From Flavobacteriaceae bacterium (GTDB lineage Bacteria > Bacteroidota > Bacteroidia > Flavobacteriales > Flavobacteriaceae), in assembly GCA_029248885.1 (NCBI GenBank), contig JAQWIL010000038.1, forward strand, positions 1 through 50,717: a stretch of 50,717 nucleotides of DNA, written 5' to 3'. The position numbers and the translations under genes were made by a program. The notes below the pieces were generated by a model that was not told the DNA's origin, did no database searches, and worked only from the letters and a program-made list of their open reading frames with translations. Shown one piece after another: positions 1-50,717 of this stretch; within the stretch, counting starts at the first letter, position 1, and every line of letters begins with the position of its first letter.

Positions 1-1
1 C

Positions 2-838
2 TCTGAGCTGGTTCCCGTTAGTATTTTTTTGGCACTCTTATATTTTGTGCCGGATACGCCGAGATCTTTGGTGTCTCACAACAAAGAAGCTGAGGCATTA
101 GAAATTCTAAAGAAAGTAAATAACGAGAGCGAAGCACAAAGCATTTTGAGCGATATTAAGAACACGCTTATTGTTAAAACCAATAGCGCACTCACATACG
201 GATGGGGTCTTATTATCATCGGTATTTTGCTTTCTGTGTTTCAGCAGTTTGTGGGGATTAATGTTGTGTTGTATTATGCGCCAGAGATTTTCAAAACCTT
301 AGACTTGGGTACAGATGCTGCCTTACTACAGACTATTATTGTTGGAATTGTAAACTTCTTATTTACCATAGTTGCCGTTAAAACGGTAGACAATTATGGG
401 CGAAAGCCGTTGATGTTTATTGGTGCGGTAGGCATGGCTGTTGCCATGATTGCCTTAGGGTTTGCATTCTATGCTGAGATAGGCGGATACGCTGCGCTTA
501 TTTGTATGATGGTTTATGTAGCCGCATTTGCGTTGAGTTGGGGACCGGTTACTTGGGTACTACTTGCTGAAATTTTCCCGAACGATATCCGCAACAAGGC
601 TATGCCTATTGCAGTAGCAGCACAATGGCTTTCCAATTGGCTGGTATCTGCAACCTTTCCAGTAATGAATGAAAATTCATATCTGGTTGACACATTCAAT
701 AATGGCTTTGCTTATTGGATTTACGGAATCATGTCTGTATTGGCTGCTGTATTTGTTCTCAAATATGTACCTGAAACAAAGGGCAAGACATTAGAAGAAA
801 TGAACAATCTTTGGAAAAAAAATAAGCCTAAGACGTAG
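2..838 (+). CDS. MFS sugar/H+ symporter, XylE-like (5' truncated)
   Basis: This is the C-terminal part of a major facilitator superfamily sugar porter. The frame is open to the left window edge, so the start lies outside; the TTG at 29 is an internal codon, not a start. Family signatures visible are the loop-6 PDTPRSLV (family PESPR.L), the loop-8/9 DNYGRKPL (family D..GRR), the SWGPVTWVLLAEIFP stretch in TM10, and the C-terminal YVPETKGKTLEEM (family PETKG). About seven hydrophobic segments remain, as expected for the second half of a 12-TM protein. The family imports hexoses or xylose with protons across the inner membrane. The wording around TM10 resembles bacterial xylose/H+ symporters, which fits the xylan-type enzymes to the right, but substrate cannot be fixed from motifs. 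It is convergent with the next gene and ends before a two-way terminator. Confidence 0.88.
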   Translation, partial: SELVPVSIFLALLYFVPDTPRSLVSHNKEAEALEILKKVNNESEAQSILSDIKNTLIVKTNSALTYGWGLIIIGILLSVFQQFVGINVVLYYAPEIFKTLDLGTDAALLQTIIVGIVNFLFTIVAVKTVDNYGRKPLMFIGAVGMAVAMIALGFAFYAEIGGYAALICMMVYVAAFALSWGPVTWVLLAEIFPNDIRNKAMPIAVAAQWLSNWLVSATFPVMNENSYLVDTFNNGFAYWIYGIMSVLAAVFVLKYVPETKGKTLEEMNNLWKKNKPKT

Positions 839-862
839 CGCATAGCTACAACTCTTTAAAGT

Positions 863-898
863 AAAACCACCATTTCAATTTGTTGAAATGGTGGTTTT
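863..898. terminator. Bidirectional intrinsic terminator
   Basis: A perfect 16-bp inverted repeat (863-878 against 883-898) with the 4-nt loop TTTG has A-runs on the left and T-runs on the right. It lies between the sugar porter (ends 838) and the convergent beta-helix gene (ends 906), so it can terminate transcription from both sides. Confidence 0.85.
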
Positions 899-905
899 TT
901 ATTGT

Positions 906-3305
906 TTATTTTTTGATAAAGCGTATGGATTTTGTCTCGTCATTATTATTGGAGACGTTTATATAATAGACCCCTGTATCAAGCTTAGACACATTTAGCT
1001 TTAGGCTATTCGTATTTCTTTGTTGTTGAATGGCTAGTTTTCTGCCCAATACGTCATAAACCGCAACACTTTCTTCGTCTGTAACGTTAATAAGCGTTAG
1101 CATGTCTTTGGTTGGATTGGGGTAGGCATAAACAGCAGTTGCTTGCGAAGGATTTTCTGTCATCGAAAGTGGTTGGCTTTGATATTCATACGCTCCAATG
1201 TCAACTGTCGTTTCAGTTTCTCTTATCGAATTAAAATCAATAGCTGGATAATCAGTAGGTAACAATGAAAAATCGTCAACATAATAATCGACTCCAGCTC
1301 CATTAACAACTGATGGACCTTTTACAAATAAAAAGCTACTACTGTCCATTTGATAATGGGTATACGCTGTTGTTAACTGAGTCCATGATTGATCGTTTAT
1401 TTCTATTGGGTCATTTAGTTCAAAAGAGCTCTGAACACCTTCAATTATTTCTCTTAGCATAAGCTGGGAAGTTCCATTGCCAGAATTTTCAGTTAGTTTC
1501 ACCCAAACTGTGAATGTGTAAGTCTTTCCTACTTCCAATTTGTTGTTTAAAATAAATTTAGGGCTATGGAAGTTTTTTGTTCTGTTTGTGGATAGAATGC
1601 TTTGAATACCAGTTTTTGCTTCTATTGAACTCAATTCAATTGTATTGGTTTGACTTGTATCGCCACCATTTGTCCAAACAGTCCATCCATCAAATGAACT
1701 TTCAAAACTCGAAAAATAATACCCAGCACCTGGTCTTGGATTACCATTAATGTCTGTTATCGGTGCATTGTTTTGATCACCAGCATCAATCGCTGGAGAA
1801 GAAGGTAAAAGTGAAAAATCGGTGCCATCCATATAGTTTTCCCAATCTGACATTATACTTGCATCGTCAGATAGTTCGGTTGGATTAACAAATTGCGGGG
1901 AATCTTCTTGGTTATTTGTCGGATTGCTTGCTCCCCAACTAATAGAACCTAAAACAAAAATATTATTACTTACTGTTCGAGTCCCGGTAACGTTCGGTAA
2001 CTCCAATGCTGAATAATTATCAAATCTAGTTTCAACAATATTATTGACAACAGTTACATTTTTGACGTAGTTAGCTTTAATCCCTGCGACTTTTTGGCCT
2101 CCATGCCTGGGATTACCTTCAACATTTTCTGAGATATCTTGTACCAAGTCATGTGCACCATTAAAATAAATCGTGTTGTTTCTAATCAACGCAGAGCTTC
2201 CATTTGATCTGTCAAAATTGATTCCATTTTTACCATTATTGACACAAAGATTGTTTTCAAATAAAAATGTTCCATTATAATTTGGGTCGCTTCTGGTGAC
2301 ATATAATCCTTGACCATCTAAAATCGTTGAATAATCAGCATCTCCATAACCACCACTTGGGGGCTGTCCATTTTCAGGTAAAGATGTCATAAAAAAAGGA
2401 ATTCGATTCCAATTGTTATAAACTGTATTACCACGTAATATCATCTTAGCATCTGTACCATTATCATCCGCACTTGCAATTGTTTCGGCAAAGACAATTG
2501 CACTAGAAGCTGATGAAGTCCACCAAGTTGTGTTATAAACTGTGTTGTTTTCAATTAAGACATGGTCACTGTCATTGAATCTTATCCCAGACCCAGGTGT
2601 ATCGTGTACGATATTATCTCTTATTATAATGTGATGATGTGAGTCGTAACCGCCCCAAATCCCTTTTCCTGAAAAATAACTCAGATTATGTTTTAAAATT
2701 TGTTCTCGATTACCATCGTCATTAGTATCAAGATGATCATTATGATTTTCAGGGTCTTCATGTAATGTGACTTTGTAACGGCGATTCATGATTGCCTTAT
2801 TGTAATCTATAAACGCAGAAGGTCCCACAACTTCAAACCCCTCAACAATAACATAACTGACTCCCACATTAGAGCTGTCTTTTCCAAGTTTTATACCTCC
2901 TTGACCATTAAAAATAATTTTAGGGCGATCATTTTGATAATTTTTTATTGTGATATATCCACTTTCTGCATTTCCTGACTTGTCAATTGTAACTACATGG
3001 GGATTATTTAAGTTAGTTCCACTATTGATTACGAAAGGTCTATTGGCAGAGTCTAGTCTTGAAGTATCTTCTGAAAAATCAACAATTGGTGTACCTGAAT
3101 TTTGATCAGTGTATATACCCTCCATAACATAAACTGTTCCACCAGCAACAACATCCTGTATTCCTCTGTTAATGGTTTGATAAGGGGATTGTTCAGTTCC
3201 ATCGCCGGAGTAATCATCGCCAGTATTAACACTCACATAAATTTTTTGTTGCGCAAATGCACAAACAGAAATAAAGAGTAAAAAACCAATTTTATATTTC
3301 ATCAT
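906..3305 (-). CDS. Secreted right-handed beta-helix protein with inserted CBM-like domain and T9SS tail
   Basis: A 799-aa exported protein. Residues 1-19 are a Sec signal peptide (hydrophobic core, CAFAQ cleavage region). Residues 20-65 match the DUF1565-type start of parallel beta-helix proteins (VSVNTGDDYSGDGTEQSPY). Residues 115-460 contain repeated N-N-x-V/I turns (DNIVHD, ENNTVYN, GNTVYN, NNLCVNN, NNTIYF, NNIVET), the pattern of a right-handed beta-helix found in polysaccharide lyases, epimerases and some glycosidases (GH120 is one alternative). A CBM_4_9-like jelly-roll (about 528-685, FESSFDGW to YYVDDFSL) interrupts the usual anchor pattern. Residues 725-799 are a T9SS type A sorting domain (AYPNPTKDML to SIRFIKK), so the protein is probably surface-bound or released. 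No catalytic residues can be assigned; activity is unknown. It diverges from the SusC operon and ATG occurs twice at the start (MMKY). Confidence 0.82.
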   Translation of the reverse strand: MMKYKIGFLLFISVCAFAQQKIYVSVNTGDDYSGDGTEQSPYQTINRGIQDVVAGGTVYVMEGIYTDQNSGTPIVDFSEDTSRLDSANRPFVINSGTNLNNPHVVTIDKSGNAESGYITIKNYQNDRPKIIFNGQGGIKLGKDSSNVGVSYVIVEGFEVVGPSAFIDYNKAIMNRRYKVTLHEDPENHNDHLDTNDDGNREQILKHNLSYFSGKGIWGGYDSHHHIIIRDNIVHDTPGSGIRFNDSDHVLIENNTVYNTTWWTSSASSAIVFAETIASADDNGTDAKMILRGNTVYNNWNRIPFFMTSLPENGQPPSGGYGDADYSTILDGQGLYVTRSDPNYNGTFLFENNLCVNNGKNGINFDRSNGSSALIRNNTIYFNGAHDLVQDISENVEGNPRHGGQKVAGIKANYVKNVTVVNNIVETRFDNYSALELPNVTGTRTVSNNIFVLGSISWGASNPTNNQEDSPQFVNPTELSDDASIMSDWENYMDGTDFSLLPSSPAIDAGDQNNAPITDINGNPRPGAGYYFSSFESSFDGWTVWTNGGDTSQTNTIELSSIEAKTGIQSILSTNRTKNFHSPKFILNNKLEVGKTYTFTVWVKLTENSGNGTSQLMLREIIEGVQSSFELNDPIEINDQSWTQLTTAYTHYQMDSSSFLFVKGPSVVNGAGVDYYVDDFSLLPTDYPAIDFNSIRETETTVDIGAYEYQSQPLSMTENPSQATAVYAYPNPTKDMLTLINVTDEESVAVYDVLGRKLAIQQQRNTNSLKLNVSKLDTGVYYINVSNNNDETKSIRFIKK

Positions 3306-3464
3306 TAATTTTGAAAATTAAGAATTTAAGACTGTAAAGATTATAACAAGTGATTCAAAATATTAGATTAATGTGTTTATTAAAAAAGATAATAATTTTA
3401 AATTATTGAATTCTTAATTTCTATGTATAATCTCTGTAATTATTGAAGTATAACTTACATTAAA

Positions 3465-3484
3465 TAAGCAATTTGTTTTATTTT
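3465..3484 (+). promoter_or_regulatory. Candidate PUL promoter/operator motif, copy 1
   Basis: TAAGCAATTTGTTTTATTTT lies 44 nt before the SusC start. It matches 18 of 20 bases in the motif 47 nt before the CBM-protein gene (10123-10142). The TTTG could be the -33 element of a Bacteroidota promoter, but the nearest -7-like sequence (TAATTATG at 3498) is 22 nt away rather than about 19. The rest of the divergent intergenic region (3306-3528) is AT-rich with no other clear signal. Confidence 0.35.
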
Positions 3485-3528
3485 TTAAAATCTTCTTTAA
3501 TTATGTTTACTCTATCAAAAGATCACAA

Positions 3529-6500
3529 ATGAAACATTTAATAAATTTCTTTTTGCTCATTCCAGTTATTTTGTTTTCACAGCAGGCTGTTGTTGAAGGC
3601 GTTGTTCTTGACGATATAGGTGATCCACTTCCTGGCGCTACCGTACAAATTCAAGGAGTTGACCAGGTAGGTGCAATTACAAATTTTGATGGAGAGTTTT
3701 CTGTCATTTTAGATTCTCCATATCAATCTATCATTGTTTCTTACATTGGCTTTATTTCTGAAACTATCGAAGTAAATGGTCAAAATAATCTCACGGTAAG
3801 TCTTTCACAAGATGTTTCAGAACTTGAAGAAGTAGTTGTGATTGGATATGGAACAGTATTGAAAAAAGATCTTACAGGTTCTGTCGCATCGGTTGAAGTT
3901 TCTGATGAAATCGCCAAGCAATCGTCAACTGTTGATCAACTATTACAGGGTAGGGCAGCAGGAATTTATGTTACCCAAAACGCAGCAAACCCTGGATCTG
4001 GAATTAGTGTCAGAATTAGAGGTGCTAGTAGTTTGCGTGGTAATAATGAACCATTGTATGTAGTTGATGGCATCATTGTTTCGTCTGCCAGTGAAGATGT
4101 TGTATCCACTGGAGGAGGAAATACTGGTCAAGAGCAACAGAACGGTCTAAACGGAATCAACCCGCGTGACATTGAGGATATTCAAATTTTAAAAGACGCT
4201 TCTGCCACTGCAATCTATGGCTCTAGAGGTGCCAATGGTGTTGTTTTAATTACCACCAAAAAAGGAACCCCAAACCAGGTAAAAACGAATATTTATGTTA
4301 ACACTTCGATGAAAAGCATTTCAAAAAAGTATGATGTGCTTGACGCTTTTGACTATGCTCGCTACAGGAATGAAGCTAGTTTAAGGACAACTGACACGAA
4401 TTATCCTGCCTTTCATATTGATGGCGATCAAATTTTTCAAATTACCAATAACAATGGGGTTGTAAGTATTTCCGACACGCCTGTAACACCAATTAACTGG
4501 CAAGATGAATTATTAAGTCCATCTCCAAGTATAAGTGCTGGTATTTCTATCTCAGGTGGCAGTGATAACGGGAACTACTATTTGTCTGGCGGCATAAATG
4601 ACAACAAAGGGCTCGTAGAAAATTCAAGTCATAAAAGTGGAGACATAAGACTTAACCTAAATCAGACTCTGAGTCCTAAAGTAAAGATTAATGCGCGGCT
4701 GAGTGGATTTTTTAGTAAGACCGATTTTGCAGAAGGAGGAGATTTAATTGGAAGTTCGAACCAAAGTTTTATTCGAAATTTACTTTCATTCAGACCTATT
4801 CTCCCTGATGGAATAGTTGAAGCCGATGATACCGATGATTTAGGTATTTCTAGCCCATATTCCTTTATCGATGACTTTGAGGATATTTCTAGTGAAAATC
4901 GATTCTTTGGCTCGATTACCTCCACTTTTGAGTTGGGAGTGAAAGGTCTTAGTTATCAAATGAGAGCAGGTGGTAACATTCGTACGAAAGAAAGAAGACG
5001 TTTTTATGGTTTAACAACTTATGTCGGTAAAAATGCGAATGGAATGTTACAATTATCAAAATTAGAAGCGACATCTTTCCAGTTTACAAACACATTAAGA
5101 TTTAATCGAGCATACAGAGGCAATAACAGAATAAATGCAGTTTTAGGAGTGTCATATGATCAGAAAAACAATCAGAATATGACATATGTTGTACAAGATT
5201 TTGTAACGCTTGAAAAAACAACCGAGCAGCCCTTTTTTGGTCAGGTTATTTCTAGTCCATTAGCTAACTTAGATTCCGAAGTAAAACTATTTTCAGTTTT
5301 AGGACGTGTAAATTATGTATTTAATAATAAGTATATCCTTACAGCAAGTTTCAGAAGAGATGGGATTTCAAAATTTTTAGAGGATTCTAGATATGGAATT
5401 TATCCATCTTCAGCTTTTGCATGGAACATGCATCGTGAAGATTTTATAAAAGACATTCCGTTAATTGATGAGTTGAAAGTACGTGTAGGGTGGGGGCAAA
5501 TTGGAAACCATGGTATTGGAGCTTATGGTACATTATCTAACTACGGTATAAACACCAGTACTTTATATGGAACACCTACCAATGGAACTAGTGTGCCCTT
5601 AATTCTCAATAATATTGCAAACCCAACGCTAACCTGGGAGACTACTGAGCAACAGAACCTTGGTGTCGATTTTTCTCTTGCGAATGGCTTTATCACGGGA
5701 ACAATAGATGTCTATGACAAGCTCACTAAGGATTTACTTATCAATTCAAATGTTGCACCATCTACAGGGTTTAACAATCTATTGATAAACAAAGGTGAGC
5801 TATCCAACAAAGGACTTGAAATTGCAGTCCAAATAAGTCCTGAAGAAAAGGAAGATTTTGGATTCAGCTTTGGTGGAAATATTGCATTTAATAAAACTAG
5901 GATTGAAGGTTTATCTTCTCAACCTCTATCATCACTTTATCTAAATGATTCATATGCTGAAGAAAAAAGATTTTATTTAGGAAACGCGATTAGCCGTGGA
6001 AATTATTTTAAATATCCTGCCAACATTTTTGTTGAGGGTGAGGAAGCGTCACTATTTTATGGTTTCAAAACTTACGGGATTTACCAAGAAGGTGATGTTT
6101 TACCAAATGGAAATCTTGCTGTATATGACCCTAATTATAACTTGTTGTATGACCATGATAATGATCCATCAACAGAGGCTATACGATACCCCAACGACGA
6201 TATTTCAGCAGGTGACGTTAGAATCGTAGACCTGAATAAGGATGGTAAAATTGATATAAATGACCGAACGATTATTGGAAATCCTAATCCTGATTTCACA
6301 TTTGGGTTGAATCTCTCTCTAAATTACAAGTCATTTTCGCTATCTGCCCTAGTTAATGGAGTTTATGGAAATGATATTATTAATGGAAATTCTCTTCAAA
6401 TGGGTAATGCAGAAGGATTATACAGAAATATTACTCCTGAGGCATATCACAATGCGTGGCGACAGGAGAAAGTGGGACAAACTTCCTCAACAGCAATAAC

Positions 6501-6813
6501 CCATCCACGGATCGGTTATAAGGTTACTGAAGGGTCAGAGTTCCTTGCGATTTCTGACAGATTTGTTGAAGATGGTAGCTATTTACGCCTTAAAAACATT
6601 AGTCTTGGTTATGATTTTCCCTTATCGAAAAACAGCCCACTTAAGAGTGCAAACATTTATGTTACAGGTCAAAACTTGTTAACGTTTACAAACTATGGAG
6701 GGTTCGATCCTGAAGTCACCAGCTTTATGTGGAATGGCTTGATCAATGGAGTTGACTGGAACGGCCCGCCGAATGCAAAAACCATTATCATAGGATTAAA
6801 TCTCAACTACTAA
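3529..6813 (+). CDS. SusC/RagA-family TonB-dependent outer membrane receptor
   Basis: A 1094-aa protein that would import oligosaccharides across the outer membrane using TonB energy. Residues 1-18 are a signal peptide. Residues 20-95 form the carboxypeptidase-D regulatory-like domain (GDPLPGATVQIQG, FDGEF). The SusC signature VVVIGYGT starts the plug (about 102-235), which includes VRIRGASSLRGNNEPLYVVD and the closing SATAIYGSRGANGVVLITT. The remainder is a 22-strand-type barrel ending in an aromatic-rich strand (IIIGLNLNY). Length is typical for SusC. It is the first gene of the plus-strand train and lies 26 nt (or 2 nt with the longer reading) before its partner SusD. Substrate is inferred from the downstream enzymes. 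Confidence 0.95.
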   Translation: MKHLINFFLLIPVILFSQQAVVEGVVLDDIGDPLPGATVQIQGVDQVGAITNFDGEFSVILDSPYQSIIVSYIGFISETIEVNGQNNLTVSLSQDVSELEEVVVIGYGTVLKKDLTGSVASVEVSDEIAKQSSTVDQLLQGRAAGIYVTQNAANPGSGISVRIRGASSLRGNNEPLYVVDGIIVSSASEDVVSTGGGNTGQEQQNGLNGINPRDIEDIQILKDASATAIYGSRGANGVVLITTKKGTPNQVKTNIYVNTSMKSISKKYDVLDAFDYARYRNEASLRTTDTNYPAFHIDGDQIFQITNNNGVVSISDTPVTPINWQDELLSPSPSISAGISISGGSDNGNYYLSGGINDNKGLVENSSHKSGDIRLNLNQTLSPKVKINARLSGFFSKTDFAEGGDLIGSSNQSFIRNLLSFRPILPDGIVEADDTDDLGISSPYSFIDDFEDISSENRFFGSITSTFELGVKGLSYQMRAGGNIRTKERRRFYGLTTYVGKNANGMLQLSKLEATSFQFTNTLRFNRAYRGNNRINAVLGVSYDQKNNQNMTYVVQDFVTLEKTTEQPFFGQVISSPLANLDSEVKLFSVLGRVNYVFNNKYILTASFRRDGISKFLEDSRYGIYPSSAFAWNMHREDFIKDIPLIDELKVRVGWGQIGNHGIGAYGTLSNYGINTSTLYGTPTNGTSVPLILNNIANPTLTWETTEQQNLGVDFSLANGFITGTIDVYDKLTKDLLINSNVAPSTGFNNLLINKGELSNKGLEIAVQISPEEKEDFGFSFGGNIAFNKTRIEGLSSQPLSSLYLNDSYAEEKRFYLGNAISRGNYFKYPANIFVEGEEASLFYGFKTYGIYQEGDVLPNGNLAVYDPNYNLLYDHDNDPSTEAIRYPNDDISAGDVRIVDLNKDGKIDINDRTIIGNPNPDFTFGLNLSLNYKSFSLSALVNGVYGNDIINGNSLQMGNAEGLYRNITPEAYHNAWRQEKVGQTSSTAITHPRIGYKVTEGSEFLAISDRFVEDGSYLRLKNISLGYDFPLSKNSPLKSANIYVTGQNLLTFTNYGGFDPEVTSFMWNGLINGVDWNGPPNAKTIIIGLNLNY

Positions 6814-6839
6814 TCATGCTTAAAAATTCAACACTAATC

Positions 6840-8390
6840 ATGGAAAAATTTAGAATACAAAAGATATCAAAATTATTTACACTTATTTCAGTTGGGGTTT
6901 TACTTCTATCATGTGATTTGGATGAGAACCCACCCTTCTTGGATGATCCCGTATCGCTTTATAACGACGTAACGAGTTCCGAATATGCAAGAGATGGTAT
7001 ATATGCCGCTTTTACAAATTACAATGCAATGGAGCAGCGTATGTTTGTTGAAAACGGTTATTCAGGTCTTTTTACTACTAGAAGGGGAGGGAACAATCTC
7101 AGTTCTGTATGGATGAATGGAGTTATGAAATTAAACCCGAATGAAAATGTTGACAACCAAAACACCTGGATTGGGCTATATCGCATCGTCTCTCGAGCAA
7201 ATGCTGTTATTGAAAATTCTGTTGTTGATGAAGGATCTAGTGATCCATCTCAACTGAGAATTAATGACGTTGCTGGGCATGCATATTTTAGCAGAGCTTT
7301 TAGTTATTTTTCTCTCACGAGACTTTGGGGCGATATTCCAATATGGACATCACTTGCAACATATGATGATATTCATAGAGCAAAGACTCCAACGAAAGAA
7401 GTTTATAATCTTATTATTGAAGATGCAAAACAAGCCAAATCACTGTTGAATGGATCTGCTGGCGTTGGTTTTCCAAAATCTCACGCTGCTCAGATGCTTT
7501 TGACTAAAGTATATATGCTTTTGGCAACAAATCCAGAATTGCAAGATGCCAGCTTATCGGAGATGGATTATTGGAATTTAGCATATACAGAAGCCAAAGA
7601 CATATATATTTCTGGAGATTATAGTCTTGAAGCTGAATATGCATCCTTGTTTGATGGAACAAATGAAAATTCAGAGGAGTCTATTTTTGAACTTCAGAAC
7701 AGTCAAGATGCTACGAATTCCCAAATGGGGAGGAACTATACGCCTTGGAAATACAAAGCTGGTCAAGCATTTGGATGGTTTTATGTTTCTGCTGATGTAT
7801 ATGATTATCATGTAGCACACTATCCATCTGATCCTAGACTTGATGCAACCTATTTGCATGAATACACTCGTGCCGATACAGGTGGTACTGTGAGGGTCTA
7901 TCCTTCAAATTCCACAAGGGGAAGTTTTGGAAATGCCCATCCATATTTATTTAAACATGCCGAAAAGGATAAATCGCATACAAACCAATTTAACAGCCAA
8001 AATTTAATTATATATAGATATGCTGATTTACTTTTAATGCTCGCTGAAATTTCGAATGAGCTTGAAAATGGTGAGGAGTTGGGCTATGTCACGGAAGTTT
8101 TAAAACGTTCTGGTCAAATACCACATGCAGGATATCTGGCTGACAAGAATAGTTTTAGAGATGCCATCATGGATGAGTATCGTTTTGAGCTACTTGGTGA
8201 GGGTCTTGATTCTTACAATAACAGACGAAGGGGATATGCTTATTTCCTAGAAAATACAATCAATCGGCATAATAATAATCCAAATTTTAAGGCATCAGTC
8301 GATGTGCTGTTAAATGACGTCGAGTCTGAGGTTATGTTACTTGAAATACCACTACTTGAAATAAATAACAACGAACTATTAAATGATTAA
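6840..8390 (+). CDS. SusD/RagB-family glycan-binding outer membrane lipoprotein
   Basis: The surface partner of the preceding SusC. I chose the ATG at 6840 (MEKFRIQKISK..) because it gives a compact n-region before the hydrophobic stretch and lipobox LLLSC; the in-frame ATG at 6816 would add eight residues. The acidic residues after the lipidated Cys (CDLDENP) resemble the Bacteroidota surface-export signal. SusD hallmarks are AYFSRAFSYFSLTRLWGDIP in the N-terminal TPR region, RANAVIEN, and the C-terminal IIYRYADLLLMLAEI. Length (516 aa) is normal. The gene is packed between SusC and the next lipoprotein gene (3 nt gap), which fits a SusCDE-type operon. Confidence 0.93.
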   Translation: MEKFRIQKISKLFTLISVGVLLLSCDLDENPPFLDDPVSLYNDVTSSEYARDGIYAAFTNYNAMEQRMFVENGYSGLFTTRRGGNNLSSVWMNGVMKLNPNENVDNQNTWIGLYRIVSRANAVIENSVVDEGSSDPSQLRINDVAGHAYFSRAFSYFSLTRLWGDIPIWTSLATYDDIHRAKTPTKEVYNLIIEDAKQAKSLLNGSAGVGFPKSHAAQMLLTKVYMLLATNPELQDASLSEMDYWNLAYTEAKDIYISGDYSLEAEYASLFDGTNENSEESIFELQNSQDATNSQMGRNYTPWKYKAGQAFGWFYVSADVYDYHVAHYPSDPRLDATYLHEYTRADTGGTVRVYPSNSTRGSFGNAHPYLFKHAEKDKSHTNQFNSQNLIIYRYADLLLMLAEISNELENGEELGYVTEVLKRSGQIPHAGYLADKNSFRDAIMDEYRFELLGEGLDSYNNRRRGYAYFLENTINRHNNNPNFKASVDVLLNDVESEVMLLEIPLLEINNNELLND

Positions 8391-8393
8391 ATC

Positions 8394-10001
8394 ATGAAAA
8401 TTTCAAAAATTTTATTTTCAATTCTTATCTCATCTTTTTTCATTGTTTTGAGTTGTGATGATGAAGAAACAGTTGAATTGTACGAGCCACAGATGATTGA
8501 TGGAGATTCAACATCTTTAGCTTATGAAAAATTATCAACATATCCATCACTGGGCAGTATTCAAAGTGCTAATCCAACGACTAGCGACATTGAAACTCCT
8601 TATGGCTTTCGTATTTTAAAAACATCATCTCCTTCGCAAAGTAATTTTTCACAAACTGCCTTTACAATTGATCGTGAGAGTGGTATTATATCTTATGGCA
8701 ATAAATATAACACAATCAGTGCAGGTACGTTTTCTATCGATGTAGGTCTTGTAAACACCAATGGCATGGCAGTATATGAAAATGCATTTGAGCTTATCAT
8801 TTTAGATGTTCCTTTAGAAGTTGTTATTGATAAAAATGAAGTCGAGGCAGGTATATTTGAGCAGGGTGTGATGGCAACTATTTCATATACAGACATTTCT
8901 GGATCAGATGAGATTACAATCGTTTCCTATGAATTAATTGAGCCACCTGCAGGTTTTGAAATTAATTCTTCAACGGGTGTTATTTCAAAAGTGAAAGGAG
9001 CTGTTTCTGGTCCAAATACCTTAAGTGTGGAAATAACAACTAATGTAGGAGTTGTAATGGCTCCCAATGTTCTTACTGTGAATGTAGGGGAATCTCCGAC
9101 AATCGAAATGTTTCAGCAAGATGGATCGACATCGCTCACCAAAACAGTTTTGTCGCCAAATACAGCATATACAACTTCAGCGCCTGTATTAACTGGAATG
9201 AATCCCACCAAATGGGAAGTTATTTTCCCAACATCACTTTTAAATAGTGATCTTGAATTGGGTGACGTAATTGATTTTTCAAGCTCATTTAGTGCTGAAG
9301 AACCCTCAGGTAAAGTGTCAATCGCTGCAGATGCAGGACTCCCTTTGGGTACTCACACCCTAGGGCTCAAAGCCACCAATGCAACTGATGATGAATTTGA
9401 ATTTGAAGATGTATTAACAATAGAGGTTGAGGAGCGATGGGAAACAACCCCTGTTTATGAAAATGATTTTAGTGCTCAGGGTAGTCAAATTACTTTTCAC
9501 AAAATGACTGGCACTACTGATATCATGAGTGTAAGAAATCATCCAAAAGCAGGAAATAACCCTGTATTAAGATTTGGAATTTTTGGAGGTGGTAATACAG
9601 ATGGCGCCACAGAACTTAAAATTCCTGTTGATGGAACTGCAATAAAAAAATTAAGAATTAATTTTTATGAGGCCTATGGTTATCAAAACTGGTGGGCGAA
9701 TAGATACATTAGATCATTATCTTACAATGAAAGCCTAGATGATACATCCTCATTAGATGACAGTACATGGACAGTTATGGAAGCATCTTGGTCAGGCTCA
9801 AGCCTATGGGGTAGTATTGGTGCAGATGTTAATACCTATAATAAAATATCGGGTGTCATTGATGTTAAATCATCAACCAAAAATGTTTCTTTCTTTATTA
9901 GGTTGAAAAGAGCCGATGGCGCAGTACATGCTGGAGGCCAATGGCTTCTCAGGAATTTAAATGTTGAGGCTTCCAAAGCTTTTCCAGCTGAAGAACAATA
10001 A
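8394..10001 (+). CDS. SusE/SusF-like surface glycan-binding lipoprotein
   Basis: A 535-aa lipoprotein with signal FIVLSC, lipidated Cys at residue 21 and an acidic tail DDEE right after it, as in surface-exposed Bacteroidota lipoproteins. Residues 30-345 look like tandem Ig/cadherin-type beta-sandwich domains (repeats such as AFTIDRESGIISYG and FEINSSTGVISK, then ALTIEVEE-like ends). Residues 350-525 form a separate beta-rich, Trp-rich C-terminal module (YQNWWANRYIR, LWGSIG) that could bind glycan. No catalytic motif is visible. Position directly after SusD makes a glycan-capture role likely; this is inferred from context, not from a recognised family. Confidence 0.75.
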   Translation: MKISKILFSILISSFFIVLSCDDEETVELYEPQMIDGDSTSLAYEKLSTYPSLGSIQSANPTTSDIETPYGFRILKTSSPSQSNFSQTAFTIDRESGIISYGNKYNTISAGTFSIDVGLVNTNGMAVYENAFELIILDVPLEVVIDKNEVEAGIFEQGVMATISYTDISGSDEITIVSYELIEPPAGFEINSSTGVISKVKGAVSGPNTLSVEITTNVGVVMAPNVLTVNVGESPTIEMFQQDGSTSLTKTVLSPNTAYTTSAPVLTGMNPTKWEVIFPTSLLNSDLELGDVIDFSSSFSAEEPSGKVSIAADAGLPLGTHTLGLKATNATDDEFEFEDVLTIEVEERWETTPVYENDFSAQGSQITFHKMTGTTDIMSVRNHPKAGNNPVLRFGIFGGGNTDGATELKIPVDGTAIKKLRINFYEAYGYQNWWANRYIRSLSYNESLDDTSSLDDSTWTVMEASWSGSSLWGSIGADVNTYNKISGVIDVKSSTKNVSFFIRLKRADGAVHAGGQWLLRNLNVEASKAFPAEEQ

Positions 10002-10122
10002 TTAATATTTATTCAAAAAACATTTAATTTAATAAAATCAAACAACTAGTTCAAGTCATAGTATAAGCTTAAATTTTAGAATTTATTCAATATAATTTAT
10101 TTGATTTATTTTTTATATAGAT

Positions 10123-10160
10123 TAAGCTATTTGTTTCATTTTAAAGTACTTATAATTTTT
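10123..10160 (+). promoter_or_regulatory. Candidate promoter, motif copy 2
   Basis: TAAGCTATTTGTTTCATTTT (10123-10142) is 18/20 identical to the motif upstream of SusC. Its TTTG (10130-10133) is followed after 19 nt by TAATTTTT (10153-10160), 7 of 8 bases in agreement with the Bacteroidota -7 consensus TAnnTTTG, so this copy fits a -33/-7 promoter. It sits in the only large gap (10002-10189) of the plus-strand train. Confidence 0.42.
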
Positions 10161-10189
10161 AATTTTAGTTAACTATAATTCAATTAACT

Positions 10190-11557
10190 ATGAAACATTT
10201 ATACATATTAATATTATCCCTTACATCTTTATGCTATTCTCAAAATACCAGTACTTCAAATTACTTAACGAATGGTGATTTTGAAAGTGGACTTAGTGGA
10301 TGGTCCACTAACGGTAGCAATGTTACTGCTACAGAAGAATTAGGTGTAGTAAACCCCTATACTGGAAGCACAAAATCAATAAAACTTGTTTTCACTAACA
10401 CTGGAACTGCTGTAGCAGTATTTAAAGATCAAAGATTCATTAATAAAGACTTTGGTGATTTTAGGTTTGGTTTTTGGATAAAAGCAGAAATAGCTAATAC
10501 AAAATTTAGAGTTAGAAAATATACAAACAACGTTGATGAATCTGGTGCAGTTTATGGACTAGATGATATGAAAAGTACACCTCCAATTGTTTTACCAGAC
10601 ACTAATTGGCATTATATTATATGTAATTTACCAAATGTGCCAGCTAACAAAAAGCTTGGATTTCAGATTATGAGTAATGCAATAACTGCAGAGTCTGATG
10701 GTACATTTTACGTTGATGATTTTAGAGTTCATAAAAGTTCTTGGGACCCATCTTTTGAAATGGATTCATTTTTTGTATTCAATAATGGTACTGCCGATTT
10801 AGTTGTTGGAAATTCTGCTAGTATTTTAACTAGTGGAGACCCAGCTGATATATTTTATACAAGCGGCAATACTAACTCTCTTACCATGTCATATTCCACT
10901 GAAAAAAAGTATTCCGGCAATAGGTCAATGAAAGTTGTAAACGGTACTGGAAATGGTACTTTTTATTACAAATTCTTAAATAGTTATGATTTTTTGAGGG
11001 TTTCAATGGCTGATGGTATGACTGTTGATGGTTCTTCTGAATATCCACAAATTAGGTTTACAGCTTCATTTAAGGTTATGTCTACTACTCCAGGTGCTGT
11101 AAGTGATATGCAATTTAGGTTTGGAAACACATCTCAATATAGTGCTGGAGTTACTTTAACTGATCCTAATACATGGTACACAGTAACCAAACAATATGTA
11201 GTAGACAGAACTGGAGAGGATGCTTTTTCTGGTACTGTATATATTGGACCAAGGGCAAAAACAGCTAATGCAACTTATTATTTTGATGATATGGAAATTA
11301 GTTGGGCGGAAGCTGGTTCACTTTCAGTAGATATCAGTGATTTAGAAAACAATATTTCGTTTCATCCAAACCCTGTTCTAGATTACATGAATATTAAAAA
11401 TTATAAGCCAGGTGATTTTCTTGAAATCTACGAAATAAGTGGTAAAAAAATCTATAATGAAAGAATTTATGCTGATAACATTAACTTAAAACACTTGAAT
11501 AAAGGAGTTTATATTGGAGTTGTAAGAGGAAATTCTTTCAAGTTTGTAAAGAAATAA
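10190..11557 (+). CDS. Secreted protein with two CBM-like domains and T9SS tail
   Basis: A 455-aa exported protein. After a signal peptide (about residues 1-17, LCYSQ) come two jelly-roll modules of CBM_4_9 or CBM-like type. The first is about 24-177 (NGDFESGLSGW to FYVDDFRVHKS); the second about 180-373 (FEMDSFF to YYFDDMEISW). Residues 385-455 are a T9SS type A sorting domain (FHPNPVLDYMN to NKGVYIGVV). No catalytic domain is seen, so it is likely a surface-attached or released glycan-binding protein. It has its own upstream gap with a promoter-like motif and is followed by a small gene and then a terminator-like hairpin, so it may be a separate transcription unit within the locus. Binding target is unknown. 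Confidence 0.75.
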   Translation: MKHLYILILSLTSLCYSQNTSTSNYLTNGDFESGLSGWSTNGSNVTATEELGVVNPYTGSTKSIKLVFTNTGTAVAVFKDQRFINKDFGDFRFGFWIKAEIANTKFRVRKYTNNVDESGAVYGLDDMKSTPPIVLPDTNWHYIICNLPNVPANKKLGFQIMSNAITAESDGTFYVDDFRVHKSSWDPSFEMDSFFVFNNGTADLVVGNSASILTSGDPADIFYTSGNTNSLTMSYSTEKKYSGNRSMKVVNGTGNGTFYYKFLNSYDFLRVSMADGMTVDGSSEYPQIRFTASFKVMSTTPGAVSDMQFRFGNTSQYSAGVTLTDPNTWYTVTKQYVVDRTGEDAFSGTVYIGPRAKTANATYYFDDMEISWAEAGSLSVDISDLENNISFHPNPVLDYMNIKNYKPGDFLEIYEISGKKIYNERIYADNINLKHLNKGVYIGVVRGNSFKFVKK

Positions 11558-11588
11558 TTATACATATTTAAATATTAAAACTAATTCA

Positions 11589-11945
11589 ATGAAACAATCA
11601 TTATTAATAATCTTTATGATAGGGTTTAGTTTTTTTACTTTTTCACAGGATTACACTAAATTTCAGACTCAACGAGCTACAATGTTTTCAACATATATTG
11701 CAGGGCAAATGGAACTTGATGAATCTGATCAAAAATTTGTTTACGATGTTATGCTTGCAAGAGTGTACAACTCAAATGCAAAAATAAAATCAGAAAACTT
11801 GACAGCAATGGAAGACAAGCGAGCTGTATATTCTGCTGAATACAAAATCGCACAACAAAAACTTGCTGAAGAGTTTGGAGATAAAATGGCTCAAAAAATG
11901 ATGAGCTTAAGCAATGAATCCAGAAAAAAAGCTGACAAAAATTAG
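11589..11945 (+). CDS. Small exported helical protein of unknown function
   Basis: A 118-aa protein with a Sec signal (about residues 1-19, FFTFSQ) followed by a charged, mostly helical body containing many Lys, Glu, Ala and Met residues. The pattern, an exported short protein with LDESDQKFVYDVMLAR followed by a long amphipathic helix, recalls small Spy/CpxP-like or flavobacterial periplasmic proteins, but I do not recognise a family. It follows the CBM protein by 31 nt. Its 3' end overlaps the GH5 reading frame by 32 nt, and a strong terminator hairpin starts 31 nt after its stop codon, suggesting that its transcript may end there. Confidence 0.6.
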   Translation: MKQSLLIIFMIGFSFFTFSQDYTKFQTQRATMFSTYIAGQMELDESDQKFVYDVMLARVYNSNAKIKSENLTAMEDKRAVYSAEYKIAQQKLAEEFGDKMAQKMMSLSNESRKKADKN

Positions 11946-13986
11946 AGCTTCTTTATCAAATTCATTTTATTTTATAAACCTGCTGTTTATTTTAACAGCA
12001 GGTTTTTTAAATGCGCAACTTACCCCGCAACAACTTGTTGATAAAATGGGGAGGGGAATAAATTTGGGTAATGTGTTAAGTGCTCCCATTGAAGGGAATT
12101 GGTCTGGTGCTGCAACGGAGCAGTACTTTATTGATGTTGCACAGGCAGGTTTTAAAAATGTAAGAATACCAATTGATTTCTTTGGAACTAGAACTTCTGG
12201 TGACACTTCACAATACTCAGGTGAGGCTAATACTACATTTACTGGATCACGAGCTGATTTTACTGTTAATGATTCTTATCTTGATCGTTTGGAGCAGGTC
12301 ATTGGTTGGGGGTTAAATCAAAACTTAGTAATTGTTCTTGACTTTCATGGAGCTACACTCAAATCAGAATTTATTTACACATTTGATGATTCAGAAGATG
12401 AATATACGCATCCAACTTCTGCTAAGAGAGCTGCCGATTTAGCTAAATTTTATTCCATTTGGGAACAAATTGCAGATCGTTTTAAAGACTACAGTGATGA
12501 CTTAATTTTTGAGGTCATCAATGAACCTTATTTTCACATTTCTGCAGCCGAAATGAATGATCTCAACAATGAAGTGATCTCTATAATAAGAAGCTCTGGC
12601 GAAAATAATATAACAAGAAAAGTGATTGTTACTGGGGGAACAAAAACAAGTTATGAGGCAATCACAACAATTGATCCCCAAGTAATCAACAGTGACAATT
12701 ATTTGATAACAACCTTTCATTATTATCGCCCATTTAATTTCACGAAGTCAAGTGATTATAGGTTTAATACAAATAGCTGGGGCACCCAAAGTGATAAAAA
12801 TAGTATTGACAGTGAATTTGATGTTGTAAAAAACTGGGCCAATGGGTTTAATCCTCCGGTGGCTGTTTACATGGGAGAGTTTGGAGCAGATAATGTTTAT
12901 GGATACAGCTATAAAACTGGGGATTTACATCTAGTAACAGCTAATAATTCGCCAAACGGCACTGGTTATGCAGATGGAGGTCCAGATCCTAACTCAAGAG
13001 TTAAGTTTCATGGTTACGTAGCCAATGCAGCAATTGATAGGGGTTTTTCTTTTTCTGCTTGGGATGATGGTGGTAAAGGGTCAAAAACAATTCATCTGCG
13101 AAAAGACAGTGGTTTACTTGTCTACGATATCAATCATTTCACAATAGATAGTTTTGATCCAAAACAAACGAGCCCAAGCACTGTAATTGAAAATAGTGTT
13201 TGGGTTGAGGATATCAAAAATGCTCTTCTCAGTCCATATTCTGAAATACAATGTAATGATACCAGTATTTTAAAAAATATTGATTTTGAATGTGGGTATT
13301 CAACAAGCTGGTCCTTATTGGAAAGAGGCAACCTCATTCAGGCTACTTTTGAAGATGCAGGATTTGCAACTCGTTCTGGTTCTCATGGAGCTAAACTTGT
13401 TGTCAATCAAGCAGATAATCTAAACAGTGCAATACTTGCCAATCAAACAATATCTAATGATGGGAGCTTAGACAACATGCAACTCAAATTTGGTGTCCAA
13501 GGAAAAGCTTCAGTTTCAGGACTTCAATTTAAACTTCGCGTTAAACATGTAACCAACGACAACGACACGAATAATTATTCTTTTTCTCCACTTTACACAC
13601 TAGATACAAATTATTCCGAAAACCCCTACGAGTTTACTTTTGATGTTCCTTCAGAAACAACCTCCATTGAATTTCAACTTATTTGCGGTGGTGCAGTTGG
13701 CACATATTATTTTGATGATTTTTCAGCTTCATTGACAACTTTAAATCTTCCAAAACAAAACCAATTTTTTGAAGTTTATCCAAACCCAACTGATGATTTT
13801 ATTTTCATTGATAGCTCTTTTCCAATTGCCAAAATTCAAATCATTGACTTGAGGGGAAGGGAAGTTTTGCTTTGGAACAAGGAAATGGAGACTTATGACC
13901 TTTCTGTTTTAGAAAAAGGGATATATTTTTTAAAAATATCTTCAAAAAACAACTTACTTCACACAAGAAAAATCATCAAGTACTAA
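11914..13986 (+). CDS. GH5-family endo-glycanase with CBM-like domain and T9SS tail
   Basis: A 690-aa secreted glycoside hydrolase, likely endo-beta-1,4-glucanase, mannanase or xylanase type. The signal peptide spans about residues 1-35 (LLFILTAGFLNAQ). The GH5 barrel covers about 36-440: MGRGINLGN, KNVRIPIDF, DFHG at 143-146, acid/base E204 in INEP, H269-Y-Y, nucleophile E322 in YMGEFG, and SAWDD. Residues 450-610 form a CBM-like jelly-roll (FECGYSTSW to YYFDDFS); 618-690 is a T9SS sorting domain (VYPNPTDDF). The ATG at 11914 lies inside the preceding gene, but no later ATG leaves a signal peptide (next Met is residue 45), so this start is the best choice. The signal-peptide codons contain a perfect terminator hairpin (11976-12005), which is odd for a translated region. 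Confidence 0.88.
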   Translation: MNPEKKLTKIRASLSNSFYFINLLFILTAGFLNAQLTPQQLVDKMGRGINLGNVLSAPIEGNWSGAATEQYFIDVAQAGFKNVRIPIDFFGTRTSGDTSQYSGEANTTFTGSRADFTVNDSYLDRLEQVIGWGLNQNLVIVLDFHGATLKSEFIYTFDDSEDEYTHPTSAKRAADLAKFYSIWEQIADRFKDYSDDLIFEVINEPYFHISAAEMNDLNNEVISIIRSSGENNITRKVIVTGGTKTSYEAITTIDPQVINSDNYLITTFHYYRPFNFTKSSDYRFNTNSWGTQSDKNSIDSEFDVVKNWANGFNPPVAVYMGEFGADNVYGYSYKTGDLHLVTANNSPNGTGYADGGPDPNSRVKFHGYVANAAIDRGFSFSAWDDGGKGSKTIHLRKDSGLLVYDINHFTIDSFDPKQTSPSTVIENSVWVEDIKNALLSPYSEIQCNDTSILKNIDFECGYSTSWSLLERGNLIQATFEDAGFATRSGSHGAKLVVNQADNLNSAILANQTISNDGSLDNMQLKFGVQGKASVSGLQFKLRVKHVTNDNDTNNYSFSPLYTLDTNYSENPYEFTFDVPSETTSIEFQLICGGAVGTYYFDDFSASLTTLNLPKQNQFFEVYPNPTDDFIFIDSSFPIAKIQIIDLRGREVLLWNKEMETYDLSVLEKGIYFLKISSKNNLLHTRKIIKY
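11976..12008 (+). terminator. Intrinsic terminator-like hairpin inside the GH5 signal-peptide codons
   Basis: A perfect 12-bp stem (AAACCTGCTGTT, 11976-11987, against AACAGCAGGTTT, 11994-12005) has a 6-nt loop and continues into a run of T (12003-12008). It begins 31 nt after the stop codon of the 118-aa gene and encodes about residues 21-31 of the GH5 protein. Confidence 0.65.
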
Positions 13987-14016
13987 GAGAAAATTAAGTT
14001 CTAATTTTTAAACGCT

Positions 14017-16629
14017 GTGCACAAAAAGCTATCATATATTTTTTGTTTTTTTTTGGCAATCTTTTTTGCTCAAAGCCAACAAGCACCCAATGTTGTATTT
14101 ATTTCTGTTGATGACCTCAAACCAACAATTAGAAGCTTTGGTGACGAAATTGCGATCACACCCAATTTAGATCACCTGTCACGTTCTTCAACAATTTTTT
14201 TGAACAATCACACTCAACAAGCTATTTGTAGTCCATCAAGAATCAGTTTGCTTACAGGGATGCGCCCAGATTATACGCAAGTGTATGATTTGAAAACCAA
14301 AATGCGAGACAAAAGACCAGATATCTTGACTTTGCCACAGCACTTTAAAAATAATGGTTATACAACAGCCGGTATCGGTAAAATATTTGACCCGAGAGGA
14401 GTGGATAATCTACTAGATGAGCCGTCGTGGAGCATCCCTTTTCTAAGAGCATATAAAATTCCTTATCCTAAGGCGTATGGTCAACCAAAATTAGGGTTTT
14501 ACCAAAACCCAGAAATCAAAGCAAAGATCGATAAGATGATTGCTGAAAATAATCTTAAAAGAGGTAAGGCCGCCAATTTTTTCAATAATAATTACAAACC
14601 TCCAATTTCGAACAGTAATGCTCCTGATGAAGCGTACACAGATGGAGCAATTGCTCAAGAGGCAATTCGTTTGATAGATCGCTTGTCTTCTAATGAAAAT
14701 CCTTTTTTTCTTGCTGTTGGATTCAAAAGACCTCACTTGCCATTTTCAGCTCCTAAAAAATATTTTGATTTATACAACCCCAACAAAATTCCAATAGAAC
14801 CATTTAGACAACGTGCAAAAAATGTTGGAGACCTTGCGTATCACAATTCTGGAGAGCTGCAAAGTTATACTGAGGATGGTCGAGAATACATTTTGGATTC
14901 AAATCAACAACTCCAGCTCGATAAAGATTTTGAAAGAGAATTGATTCATGGTTATTATGCTTGCGTTACTTTTATTGATTTTCAAATCGGAAAAATCATT
15001 AATAAACTAAAACAAAGTGGATTGATGGACAACACAATTATCGTAATCTGGGGAGATCATGGTTATCATTTTGGGGATCATCGTCTTTGGAACAAACACT
15101 CTAATTTTGAGCAGGCTACTCGCTCACCACTTATCATTTATAACCCTAAAACAAAAACTGCTCAGAAAATTATAACTCCCACTGAGTTTGTTGACGTTTT
15201 TCCAACATTAATCGACCTAGCGCAATTACAAACTCAACCTCATTTGAATGGCAATTCTCTTGCACCTTTGATGCTTGGACAACAACAAAAGGTAAAGGAT
15301 TTTGCAGTAAGTCAATATCCTAGGCGGAATACAATGGGATATAGTTTTCGAACTGCAAATCATCGATATACGCTATGGATAGATAAAGAAAAAATAGGTT
15401 CAAAAATAAGTGATGATGACATAAAACAAGAGGAACTTTTTGATTACAGTAAAGATCCATTAGAAACAGAAAATCATATTGGTAAAAACGGGTATAAAAA
15501 CATTTATAATGACCTGAAGCAACAGGCACTTAGATTTTTATCTCCAACCCCAAAAACAGAGATGAATTCTAATAGCACAAACCCATCGGCTGGCATTAAA
15601 GACTTGATGTTTGAAGCTGGCTATGACAGCAATAAAGTATATGTGGGCGCCACCTTAAATCACTCACAACTCAATACAAAAGTATCTGATCTGTTCCTCA
15701 AAGAATTCACGTATTCGACTCCAGAGAACTGCGCAAAACAAGCAAGAATACATCCGAAGCCAGGCGTATGGGACTGGAACCTTATTGATGATTACTTATA
15801 TTTTGCAGATAAAAACAATATAACCCTTCGCATTCACGGACCGGTCAGCCCACAAGCTTCGCATTGGGCAAAGGCAGATAATCGGACAAAAGAAGAATTA
15901 GAAAATAATATGGTAGCGTTCTTTACCGCACTTTGTAAACGTATGAATAATGAGCCCTCAGTAAAATGGATGGATGTCGTCAACGAAACAATAACGCCAC
16001 AAGGAGATTGGTTTGAAGAAAAGCCAGGAGTCACACAATGGGAAAACCCTTGGGAACAAATCGGTAGAGATGAAAATGACGTTCCACTATACATAACCAA
16101 GGCATTCGAAATATCCAATAGGTATGCACCAAATGTCAGTCAGGTGTTTAATCAGCATGGAGGAATGGAGCCAATAATGTGGGAAAAGGTTAAGGAGACC
16201 ATCATTTATCTAAAACAGCAAGGATATCGTGTAGATGGTCTTGGGTGGCAAGCACATTTGAGAAGCGATGTTCCTTTGGCTTTAAACAAAAAACAGCTCG
16301 ATTACTTTGCTTCTCTGATTGATTGGGCGCATCAAAACGATTTAGATTTTCATGTTACCGAAATTGACTATAAAATTTGGGATAGCAATAATGACTTTAA
16401 AGCTCTTAATGATCAAGCAGATGCGTATGCAAACATTCTTAATGTTTTATTGTCAAAGCGAGACAATGGCGTAGTCACTTTTAATACTTGGGGAATGGTT
16501 GATGGAAAAAAAGGGAAACATCACGATAAACATCGCTTTATTTTTGATAAAAACAACAATCCTAAGCCAGCATATTTTTCATTGCGAAACACAATTTTGA
16601 ACCCCAACACTGAATTAAAAATTAAATAA
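14017..16629 (+). CDS. Bifunctional sulfatase-GH10 xylanase fusion
   Basis: An 870-aa protein starting at GTG, with a signal peptide of about 20 residues (FFAQSQ). Residues 22-505 are a family S1 formylglycine sulfatase resembling iduronate-2-sulfatase (S1_7-like): metal ligands D32/D33, FGly site C71 in CSPSR, and WGDHGYHFGDH (D347, H348). A Ser/Thr/Asn/Pro-rich linker (about 508-526) leads to a GH10 domain (about 527-862). This has WMDVVNE with acid/base E657 and FHVTEID with nucleophile E782, plus FNTWGMVD near the end. The usual HTLVWH motif is replaced by LRIHGPVSPQ, so this is a divergent GH10. There is no T9SS tail, which suggests the periplasm. The two activities could remove sulfate and cut the same xylan chain. 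Gaps to neighbours are 30 and 3 nt, as in an operon. Confidence 0.88.
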   Translation: MHKKLSYIFCFFLAIFFAQSQQAPNVVFISVDDLKPTIRSFGDEIAITPNLDHLSRSSTIFLNNHTQQAICSPSRISLLTGMRPDYTQVYDLKTKMRDKRPDILTLPQHFKNNGYTTAGIGKIFDPRGVDNLLDEPSWSIPFLRAYKIPYPKAYGQPKLGFYQNPEIKAKIDKMIAENNLKRGKAANFFNNNYKPPISNSNAPDEAYTDGAIAQEAIRLIDRLSSNENPFFLAVGFKRPHLPFSAPKKYFDLYNPNKIPIEPFRQRAKNVGDLAYHNSGELQSYTEDGREYILDSNQQLQLDKDFERELIHGYYACVTFIDFQIGKIINKLKQSGLMDNTIIVIWGDHGYHFGDHRLWNKHSNFEQATRSPLIIYNPKTKTAQKIITPTEFVDVFPTLIDLAQLQTQPHLNGNSLAPLMLGQQQKVKDFAVSQYPRRNTMGYSFRTANHRYTLWIDKEKIGSKISDDDIKQEELFDYSKDPLETENHIGKNGYKNIYNDLKQQALRFLSPTPKTEMNSNSTNPSAGIKDLMFEAGYDSNKVYVGATLNHSQLNTKVSDLFLKEFTYSTPENCAKQARIHPKPGVWDWNLIDDYLYFADKNNITLRIHGPVSPQASHWAKADNRTKEELENNMVAFFTALCKRMNNEPSVKWMDVVNETITPQGDWFEEKPGVTQWENPWEQIGRDENDVPLYITKAFEISNRYAPNVSQVFNQHGGMEPIMWEKVKETIIYLKQQGYRVDGLGWQAHLRSDVPLALNKKQLDYFASLIDWAHQNDLDFHVTEIDYKIWDSNNDFKALNDQADAYANILNVLLSKRDNGVVTFNTWGMVDGKKGKHHDKHRFIFDKNNNPKPAYFSLRNTILNPNTELKIK

Positions 16630-16632
16630 GAT

Positions 16633-18975
16633 ATGAAATACCTGTTATTTATTTTCTTTATATCCTTTTCATTAATTGCTCAGAACAACCCTTTGTATTT
16701 GGATTCAAATGCTGATATAGAGGATCGCCTAAGCGATTTGATGGCACGAATGACACTTGAGGAAAAAGTAGGTCAAATGTGTCAATATGTTGGGTTAGCA
16801 TATTTGAAAAAACAAAAGAGAAACAAAAGAGCCTCTGGCGATGTATCTAAGCTTAATAAAGATGCTTTTGCGATGTATGGCTTGTCTGAAAGTGAAATAA
16901 TACAAGAAATTATCGATGGAAAAATCGGCTCTTTTCTTCATGTTCTTGATCCTGAGGAGGTAAACTATTTACAAGGTTTTACGCTAGAGTCTAGGTTAAA
17001 AATTCCACTTATTATTGGAATTGATGCGATACACGGAAATGCCATGGTTCGTGGAACAACTGTTTATCCTTCGCCAATATCAATTGCCGCAACGTTTAAT
17101 AATGATTTTGCTTATGACGTGGCCAAACAAAGTGCAAGGGAGATGAGAGCTACAGGATCTCAATGGACTTTTATGCCCAATATTGATGTTGCTCGTGACC
17201 CGAGGTGGGGTCGTGTCGGTGAGACTTTTGGAGAAGATCCATTTATGGTAGGTGAAATGGGTAAAGCCATGATCATGGGATTTCAGGGCGAGGACTTTAG
17301 CAAACCAAATAATGTAATTGCTTGTGCAAAACATATGATTGCTGGGGCTGAACCGCTAAACGGGTTAAACATTTCTCCAATGGATGTTTCTGAAAGATCA
17401 CTATATGAAATTCATTTACCGCCCTATAAAAAGGCAATAGATGCAGATGTTTATTCAATTATGGCAGCTCACAATGAACTCAATGGAATTCCAAGTCACA
17501 TGCATAAAGGCCTTATGACAGACCTACTCAGAAATGAATGGGGTTTTGACGGATTTTATGTAAGTGACTGGTATGATATCAAACGAATATGGTCGTATCA
17601 TAAAGTCGCAAGAAACTATAAAGAAGCATCACTGTTTTCTGTAGAAGCAGGAATGGATATGAATATGCATGGCCCTGACTTTTATGATTTTATTGTTGCT
17701 TTAGTAAAAGAAAATAAGTTGTCAATCGATAGAGTTAATCAGGCATGCTCAAAGATATTATATGCAAAATTTCAACTTGGCTTATTTGAAAATCGCCTTG
17801 TTGATCCCTCCAAAATTGATAAAAATGTTTTTATAAAAAGTCATTTAGATAAAGCTGAGGAAATAGCTGACAATTCGATCACACTCTTAAAAAACAACAA
17901 CTTACTCCCAATCAATAATTCAAATGCAAAACGGATATTGGTAACCGGACCTAATGCACATAATCATACCACTTTGGGAGATTGGCATTTTGAGCAGCCA
18001 GAGGAAAACGTTGTGACTATTTTTGAAGGCATACAGCAAGTTGGAGAAAATTATAATCATAAAGTAGATTATTTCGATTCAGGTATAAAGATTAGAAACA
18101 TTCAAGATTCGAAGATCAAAGCTACTGCTGAAATGTCAACAAATTATGACCACGTATTTGTAGTTGTTGGCGACAATTCCCTAAGATATACCTGGGAGGG
18201 TGGTAAAAGCTTTCAAAAGACAGCAGGAGAAAACAAAGCGAGAAGTTTTTTAGGTCTTCCCGGAAAACAACTTGATTTAGTAAAATCCATTTATGAAAAA
18301 AACAAAAACCTCACTGTCGTTTATGTAAGTGGAAAACCGATCAGTGAGCCATGGATAGAAGATAATATTAAATCAATCATTCATGCATGGGAACCAGGAA
18401 GTATGGGAGGTAAATCTTTGGGTAAAATCGTTTTTGGAGAGACAAATCCAAGCGGGAAAATGCCCATGACAACTGCAAGGTCAGTGGGTCAACTTACGAT
18501 GGTTTATAATCACAAACCCACGAATTATATTCACAAGTATGCTTTTGAGAAAACAAAACCACTCTATCGATTTGGTTTTGGATTGAGTTATACCTCTTTC
18601 TCTATTTCAGAACCAACCCTATCAATATCTAAATGGGATGGCACAGGAAAGGTGAATGTTGAGGTAGATGTTAAAAACACTGGCAAAAGAGAAGGTATGG
18701 AAACTGTTCAGCTTTACATCCGAGACTTATTCAGTAGTGTTACACGGCCTGTATTGGAACTTAAAGGTTACAAAAAAATAAATGTTGCACCAGGCGAAAC
18801 GAAACGCGTTTCCTTTAGCCTAGCACTAGACGACTTTGCGTTTTATGATAGAGAAATGAGGTACAAAGCTGAAGAAGGTGACTTCAATATTTTGGTAGGT
18901 AACGCTGCAAATTTGTCTGAACTCAAAAAAACTACACTCAAATTAACTAAAAACATTTATATAAATGAAAACTAA
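16633..18975 (+). CDS. GH3 family beta-glycosidase (BglX-like; beta-glucosidase or beta-xylosidase)
   Basis: A 780-aa exo-glycosidase with signal peptide (residues 1-17, LIAQ). The (beta/alpha)8 domain (about 25-390) includes IGIDAIHG, DVARDPRWGRVGETFGEDP and the nucleophile D312 in FYVSDW. The C-terminal alpha/beta sandwich (about 405-640) contains NSITLLKNNNLLPI and GDNSLRYTWEGG. A fibronectin-III-like domain (about 675-750) includes VKNTGKREGMETVQLYI. Domain order and length match BglX-type periplasmic enzymes. It would remove terminal glucose or xylose from imported oligosaccharides; motif reading does not separate these. It is 3 nt after the fusion gene and overlaps the next sulfatase gene by 11 nt, so translational coupling is likely. 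Confidence 0.92.
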   Translation: MKYLLFIFFISFSLIAQNNPLYLDSNADIEDRLSDLMARMTLEEKVGQMCQYVGLAYLKKQKRNKRASGDVSKLNKDAFAMYGLSESEIIQEIIDGKIGSFLHVLDPEEVNYLQGFTLESRLKIPLIIGIDAIHGNAMVRGTTVYPSPISIAATFNNDFAYDVAKQSAREMRATGSQWTFMPNIDVARDPRWGRVGETFGEDPFMVGEMGKAMIMGFQGEDFSKPNNVIACAKHMIAGAEPLNGLNISPMDVSERSLYEIHLPPYKKAIDADVYSIMAAHNELNGIPSHMHKGLMTDLLRNEWGFDGFYVSDWYDIKRIWSYHKVARNYKEASLFSVEAGMDMNMHGPDFYDFIVALVKENKLSIDRVNQACSKILYAKFQLGLFENRLVDPSKIDKNVFIKSHLDKAEEIADNSITLLKNNNLLPINNSNAKRILVTGPNAHNHTTLGDWHFEQPEENVVTIFEGIQQVGENYNHKVDYFDSGIKIRNIQDSKIKATAEMSTNYDHVFVVVGDNSLRYTWEGGKSFQKTAGENKARSFLGLPGKQLDLVKSIYEKNKNLTVVYVSGKPISEPWIEDNIKSIIHAWEPGSMGGKSLGKIVFGETNPSGKMPMTTARSVGQLTMVYNHKPTNYIHKYAFEKTKPLYRFGFGLSYTSFSISEPTLSISKWDGTGKVNVEVDVKNTGKREGMETVQLYIRDLFSSVTRPVLELKGYKKINVAPGETKRVSFSLALDDFAFYDREMRYKAEEGDFNILVGNAANLSELKKTTLKLTKNIYINEN

Positions 18976-20389
18976 TATCTATTTATCGATAATCATTAGC
19001 TTCTTTTGCTTTTCAATAATAGCGCAAGAATCAAACCAAAAAAATGTTCTACTGATCATTGTAGACGACCTTCGACCTACTCTGCCAACATATGGGGCAA
19101 CTCAAGTTGTAGCACCCAACATTACAGCGTTTTCAAAAGATGCAGTACAATTTAATAATGCTTTTGTGAACATTCCCACTTGTGGTGCCTCAAGAGCAAG
19201 TATCCTCACAGGTATTAGACCAACAAGAGAATATTATAAGAAGTATTATACTTCTATTGATGAAGATATGCCACAAGCCATAACTATCTCGGAATTGTTG
19301 CAAGCCAAGGGCTACACTACGATTAGCAATGGAAAGGTTTCGCATAACAAATCAGATAAAGCTTCTACTTGGGATGATTTATGGCGTCCTGGATCAACAA
19401 CCCCAAAAGATTATCTTTTGGAGGAAAATATCGAATCTAGCAATCTTCCACATAAAAATAATCATATGCCTTATGAAAAGGCTAATGTTGAAGACCAAGC
19501 ATACAAGGATGGAAAAATTGCTGCAAAGACAATCAGAGATTTAAAGAAATTGAAAGCGAATAAAGAATCATTTTTTCTAGTCGCAGGCTTTTTAAAGCCC
19601 CATCTCCCATTTAATGCTCCTGCAAAATATTGGGAAATGTATGACAGAAACAAGATTACACCCCCAATAAACAACAAATTTCCAACAACTGCGTATGAGG
19701 GCGCAGGGAATTGGTACGAGCTAGCTAGATACAAAGGAGTTCAAAAAGGTTATTCAGATAATCCATCATTGAATGCAAAGACATTTACCATGGATGCAGA
19801 AATGACTACCAATCTAATTCATGGATATTATGCATGTATTAGTTACATCGATCAACAAATCGGAAATGTATTGCAGGCTCTTGAAGACCTCGAACTTTCC
19901 GAAAATACGATTGTAATCGTCACGAGTGATCACGGGTTCAGTTTGTCTGAACACAACAGATGGTCTAAACATAATTTATTCAAGGTGGAAAACCATGTTC
20001 CTTTATTTATAAGGGTTCCAGGTCTTTCAAATTCTGGAAAGTCTGATAGTTTTGTTGAACTCATCGATTTATACCCTACAGTTTGTGAGTTGTTGGGATT
20101 AGAAAAACCAGATCAGTTGGAGGGAAGGTCATTGGTGGAAAACATAAAGGACCCAAATTTGATATCTAGAACAAATGCATTTTCGCGCTACACAAATGGC
20201 GATATGTATATCTCAGATAATTATGCCTATTCTGAATGGAAGTATTCTGTTGAAGGCAACATTGTTGGTAGAATGCTATATGACATGAAAAATGACCCCT
20301 TTCAGATGGAAAACTTATCGCATCTTGAAAAATACGAGGCCCTTATGGACAGCCTAAGTAATAATATCAAATCAAAGAAAATTTACTAA
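18965..20389 (+). CDS. Sulfatase, iduronate-2-sulfatase-like, with CGASR signature
   Basis: A 474-aa S1 sulfatase with signal peptide (about 1-20, SIIAQ). Metal ligands are D34/D35 in IIVDDLRP; VTSDHGFSLSEHNRWSKHN supplies the second metal and substrate region; HGYYACISYID is typical of the iduronate-2-sulfatase-like group. The FGly site is C73 in C-G-A-S-R, with Ala where most Cys-type sulfatases have Pro. The enzyme hydrolyses sulfate esters on sugars; target position is unknown. The start overlaps the GH3 gene by 11 nt, and the next sulfatase starts 1 nt after its stop. No T9SS tail is present, so a periplasmic location is likely. Confidence 0.9.
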   Translation: MKTNIYLSIIISFFCFSIIAQESNQKNVLLIIVDDLRPTLPTYGATQVVAPNITAFSKDAVQFNNAFVNIPTCGASRASILTGIRPTREYYKKYYTSIDEDMPQAITISELLQAKGYTTISNGKVSHNKSDKASTWDDLWRPGSTTPKDYLLEENIESSNLPHKNNHMPYEKANVEDQAYKDGKIAAKTIRDLKKLKANKESFFLVAGFLKPHLPFNAPAKYWEMYDRNKITPPINNKFPTTAYEGAGNWYELARYKGVQKGYSDNPSLNAKTFTMDAEMTTNLIHGYYACISYIDQQIGNVLQALEDLELSENTIVIVTSDHGFSLSEHNRWSKHNLFKVENHVPLFIRVPGLSNSGKSDSFVELIDLYPTVCELLGLEKPDQLEGRSLVENIKDPNLISRTNAFSRYTNGDMYISDNYAYSEWKYSVEGNIVGRMLYDMKNDPFQMENLSHLEKYEALMDSLSNNIKSKKIY

Positions 20390-20390
20390 A

Positions 20391-21992
20391 ATGAAAAAGT
20401 ATATAGGCGTATTATTTTTGGTTTGTAATTCATTTGTATTCGCTCAGGACAAAAGGCCAAACATATTATTTATCATGTCTGATGATCATGCCTATCAAGC
20501 GATTAGTGCATATAACGACAAGCTTATTCAGACCCCCAATATTGATAAGATTGCTCAGGAGGGGATTTTATTTTCAAACGCAAGTGTGACCAACTCTATT
20601 TGTGCTCCCTCTAGAGCAACGATTTTAACTGGAAAGTTTAGTCATATGAATGGAAAAGTCGATAATATTTTCCCATTTGACACGACCCAGATGACTTTCC
20701 CACAATTGTTTCAAAAAGCAGGATACCAAACGGCAATGTTTGGTAAACTTCACTTTGGAAACAACCCAAAAGGGTTTGATGACTTCTTAATTTTGCCTGG
20801 ACAAGGTCATTATATCAATCCCAAATTTATAGGAAAGGAAAAAGACACCATAATTACGGGCTATGTGACAGATGTTATCACTGATCTAACTCTAAATTGG
20901 TTTGATGAAAAGAGAGATTCATCAAAGCCATTTTTAATGATGTATCTGCACAAAGCACCCCACAGGGCTTGGTGGCCAAGTCCTGAAAAGTTCGAGGAAT
21001 TTTACCAAAAAGAATTCCCATTGCCTGAAACACTTTTTGATGACTATTCAAACAGAGCTTCAGCTGCTTCAAGTGCCGAAATGAATATTTTTGAGCACAT
21101 GCATTTGATGCAAGACAATAAGGTCTATCCAAAGACAATACAGCAAATGGGGGATTTGGTCAAAGACATCACTTATACTGGAGAGAGTAGAAAGATAAAA
21201 AAAGCAGGAGCAGGTGAATTTTTAAGACCTTTTAGACGAGCAAATAAACGACAAGAAGAGCAATACAGAAAAACGTTAGATAAAATCAGTACTGATTTTA
21301 AAAACAAATGGCCAAATATGTCTGATAAAGAAAAAACCATTTGGAAATATCAGCGATACATGCAAGATTATCTCGCAACGATTTCGTCTGTAGATGATAA
21401 TGTTGGTAGGGTATTAGATTATCTGAAAGAAAATGACTTGGAAGACAATACGATTGTTGTTTACACCTCAGATCAAGGATTTTATTTGGGTGAACATGGT
21501 TGGTTTGATAAAAGGTTTATTTATAACGAATCCTTTAAAACTCCACTGCTTATACGCTGGCCCAATAAAATAAGACCTGGAATAACGAATGATGAAATGG
21601 TGCAAAACCTTGACTTTGCACAAACATTTTTGGATGCAGCAAGTATAAAGGTACCTAACGATATGCAGGGTGAGAGTTTACTTCCTTTACTATTTGAGGA
21701 TCAAAAAAAATGGACACGAGAAGCTGTGTACTATCATTATTATGAATTTCCGTCTGTTCACATGGTAAAGCGTCATTATGGGATCGTTTCAAAAGAATAT
21801 AAACTTGTTCATTATTATTACGATATTGACGAGTGGGAGTTTTTTGACAGAAAAGCAGACACAATGGAATTAAATAACTTGTATGACAATCCAAAATACC
21901 AACAAATAATTCTTACAATGAAAAAGAAGCTGAAAAAACTTCGTAAAAAATATAAAGACTCGGATGAATTATCTCAAAAATATTTATATTAA
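20391..21992 (+). CDS. Sulfatase, N-acetylglucosamine-6-sulfatase-like (S1_11-type)
   Basis: A 533-aa S1 sulfatase with signal peptide (about 1-19, SFVFAQ). Metal ligands D31/D32 lie in FIMSDDH, the FGly site is C71 in CAPSR, and the active-site Lys/His are in GKLHFG and HKAPHR. YTSDQGFYLGEHGWFDKR, with DQ rather than DH, and the C-terminal LVHYYYDIDEWEFFD are typical of the GlcNAc-6-sulfatase-like subfamily, so 6-O-desulfation is a reasonable guess on a different sugar. The C-terminus is Lys-rich (KKKLKKLRKKYK). The esterase gene overlaps its 3' end by 29 nt, so the pair is tightly coupled. Confidence 0.9.
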   Translation: MKKYIGVLFLVCNSFVFAQDKRPNILFIMSDDHAYQAISAYNDKLIQTPNIDKIAQEGILFSNASVTNSICAPSRATILTGKFSHMNGKVDNIFPFDTTQMTFPQLFQKAGYQTAMFGKLHFGNNPKGFDDFLILPGQGHYINPKFIGKEKDTIITGYVTDVITDLTLNWFDEKRDSSKPFLMMYLHKAPHRAWWPSPEKFEEFYQKEFPLPETLFDDYSNRASAASSAEMNIFEHMHLMQDNKVYPKTIQQMGDLVKDITYTGESRKIKKAGAGEFLRPFRRANKRQEEQYRKTLDKISTDFKNKWPNMSDKEKTIWKYQRYMQDYLATISSVDDNVGRVLDYLKENDLEDNTIVVYTSDQGFYLGEHGWFDKRFIYNESFKTPLLIRWPNKIRPGITNDEMVQNLDFAQTFLDAASIKVPNDMQGESLLPLLFEDQKKWTREAVYYHYYEFPSVHMVKRHYGIVSKEYKLVHYYYDIDEWEFFDRKADTMELNNLYDNPKYQQIILTMKKKLKKLRKKYKDSDELSQKYLY

Positions 21993-22896
21993 AAAGCATT
22001 CTCTTTTTATTCTTTTATTTTTGTCATTTGCTGGTGTTTCATTGGGTCAGATTGCAAAAAAAACAAAAGTTTTTATTCTTGCTGGGCAATCAAACATGGA
22101 TGGTCGAGGTGACGCATCAAAGCTGTCTGAAGCGGAGATGAAATTGTTAGCCAATGCAAGTCAAAAAATACATTTTGTTTACAAGGGGACTGTAGGAGAA
22201 GGAAATGCCATTCGATACAATGGTGCGTTAGACTTTACAAATCCATGGAATTTTGTGAAACAAAAATTCAGAGTGGAAAAATGCTTTGGTCCTGAGCTTT
22301 TTTTTGGCGTTGAGCTTGTGAAAAATTACTCCAAGCAGGATTATCTTTTTATCAAAAGATCTCAGGGTGGAACATCTTTGTATGGCGCTTGGAATCCTAA
22401 CTGGTCTGTTGAAAAGGCAAGTTTTTTTAACGAACAAGACAAACCAAAACTTTATCAAGATTTTATAGATTTAGTAGATGCTGAGCTTGCGAAATTACAA
22501 CCTGACAGTTATGAAATTATTGGAATGCTTTGGGTCCAAGGTGAGACGGACAGTAATACAAGTAATGGACCAACAGCTACAGATACTTACCAAGAAAATT
22601 TAGAAAATTTGATCATTTCAGTGAGAAGTCATTATAATATTCCTGATCTTCCTTTTTTGATGTTAGGCGTGGGAAGCAAAAAAGTTCAAAATGCAATGAC
22701 TCAAGTGAGTAATAAATTAACAAATGTTAGCTTTATTGAGCGAAGTCAAGACGAGAATAAGAGCAATTATACACCGATTTATACACACAAGTGGAAAGAC
22801 AAGACTGTGGGACATTACAACTATGAGGGGATGAAAAAAATTGGGCAGCTATTTTTTGAAAGTTATCAAACATCTTACGCAAATCTTTTACAATGA
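21964..22896 (+). CDS. SASA/CE6-like carbohydrate acetylesterase
   Basis: A 310-aa SGNH-type esterase with signal peptide (about 1-29, VSLGQ). Motifs are the nucleophile block AGQSNMDG (Ser in GQSN), GPELFFG, RSQGGTSL and WVQGETD, matching the sialate O-acetylesterase/CE6 (DUF303) family that includes acetylxylan esterases. The final block reads TVGHYNYEG: the His is present but the Asp expected three residues before it is Thr, so the triad differs or uses a nearby Asp (WKD). It would remove acetyl groups from imported oligosaccharides so that GH10 and GH3 can act. It overlaps the upstream sulfatase by 29 nt and the next sulfatase by 4 nt. Confidence 0.82.
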   Translation: MNYLKNIYIKKHSLFILLFLSFAGVSLGQIAKKTKVFILAGQSNMDGRGDASKLSEAEMKLLANASQKIHFVYKGTVGEGNAIRYNGALDFTNPWNFVKQKFRVEKCFGPELFFGVELVKNYSKQDYLFIKRSQGGTSLYGAWNPNWSVEKASFFNEQDKPKLYQDFIDLVDAELAKLQPDSYEIIGMLWVQGETDSNTSNGPTATDTYQENLENLIISVRSHYNIPDLPFLMLGVGSKKVQNAMTQVSNKLTNVSFIERSQDENKSNYTPIYTHKWKDKTVGHYNYEGMKKIGQLFFESYQTSYANLLQ

Positions 22897-24290
22897 TGAA
22901 GTTCATAAGTTCTGTATTTTTTCTTTTAAGTATTATGTTTGTTTTTGCTCAAGAAAACAAGCCCAACATTATATGGCTTGTATGTGAAGACCAATCAGCA
23001 CAATTTTTTCCGATGTATGGTGACAAAACAGTTTCATTGCCACACCTTGAAAAATTAGCAGAGGACAGCGTTCTTTTTGAAAATATGCATGCTACTACCC
23101 CTGTTTGTTCTCCAGCACGTAGTGCAATAATCACGGGTATGTATCCAACCTCTTTGGGAACTCATAATATGCGCGCCTACAACGAAGGGAGACCAACCAA
23201 TCAGCCACAACTTAATATTCCAAGTTATTCCCCATCATTTCCAGCATATATAAAGCCCTTTACGATGTATTTAAGACAAGAAGGTTATTACTGTACAAAT
23301 AGCAATAAAGAGGACTATAATTTTAAAATTAGTGAAGACGCATGGGATCAAAGTTGTAATTATTGCCAAGGTGCTGAGAAAGAAGATATTCATTGGAGAA
23401 AAAGAGATGCAGGCCAGCCTTTTTTCGCAGTTTTCAACTTCCAAATCACACATGAATCACAAATTTGGAAGCAACAACAAGTACTTCTAGATCCAAATGA
23501 TATTGAATTTATTCCACCATATTTCCCCGATGACCCTGTAATTAGGCAAGACATGGCAACTAATTATTCAAACCTTGTTCGTATGGATAAGGAAGTAGGT
23601 GAAATTATTTCAGAGCTAAAAGAGCAAGGATTATACGATGACGCTTATATATTTTTTTACTCTGATCATGGCGGGCCTTTTCCAAGACATAAAAGAGCCA
23701 TTTATCAAACAGGTACAAAGGTTCCTTTCTTTATAAAATTCCCAAAATCACTTCATGCAGGAGTAAAAGATGATAGGCTACTGAGCTTTGTTGATTTGGC
23801 ACCCTCTGTTTTGCAAATGGCTGGAATTGAAATCCCTGAGCACATGCAGGGAAAACCAATCAACGAATTTTTGCATAAAAGCTTGAGAGATTACTTAATC
23901 ACAGCATCGGATAGATTTGATGGGCAGTATGATAGAATTCGAGCAATCCAAGATAAGAGGTTTAAGCTCATTAGAAGTTTTTATCTAGATAAGTCACATC
24001 ATCTTGATGTTCAGTACAGAAAAAATATGCCAATGATGCAAAAACTACTGAAGCTTCATGCAGATGGACAATTAAATCAAGACCATCAAAAGTGGTTTGG
24101 TCTAAAAGAGGAATATGAATTTTATGATTTGCAAATGGACCCCTATGAGATGAAAAATCAAATCCAGAATCCCGATTATCAAGATCATATTCAATTGCTC
24201 AAAGTTGAATTGGAAAAATGGATGCTAAACACAAATGATTTGGGAGCAGTGCCTGAACAAGTATTGATAAAACAAGCAACTTCTCATTAA
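22893..24290 (+). CDS. Sulfatase, heparan N-sulfatase-like (S1_8-type), with CSPAR signature
   Basis: A 465-aa S1 sulfatase with signal peptide (about 1-20, MFVFAQ). It starts with WLVCEDQSAQ (E32, D33), typical of the sulfamidase-like group, and has SDHGGPFPRHKRAIY for the second metal site. The FGly site is C72 in C-S-P-A-R, which keeps the Pro and Arg but has Ala for the usual Ser. Cys residues in SCNYCQGAEK may form a disulfide. The start overlaps the esterase stop as ATGATGA. Substrate position is not deducible; the family covers O- and N-sulfatases. Confidence 0.88.
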   Translation: MMKFISSVFFLLSIMFVFAQENKPNIIWLVCEDQSAQFFPMYGDKTVSLPHLEKLAEDSVLFENMHATTPVCSPARSAIITGMYPTSLGTHNMRAYNEGRPTNQPQLNIPSYSPSFPAYIKPFTMYLRQEGYYCTNSNKEDYNFKISEDAWDQSCNYCQGAEKEDIHWRKRDAGQPFFAVFNFQITHESQIWKQQQVLLDPNDIEFIPPYFPDDPVIRQDMATNYSNLVRMDKEVGEIISELKEQGLYDDAYIFFYSDHGGPFPRHKRAIYQTGTKVPFFIKFPKSLHAGVKDDRLLSFVDLAPSVLQMAGIEIPEHMQGKPINEFLHKSLRDYLITASDRFDGQYDRIRAIQDKRFKLIRSFYLDKSHHLDVQYRKNMPMMQKLLKLHADGQLNQDHQKWFGLKEEYEFYDLQMDPYEMKNQIQNPDYQDHIQLLKVELEKWMLNTNDLGAVPEQVLIKQATSH

Positions 24291-24325
24291 TTCTTTGCAC
24301 AAGAAATTTAAAGTAGATTTTTATT

Positions 24326-25816
24326 ATGACACTTATTTTTGACCTTTTTCGGATTCCAATAATTCTGATCAGAAAAATTAGGGTTGTTTGTACGATACTA
24401 ATGATGCTTAGTTTCAATTTAGTGTTTTCTCAAAAAGAGAATAATAACTCTTCTCCAAATTTCATTGTTATTTTAGTTGATGATCAAGGTTGGAGTGGAA
24501 CTTCAGTTCAAATGAAAAAAGGTGATGCATCTTCGATGAGTGATTATCATCATACGCCAAACTTAGAAAAACTAGCAGCAAGAGGCATGCGTTTTTCCCA
24601 AGCCTATTCAACCTCTCCTGTGTGTGCACCTTCTCGATATAGTTTACAATTTGGTAAAAGTGCAGCCAGACTCAATATGATAAGAGTTCAAATGAACACA
24701 GATCACATTGATCACACAACTAAAATGACTATCCCTAAGATTTTGAAAAAAGTAAACCCAAAATATGTTGCTGCTCATTTTGGTAAATGGGGGATGGGTA
24801 TCAGCAATTCAAAAATGGGGTTTGATTTTGGGGTTCATCCGTCAGTACTTGGATATGATTATTCTGATGGTAGAACTGCAAATAAAGACGGTGGTTTTCA
24901 ACCACCTGAATGGAAATTCTCTACTTCCAGTGATCCAAAAAAAATCTACTCACTAACACAGCGATCTATTGCTTTTATTGAGCAGCAATCAAAATCAAAA
25001 AACCCCTTTTACCTGCAACTGTCTCATTATGCTGTTCACTCAAATATTCAAGCCACAAAACGCTCTTTGGAGAAATATGAGAAAAAAGAAAAAGGGAAAA
25101 TTCATAAGAATGCATATTTTGCTGCGCTAACAGAAGACTTGGATGATTCTGTTGGTATTTTACTCAACAAACTGCAAGAGCTTGGTATCGCAAATAATAC
25201 CTATGTTATATACTGTTCGGATAATGGTGCAGTCCCAACACTACCACCAAGAAGAAAATATAAGAACAGTTACAACTACCCTCTGAGCAGAGGAAAATGG
25301 GATGCGACTGAAGGTGGGATAAGAATCCCTTTTATTGTTTCAGGACCAAAAATTAAACCTAATTCATTTTCTGACATTCCTGTTTCACTAACTGATATTC
25401 TACCCACAATTGCAGATTTATCTGGATACAGTCTTCGAGGACAAATGAAAACAATTGATGGAGGCAGTATAAAAAAAGTATTATTTAACTCTGGAAATGG
25501 GAAAGTTAAAAGACAGGATAATGGATTTTATTTTCATGTTCCATACAGAAATTACATCGCTTTTGGGAGACCTCACTCGTCCATTATCGTAGACATTTAT
25601 AAGCTCATTAAGTTTCATGATAATGGTGAGCTAAACTTATTTGACCTTTCGAGTGATATAGGAGAGCAAAACAACCTTGCTGAAAAGTTCCCGCTTAAAG
25701 CAAAAAAATTAGACTCCAAAATGGAGAATTACTTTAAAAAGCACAAAACGGTGAAGTGGGGAAAAGGAATAGATTGGAAATTTAAATCTATTGAAGAGAT
25801 TAATTCGTTTTACTAA
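24326..25816 (+). CDS. Sulfatase, arylsulfatase-A-like (S1_16-type)
   Basis: A 496-aa S1 sulfatase. The N-terminal 35 residues contain a basic part (RIPIILIRKIR) and a hydrophobic core ending in LVFSQ; the first ATG gives an unusually long signal and a downstream start is possible. Motifs are metal ligands D52/D53 in LVDDQGWSG, FGly site C100 in CAPSR, HFGKWGMG, SDNGAV and GKWDATEGGIRIP, typical of the arylsulfatase-A-like subgroup. It follows the previous sulfatase by 35 nt and is the last gene of the plus-strand train. Its 3' end overlaps the convergent sulfatase by 17 nt, with no terminator between them. Confidence 0.9.
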   Translation: MTLIFDLFRIPIILIRKIRVVCTILMMLSFNLVFSQKENNNSSPNFIVILVDDQGWSGTSVQMKKGDASSMSDYHHTPNLEKLAARGMRFSQAYSTSPVCAPSRYSLQFGKSAARLNMIRVQMNTDHIDHTTKMTIPKILKKVNPKYVAAHFGKWGMGISNSKMGFDFGVHPSVLGYDYSDGRTANKDGGFQPPEWKFSTSSDPKKIYSLTQRSIAFIEQQSKSKNPFYLQLSHYAVHSNIQATKRSLEKYEKKEKGKIHKNAYFAALTEDLDDSVGILLNKLQELGIANNTYVIYCSDNGAVPTLPPRRKYKNSYNYPLSRGKWDATEGGIRIPFIVSGPKIKPNSFSDIPVSLTDILPTIADLSGYSLRGQMKTIDGGSIKKVLFNSGNGKVKRQDNGFYFHVPYRNYIAFGRPHSSIIVDIYKLIKFHDNGELNLFDLSSDIGEQNNLAEKFPLKAKKLDSKMENYFKKHKTVKWGKGIDWKFKSIEEINSFY

Positions 25817-27353
25817 ATTTTCTATTAAATAAATTAAGTCTAGGTTCAAACCAAGGTTGAACTGCATTGATTTGCCTTCCAAGGCCTTCTGGATATTCTT
25901 GTGCATCACTAACTCTTTTTTCAAGAACTTTTTTTAGTGAATCGAGAACCTTAGTGTATTGTTGATGGTCAGCCAAATTGTTTAATTCGTCCTTGTCATA
26001 CTTGTGGTCATATAGTTCATATTTAAAAAGGTTTTCACCACTCCAGCGGTTTAATCGGTATCTTTTTGTTTTTATTGAATATCCTTGCGCTATTCCTTTA
26101 GGAGTTTTCACTAAAAGCTCAGTCAGAGCACTATTTCTGACTGGAATTTTAGACCCTTTAAAATAAGAATTTAAACTTTTGCCACGCACAAAATTTGGCG
26201 TTTCCATCTGAAGCAATTCCATAATTGTTGGATACAAATCAACAAGCTCAACAGGGTCGTCTATGGGACTCAAACCACTGGATATTCCAGGTCCTGCAAA
26301 AATTAAGGGAACGCTCGTTGCATTTTCGAATAATGTTTGCTTTTGCCAGTGTCCATGCTCCCCAAGGTGATAACCATGATCTGATGTAAACACGACGATA
26401 GTTTTTTTATCCAAACCTGTTTTTTTAAGTTTGTCCAACACCCGACCGATTTGAGCATCCACAAAGCTAACAGTTGCATAGTATGCTTGCTTGATTTCTT
26501 GTGCCAATTCAGGGTCTAGGTCAACTTGTTCTTTTTTTCTACGTACTGAAATTGCAGCTGGCTCTGGGATGGTTTCTAAATATCGACTTGAACTTTGTGG
26601 AACTGAAAAATCTTTATTTTTCTGTAATTCATAATATTTTTCAGGAGCAACAAAAGGCACGTGGGGTCGGTACAAACCGAATGCCAAAAAGAAATTCTCA
26701 CCACTCTTGGCAAATTCGTCTAAAAAGGCAATGGTATTTGTTGCCCCAATTCCATCTGTTTGCTCTTCATCTTTCCCAGAGGCTTTATGCCAACTTAAAA
26801 CACCCCCATTAAATCTTGGTTTGAGGAATGATATTTTATGTTCTTCAATTTTATCTCTTCCATATGGGTTTACTGTTCTGTCCCAAGTAAAAGGGTCGTC
26901 ATAACTCGCTGTGCCTATGTCTCTTGGGTTATGGTAGTGATACACTTTACCAACTCTTACGGAATGGTAATTCTCCATCCTAAATTTTTGCCCCAAAGTA
27001 ATCACATCAGGAATCGTTTGGCGAACATGAAGTCTTAGCTCTTTGGACTTTGTTTGATCTGGATACAGCCCAGTCATAAAAGAAATTCTGGAGGGACTGC
27101 AGAGTGGATATTGAACGTGAGCATTTGTAAATAGTACGCCTTCATTAGCAAGTTTGTCAATGTTAGGGGTATAAGCGAGGGAATCACCATAGGCACCAAT
27201 AGCACAATTTAAATCATCGGCTATGATGAGTAAAACATTAAATTTTTCAGAATGTTGAGCGAAATTAAATGTAGAGATTAAGAAAAATAATAAACCCAAT
27301 ACAATAAACTTAAATTTATTTAAACAATTCCAAAAATTTTTAAAATAGATCAC
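25800..27353 (-). CDS. Sulfatase, iduronate-2-sulfatase-like (S1_7-type)
   Basis: A 517-aa S1 sulfatase starting at GTG (27353); GTGA overlaps the stop of the upstream GH128-like gene by 4 nt, which supports this start and translational coupling. The signal peptide is about residues 1-33 (FLISTFNFAQ). Metal ligands D46/D47 lie in IIADDLN, FGly site C85 in CSPSR, and FTSDHGYHLGEHGHWQKQ follows the iduronate-sulfatase pattern. YRPHVPFVAP and YYATVSFVDAQIGRVLDKL are further family landmarks. It resembles the sulfatase half of the fusion gene in family but differs in sequence. There is no T9SS tail. Confidence 0.9.
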   Translation of the reverse strand: MIYFKNFWNCLNKFKFIVLGLLFFLISTFNFAQHSEKFNVLLIIADDLNCAIGAYGDSLAYTPNIDKLANEGVLFTNAHVQYPLCSPSRISFMTGLYPDQTKSKELRLHVRQTIPDVITLGQKFRMENYHSVRVGKVYHYHNPRDIGTASYDDPFTWDRTVNPYGRDKIEEHKISFLKPRFNGGVLSWHKASGKDEEQTDGIGATNTIAFLDEFAKSGENFFLAFGLYRPHVPFVAPEKYYELQKNKDFSVPQSSSRYLETIPEPAAISVRRKKEQVDLDPELAQEIKQAYYATVSFVDAQIGRVLDKLKKTGLDKKTIVVFTSDHGYHLGEHGHWQKQTLFENATSVPLIFAGPGISSGLSPIDDPVELVDLYPTIMELLQMETPNFVRGKSLNSYFKGSKIPVRNSALTELLVKTPKGIAQGYSIKTKRYRLNRWSGENLFKYELYDHKYDKDELNNLADHQQYTKVLDSLKKVLEKRVSDAQEYPEGLGRQINAVQPWFEPRLNLFNRKFSKTN

Positions 27354-28417
27354 TTCTTAATAATTAATTTGTGAAATGATTTGTTTGATTCATTGATTAA
27401 TTCGGTAAAATAAACACCTTTGTTTAAATCAGAAATATCTATTTGAGTTTTAATATTTTTTTTTATTAGAACTTTCCCATTTAAATTAAAAATACTTGCT
27501 GTAAAGCTAGAATTATCTGAATCTATATAAATTAAATTTTTCGAGGGGTTAGGATATATTGTTATCACGTCATTTTTCTTATTCTTACTAGAAAGTGCAT
27601 TATTTGGATTGTGACTCGCATAATACTCACCTAAAGTTGTTAGCTGATTGTTTTCATCTATGATATCAGCAGTTTGTAGCATTGGGTATTTTTGATTGTT
27701 GGCATTTGGGTCGAACCAAGAATAACGTTTAACATAATCCAACTCATTTAATTTATTTAACACATTTTCCATATGAGCAAGCACATAACTTTCTGTGTAT
27801 ATGTTCGGGTTGTTTATTGTCGCATTATTATCTCGTACTGCAAATTCAGTTATCCAAATAGGTTTTCCGTAGGTTTGATAAACCTCTTCCACAAGTTCGA
27901 TGAATTTGGTTGGGTTATTTTTATGATAAACATGAATGGCAACGAAATCAACTCTTAGGTTTTGAATACTTGCTACTTGCATAAAATCTCTCATCCACTC
28001 ATTAAGTGGAGCTGAGGTTACAGGGCTTGATATGGGAACATTTAATGTTTCAATTAACGGCCAAAGATCTACAACCTCAGTTACTGACATATTCGATTGA
28101 CTTTCTAGGTCAGGTTCATTAAACATCAGCACATTTTGGATCTTTCCTAAGCTCACCAAGTTATTTAAATAATCTATTTTGTCTTGAGTAGCATTATTCC
28201 TTCCCCAGATCATAGGTACAAACTCAATTTCATCTGGATAGTTGTTTCTATACTCCCAATTCCATGAATAATGCCAATGAGGTTTTAGCTTTTCAAAACG
28301 CTCTTGCCAACTATTCTCATATCCAAGGTTAAAGGCTACCCCTTTTTTTAAATCTAAATTTTCTTGAGCAAAGAGATTAAAACAAACCAATATAAACGAA
28401 ACCCTTATTTTATTCAT
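27350..28417 (-). CDS. GH128-like glycoside hydrolase (Asl1-type catalytic domain) with T9SS tail
   Basis: A 355-aa secreted enzyme. I use the ATG at 28417 (MNKIRVSFILVCFNLFAQ), which starts a clean signal peptide; the longer reading adds 16 residues without support. The catalytic domain (about 25-270) follows the Glyco_hydro_cc/GH128 order: HWHYSWNW, FVPMIWG, VLMFNEPD with acid/base E101, ISSPVTS, VDFVAIHVYH and IWITEFAV with nucleophile E191, then YSWF. Known GH128 enzymes are endo-beta-1,3-glucanases. Residues 283-355 are a T9SS type A tail (IYPNPSKNL to NKGVYFTEL). It is the first gene of a two-gene minus-strand operon with a sulfatase, so its target may be a beta-1,3-linked or sulfated glycan rather than plain laminarin; that is inference. 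Confidence 0.85.
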   Translation of the reverse strand: MNKIRVSFILVCFNLFAQENLDLKKGVAFNLGYENSWQERFEKLKPHWHYSWNWEYRNNYPDEIEFVPMIWGRNNATQDKIDYLNNLVSLGKIQNVLMFNEPDLESQSNMSVTEVVDLWPLIETLNVPISSPVTSAPLNEWMRDFMQVASIQNLRVDFVAIHVYHKNNPTKFIELVEEVYQTYGKPIWITEFAVRDNNATINNPNIYTESYVLAHMENVLNKLNELDYVKRYSWFDPNANNQKYPMLQTADIIDENNQLTTLGEYYASHNPNNALSSKNKKNDVITIYPNPSKNLIYIDSDNSSFTASIFNLNGKVLIKKNIKTQIDISDLNKGVYFTELINESNKSFHKLIIKK

Positions 28418-28621
28418 TTCTAAATCTAAAAAATAAATATTTCTAAACAGCAAATAATTAACCAATTATTGTTACATATGTTGTTTAGTTATATTTTAGA
28501 AATTATTAAACCATTTCAGTTATGAATTAATTAATATAAAGAAAAACTTAATAATAATAGTTATTTTAAACATAGTTACTAATTTAGAGTAAGATTAAAT
28601 GTAAATTTTAATGTTTATTTG
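28418..28621. other. AT-rich divergent intergenic region
   Basis: About 200 bp between the minus-strand GH128/sulfatase pair and the plus-strand DUF1800 operon. It must hold promoters for both. I see only very AT-rich sequence and no exact TAnnTTTG box; TTATTTG next to the plus start and TTATTTGC on the minus strand near 28451 are weak candidates. Confidence 0.4.
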
Positions 28622-30430
28622 ATGGCAATATTATCTGAACATTTAGGGGCTCTTGATAAAAGATTGGCAAAACATTTGTTGCGTCGTGCTTGCTTCCAAT
28701 ATTCCAAGTCACAATTGGATCAAATGATTGGAAAAACACCATCGGAGATTATAGACGAGATATCCATTTCGAAAACCTACTCTTGGCCGTGGCCAAATGA
28801 CCCAATCACCAACTATGCAAACTCTGATTGTCCAGATATTCAAGATGGATATTGGCTGAATAATGCCAATTGGACCAATTCATCTTATACTTGCAGGCAA
28901 GTGCCCAAAAGAGGTTTGGTGGCAGGTTGGTGGTGGTATAATACAATCAAACAAAACACCCTCATTGACAAACTTACTTGGTTTTTGTTCACCACATTTA
29001 CGGTATCCAAAGATGACGGATCAGGTAAATCAGCTCATTTTTTTGATTACCTCAACCTGCTCCAATTTTACGCTGACAAAAGTGTAAAAGACCTTGCCAG
29101 AAAAATTACCTTTGATAACGCCATGCTCTACTTTCTAGACAATGGTGATAACAACAATAACAACCCCAATGAAAATTATGCTCGTGAGTTTTTGGAGCTT
29201 TTCACCATAGGTAAAGGCCCTCAGGTGGCTGAAGGAAACTATACAAACTACACTGAACACGACGTTGTGCAGGCTGCCAGAGTCTTTTCTGGCATCAAGT
29301 TCAAGCGTGATAGAGACAATCCAGATTCAGATACAATCAAACAACCACATTATCCCAGCGGGATACCTATGGGCTACATTAATGTGAACAAGCATGATTC
29401 GGGAAATAAAACCTTTAGTTATGCTTTTAACAATCAAGTAATAACTGGAGGAAATTCGGAGTTCGCGATAGAAACAGAGCTGGATGACTTTGTTGACATG
29501 ATTTTTGACAAGTTGGAAACTGCCAAAAACTACGTTCGTAAAATGTATCGAATGTTTGTGCGAAGTGAATGGGATCAAGAAGTAGAGGATGATATCATCA
29601 CCCCACTAGCACAACAGCTACAAAGCAATGGTTATAACTTGTTGGAGGTTTTGAAAACCTTATTGAAATCAAAACATTTTTTTGATTTGGATGATACGGA
29701 TTCCACCAACGAAAATATAGGGGGAATTATTAAAAATCCTTTGCAGTTTTTCAATGAGTTACTCTCATTACTGGAGGTGAATATTCCTAATCCCGATACA
29801 CCCCAAGTGGCGCAAGACAACTCTTGGGACACATCAAATGAAAACTTTAGGTTTTACTTATTTTGGTGGAATTTTTGTCACAATACATTTTTTGGTTTCA
29901 CTGGAATGAGTCTATTTGCTCCTTCAACTGTTGCTGGTTACCCCGGCGATTATCAACCCCCCGCCTATGACAGGGCATGGTTTAATTCGAATAATATCGT
30001 GGCTAGATATAACACTATCATGTCACTAATTGGTAGCACCTATAATGACAATAAGGGGAATGGAAATAATCGTATTCAAGGGCTTCAAACGGCTAATAAT
30101 GGTGGCACCTATTATACCCGAATTTGGACTGGCTTCGATAGCACCACATTCATCAACAACAACATCTCTAATCCTGCAAGTGCTGACACCATTGTCCAAG
30201 AGCTTTCAGATTTGTTTTATTGTGAGGCTTTAGACGCTAGCAGACTTGCTTATTTCAAAAAATCATTGATACAAGATGGAGAGGTTTACTACATTTGGCA
30301 TGATGCATGGGCAGCCTATACCAACCCAAATGATCCCGTGGCTGCTGAAGATGCAGCGGTTTTTATAAAAAACAGACTTGATAGTTTGCTAACAAGAATG
30401 ATCAATGCTGCAGAATTTCAACTCATGTAA
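28622..30430 (+). CDS. DUF1800 family protein
   Basis: A 602-aa protein. I use the ATG at 28622; the TTG one codon upstream is unlikely. DUF1800 landmarks are HLLRRACFQYSKSQLD near the N-terminus, NENYAREFLELFTIG at about residues 190-205, and a C-terminal half with repeated Trp/Asn-rich segments. No signal peptide or membrane segment is visible. Function of the family is unknown, but it is commonly paired with DUF1501 proteins, as here (next gene starts 9 nt later). If the DUF1501 partner leaves by Tat, this protein could travel with it as a folded complex; this is inference. It is the first gene of an operon ending with the sulfatase-activating enzyme. Confidence 0.85.
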   Translation: MAILSEHLGALDKRLAKHLLRRACFQYSKSQLDQMIGKTPSEIIDEISISKTYSWPWPNDPITNYANSDCPDIQDGYWLNNANWTNSSYTCRQVPKRGLVAGWWWYNTIKQNTLIDKLTWFLFTTFTVSKDDGSGKSAHFFDYLNLLQFYADKSVKDLARKITFDNAMLYFLDNGDNNNNNPNENYAREFLELFTIGKGPQVAEGNYTNYTEHDVVQAARVFSGIKFKRDRDNPDSDTIKQPHYPSGIPMGYINVNKHDSGNKTFSYAFNNQVITGGNSEFAIETELDDFVDMIFDKLETAKNYVRKMYRMFVRSEWDQEVEDDIITPLAQQLQSNGYNLLEVLKTLLKSKHFFDLDDTDSTNENIGGIIKNPLQFFNELLSLLEVNIPNPDTPQVAQDNSWDTSNENFRFYLFWWNFCHNTFFGFTGMSLFAPSTVAGYPGDYQPPAYDRAWFNSNNIVARYNTIMSLIGSTYNDNKGNGNNRIQGLQTANNGGTYYTRIWTGFDSTTFINNNISNPASADTIVQELSDLFYCEALDASRLAYFKKSLIQDGEVYYIWHDAWAAYTNPNDPVAAEDAAVFIKNRLDSLLTRMINAAEFQLM

Positions 30431-30439
30431 TTTTTGATT

Positions 30440-32092
30440 ATGAAAAGAAGGTCATTTGTTAAATTATCTGCCTCGGCCTCAGCTCTGGGATTGTTTCCAT
30501 ATGAGCTGGGTGCTGCTTTAAAACTGGCCAATACCTCCCTTAACTGTGATATTTCAAACAGAAAAATTGTACTCATTGAACTAAAGGGTGGAAACGACGG
30601 TCTCAACACCCTAATTCCTTATAACAACTATGGTTATTATGCGGGGACTTTACGTCCAGATATCCATATCCCTGTGCCAGACTATAACAATTTGGCAGTT
30701 GATACATCAAACAGTGGTTTGAACAAAGACTTGGTATTCAATCCAGCACTTCTAACAGGTGCTAATGCAGGTTTTAAAGGGCTCTATCAGTCGGGGATGT
30801 TGCGTGTCTTACAGTCAGTAGGATATCCATCTGCTAACAAAAGTCACTTTGCTTCGATAGACCTATGGGCTACGGGCAATGATGGCAACAGTTGGGACAA
30901 TGGTAAAGAAAGTGGTTTGCTTGGACGTTTTATGGAAGAGGCCTACAGCAGTTTGTTGCCCACCAATTTTCCACTTGGAATTCAGTTGGGTTCAAGCAAC
31001 ACTTGGTTGGGTTTCCATGCGGAGCATGAACATGGCATGGCACTTAACATCGAGGGGCAAAATTCTCAAAACTTTTACACAGTTCTCAGTGGTTTGGCGG
31101 GACAGGCACCGGACAACATTCCACAAGGTACCCACTATGGAAGTGAGCTTCAGTACATCATAAATACTGATTCGGCTGCAAATACATACGCAGAGGCCAT
31201 CGAAAATGCATTCAATGCCAATGGCGCTGAAAACTTGGTTTCCTACCCAGACACCGATCTAGCTGACCAACTCAAAACTGTTGCAAGATTAATTAGGGGA
31301 GGAATTGAAACAAAAGTTTATATGGTTACCATTGGTGGTTTTGACACCCATAATGCCCAAAATCAAGCCTCGGGAGACATTAATGGCAGACACACTGAAC
31401 TTTTGACCGAACTCTCTGGGGCAGTAGATGCTTTTATGGCAGATATCAACGCTGATTCCATCGGAGATGATGTGGTTGGGCTTACCTTTTCTGAGTTTGG
31501 TCGCAAAGCCATGCAAAATGGCAACTTAGGTACAGACCATGGAGAGATCGCTCCGATGTTTGTATTTGGAAAGCCAGTGCAGGGAGGTGTTTCGGGGATA
31601 AATGTAGATTTGACAGAAGCTACCAGTAATAACAACTGGCAGATCAAAACAGTTCAGCACGATTACAGACAAGTTTTTGCTACACTGATGCAAGATTTTT
31701 TGGGTGCAGAAAATGCGATAGTTGACAATACCTTTTTCGACCAAACCAACAATGAAAGTTTTTCTACTAAAAAAATCCAAGATGTTATAAAGCCAAGTCA
31801 TTATGTGGATTCAACATGTTATGCTCTAAGCAACAATACTCCTAAGAATGAAACTTTTTGGGCCGCCTATCCCAATCCAGTTTATGACAAACTTTTTGTT
31901 AATCCAATCGTCGATAACTTGGAAGTAAATTATGCTATACATAACAATAATGGTATACTCATTAAATCGGGGAAATTGGATATGCAACTTGGGTATGCAG
32001 CCATAGATATGGTATCATTACCTCATGGCTTGTATGTTGTAACACTACAAGCCAATGGCATGCAAGAAACCAAAAAAATCATAAAGGCTTAA
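30440..32092 (+). CDS. DUF1501 family protein with Tat signal and T9SS tail
   Basis: A 550-aa protein starting at the ATG 30440; the TTG at 30434 is rejected because the ATG places the twin-arginine motif at the N-terminus (MKRRSFVKLSASA). DUF1501 belongs to the alkaline phosphatase/sulfatase-like fold group. Visible landmarks are ELKGGNDGLNTLIPY, ANKSHFASIDLW, MVTIGGFDTHNAQ, LTFSEFGRKAMQN and GTDHGEIAPMFVFG, the last two probably forming the metal site. No CxPxR sulfatase motif is present. Residues about 475-550 form a T9SS sorting domain (AAYPNPVYDKLF to HGLYVVTLQ). A folded Tat substrate that also carries a T9SS tail is unusual. Enzymatic activity is not known. Confidence 0.88.
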   Translation: MKRRSFVKLSASASALGLFPYELGAALKLANTSLNCDISNRKIVLIELKGGNDGLNTLIPYNNYGYYAGTLRPDIHIPVPDYNNLAVDTSNSGLNKDLVFNPALLTGANAGFKGLYQSGMLRVLQSVGYPSANKSHFASIDLWATGNDGNSWDNGKESGLLGRFMEEAYSSLLPTNFPLGIQLGSSNTWLGFHAEHEHGMALNIEGQNSQNFYTVLSGLAGQAPDNIPQGTHYGSELQYIINTDSAANTYAEAIENAFNANGAENLVSYPDTDLADQLKTVARLIRGGIETKVYMVTIGGFDTHNAQNQASGDINGRHTELLTELSGAVDAFMADINADSIGDDVVGLTFSEFGRKAMQNGNLGTDHGEIAPMFVFGKPVQGGVSGINVDLTEATSNNNWQIKTVQHDYRQVFATLMQDFLGAENAIVDNTFFDQTNNESFSTKKIQDVIKPSHYVDSTCYALSNNTPKNETFWAAYPNPVYDKLFVNPIVDNLEVNYAIHNNNGILIKSGKLDMQLGYAAIDMVSLPHGLYVVTLQANGMQETKKIIKA

Positions 32093-32114
32093 TTGTTTAT
32101 ATTCCCTACTTAAT

Positions 32115-33203
32115 ATGAATATTCGTTACATATCGATTTTACTTTTTGCTGTTGGCTGCCAACAAACCCCCAAACCACCCCAAACAGCTGGGCATAGTTG
32201 TACCCCCACGCAAAGTCGATTTAATTCACCAGTCAGCACAACATCCCAAGGATCAAGCGAAGCCAACAAAGAGGGTATGGTTTTAATCCCAGGCGGTACT
32301 TTTTCTATGGGCGGAGATGACGACCAGGCTTGGCGAGATGAGTATCCAAAGCATGAGGTGGTGATTGATTCCTTTTGGATGGATATCCATGAGGTGACAA
32401 ACGCGCAGTTTGCTGCTTTTGTAGAAGCAACGGATTATGTAACCACAGCAGAAAAAGCCGTGGATTGGGAAGAAATAAAAAAAGAATTACCCCCCGGAAC
32501 CCCAAAACCAGACGCGAGTCAATTAGCTCCAGCATCATTGGTTTTTGTGCCTACAGATAAACCTGTATCACTTCGAGATGTAAGCCAGTGGTGGCAGTGG
32601 CGACAAGGTGCCAACTGGAGACAACCTGAAGGTCCTGGCAGTAGTATCTTAGGGAAAGAAAATCACCCTGTAGTGCATGTGAGTTGGTTTGATGCGGTTG
32701 CCTATTGCGAATGGGCAGGCAAACGACTCCCTACAGAAGCCGAGTGGGAATATGCCAGTAGAGGCGGATTTAAAGATGCAGTCTATGCTTGGGGCAATGA
32801 AGACTTACGCTCTGGAACATCCAAAGCCAATACTTGGGAAGGATCTTTTCCTTACAGAAACGATAAGAGTGATGGTTTTTATTTTACAGCACCTGTCCAA
32901 AGCTACCAGGCAAATAACTATGGTTTATATGACATGGCAGGCAACGTTTGGGAATGGTGCGCTGACTTGTACCACGAGGACTACTATAAAACCTTGGCAA
33001 ACAAAACCACCCACAACCCACAAGGACCTGAAACAAGCTATGACTCCAATGAGCCTTATGCATTAAAGCGCGTTAGTAGAGGCGGAAGTTTTTTATGTCA
33101 CGACAGCTATTGTAGCGGATACCGAAACAGCATGCGTATGAAAACCACGCCAGACACGGGAAGTATGCATACTGGGTTTAGGACAGCGGTATCAGTGCCT
33201 TAA
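32115..33203 (+). CDS. Formylglycine-generating enzyme (SUMF1 family), predicted lipoprotein
   Basis: A 362-aa protein that would convert the sulfatase active-site Cys to formylglycine using oxygen and copper. The N-terminus is short and hydrophobic with lipobox FAVGC (lipidated C15), followed by a Pro/Thr/Ser-rich spacer to about 52. The FGE domain (about 54-360) has MVLIPGGTFSMGG, EVTNAQFAAFVEATDYVT, the family-specific DKPVSLRDVSQWWQWRQG, NHPVVHVSWFDAVAYCEWAG, RLPTEAEWEYA, GNVWEWC and GGSFLCHDSYCSGYR. C328 and C333 match the catalytic Cys pair (C336/C341) of human SUMF1, so this is a true FGE and not a GldJ/GldK-like homologue without cysteines. It ends the DUF1800-DUF1501 operon (22 nt gap) and is the obvious activator of the six sulfatase domains. 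Confidence 0.92.
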   Translation: MNIRYISILLFAVGCQQTPKPPQTAGHSCTPTQSRFNSPVSTTSQGSSEANKEGMVLIPGGTFSMGGDDDQAWRDEYPKHEVVIDSFWMDIHEVTNAQFAAFVEATDYVTTAEKAVDWEEIKKELPPGTPKPDASQLAPASLVFVPTDKPVSLRDVSQWWQWRQGANWRQPEGPGSSILGKENHPVVHVSWFDAVAYCEWAGKRLPTEAEWEYASRGGFKDAVYAWGNEDLRSGTSKANTWEGSFPYRNDKSDGFYFTAPVQSYQANNYGLYDMAGNVWEWCADLYHEDYYKTLANKTTHNPQGPETSYDSNEPYALKRVSRGGSFLCHDSYCSGYRNSMRMKTTPDTGSMHTGFRTAVSVP

Positions 33204-33240
33204 AGTGGTGTTCAAAGCATGCAAGTAAATATTACTTTTT

Positions 33241-33432
33241 TGATCCTGACAAAGCTCCGCTTTGAAATCACACAAACAAGGATTACGTTGTGATCCTGAA
33301 AAAGCTCCGCTTTGAAAATCACACAAACAAGGATTACGTTGTGATCCTGACAAAGCTCCGCTTTGAAAATCACACAAACAAGGATTACGTTGTGATCCTG
33401 ATAAAGCTCCGCTTTGAAAATCACACAAACAA
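33241..33432 (+). repeat. 51-bp tandem direct repeat, about 3.8 copies
   Basis: Copies lie at 33241-33290 (one base shorter), 33291-33341, 33342-33392 and 33393-33432 (last 11 bp missing). Each has the hairpin CAAAGCTCCGCTTTG (stem 6, loop TCC) and, across the unit junction, GGATTACGTTGTGATCC (7-bp stem with one G-T pair). The base before AAAGC varies (C, A, C, T). As 51 is a multiple of three, both strands stay open and encode 17-residue repeats, but no start context or family supports a protein. The block lies between the FGE stop and the terminator before tRNA-Arg. Confidence 0.9.
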
Positions 33433-33462
33433 AAAAACGCTCAAGCGAGCTTGGCGTTTTTT
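33432..33462. terminator. Bidirectional intrinsic terminator
   Basis: AAAAAACGC-(T)-CAAG pairs with CTTGGCGTTTTTT around the loop CGAG, with one bulged T. It ends the FGE operon on the plus strand and the tRNA-Arg transcript on the minus strand. Confidence 0.75.
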
Positions 33463-33482
33463 CTTATTGTGCGATTTATTCG

Positions 33483-33556
33483 TGACCTCGGCAGGATTCA
33501 AACCTGCAACCTTCTGAGCCGTAATCAGATGCGCTATTCAGTTGCGCCACGAGGCC
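33483..33556 (-). tRNA. tRNA-Arg (anticodon ACG)
   Basis: On the minus strand a full cloverleaf can be folded: acceptor GGCCTCG pairs with CGAGGTC (one G-T pair), D-arm GCGC..GCGC, anticodon stem TCTGA/TCAGA with loop TTACGGC (anticodon ACG), T-arm GCAGG-TTTGAAT-CCTGC and discriminator A. CCA is not encoded (CGA follows). ACG would be edited to ICG by TadA to read CGU/CGC/CGA. Confidence 0.95.
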
Positions 33557-33599
33557 TTTTGCGTCGGTAAATATATCCCATTTTACTTTGTTTACAAAA

Positions 33600-33749
33600 C
33601 TATAAAGCCCGCATTGTCACATAAGATCTCCACCCAATAAGAGCCAATTGTGCCTTGGAAGCCTTGGTAAGATCAACCCCTTTCTTTGATAAACTGGGTA
33701 GGATTGCTTTGTTCACCTTGGCTAAGACCCGGAAAAAGAATTTTTTCAT
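33600..33749 (-). CDS. Conserved flavobacterial 49-aa basic small protein
   Basis: MKKFFFRVLAKVNKAILPS begins a 49-residue basic protein that ends in GWRSYVTMRAL. I recognise this pattern (KAILPS, KKGVDLTKASKAQLALIGWR) as a small protein widespread in Flavobacteriia; similar ones have, I believe, been labelled SsrA-binding protein, which is not supported by size, and function is unknown. A longer open frame runs upstream through the antiporter gene, but a perfect -7 box (33753-33760) directly before this ATG supports the short form. It lies 43 nt upstream of tRNA-Arg on the same strand. Confidence 0.7.
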   Translation of the reverse strand: MKKFFFRVLAKVNKAILPSLSKKGVDLTKASKAQLALIGWRSYVTMRAL

Positions 33750-33752
33750 AAT

Positions 33753-33760
33753 CAAAAATA
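33753..33760 (-). promoter_or_regulatory. -7 box of the 49-aa gene
   Basis: The minus strand reads TATTTTTG, an exact TAnnTTTG match, ending 3 nt before the ATG at 33749. Transcription would start at or next to the start codon, giving a leaderless mRNA. No clear -33 element is seen. Confidence 0.4.
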
Positions 33761-33777
33761 CAAAAACTCTTGTGTTG

Positions 33778-33785
33778 TATCTTCG
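33778..33785 (+). promoter_or_regulatory. -7 box of the antiporter gene
   Basis: TATCTTCG matches TAnnTTTG at 7 of 8 positions and ends 4 nt before the ATG at 33790, so the antiporter mRNA may also be leaderless. It is back to back with the promoter of the 49-aa gene, within 41 bp. Confidence 0.35.
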
Positions 33786-33789
33786 CAAT

Positions 33790-34725
33790 ATGGGAATGGA
33801 TGTATTAAAAATTGCAGCAGGACTCGTTGGGCTCATTGTAGGTGGTGAGTGGTTGTTGCGGGCAGCTGTTGGGGCTTCAAACCGGTTTGTCATTCCAAAA
33901 TTTATTATCGGGATGACGGTCGTTTCTTTTGCGACCTCACTTCCTGAACTCATAGTGAGTGTGCGTTCTGCTTTGGCAGGATACCCTGATCTTGCATTGG
34001 GGAATGTGGTGGGATCTAACATTGCCAATCTTGGTCTTGTCTTGGGTGTGGTGTTACTATTTACCCGAATCCAGGTTTCCAAAAGCTTTTATCAGTCCGA
34101 TTGGCCTATGATGTTTATTGCCTCCATTCTTCTATGGGTGTTTATTCAAAATGGAACCATCACTGCCTTTGAAGGGATTGCACTGGTCGTACTTCTCGTG
34201 TTGATGTTATTGTATTTATTGCAACGGACAGATAAAGCGGACTTTGTTGTCAATGATTTAGATACGTTATTGTCATGGCCAAAAATTTTGTTGTTTATCG
34301 TATTTGGCTCCGCATTTCTGGCCTTCGGATCGGATTTACTGGTCAATGGCGCGGTCAATGTTGCAAGTCAGCTAGGGGTAAGTGAAAGGGTAATTGCGAT
34401 TACTGTGGTTTCTGTTGGAACGAGTGTGCCTGAACTTGCGGCTTCGCTCGTTGCGGTAGCCAAGCGTGAAAATGCCATTTCAATTGGGAATCTTCTAGGT
34501 TCAAACCTCTTCAATATCCTAGCCGTTCTTGGAATTACTGCGCTTTTTCATCCATTGACCGTTGTTGATAATACCTTACTCGATTTTGATATTTATGTAA
34601 TGATCGGAATCGCTGCGCTTTTAATCCCATTGGTTTTTTTGCCAAAAAAAATGGAAATCTATTGGCGAGATGGATTACTTCTTTTGACACTATATGTTTT
34701 GTTTATCGTTAAAACGTTGGCATAA
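33790..34725 (+). CDS. Calcium/sodium antiporter (CaCA family, YrbG-like)
   Basis: A 311-aa inner membrane exchanger starting MGMDVLKIAAG; an equally possible ATG is at 33796. The 45 residues that could be added upstream are not family-like and would cross the divergent promoter. The two inverted alpha repeats are clear: FATSLPELIVS with GNVVGSNIANLGLVLG in the first half, and VGTSVPELAAS with GNLLGSNLFNILAVLG in the second. About ten hydrophobic segments are present, and a short charged loop (QRTDKADFVVNDLD) separates the halves. It exports Ca2+ in exchange for Na+. It ends just before a two-way terminator shared with glutamine synthetase II. Confidence 0.9.
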   Translation: MGMDVLKIAAGLVGLIVGGEWLLRAAVGASNRFVIPKFIIGMTVVSFATSLPELIVSVRSALAGYPDLALGNVVGSNIANLGLVLGVVLLFTRIQVSKSFYQSDWPMMFIASILLWVFIQNGTITAFEGIALVVLLVLMLLYLLQRTDKADFVVNDLDTLLSWPKILLFIVFGSAFLAFGSDLLVNGAVNVASQLGVSERVIAITVVSVGTSVPELAASLVAVAKRENAISIGNLLGSNLFNILAVLGITALFHPLTVVDNTLLDFDIYVMIGIAALLIPLVFLPKKMEIYWRDGLLLLTLYVLFIVKTLA

Positions 34726-34729
34726 AAAA

Positions 34730-34751
34730 AAAGCACCTTAAAAGGTGCTTT
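34730..34751. terminator. Bidirectional intrinsic terminator
   Basis: AAAGCACCTT (34730-34739) pairs perfectly with AAGGTGCTTT (34742-34751) around a 2-nt AA gap, preceded by an A-run. It separates the convergent antiporter and glutamine synthetase II genes. Confidence 0.75.
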
Positions 34752-34775
34752 GTTATTATCTAAAGTTTAGAAAGA

Positions 34776-35783
34776 CTAAACCTTTGCAGACTTTACCGTT
34801 TTGATAATTCTAGCTGCAATTTTGTAAGGATCTCCGTTAGAAGCTGGTCTTCTGTCTTCCAACCATCCTTTCCAACCTTTTTCAACGGTCATAATTGGAA
34901 TTCGAATAGAAGCACCACGGTCAGAAACACCATAGCTAAACTCATCGATAGATTGTGTTTCGTGGTCTCCTGTCAATCGTTGGTCGTTGTAAGCCCCATA
35001 GACCTCAATGTGCTCTTTTACGACAGGACGGAAGGCTTCACAAATGGTCTCATACGTTTCTTTAGAACCACAAGTTCTTAAGGTCGTATTTGAGAAGTTT
35101 GCGTGCATTCCAGATCCATTCCAGTCTGTAGCTCCTAGTGGTTTTGGATGGTAATTGATGGCTAAACCATACTCTTCAGCTAATCGCTCAAGAATGTAAC
35201 GGGCAACCCACATTTCATCTCCAGCTTTAGCAGCACCTTGCGCAAAGGTTTGATACTCCCATTGTCCTGGAGCAACCTCAGCGTTTGTACCTTCCACATT
35301 GATTCCAGCATCTAAACACAAATCGAGGTGACGATCCATGATTTCTCTTCCGAAAGCGTTGCTACCACCTACAGAACAATAAAATTGTCCTTGTGGTGTT
35401 TGATCTTTTGGAAATCCAAGAGGTAGATTTGTCTCAGGATCCCAAAGGAAATATTCCTGTTCGAATCCAAACCAGAAATCGTCATCATCATCGTCGATCG
35501 CAGCACGACCATTTGACTCATGAGCACTACCGTCAGGATTCAATACTTCTGTCATTACCAAAAATCCATCTCTTCGGGCTGGATCAGGGTAAATGGCCAC
35601 TGGTTTCAGCAAACAGTCTGAAGAACCTGTAATGGCTTGTTGGGTAGAACTACCATCAAACCCCCACATAGGAACGTCTTCAAGTTTACCACTAAAATTT
35701 TCAATGATTTTTGTTTTACCGCGCAAATTGGCCACTGGTTTATAACCGTCGAGCCATAGATATTCAAGTTTTGACTTACTCAT
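34776..35783 (-). CDS. glnII: Glutamine synthetase type II
   Basis: A 335-aa GSII, the eukaryote-like short form, that makes glutamine from glutamate, ammonia and ATP. I use the ATG at 35783 (MSKSKLEYLWLDGY); the longer reading starts at a GTG overlapping the -7 box. The beta-grasp part (1-95) has MWGFDGSSTQQA and SDCLLKPV. The catalytic part has FGFEQEYFLWD (106-115), NAEVAPGQWEYQ (167-178), NGSGMHANF (222-230), DHETQSIDEFSYGVSDRGAS (273-292) and SIRIP. A stretch of seven Asp (about 97-103) precedes the Glu-rich metal site, which is unusual. It is divergent from the type III enzyme. Confidence 0.94.
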   Translation of the reverse strand: MSKSKLEYLWLDGYKPVANLRGKTKIIENFSGKLEDVPMWGFDGSSTQQAITGSSDCLLKPVAIYPDPARRDGFLVMTEVLNPDGSAHESNGRAAIDDDDDDFWFGFEQEYFLWDPETNLPLGFPKDQTPQGQFYCSVGGSNAFGREIMDRHLDLCLDAGINVEGTNAEVAPGQWEYQTFAQGAAKAGDEMWVARYILERLAEEYGLAINYHPKPLGATDWNGSGMHANFSNTTLRTCGSKETYETICEAFRPVVKEHIEVYGAYNDQRLTGDHETQSIDEFSYGVSDRGASIRIPIMTVEKGWKGWLEDRRPASNGDPYKIAARIIKTVKSAKV

Positions 35784-35803
35784 ATTTTGATATTTTAACG
35801 TCA

Positions 35804-35811
35804 CAAATGTA
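35804..35811 (-). promoter_or_regulatory. -7 box of glutamine synthetase II
   Basis: The minus strand reads TACATTTG, an exact TAnnTTTG match, 20 nt before the ATG at 35783. This supports the shorter start. No convincing -33 TTTG is present. Confidence 0.42.
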
Positions 35812-35977
35812 TATTTTTTTCTTGCACCCCGTCTAAGTTGTAGGGGTAAACTATAAACATTAATACTAGTTTTATGAACACCCTATTTTTAGATGGGGTA
35901 AATTTATTTTTTCCTAATATTAATTAGTCATATTGAGAATATTGCAGAATTAGACTTACTCAATTGGCATTATTGCG

Positions 35978-35985
35978 TATTTTTG
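35978..35985 (+). promoter_or_regulatory. -7 box of glutamine synthetase III
   Basis: TATTTTTG is an exact TAnnTTTG match, 16 nt before the ATG at 36002. A clear -33 element is lacking. The rest of the divergent gap (35812-35977) shows no other signal I can name. Confidence 0.4.
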
Positions 35986-36001
35986 AATAAAATCTACCGT
36001 T

Positions 36002-38188
36002 ATGTCAACAATTCGCTTTACTGCAGTTCAAAATGCGTCCCAACGCCAACCGATGGAGTCAGTGGCTCATCAAGATCGTTCTCAACTTTTTGCCAATCAT
36101 GTTTTTGATAAAAATGCTATGCGTGCCTACCTCACCAAAGAGGCGTATCAACAAGTTTGCATGGCCATTGATAAAGGTGGACAAATCGACCGTAAGGTGG
36201 CTGACCACGTTGCAGCATCGATGCGCGATTGGGCGCTATCCAAACAAGCCACTCACTACACACACTGGTTTCAACCCCTCACCGGAGCAACAGCCGAAAA
36301 GCACGATGCCTTTTTTGACCTGACCTCGGATGGGACTGCTCTCGAAAATTTTGAGGGTTCACAGCTAGTTCAACAGGAACCCGATGCGTCGAGTTTTCCC
36401 AGTGGCGGCATTCGTAATACATTTGAAGCACGTGGTTACACCGCCTGGGATCCAACTTCACCAGCTTTTATTTATGGAACAACCTTGTGTATCCCCACCG
36501 TTTTTGTGTCCTATACTGGGGAAGCCTTAGACAACAAAACCCCTTTGTTGCGAGCTTTACATGCTGTTGACCAAGCTGCAACTGGAGTCGCTCAGTATTT
36601 TGATAAAACGGTCAACAAGGTTATTGCTACGCTTGGTTGGGAGCAAGAATATTTTTTGATCGATAAATCACTTGCGCAAAGTCGTCCCGATCTCGTACTC
36701 ACTGGTCGAACCCTTCTGGGTCATGCACCTGCTAAAGGCCAACAACTCGATGATCATTATTTTGGTTCAATTCCAAACCGTGCATTATCGTTTATGCGAG
36801 AACTTGAGCATGAGTCCATGCTTCTTGGTATCCCAGTCAAAACACGCCATAATGAGGTGGCACCAAACCAATTTGAATTGGCACCCATTTTTGAAGAAGC
36901 CAACCTATCTGTTGATCACAATGCATTGCTTATGGATATCATGGGTAAAATTGCCAGTAGGCATAATCTCAAAGTTTTGTTGCATGAAAAACCATTTGCA
37001 GGGATTAATGGTTCAGGAAAACACAACAACTGGTCTTTGCAAACAGATACTGGCGTCAACTTATTAAGTCCAGGGAAAACGCCGATGAGAAACCTCCAGT
37101 TCCTGACCTTTTTTATCAATACCATCAAAGCGGTAAAGGATTATGAATTCTTGCTTCGCTCTTCTGTTGCGAGTGCAAGTAATGATCACCGATTAGGGGC
37201 CAACGAAGCACCACCTGCAATATTGTCTGTTTTTATAGGTGAACACCTTACCAAGGTTCTTGACGACCTTGAAAATGTATCTGAAGGAAAACTTTCGCCC
37301 AAGGAGAAAACAGATTTAAAATTGAATGTTGTCGGTAAGATTCCTGAAATCCTTTTGGATAATACGGATCGAAACCGAACATCTCCCTTTGCATTTACTG
37401 GAAATAAATTTGAGTTTAGGGCTGTTGGTTCTTCTGCCAATTGTGCCAATCCGATGACGGTGCTTAACACCGTTGTTGCAAGCCAACTGAAAGCGTTTAA
37501 AAAAGAGGTTGACAAGCTGATAAAAACCAAGAAACTTAAAAAAGACGATGCGATTTTTAATGTTTTACGAGACTACATTAAAAAACTACGCCCAATCCTT
37601 TTTGAAGGGGATGGTTATAGTGAAACTTGGGCAAAAGAAGCCAAACGCAGAGGACTAACCAACACCCCAAAAACACCAGACGCCTTAAAAGCACGCGTGG
37701 ACAAGCAAACGATTTCTTTATTTGAGGAGATGGGTGTGATGAACGCCACAGAAGTTCGGGCACGCTATGAAATTCAAGTGGAGGAATATGTTATGCGAAT
37801 CCAGATTGAAAGCCGGGTACTCGGGGATATTGCACGAAATCATATTATCCCCACAGCGGTAAAGTATCAAAATACGCTGATCGAGAATGTGCGTGGGCTA
37901 AAAGAAATCTATGGTTCTGAGTATGCCAAACATGCCAGTGAGCAAATGGATTTAATAGAAAAAATATCATCTTATATTGCCAATATCAATCGGGGAGTAA
38001 CCGACATGATTAACGCACGTAAAAAAGCCAATGCCATATCCAACAATGAGCAGCGCGCACAGTTGTATTGCAATGAGGTGTTGCCGTTTTTTGATGAAAT
38101 CCGCTATCACTCTGATCGACTCGAGCTTCTTGTTGACAATGAATTATGGTCTATGGTCAAGTATCGTGAACTTTTGTTTTTGCGCTAA
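36002..38188 (+). CDS. glnN: Glutamine synthetase type III
   Basis: A 728-aa GSIII, the large form typical of Bacteroidota and cyanobacteria. The N-terminal GSIII-specific region includes THYTHWFQPLTGATAEKHDA and SSFPSGGIRNTFEARGYTAWD. Catalytic motifs are LGWEQEYFLID, RHNEVAPNQFELAPIFEEAN, EKPFAGINGSGKHNNWSL and the GSIII signature FTGNKFEFRAVGSSANCANP. The C-terminal 150 residues are helical. Length matches the family. Having both GSII and GSIII back to back, with an ammonium transporter 11 kb away, points to flexible nitrogen assimilation. purM follows after 35 nt and its promoter overlaps this gene's stop codon. Confidence 0.95.
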   Translation: MSTIRFTAVQNASQRQPMESVAHQDRSQLFANHVFDKNAMRAYLTKEAYQQVCMAIDKGGQIDRKVADHVAASMRDWALSKQATHYTHWFQPLTGATAEKHDAFFDLTSDGTALENFEGSQLVQQEPDASSFPSGGIRNTFEARGYTAWDPTSPAFIYGTTLCIPTVFVSYTGEALDNKTPLLRALHAVDQAATGVAQYFDKTVNKVIATLGWEQEYFLIDKSLAQSRPDLVLTGRTLLGHAPAKGQQLDDHYFGSIPNRALSFMRELEHESMLLGIPVKTRHNEVAPNQFELAPIFEEANLSVDHNALLMDIMGKIASRHNLKVLLHEKPFAGINGSGKHNNWSLQTDTGVNLLSPGKTPMRNLQFLTFFINTIKAVKDYEFLLRSSVASASNDHRLGANEAPPAILSVFIGEHLTKVLDDLENVSEGKLSPKEKTDLKLNVVGKIPEILLDNTDRNRTSPFAFTGNKFEFRAVGSSANCANPMTVLNTVVASQLKAFKKEVDKLIKTKKLKKDDAIFNVLRDYIKKLRPILFEGDGYSETWAKEAKRRGLTNTPKTPDALKARVDKQTISLFEEMGVMNATEVRARYEIQVEEYVMRIQIESRVLGDIARNHIIPTAVKYQNTLIENVRGLKEIYGSEYAKHASEQMDLIEKISSYIANINRGVTDMINARKKANAISNNEQRAQLYCNEVLPFFDEIRYHSDRLELLVDNELWSMVKYRELLFLR

Positions 38189-38208
38189 CAAACAAACGGA
38201 TATCTTTG
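38179..38208 (+). promoter_or_regulatory. Promoter of purM
   Basis: TTTG (38179-38182) and TATCTTTG (38201-38208) are 18 nt apart, a full match to the Bacteroidota -33/-7 arrangement. The upstream element lies in the last codons of glnN. Transcription would start about 10 nt before the ATG at 38224. Confidence 0.5.
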
Positions 38209-38223
38209 TAAAAAATACCATTC

Positions 38224-39390
38224 ATGTCCGACCAACGGTATAGCCAACGTGGGGTTTCCGCAACCAAAGATGATGTTCACAAGGCCATTGCCTCCATTGA
38301 CAAAGGGTTGTTTCCCAAAGCGTTCTGCAAAATCGTTCCTGACCATTTGACCAATGACCCCAATTCTTGTATCGTCATGCATGCTGATGGAGCTGGAACC
38401 AAGTCTTCGCTGGCCTATATGTATTGGAAAGAAACAGGGGATTTATCAGTTTGGAAAGGGATTGCGCAAGATGCTCTTGTGATGAACCTTGACGATTTGC
38501 TATGTGTGGGTGCGACGGACAATATCATGTTGTCATCGACGATTGGACGAAACAAAAACAACATCCCCGGTGAGATCATTGCTGCCATTATTCAGGGAAC
38601 AGAAGAGTTGATAGCAGATTTGGCCAAACACGACGTACATATTTACAGCACAGGCGGGGAGACCGCTGACGTTGGGGATTTGGTCCGTACGATTATTGTG
38701 GATTCGACGGTTACGGCCCGTATAAACCGAGAAGATGTGATTGACAATGCTCGCATTCAGGCTGGAGATGTGATTGTTGGCTTGGCGTCTTCTGGACAAG
38801 CTACCTATGAAAGCGAATACAACGGAGGGATGGGTAGTAATGGACTCACCTCTGCGCGACATGATGTGTTTTCTAAAACGCTAGCCCAACAATACCCAGA
38901 AAGTTTTGACCCCAGCGTTCCAGAGGAATTGGTGTATGCAGGACAAAAATCATTGACTGATGCGACAGATACGCCGCTAGATGCAGGGAAATTGGTTCTG
39001 TCCCCAACACGAACCTATGCACCCATTGTTAAAGCAATTTTAAATCAAGTTGATCGGAAGCAGATCCACGGTATGGTGCATTGCAGTGGGGGAGCCCAAA
39101 CCAAAATTTTACATTTTATCGATGAGTTCCATGTTATCAAGGACAATTTGTTTGACACGCCTCCTTTGTTTAATCTGATTCAAGAGCAGTCTGGAACGGA
39201 CTGGAAAGAAATGTACCAGGTCTTTAATATGGGCCACCGTATGGAGCTGTATATACCCGAAGCAATTGCCAATACACTGATTTCAATTTCTCAATCTTTT
39301 GGGGTTGATGCCCAAGTTGTCGGTCGGGTAGAGGCCTCCACAAAAAAACAACTCACGATTTCTTCTCCGCACGGGGAGTTTGGGTATTAG
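38224..39390 (+). CDS. purM: Phosphoribosylformylglycinamidine cyclo-ligase (AIR synthase)
   Basis: A 388-aa PurM of the Bacteroidota type, catalysing ATP-dependent closure of FGAM to AIR in purine synthesis. Landmarks are RYSQRGVSATKDDV, VMHADGAGTKSSLAY, DDLLCVGA, YSTGGETADVGD, VGLASSGQATYESEYNGGMG, SPTRTYAPIVKAIL, HGMVHCSGGAQTKI and FNMGHRMELYIPE. It has its own promoter overlapping glnN. Its last 46 bases, encoding KQLTISSPHGEFGY, occur again at 40720-40765 beyond the Fic gene, there reading EFTY-stop and followed by the terminator. The current C-terminus probably came with the inserted cassette. Confidence 0.93.
   Translation: MSDQRYSQRGVSATKDDVHKAIASIDKGLFPKAFCKIVPDHLTNDPNSCIVMHADGAGTKSSLAYMYWKETGDLSVWKGIAQDALVMNLDDLLCVGATDNIMLSSTIGRNKNNIPGEIIAAIIQGTEELIADLAKHDVHIYSTGGETADVGDLVRTIIVDSTVTARINREDVIDNARIQAGDVIVGLASSGQATYESEYNGGMGSNGLTSARHDVFSKTLAQQYPESFDPSVPEELVYAGQKSLTDATDTPLDAGKLVLSPTRTYAPIVKAILNQVDRKQIHGMVHCSGGAQTKILHFIDEFHVIKDNLFDTPPLFNLIQEQSGTDWKEMYQVFNMGHRMELYIPEAIANTLISISQSFGVDAQVVGRVEASTKKQLTISSPHGEFGY
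39344..39389 (+). repeat. Direct repeat, purM 3' end, copy 1
   Basis: A 46-bp segment forming the end of purM, 44/46 identical to 40720-40765. The first 38 bp are identical, then GG replaces AC, then GTATTA is shared. It forms the left border of the putative Fic cassette. Confidence 0.85.
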
Positions 39391-40719
39391 CTAATATTGC
39401 GTTGGGGTAAATCCCTTTTCTTCTAACTGTTTTATGACTCCTCTGAGCAAGAGGTTTTGAATGAAATTGATATGGTATTTTCGAGAATTTTCACCCTCAC
39501 TGACAAGCATTTTCTTTTCTTTTAAAGACCTGATATATCTAGAAACTGAAGTGATGTGTTTGGATTTCATTACCGTTTTGATAGTTGCATTTTGAACAAT
39601 TTGATTTTCAATTGTAACTCTCAGAATTTTGTATTCAATAGCATCGATATATTTCATGGATTTGGAGTAAGCTAAAGCAGGGAGTAGAATGTGAGTTTTT
39701 AAATAATCGTAATTGGAAAGTCGATCAATTTTTTCGATTTCTGTCTTTAGACCACTCAACACGTAAGTACACCAACTCATAAGATTTTCCTCACTGCCCT
39801 GATCTGCCACAGATAATTGTCGATAATACTCCTCACGGTTGTTACAAAAAATAGCTGTCGGGTTTAGAATTCCGCCAACATGCACGTTGAATCCAAATTT
39901 GACCAAAAGCGCATAAGTAAAGACCCTTCCCAACCTTCCGTTTCCATTGCCAAAGGGATGTATCCACATTAAACGGTGATGTGCGATACACATTTTTAGC
40001 AAGTCATATCTTGGTGGGTTGGGTTGATTCAAAAAGTCGATCAATTCTTGCATATACCCCTCGATTTGCTGGTAATTTTCTGGGGGGATATGCTTTGCTC
40101 CTTTGATGTTTACCGGATGGTTGCGGTAATCTCCAGGGTTGTGATCTCCCTCACCAATAGGGGGTGGAGTGAGGTTTTTGACCGTTATTTTGTGTAAATT
40201 ACTGATGGTAATCCTGTTGATTTTAATGTTTTTGGACTCTTTTTCAATATGATGGAGGCAATTCTCAATATTTAGAATTTCTTGGATTTGCTCATCCACT
40301 GGCTTTCTGCTTTCAAGTTGTGTTTCGATAAACTCTGAAATGGTGGTGTTGTTACCTTCTATTCTTGCTGAACCGATACTTTCAAGCATCTGAAAGACAT
40401 TTTTAAGTTGAAAAAACACAGTGGGGTGTGTAGTGCCACTAATTTGCTTGTTTCTCAAGTGGTCTAGTTCTATAATTAATCCTGTCAAAGGATCATTGAA
40501 GGTAGGTTCGATCAATCGAATATCACGATGTGTAAATGGACTCAATTTGAAGTGTAATTATTTTGAAATAAATATAATAAGAATTAGCAATATGATGCTT
40601 TTTAATCGACAAAATTTATTATAAATATCTTGATATAAGCATATTATATTTTTTTTAATCGTTTATTTTCTATAAATATAGATTTAATTATTTAGCAATA
40701 CTCCAATTCTTTAATTAGC
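39390..40719. mobile_element. Putative Fic-gene cassette inserted at the purM 3' end
   Basis: About 1.33 kb between two direct copies of the purM end. It contains only the Fic gene on the minus strand and about 175 bp of AT-rich sequence (40546-40719) with TTAGCAA words near the right border. No integrase or transposase is visible. The pattern, a gene end restored on one side and a displaced remnant on the other, is what site-specific integration at a gene 3' end leaves. Confidence 0.45.
39391..40545 (-). CDS. Fic family protein (putative AMP-transferase, class II)
   Basis: A 384-aa Fic protein. The start is TTG at 40545 (MSPFTHRDIRLIEP); a stop codon lies five codons upstream and the next Met is residue 53, so TTG is the best choice. 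The N-terminal inhibitory motif (S/T)xxxE(G/N) is present as S59-ARI-E63-G64, followed by the Fic_N region. The Fic core reads IHPFGNGNGRLGR (H196 to R207), where family members usually have Asp or Glu before GNGR; here N200 occupies that Mg2+-binding place. A winged-helix-like C-terminal part (about 300-384, KSKHITSVSRYIRSLKEKKM) could bind DNA. Such proteins usually AMPylate targets, but the N200 change makes activity uncertain. It ends base-to-base with purM and has no visible antitoxin partner. Confidence 0.88.
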   Translation of the reverse strand: MSPFTHRDIRLIEPTFNDPLTGLIIELDHLRNKQISGTTHPTVFFQLKNVFQMLESIGSARIEGNNTTISEFIETQLESRKPVDEQIQEILNIENCLHHIEKESKNIKINRITISNLHKITVKNLTPPPIGEGDHNPGDYRNHPVNIKGAKHIPPENYQQIEGYMQELIDFLNQPNPPRYDLLKMCIAHHRLMWIHPFGNGNGRLGRVFTYALLVKFGFNVHVGGILNPTAIFCNNREEYYRQLSVADQGSEENLMSWCTYVLSGLKTEIEKIDRLSNYDYLKTHILLPALAYSKSMKYIDAIEYKILRVTIENQIVQNATIKTVMKSKHITSVSRYIRSLKEKKMLVSEGENSRKYHINFIQNLLLRGVIKQLEEKGFTPTQY

Positions 40720-40765
40720 AAAAACAACTCACGATTTCTTCTCCGCACGGGGAGTTTACGTATTA
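40720..40765 (+). repeat. Direct repeat, purM 3' end, copy 2 (displaced remnant)
   Basis: This segment would encode KQLTISSPHGEFTY and a TAA stop in the purM frame and is followed 1 nt later by a strong terminator stem. It is a purM tail without a gene body, separated from purM by the Fic gene. Confidence 0.85.
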
Positions 40766-40766
40766 A

Positions 40767-40790
40767 AAAACCCCTCGGGTGAGGGGTTTT
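40767..40790. terminator. Bidirectional intrinsic terminator (ancestral purM terminator)
   Basis: AAAACCCCTC (40767-40776) pairs with GAGGGGTTTT (40781-40790) around GGGT. It directly follows the displaced purM remnant on the plus strand and also lies just after the SusD-like gene on the minus strand. Confidence 0.85.
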
Positions 40791-40819
40791 CTCCTAAAGT
40801 CCAGCTAAAAAAATCAATT

Positions 40820-42247
40820 TTATTGGGTGTCCCAAAAAATTGACGTTTGCTGAGTGTCGTTACCCCCGTTTGCAGCTTTTACATTCTCACCGTTAATTGT
40901 CTGCTCGGATTGAGGATATGTATATCTTTTAGGAACAGGAAGGTCAAGTGTTCCAGAGTTTTTTAGAGCTGGTGCGTCATACAATCTGTAAACGGTCCAC
41001 CCTTCAAATCCCCTGTTATACATTGCTATCCAAAATTGCTTTGCAATTTTTTCTTTATCCGAACCACTAGCGGTTGCGAAAGCAACATCTGAGGATGCGA
41101 GGTATGCGTCTTTATCTGTATCAGTAACGCCCCACTCGCTCATGCTTGCAGAAATACCATTTTCATAATGGTTTGAGGCAGTATCTCCAACATCAAATCC
41201 TCTTCGAGCAGCATCAGCTAGAATAAAACTCATTTCTGAATAGTCGATTAATACTCCCCTAAAGTCGGGTGAATAAAGAGTTTGCGAAATATGAGAGTTA
41301 TCATTAAATGGAGTTGAGGTTCCATAGGGTCCGCCTTGATAGTGTAGCACATTTAAGGAATCTGCTATTTTTGAAGACGGATCAAAAAACTTATCAGCAC
41401 GTGGATCATTAAGGTCATTTAATGCATCAACAAACGTATCAGCAGGGATAAAGTCCTGCCTGCCAGATTGTACCAAGTCCTCCCAAAGAGGGTTGGTGTT
41501 TGGGGGTGCTCCCTCAAATTGAATATAAGCATTATCAGCATTGGAAGAAATTCCATTTGCGTAGTGATCTTCAATCAAGCTTTTTGCAAGGTCTGAATTT
41601 TTATCAACTAGTCTTGCCCCAAGCTTTACCAAGAGTGAGTTTGCAAATTTTGTCCATGCTGAAATAGATCCTGAAAATATTAAATCATCAGAAACATATC
41701 CCGTACCTGAACTACTCAGCCCCGATAGGGCAGTTTCAGCGCGCGATATCAAGTCAGAATAAATTGTTGCGGCGTCATCATACTTTGGTGCAAGAACCGC
41801 GGTATCTCCCTCTGCGCTGAGTGCTTCACTATATGGAACATCTCCAAAGGCATCTACCAACATTTGAAAGGCATAAACAGATATTAATTCTATTTGAGCA
41901 ATCTTAACAGCATCATCAGTTTGATTGGCTGCATTTTTAAGATCACCTAATACATCACGATAAAACTCTGAAAACATATAGTCAGGAATCTCTCTGTTTT
42001 GCATTTCGTAATTGGATTCGTCTGTATACTGTGTTTGTGTCCAGTACTGTGCGTAAAGTCTAAAGTTGTTTACATTGACATTAGTTGACTCAATAAAATC
42101 TGTCAAGCTATTTGTAGCTGAAACAAAAAGCTGACCATCAGAAACCTCCGCAGGAGCATTAGAATCTTTGTTCAAGTCCTCGTAAACCTTATCTGAAGAA
42201 CAACTTGTCAAGACAACTGTAATAATTAATAAGAAGTATTTTTTCAT
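40820..42247 (-). CDS. SusD-like outer membrane lipoprotein (SusD-like_2 type)
   Basis: A 475-aa lipoprotein with lipobox VVLTSC (Cys at residue 16). The order YAQYWTQTQYTDESNYE, IELISVYAFQMLVDAFGDVPYSEAL, TKFANSLLVKLGARL and the C-terminal QFWIAMYNRGFEGWTVYRLY is that of the second SusD subfamily (PF12771), often paired with TonB receptors of the kind upstream here. It binds substrate at the cell surface. It follows SusC by 25 nt and ends before a strong terminator. No degradative enzyme is nearby, so substrate is unknown; peptides or small glycans are both possible. Confidence 0.92.
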   Translation of the reverse strand: MKKYFLLIITVVLTSCSSDKVYEDLNKDSNAPAEVSDGQLFVSATNSLTDFIESTNVNVNNFRLYAQYWTQTQYTDESNYEMQNREIPDYMFSEFYRDVLGDLKNAANQTDDAVKIAQIELISVYAFQMLVDAFGDVPYSEALSAEGDTAVLAPKYDDAATIYSDLISRAETALSGLSSSGTGYVSDDLIFSGSISAWTKFANSLLVKLGARLVDKNSDLAKSLIEDHYANGISSNADNAYIQFEGAPPNTNPLWEDLVQSGRQDFIPADTFVDALNDLNDPRADKFFDPSSKIADSLNVLHYQGGPYGTSTPFNDNSHISQTLYSPDFRGVLIDYSEMSFILADAARRGFDVGDTASNHYENGISASMSEWGVTDTDKDAYLASSDVAFATASGSDKEKIAKQFWIAMYNRGFEGWTVYRLYDAPALKNSGTLDLPVPKRYTYPQSEQTINGENVKAANGGNDTQQTSIFWDTQ

Positions 42248-42272
42248 TTTTTTATTTTAATATTATTAATGA

Positions 42273-45200
42273 TTAGAAGCTCAACTTAAGACTCAAGCCA
42301 TAAGTTTTAACTGCTGGATAAGCTCCAGTTTGATAACCTTGAGTATTTCCAGCAGAAATTCCTGCCTCTGGATCCGTGTATGGAGCGTTTTTATGTATAA
42401 TCCAGAGATTTCTTCCTACAAAAGCAATTGATGCATCGGTCAATAGTAACTTTTCTATTATTCCTGAAGTAAATTGATATCCAAATCTTAATTCACGTAG
42501 TTTAACAAATGAAGCATCGTGCACATGCATTTCATGAGGAGCTCCAATTGAAGTCCATCCCTCTGGATTTGCATAAAAATCATATCTACTCATCACTTCT
42601 GTGTTTTGAGTTCCTGCTACATTGGCTATGCCATCGTCGTTGATTTTCGCATCATCGGGAAGAATAACTCCATCTAAACGTTTTCCACCGCCCTCAGGAA
42701 TCGTAAGTCTTATGTCATTGCCTAAGTGATTTAATCCTATAGAACGATCATAAGCTCCTGTTCCAAATCCGTACCAAGTGTCAAGAGAAAAGAAATCACC
42801 ACCTTGCTGAATATCAATTAAGAAACTCAAGTCAAAATTTTTATAACTTAACGTATTTCTGATACTCCCAGTCCAGTCAGGGTTAATATCCCCAATTACA
42901 TTATCAGAGTTTGAAGTTCTCATATAATGTGCATAATTGTAACCACTACCATCAGATTCGCTATTCCGAACAGTTAACACTTTATTTCCGTTGGCATCTC
43001 TTACATGGGCATGCCCACGGATGACACCAAATGGTTCCCCAACTTGACCGCCAATCTGAATGCCACCCTGCGGTGAAGTTTGATTGAGGTACTGTATGGC
43101 ATTTCCTGTCGCATCATTTCCTAAACTTAATATTTCAGATTGATAAGTATTGTAATTTAAAACAAAGCTCCATTTAAAATCATTCACGATTACAGGAGTC
43201 ACACGGATCATGGCTTCAATACCTTTATTTTCAATACTCCCTGCATTTGTTACAATTCCGCTAAACCCAGTAGATGGCGAAATATCTAGTGAAGTGAGAA
43301 GGTGGTTTGTTGTTTTATTATAAATAGAAAAATCAAATCCTAGTCTATTCTCAAATAATGAAGCCTCTAAACCAAACTCATTTTCAGTAGTTGTTTCTGC
43401 TTTCAAGTTTTGGTTTGGAAGTATACTTGGGTTAGACGCAGATGCAGCACCATTTCTTGCGGGGTTAATGGTGTATGCTCTAAATACATTGTATGGGTCT
43501 GTATCATTACCTACAACAGCATAATTTGCTCTTAACTTTGCGAAAGTGATTGCTTCGCTATTGATCAAGTTAGACAAAATAACAGATCCAGAAGCCGAAT
43601 AGTAGCCGTACGTATTGTTGTCTGCAGGTAAGGCAGAAGAACGATCCCTTCTGTAAGTACCCTCAACAAAATAAGTATCATCAAACCCAAAGCTTACGGA
43701 CGTATATAAACCATCTACTTTCTTCTGCGCATCATATTGCGCCACATCAGCGGCAGTTAGGGGGTTGACAGAATTAGAAAGAGAAAATATATCTGGAAAA
43801 TTCAATCCGCCATTTGTTTGGGCAGTTGCATGATCCCAGTTCTGAACTCTTAAGCTGTAACCCAGAATAGCCTTTAAGTCAACCTCGTCGCTTAAATCTT
43901 TAGAATAGTCTAGAATCAGATCATAATTGTATTCAGATCGTATTCTGTTTTGTAACTGATATCCTGGCTGATCGTCGAATAAATTTGCGCCTTTACTCCC
44001 TGTGCCTACTGCTACATTTGCTCTTTGCTCTCGAACTTCTGTGACATCATCATAGGTTACACGACCCAAAATATTTAATTCTTCGTTTATCTCATAATTC
44101 AGACTTATATTACCAAAATACCTACTACGAGAGTCGGTTGTGTAGTTGTTATAACGGGACCAATAAGGGTTATCAAAGTATAATGGTTGATGGTTTGGTG
44201 AAGCTGATGCGTCATCCGTATTGGTTCCAATCATATTCCACGAGTAATTTTTGCCTGTTTCATCAAAAACTCTTTTCTGCTCATTTATACTGGCACCAAC
44301 AGCCCACCATTGTCTAAAACCTTGCATGGGATTAAGACCGTCATATCCAGTACCAAACCTACCTGTCGTTTGCGTATTTACGTATGTAACTGACGCATCA
44401 GCGTTGAGATTTCCAAAATCTCGACTTGTTCGAACTGAAATTGTGTTTTTTTCAAGGTTTGAATTGGGAAGAATACCATCAGAGTTGACATTTGTATAGC
44501 TTAGCCTGAAAGAACCATTATCTCCGGAATCGGAAAATGAAATAGAATTTTGTACAGAAACATCGCTTTCAAAAAAGTCATTAGGTGTATCTTTTGGCGC
44601 AATAGCTGGAGCGGTTTTTTGATACAATTCAGTCCATTCGGGGACCATGTTGTACCAATGATGAATCTCTTGTCCAACTAATTTAGGTCCATAAGAGCCA
44701 TCATCACCAGTGTAAAAGCTAGAATTGTTTCCCCATTGACCATAATAGGATCCTGTCCATTGTGCACCCGTCTCTATGGGTGAAGGTCCAATGTAAGCTC
44801 TTCGATACTGACCGTAACCATAGCCGTACTGGTCTTGATACACTGGGAGAGTCTCTTCGTCAACATATCCAAATGTTGCTTGTGAAGAAAATGATATTCC
44901 AACCCCCTTTTTTTCTTTCCCTTTTTTCGTTGTAACTAGGATAACTCCATTGGCTGCGCGCGAACCATATAATGCAGATGCAGCTGATCCTTTTAATACG
45001 GATACGGATTCAATGTCATCTGGGTTGATATCCATTGCAGCATTACCAAAGTCAACCCCTCCTCGACCAGTCACAGTACTTCGACTGTTCCCAGTTTCAT
45101 TGTCAATAGGTGTGCCATCTACAACAAATAGAGCTTGATTGGATCCTGAAAACGACGAATAGCCTCTAATGACGACATTAGCAGAACCACCCATAGAGTT

Positions 45201-45665
45201 GAATGACTGGACATCTAGACCTGCAACTTCTCCTTGTAAGGATTCAATTGGATTTACAGATCTTACATCATCAAAAGATTCACCACCAACAGTTTGAACA
45301 GCATAACCAAGCGATTTTTTATCTCTTGATATTCCTAATGCAGTGATCACAACTTCTTCTAACTGTCCAGCTGGATTTAAAGTAGCATCTATTGTTCCTG
45401 AGTTAATTATAAGTGTTTGCGACTCATACCCCACATAACTAAAGATTAGGGTTTGTCCTGTGCTAGCTGAAATTTGATAGTTTCCGTCAAAATCAGTGGT
45501 GGTACCAGCATTGGTTTCTTCCACCACAACGGTTGCCCCTGGTAGCGGCATTCCATTTTCATCGCTTACCGTTCCTGTGACCAGCCCTTGTGACCACCCA
45601 AATAGGGGAGTCAACAGTGCAATCCCCAGCAACCATACGATGCCATATTGAATTGATTGTTTCAT
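42273..45665 (-). CDS. SusC/RagA-family TonB-dependent outer membrane receptor (second system)
   Basis: A 1130-aa receptor with signal peptide (about 1-26, PLFGWSQ). The regulatory-like domain (28-100) has GMPLPGATVVVEE and DFDGNYQI. The plug begins LEEVVITALGISRDKKSLGYA and contains VVIRGYSSFSGSNQALFVVD and SAASALYGSRAANGVILVTT. The rest is a long barrel ending YGLSLKLSF. The ALGI-RDKKSLGYA form distinguishes it from the first SusC (VVVIGYGT), so the two systems belong to different subfamilies. It is the first gene of a two-gene operon with SusD and has a repeat-rich upstream region. Confidence 0.95.
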   Translation of the reverse strand: MKQSIQYGIVWLLGIALLTPLFGWSQGLVTGTVSDENGMPLPGATVVVEETNAGTTTDFDGNYQISASTGQTLIFSYVGYESQTLIINSGTIDATLNPAGQLEEVVITALGISRDKKSLGYAVQTVGGESFDDVRSVNPIESLQGEVAGLDVQSFNSMGGSANVVIRGYSSFSGSNQALFVVDGTPIDNETGNSRSTVTGRGGVDFGNAAMDINPDDIESVSVLKGSAASALYGSRAANGVILVTTKKGKEKKGVGISFSSQATFGYVDEETLPVYQDQYGYGYGQYRRAYIGPSPIETGAQWTGSYYGQWGNNSSFYTGDDGSYGPKLVGQEIHHWYNMVPEWTELYQKTAPAIAPKDTPNDFFESDVSVQNSISFSDSGDNGSFRLSYTNVNSDGILPNSNLEKNTISVRTSRDFGNLNADASVTYVNTQTTGRFGTGYDGLNPMQGFRQWWAVGASINEQKRVFDETGKNYSWNMIGTNTDDASASPNHQPLYFDNPYWSRYNNYTTDSRSRYFGNISLNYEINEELNILGRVTYDDVTEVREQRANVAVGTGSKGANLFDDQPGYQLQNRIRSEYNYDLILDYSKDLSDEVDLKAILGYSLRVQNWDHATAQTNGGLNFPDIFSLSNSVNPLTAADVAQYDAQKKVDGLYTSVSFGFDDTYFVEGTYRRDRSSALPADNNTYGYYSASGSVILSNLINSEAITFAKLRANYAVVGNDTDPYNVFRAYTINPARNGAASASNPSILPNQNLKAETTTENEFGLEASLFENRLGFDFSIYNKTTNHLLTSLDISPSTGFSGIVTNAGSIENKGIEAMIRVTPVIVNDFKWSFVLNYNTYQSEILSLGNDATGNAIQYLNQTSPQGGIQIGGQVGEPFGVIRGHAHVRDANGNKVLTVRNSESDGSGYNYAHYMRTSNSDNVIGDINPDWTGSIRNTLSYKNFDLSFLIDIQQGGDFFSLDTWYGFGTGAYDRSIGLNHLGNDIRLTIPEGGGKRLDGVILPDDAKINDDGIANVAGTQNTEVMSRYDFYANPEGWTSIGAPHEMHVHDASFVKLRELRFGYQFTSGIIEKLLLTDASIAFVGRNLWIIHKNAPYTDPEAGISAGNTQGYQTGAYPAVKTYGLSLKLSF

Positions 45666-45722
45666 AGTATATGTTTTGTTTAATCCTATGAATCTAGAAC
45701 TCGCGGTTTAGTTTGGCATCAT

Positions 45723-45777
45723 AAAAAGCCGAAAAAATGTGTCAAAAAGCCGATTTTGTTATAAAAATGTGTTAAAA
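45723..45777 (-). promoter_or_regulatory. Paired direct repeats upstream of the second SusC
   Basis: On the plus strand AAAAAGCCGA occurs at 45723-45732 and 45744-45753, 21 bp apart (two helical turns). AAAAATGTGTnAAAA occurs at 45733-45747 and 45763-45777, 30 bp apart. They lie 58-112 bp before the SusC start and could be an operator. Confidence 0.35.
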
Positions 45778-45868
45778 TTAGTTACTATATGAGAACACCT
45801 TAAAATTCACGCTTTATTTCACTTTATTCTTGCCTTTTGTCCAAGTGACCTATTGCGTGATTTTGTCG

Positions 45869-45876
45869 TAACTTTG
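45869..45876 (+). promoter_or_regulatory. -7 box of prfA
   Basis: TAACTTTG is an exact TAnnTTTG match, ending 4 nt before the prfA ATG, which again suggests a leaderless or nearly leaderless mRNA. No -33 TTTG at the usual distance. Confidence 0.42.
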
Positions 45877-45880
45877 CCCC

Positions 45881-46957
45881 ATGATTGACCGTTTGGCCAT
45901 TGTAAAACAGCGTTTCGACGAAGTTTCGGATTTGATTATTCAACCCGATATTATCGCCGACCAAAAACGCTATGTTGCCCTCAATCGAGAATATAAAGAT
46001 TTGAGTGCCTTGATGGAAAAACGAACAGCATATTTCAATCTGACCCAACGCCAACAGGAAGCAGAAGAAATTATTGCTGATGGATCCGATCCTGAAATGA
46101 CTGATATGGCAAAAGAGGAATTGGAGGAAGTAAAAGCCAAACTCCCAGAACTCGAAGAAACCATTCGATTTATGTTGATCCCTAAAGATCCCGAGGATGC
46201 GAAAAACATCGTTATGGAACTTCGTGCGGGTACTGGTGGAGATGAAGCATCGATTTTTGCTGGCGACCTGTATCGGATGTACACCAAATATTGCGAAAGC
46301 AAGGGTTGGAAAGTGAGCGTTGTTGACCTCAGTGAAGGTACTGCAGGTGGTTTTAAAGAGATCATCATGGAGGTATCGGGTACAGATGTATATGGCACCA
46401 TGAAATTTGAATCTGGTGTGCATCGTGTGCAACGTGTTCCGCAAACGGAAACGCAAGGTCGGGTACATACCTCTGCTGCTACGGTGATGGTTTTGCCAGA
46501 AGCTGAGGAATTTGATATCGAAATCGATATGAATGAGGTTCGTCTCGATCTGTTTTGTTCTTCGGGGCCTGGCGGACAGTCTGTCAATACGACCTATTCT
46601 GCTGTACGGCTCACGCATATTCCAACAGGGATTGTCGCACAATGTCAAGACCAGAAGTCGCAACACAAAAACAAGGAAAAAGCACTGAAAGTACTTCGCT
46701 CACGTTTGTATGAACTCGAATTGAGCAAAAAGCTGGAAGAGGATTCTGCCAAGCGTAGTGCCATGGTGTCTTCCGGAGATCGCTCTGCAAAGATTCGGAC
46801 CTACAACTATCCACAAGGTCGTGTGACCGATCACCGTATCGGCCTTACGCTTTACGATTTACAAAATATTGTAAATGGAGATCTCGACAAGCTGGTTGAC
46901 GAAATCCAATTGCATTACAACACCGAAAAACTCAAAGTTTCTGGCGAACTGATATGA
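45881..46957 (+). CDS. prfA: Peptide chain release factor 1
   Basis: A 358-aa class I release factor for UAA/UAG stop codons. Landmarks are [22 protein letters not shown] (in two parts at 113-134), [20 protein letters not shown] with the codon-reading P-x-T motif PQT (187-189), and the catalytic GGQ (231-233) in [27 protein letters not shown] is typical of RF1. Length is normal. It starts an operon-like run: pyrF overlaps by 4 nt. Confidence 0.97.
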
Positions 46958-47763
46958 CAACCCAATCCCTCACCGAGCAGATTCGCAATAAAGCATCCTT
47001 CTTATGTGTAGGGCTAGATTCAGACCTTGCCAAGCTGCCAGCTGCAGTGCGCAATCACCCGGAAGCGCAGTTTACGTTCAACAAAGCAATCATTGAAGCA
47101 ACCCATGATTTGGCGGTGGCCTATAAGATCAATACCGCTTTTTATGAGTCTGACGGTTCCAAAGGGTATCAAGCCCTTGAAAAAACCATAGCGTATTTGG
47201 ATCAAAACCATCCAAACCATTTTACGATTGCAGATGCCAAGCGAGGGGATATTGGCAATACCTCAACCCAGTATGCACGTGCATTTTTTGAAAAGCTCCC
47301 CTTTGACTCTGTTACGGTTGCTCCTTATATGGGTCGCGACTCCATTGAGCCTTTTTTACAATTTGAGGGGAAGTATGCAATTATGTTGGCACTGACTTCT
47401 AATCAAGGGGCTTATGATTTTCAAACCCTAAAGACTCTCGATCGGTCACTCTACGAAACCGTTGTAGCAACCAGTCGTACTTGGGATGGTGCCGATCGCC
47501 TGATGTATGTGCTTGGTGCAACCAAAACCGAACATTTAGCCACCATTCGTGCTTTGACGCCAAAATCTTTCTTTTTGGTGCCTGGTGTGGGAGCGCAAGG
47601 TGGGGATTTGGAATCTGTATTTCATGCGGCAGCCAATGAGGATATTGGACTCTTGGTCAATTCGTCAAGAAGTATCATTTTTGCTTCAAGCGGAGATGAC
47701 TATGCTGAAGCAGCCCGAAATGCTGCCAAGGACTTACAACAACAAATGAAAAAACTGCTCTGA
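46954..47763 (+). CDS. pyrF: Orotidine 5'-phosphate decarboxylase
   Basis: A 269-aa long-type OMP decarboxylase producing UMP. The active-site block [12 protein letters not shown] contains D94, K96 and D99. [12 protein letters not shown] and [12 protein letters not shown] (phosphate site) are further landmarks. The ATG overlaps the prfA stop by 4 nt, a fixed arrangement that suggests coupled translation, and its stop overlaps the next start by 1 nt. Confidence 0.96.
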
Positions 47764-48548
47764 TGCTGCATTATTCCACCCATTTGCATCCCACTTCCAA
47801 AACCTGGGTCACTTTTGTCCATGGGGCAGGAGGGAGTTCTTCGATATGGTTTAAGCAGTTACGTGAGTTTTCAAAACATTTTAATGTGTTGTTGCTCGAT
47901 CTTAGGGGGCATGGAAAATCAAGAATGCAGTTGTCTAACGTATTTAAAAAGAAATACACTTTTGATGTGCTGGCAGAAGATATTATTGCTGTTCTGGACA
48001 AGGAAAACATCAAATCGTCCCATTTCGTTGGGATTTCCCTCGGTACGATTTTAATCCGTCAGATTGGAGAAATGTATCCCCAACGTGTACAGAGCATGGT
48101 AATGGCGGGTGCGATTATGAAACTCAATGTGCGCTCACAGATTTTGATGCGCTTTGGGAACATCTGTAAGTCAATTATTCCTTATCTCTGGCTATATCGA
48201 TTATTTGCCTATATCATTATGCCGAAAAAGAGCCATAAGGAGTCGAGGTTATTGTTTGTTCGAGAGGCCAAAAAACTCTATCAAAAAGAATTTTTACGTT
48301 GGTATAAACTCACCGCCGAACTCAAGCCCTTATTGCGATTGTTTCGCCAAGTGGACATCAATATCCCCACTTTATATGTGATGGGAAGTGAAGATTATAT
48401 GTTTTTACCAAGTATTGAAAAACTAGCAGCGGCACACCGATCTGCACAACTGAGCGTTGTTCCGCAATCCGGGCATGTGGTCAACGTGGATCAGCCAGAC
48501 GCCTTTAACTCCCGTTCGATTTCATTTATTGAGGAACTCAATCGTTAA
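47763..48548 (+). CDS. Alpha/beta-fold hydrolase
   Basis: A 261-aa cytosolic alpha/beta hydrolase. The oxyanion motif HGAGGSS (20-26), LRGHG (48-52), the nucleophile elbow G-I-S92-L-G, an acid in GSEDYMF and the catalytic His in SGHVVNVD form a complete triad. Substrate is unknown; esterase, lipase or MhpC-like activities are all possible. It starts at the A of the pyrF stop (TGATG) and ends with a 4-nt overlap with the convergent purU. Confidence 0.88.
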   Translation: MLHYSTHLHPTSKTWVTFVHGAGGSSSIWFKQLREFSKHFNVLLLDLRGHGKSRMQLSNVFKKKYTFDVLAEDIIAVLDKENIKSSHFVGISLGTILIRQIGEMYPQRVQSMVMAGAIMKLNVRSQILMRFGNICKSIIPYLWLYRLFAYIIMPKKSHKESRLLFVREAKKLYQKEFLRWYKLTAELKPLLRLFRQVDINIPTLYVMGSEDYMFLPSIEKLAAAHRSAQLSVVPQSGHVVNVDQPDAFNSRSISFIEELNR

Positions 48549-49399
48549 GAAAACACGATTGTTTTATTTCCATAAACCATTACTTTAAGAGCAATGTGGT
48601 TTTTGACCGCACGAGCGAGAACAATCTTTTCCAAATCCCTTCCTTTAGCCACGAGCTGACTCACACTATGGGTGTGGGACACATGTGCAACATCCTGTTC
48701 AATAATTGGACCAGCGTCAAGCTCTTCAGTCACATAATGGCTTGTTGCCCCAATGATTTTCACGCCGCGCTCAAAGGCTGAATGATAGGGTTTTGCCCCT
48801 GGAAAAGCAGGTAAAAATGAGTGGTGAATATTAATAATATTATTCGGATACTCATTGATAAGCTTTGGGGAGACAATCTGCATATATCGTGCAAGTACAA
48901 TAAATGAGACATGGTGTTGTTTTAGCAAAGCCAATTGTTGTTCTTCGGCTTGTGCTTTGGTGTCTTTGGTCACAGGGATGTGGTAATAGGGGATGCCGAA
49001 TGACTCTGCGATCGGCTGTAAATCAGGGTGATTACTTAAGATAAATGGGATTTCCACTTCTAACTCACCAGATTTAAATCGACCCAAAAGGTCATATAGA
49101 CAGTGATCGTATTTGGAGACAAACAGTGCCATCCTTGGTTTCTTTTCTTGAGGGTAAAGTGACCATGTCATTTGATACTTATCGGCAGGGCCATCGGCAA
49201 AGGCCTGTTGAAATTGTTCAATTGCTTGCAGGTCACCATTAAACTCACTTTCCAAACGCATAAAAAATGCCTGATTTTCTCGATCGACATATTGATCAAT
49301 ATATAGAATATTGCCCTTATGGCTATAGATAAACTGTGTGACTTCTGCAATGATTCCCTTTTGATCGGGACACTGAATGACAAGGGTAAGTGCGCTCAT
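48545..49399 (-). CDS. purU: Formyltetrahydrofolate deformylase
   Basis: A 284-aa PurU, releasing formate from 10-formyl-THF for purine synthesis and one-carbon balance. I use the ATG at 49399 (MSALTLVIQCPDQKG), which starts directly at the ACT domain (about 1-85); the longer reading adds seven unlike residues. The formyltransferase domain has MALFVSKYDHCLYDLL, LARYMQIVSP, the catalytic block NIHHSFLPAFPGAKPY and ATSHYVTEELDAGPIIEQ (Asn, His and Asp of the transformylase triad all present). It lies downstream of the ammonium transporter but behind that gene's terminator, so it likely has its own promoter. Confidence 0.94.
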   Translation of the reverse strand: MSALTLVIQCPDQKGIIAEVTQFIYSHKGNILYIDQYVDRENQAFFMRLESEFNGDLQAIEQFQQAFADGPADKYQMTWSLYPQEKKPRMALFVSKYDHCLYDLLGRFKSGELEVEIPFILSNHPDLQPIAESFGIPYYHIPVTKDTKAQAEEQQLALLKQHHVSFIVLARYMQIVSPKLINEYPNNIINIHHSFLPAFPGAKPYHSAFERGVKIIGATSHYVTEELDAGPIIEQDVAHVSHTHSVSQLVAKGRDLEKIVLARAVKNHIALKVMVYGNKTIVFS

Positions 49400-49435
49400 A
49401 TCGGTTGCAAATGTAATCAATAGAAAGAGGATAAA

Positions 49436-49461
49436 AAAAATCCCGCCGAAGCGGGATTTTT
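49436..49461 (-). terminator. Intrinsic terminator of the ammonium transporter gene
   Basis: AAAAATCCCGC (49436-49446) pairs perfectly with GCGGGATTTTT (49451-49461) around CGAA. On the minus strand it is followed by a T-run and lies 24 nt after the transporter stop. Confidence 0.85.
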
Positions 49462-49484
49462 CAAAGAACTAAACTATAACCTAA

Positions 49485-50717
49485 TTAATGTTGGTTCAAA
49501 CGGAAATCCGCATACGCAGACATACCATGCTCGGCTCCGTCTAATCCAGCAATTTCTTCTTCTTTGCTCACACGCATTCCACCACAAACTTTTGAAGTGA
49601 TAAAACCGATGATTGTACAGGATACCACACAGAAAACACCAGTGATACCAACACAAGCAGCTTGTACAGCAAATTGCTCAAATGAAGCACTGTCTCCAAA
49701 GATACCTACAGCGAGAGTACCCCAGATACCAGCAAACAAGTGAACAGCGATTGCACCAACAGGATCATCGAGTTTTTGCTTGTCCATAAAGGCAATTGCA
49801 AGAACAACAACAATACCACCGATTGCACCGACAATAACAGCTTCGATAGGACTCATTAAGTCAGCACCAGCTGTAATCCCTACCAATCCACCAAGAATAC
49901 CGTTCATAAACATCGTTACATCATAATTCTTGTAGAGAGCCAATGAAAAGACAAAGGCAAAGATCCCACCTGCAGCAGCAGCTAAAGAGGTCGTTACAAG
50001 TACTAAAGATGTCAATGCTGGGTCAGCAGATAATACAGAACCACCATTGAATCCAAACCAACCTAACCAGAGGATTAATACTCCAGCAGCTGAGATTGGT
50101 AAGTTGTGACCAGGAATCGCATTTGGCTTACCATATTTGTCAAATCGACCAACACGAGCACCTAGGAAAACGATTGCTACAAGAGCAGCCCAACCACCGA
50201 CAGAGTGAACGAGTGTAGATCCTGCAAAGTCATAAAATCCGACTTCTTCAGTAAAGGTGCTGAAAAATCCACCACCCCATTGCCATGAACCAACAATTGG
50301 ATAAACAAATGCCACGAGAAGTAAGGCGTAAAGCATAAACGCGCCTAATTTGATTCGCTCAGCAACAGCTCCAGAAACAATGGTTGCAGCAGTAGCAGCA
50401 AACATCCCTTGGAACAAGAAGTCTGTCCAATATGTATAGCCCTCATTATAGGCAAGGTCAGCAGCAGCAACAGAGTCAAGACCCCATCCAGCAAAGCCGA
50501 AATAGCCATTAAAGTCTCCAGGGTACATCAAGTTGAATCCGCCAATCGCGTACACAAGAAGACCCATAGTGATAACAAAGAAATTCTTAAATAAAATATT
50601 TACGGTATTCTTTTGACGGGTCATTCCACTTTCTAAAAAGGTAAACCCTAAGTGCATAAAGAATACAAGACCAGTACAGATCATCATCCATACATTGTTT
50701 GTTGTTAATAATTCCAT
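49485..50717 (-). CDS. amt: Ammonium transporter (Amt/Rh family)
   Basis: A 410-aa inner membrane ammonium channel. Landmarks are TFLESGMTRQKNTVNILFKN, the Phe gate region TDFLFQGMFAATAATIVSGA, DFAGSTLVHSVGGWAAL with the first pore His, WLGWFGFNGGS, GGLVGITAG and GAIAVHLFAGIWGTL with the second pore His. About eleven TM segments are present. The first Met is the last codon of the window, so an earlier start or extended signal region cannot be ruled out. With GSII and GSIII it covers ammonium uptake and assimilation. A PII gene is not in the window. Confidence 0.94.
   Translation of the reverse strand: MELLTTNNVWMMICTGLVFFMHLGFTFLESGMTRQKNTVNILFKNFFVITMGLLVYAIGGFNLMYPGDFNGYFGFAGWGLDSVAAADLAYNEGYTYWTDFLFQGMFAATAATIVSGAVAERIKLGAFMLYALLLVAFVYPIVGSWQWGGGFFSTFTEEVGFYDFAGSTLVHSVGGWAALVAIVFLGARVGRFDKYGKPNAIPGHNLPISAAGVLILWLGWFGFNGGSVLSADPALTSLVLVTTSLAAAAGGIFAFVFSLALYKNYDVTMFMNGILGGLVGITAGADLMSPIEAVIVGAIGGIVVVLAIAFMDKQKLDDPVGAIAVHLFAGIWGTLAVGIFGDSASFEQFAVQAACVGITGVFCVVSCTIIGFITSKVCGGMRVSKEEEIAGLDGAEHGMSAYADFRLNQH

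Follow-up and report, generated by a model that had tools for sequence, protein, structure and literature searches.

A single Fic gene between two copies of the purM 3´ end: a possible insertion with long target duplication in a Flavobacteriaceae genome

In a draft Flavobacteriaceae genome, the 3´ end of purM is present twice, and a single gene, encoding a Fic protein, lies between the two copies. The question raised by this locus is how a gene can be placed behind purM while the end of the host gene is kept whole and a second end is left behind it. The locus lies in a stretch of 50,717 nucleotides, which is referred to here as the window. Its relevant features are the following:

38224-39390, forward strand: purM, the host gene, 388 aa, frame intact (AIRS and AIRS_C domains; TIGR00878 match below cut-off)
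39344-39389, forward strand: first 46-bp repeat copy, the purM 3´ end in frame; the TAG stop codon ends at 39390
39390-40719, no strand assigned: inserted unit, 1330 bp, with a 6-bp inverted match at its ends; not found in relatives
39391-40545, reverse strand: Fic gene of 384 aa, starting with TTG and carrying the motifs HPFGNGNGR and SARIEGN; the stop codons of Fic and purM abut
40546-40719, reverse strand: Fic upstream region, 174 bp, G+C 0.167, presumed promoter
40720-40765, forward strand: second 46-bp repeat copy, a relic purM tail, with an ACG codon for the GGG codon of the first copy
40767-40790, no strand assigned: terminator-like hairpin (from folding); such a hairpin stands directly after purM in the congeners G005 and G007
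40820-45665, reverse strand: SusD-like and SusC-like genes, cargo of the purM–prfA interval, outside the unit (names given by eye)

The purM end, its second copy and the unit between them

The host gene contains both AIR-synthase Pfam domains and matches the purM model TIGR00878 with an E-value of 9.7e-33, yet its score lies under the curated cut-off of that model; the name purM is retained here. Seven full-length copies from congeners are 83–95% identical to it. The last 46 nt of the gene recur as a direct repeat with a spacing of 1376 bp, 44 of the 46 positions being identical, as the original prediction had stated. Within the window, a 28-nt core of this repeat (up to three mismatches allowed) is found at these two sites only, and it does not turn up in any of 100 shuffles. 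Likewise, the 101 bases around the purM end have matches at these two places only in their own assembly, a draft of 1.51 Mb in 38 contigs that is 77.77% complete.

Read in the purM frame, the first copy gives KKQLTISSPHGEFGY followed by a TAG stop codon, and is the live end of the 388-aa protein. The second copy gives KQLTISSPHGEFTY followed by TAA; a stop codon stands just before it, and it is cut off from any purM. Before the last tyrosine, the first copy has the codon GGG, as does the closest relative, G007, whereas the second copy has ACG. Furthermore, four bases common to both copies differ from the nearest relative, which indicates that the duplicate originated in this lineage or in a very close strain.

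The second copy retains, together with its TAA codon, the terminator-like hairpin known from relatives. This hairpin comprises 10 pairs and a 4-nt loop, with a folding energy of -15.4 kcal/mol (z -2.59; 5 of 200 shuffles fold as well). Its stem is the same as that found in G005, so the second copy appears to retain the ancestral junction with the terminator. The terminator that had been claimed after this copy is thus backed by folding, whereas a simple terminator scan did not return it.

The 1330 bp between the repeats consist of an intact Fic gene, which is read in the opposite direction to purM, and of the AT-rich DNA upstream of it; Fic is the only gene-sized open reading frame (ORF) in this interval. 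Among the ORFs of at least 50 aa in the insert, there is no integrase or transposase, no small antitoxin gene beside Fic and no same-strand ORF upstream of Fic. The predicted lack of an integrase therefore holds for ORFs of this size. The G+C content of Fic (0.374) equals that of the window (0.379), and composition consequently gives no sign of foreign origin.

The unit begins with GCTAAT and ends with ATTAGC, a 6-bp inverted match that arises in 0.04% of random end pairs and could hint at a defined end. The motif GCTAAT is found at position -43 of Fic, also in the three nearest homologues. Neither this terminal match nor a 12-bp palindrome at the first junction was accepted as a transposon end, because the window holds 24 such palindromes and GCTAAT is also a motif within the Fic upstream region.

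The Fic protein and its homologues

The protein encoded by the unit matches the Fic domain family PF02661 (E 2.8e-16) and aligns nearly end to end with a solved Fic protein, 7xux (phmmer E 6.7e-102). This is also the nearest solved relative of the predicted structure (mean pLDDT 82.3), with a TM-score of 0.82–0.83 and 40–41% identity. The likeness to SoFic-type Fic proteins (PDB 3eqx and 3zcn) consists of a match to the PADLOC SoFic model (E 4.1e-48) and a fold match to 3eqx (TM-score 0.54–0.55). However, the window protein is only 18–19% identical to SoFic in the fold comparison, it reaches 49.9 bits against the NCBIfam SoFic model (NF046030), failing by far the cut-off of 550 bits, and it carries N at the D/E position of the Fic motif.

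The canonical motif of Fic AMP-transferases is HPFx(D/E)GNGRxxR, and in class II Fic proteins an N-terminal inhibitory helix carries the motif (S/T)xxxE(G/N) ahead of the Fic core. In the window protein, the Fic motif is HPFGNGNGRLGR, running from H196 to R207, and most of its positions are invariant in 31 aligned sequences, including N200 at the canonical D/E position. The same alignment shows invariant S59, E63 and G64 in a motif of the inhibitory-helix type, S59-x3-E63-G64, and a helix is predicted for residues 41–62, just ahead of and into this motif. From these motifs, Fic is predicted to be an AMPylating enzyme, and it is possibly an anti-phage toxin restrained by its own helix. A self-inhibited Fic would be expected not to need a separate antitoxin gene in order to travel. 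PMC12249575 describes Sofic as an abortive-infection toxin that is followed by a small antitoxin gene. In the window, by contrast, the purM end is placed directly downstream of Fic, and no antitoxin gene is found among the ORFs of at least 50 aa. A toxin-like gene thus seems to travel without an antitoxin partner.

Fic proteins of this type (E<=1e-80) are sparse in other genomes, being found in 2 of 396 genomes of a family draw, 2 of 394 of an order draw and 9 of 394 of a phylum draw, these draws overlapping one another. The window Fic belongs to a cluster of four member sequences on 15 contigs, the longest of 291,444 bp. In a scan of viral contigs, neither a Fic relative nor the core of the purM tail was detected.

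The nearest homologues in public species genomes are 68–69% identical to the window Fic, and the records of the three nearest are titled Bacteroidales, Saprospiraceae and Bacteroidetes. At the DNA level, these three are 91–95% identical to each other, only across 1256–1323 bp. The shared stretch comprises Fic and 107–171 bp upstream of it, and it ends no more than 14 bp from the stop codon. Its settings are different in each case: beside an IS110-type transposase, before hsdR, and between two integrase 3´ ends. In the last setting, the copies of the integrase end are about 4 kb apart, with two other genes between them besides the Fic homologue. The presence of near-identical Fic DNA in three different settings suggests that Fic genes of this kind move as units of a single gene. 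In the window, the unit is similar in extent to this shared stretch, with 174 bp upstream and an end at the stop codon, and the Fic gene behind purM is likely foreign.

Flanking repeats were sought around 23 Fic loci, 10 of the nearest homologues and 13 from the family, order and phylum draws. One homologue that is 54% identical (L017) is flanked on both sides by the 5´ end of a DUF2779 gene, a duplication of 188 bp. Within a 4-kb range, the locus L016 shows a duplicated integrase end of 136 bp. The remaining repeats are a 54-bp repeat that is REP-like by eye (L184), a low-complexity repeat (L175) and a 23-nt repeat (L181). In the other 18 loci, no flanking repeat longer than 17 nt was found.

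Empty sites in the genus and purM ends in the family

The genus sample comprised 13 genomes, including the one analysed here. A purM match was found in nine of them, and the purM end could be read in eight genomes other than our own; the congener genomes are drafts, 58–86% complete. A single purM tail was found in all eight, over the 4.1 to 10 kb that were read downstream. Moreover, the window Fic is present in none of the 12 other genomes of the genus, within the completeness of these drafts. Judged by sequence, the Fic unit at purM is a lineage-specific insertion, since Fic is missing from the 12 congeners and the eight readable purM ends are single. The original prediction of a cassette of about 1.33 kb, carrying Fic alone and facing empty sites in relatives, is in this way borne out, and the proposed search for empty purM sites located them in every readable congener.

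The DNA that follows purM varies within the genus. In G004, G005 and G007, a hairpin stands directly after the purM stop codon, as judged by eye (those of G005 and G007 were also folded), and a degenerate hairpin is seen by eye in G008. In G003, G009, G010 and G012, purM runs to prfA without a hairpin. The purM–prfA interval of the congeners harbours different SusC/SusD-like pairs, or nothing, and no purM repeat. Its SusC/SusD-like genes are 31–33% identical in G007, a SusC remnant is found in G005, and partial SusC matches are found in G004.

The survey was extended to the family, in which 116 other genomes have a purM match. Sixty of these were taken, with up to 10 kb downstream of purM; four of the stretches were shorter, owing to a contig or stretch end, and one of them ended at purM. 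None of the 59 readable genomes has a second copy of the last 90 nt of purM, the best score being 16, compared with 40 in the window. The distance between purM and prfA, seen in 50 of the 60 genomes, ranges from 29 bp to 8.9 kb, which indicates that the interval is open to gene gain. A purM-end integration hotspot had been suggested; a repeated purM tail in none of the eight congeners and none of the 59 family genomes argues against it. The interval does hold other cargo in relatives, namely the SusC/SusD-like pairs, but these lack the purM repeat. A search of the literature on a purM attachment site returned nothing on point.

In Neisseria, minimal mobile elements consist of alternative genes that occupy the place between two conserved genes and are exchanged by transformation. 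The purM–prfA interval of the congeners, with its different SusC/SusD-like pairs or nothing, resembles this arrangement. However, the target duplication at the Fic unit goes beyond it, since a simple exchange between conserved flanks makes no such duplication.

Routes to the duplicated end and repeat-bounded units elsewhere

The preferred reading, to which we give about even chances, is that a one-gene unit, Fic with its presumed promoter, was inserted at the purM 3´ end and that 46 bp of the target were duplicated in the process. Imported DNA would have been joined without a dedicated integrase, by illegitimate recombination or template switching. During repair or replication, a strand would leave the chromosome at the purM stop codon, switch to the imported Fic DNA, copy Fic and then return 46 bp upstream of its departure point. 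Such an upstream return would duplicate the 46 bp, keep purM whole and leave a relic tail before the old terminator, while a return downstream of the departure point would make a deletion instead. DprA is present in the genome, which is consistent with DNA uptake and proves nothing.

Insertion with long target duplication is an already known way of bacterial gene gain. Nobusato et al. reportedly described it in 2000 for restriction-modification genes of Helicobacter pylori. It is also treated in PMC3031569, PMC1643837 and PMC4978471, and among the papers listed on long target duplication, the bacterial cases mostly concern restriction-modification genes and H. pylori. The purM locus shares with them the extra gene between long direct repeats of the target, the single copy in relatives, the lack of a transposase in the insert and a defence-like cargo. 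The differences are a single Fic in place of a restriction-modification system, a host genome with SusC/SusD-like and T9SS-type genes, and empty sites that come from other species of the genus and not from the same species. The purM locus adds to them Fic as a type of cargo, a set of relatives in which the target is single, and a second, similar unit in its own genome. Taken together, the Fic case, the eight single-copy relatives and this similar unit suggest that the route is more widely used by small genomes to acquire defence-like genes, and the two units are places at which the joining step could be put to the test.

Traces of the joining step were sought at the ends of the unit. The Fic upstream region does not resemble those of the three nearest homologues above the level of shuffles, 92, 395 and 194 of 500 shuffles being as good. 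For a selected 45-nt end, 2 of 1000 shuffles are as good against one homologue and 56 of 1000 against another. The purM tail shares a 9-nt match with the 3´ flank of one homologue, a length that 116 of 2000 random 50-mers attain, and only 5 nt with the flanks of the other two. Junction microhomology was not established by these comparisons.

Several other routes would lead to a similar structure. An integrase encoded elsewhere could recognise the purM 3´ end, so that the Fic unit would be a passenger with no integrase of its own (a cis-mobilisable or integron-like cassette) between attL and attR; this is somewhat unlikely. Integrase-less remnants and cis-mobilisable elements do carry attL/attR flanks at a gene 3´ end, and the purM locus is like them in the stop-bearing gene 3´ end at both copies and in the missing integrase, to which its single convergent gene and the 46-bp length of the repeat may be added. 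Moreover, G003 and G007 carry genes between copies of a tyrosine-recombinase gene 3´ end, and three recombinases of the PF00589 family are found in the genome itself. However, two of these three are Xer-like by eye, the third passing a XerA/integron-integrase model, and the array recombinase of this genome is partial (residues 1–195) with three stop codons. With a threshold of E<=10, the window is not matched by a model of the array repeats. Unlike the known remnants, the insertion at purM does not recur, the repeated tail being absent from the eight congeners and the 59 family genomes, and no related full element is seen. A bolder version, which we consider decidedly unlikely, is a dedicated route in which a tyrosine recombinase that uses its own gene end as attachment site gathers small cassettes in arrays, and its off-target activity, or that of a sister enzyme, drops some of them behind housekeeping genes, purM being one. 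The lineage would then gain one or a few genes at a time, with the gene end rebuilt each time, and autoinhibited Fic genes would be suited passengers because they need no partner.

A Campbell-type event, in which a circle carrying Fic beside a 46-bp purM tail enters purM by one crossover, for example after natural transformation, seems quite unlikely. It would yield exactly the observed structure, DprA speaks in its favour, and 46 bp exceeds the limit of roughly 30 bp given for RecA recombination in E. coli in the available text of PMC2884548. Nevertheless, it requires a donor in which Fic already stood beside a near-identical purM tail. It is very improbable that the locus is an artefact of assembly or strain mixture, in which the repeat would have linked purM to a Fic gene from elsewhere in the genome or from a different strain. 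The draft is in 38 contigs and a 46-bp repeat can confuse a short-k assembly; against this, the Fic cluster is found on 15 contigs, so that the gene is not confined to the window contig, the two repeat copies differ and both frames are intact.

The insertion with target duplication, as preferred here, finds support in a second, similar unit of the same genome, in which a SufA-like gene has its 5´ end duplicated over 101 bp (97 of 101 identical) around one gene for a T9SS-sorted protein. It differs from the purM case in that a 5´ end, and not a 3´ end, is duplicated. The cargo gene has only weak partial matches in congeners. The SufA-like copies show by eye two types of promoter, one like that of G003 and G008 and the other like that of G005, G006 and G007; this comparison covered the genome's own locus and five congeners. 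From the promoters, the unit looks like a recombinational import, a foreign allele joined beside the resident one. Another piece of the genome, L041, holds two further arrangements of this kind: a GH10 gene is flanked by copies, 46 bp long, of the sequence that follows a tRNA-Leu gene, and two perfect 44-bp repeats enclose a racemase-like gene.

These cases come from a repeat scan of two sets of the genome's own pieces, which together amount to about 45% of the assembly, with slight overlap of neighbouring stretches. In the first set (20 pieces, 378 kb, window included), repeat pairs were found in the window and in the pieces L037, L039 (inside one gene), L041, L045 and L050 (a repeat protein). 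The second set (20 pieces, 362 kb, 50 kb of which read N) gave no repeat pairs. In a recount limited to spacings of 600–5000 and to a higher score, on 39 pieces with 649,615 readable bases and with L050 left out, nine pairs were found in four pieces: the window, the SufA-like case, three pairs in L041 and four in L045, the last lying among paralogous secreted-protein genes. The control stretches around purM held no pairs in 118 kb from congeners and none in 600 kb from the family, these being conserved regions and unmatched as controls. In the matched control of random congener stretches, G007 had four pairs in 3 of 20 and G003 three pairs in 2 of 20, which indicates that such repeats are not special to this genome.

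Gene-sized units between repeats are thus also present in congeners, some of them in recombinase-linked arrays. These integron-like arrays are bounded by copies of a tyrosine-recombinase gene 3´ end. In G007, the last 61 nt of the recombinase (345 aa; PF00589, E 2.4e-9) recur 607 bp further on and enclose one convergent gene. In G003, the recombinase 3´ end is present in eight copies, which are distributed along about 10 kb of one contig. In the arrays that were read, a single ORF occupies 9 of the 17 intervals, each time on the strand opposite to the repeat (one of these intervals rests on a weak second repeat), and the other 8 of the 17 contain two to seven ORFs.

The interval between purM and prfA

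The purM–prfA interval is an exchange site for uptake genes. In the congeners, this interval contains differing SusC/SusD-like genes, only a remnant, or is empty. Its cargo was read at the following places:

Window, 40820-45665: purM–prfA interval cargo
Loci L024, L025 and L026: purM–prfA interval cargo

Genes between duplications

Homologues of the window Fic gene lie between other duplications at two loci, and further genes enclosed by repeats are found in the own genome (G000) and in the congener G007:

L016, 1762-5927: Fic homologue and two other genes, with duplicated integrase 3´ ends on either side
L017, 826-2535: Fic homologue, with duplicated DUF2779 5´ ends on either side
L037 (G000:C4), 15940-17279: duplicated 5´ end of a SufA-like gene, 101 bp
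L041 (G000:C6), 7668-9043: unit between post-tRNA repeats, GH10 gene
L209 (G007:C11), 12800-13993: unit between post-tRNA repeats, ArsR-type regulator and SdpI-like gene
L041 (G000:C6), 797-1700: two perfect 44-bp repeats

The 101-bp SufA-like 5´-end copies of L037 enclose one T9SS-sorted gene and, as judged by eye, carry differing promoter types, both of the genus. At L041 and L209, one or two genes are flanked by 46–56 bp copies of the sequence 3´ of a tRNA gene (tRNA-Leu called by ARAGORN in L041; tRNA recognized by eye in L209), and these repeats include a terminator-like part. The perfect 44-bp repeats of L041 enclose a racemase-like gene that is seemingly interrupted; the repeat and its surroundings have an attC-like look by eye.

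Recombinase-linked arrays in the genus

Integron-like arrays were also observed, in which genes are set apart by copies of the last ~60 nt of a tyrosine-recombinase gene. A limited, non-thorough literature search returned nothing plainly on the topic of such recombinase-gene-end arrays.

L216 (G007:C18), 17767-19459: array locus
L222 and L269 (G003:C4): array loci
L270 (G008:C16): array locus
L271 (G004:C17): array locus
L066 (G000:C6), 15278: array repeat in the own genome, with a weak second at 15629

Of the 17 array intervals, 9 contain a single ORF, which in every case is encoded on the opposite strand from the repeat; the remaining eight hold two to seven ORFs. Most of the 25 distinct repeat sequences aligned, the recombinase genes' own ends included, share a common end at the stop and have AAC...GTT-like edges (by eye). 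Matches to the array recombinase occur in 10 of the 13 genus genomes, many of them to the C-terminal 20–60 residues only.
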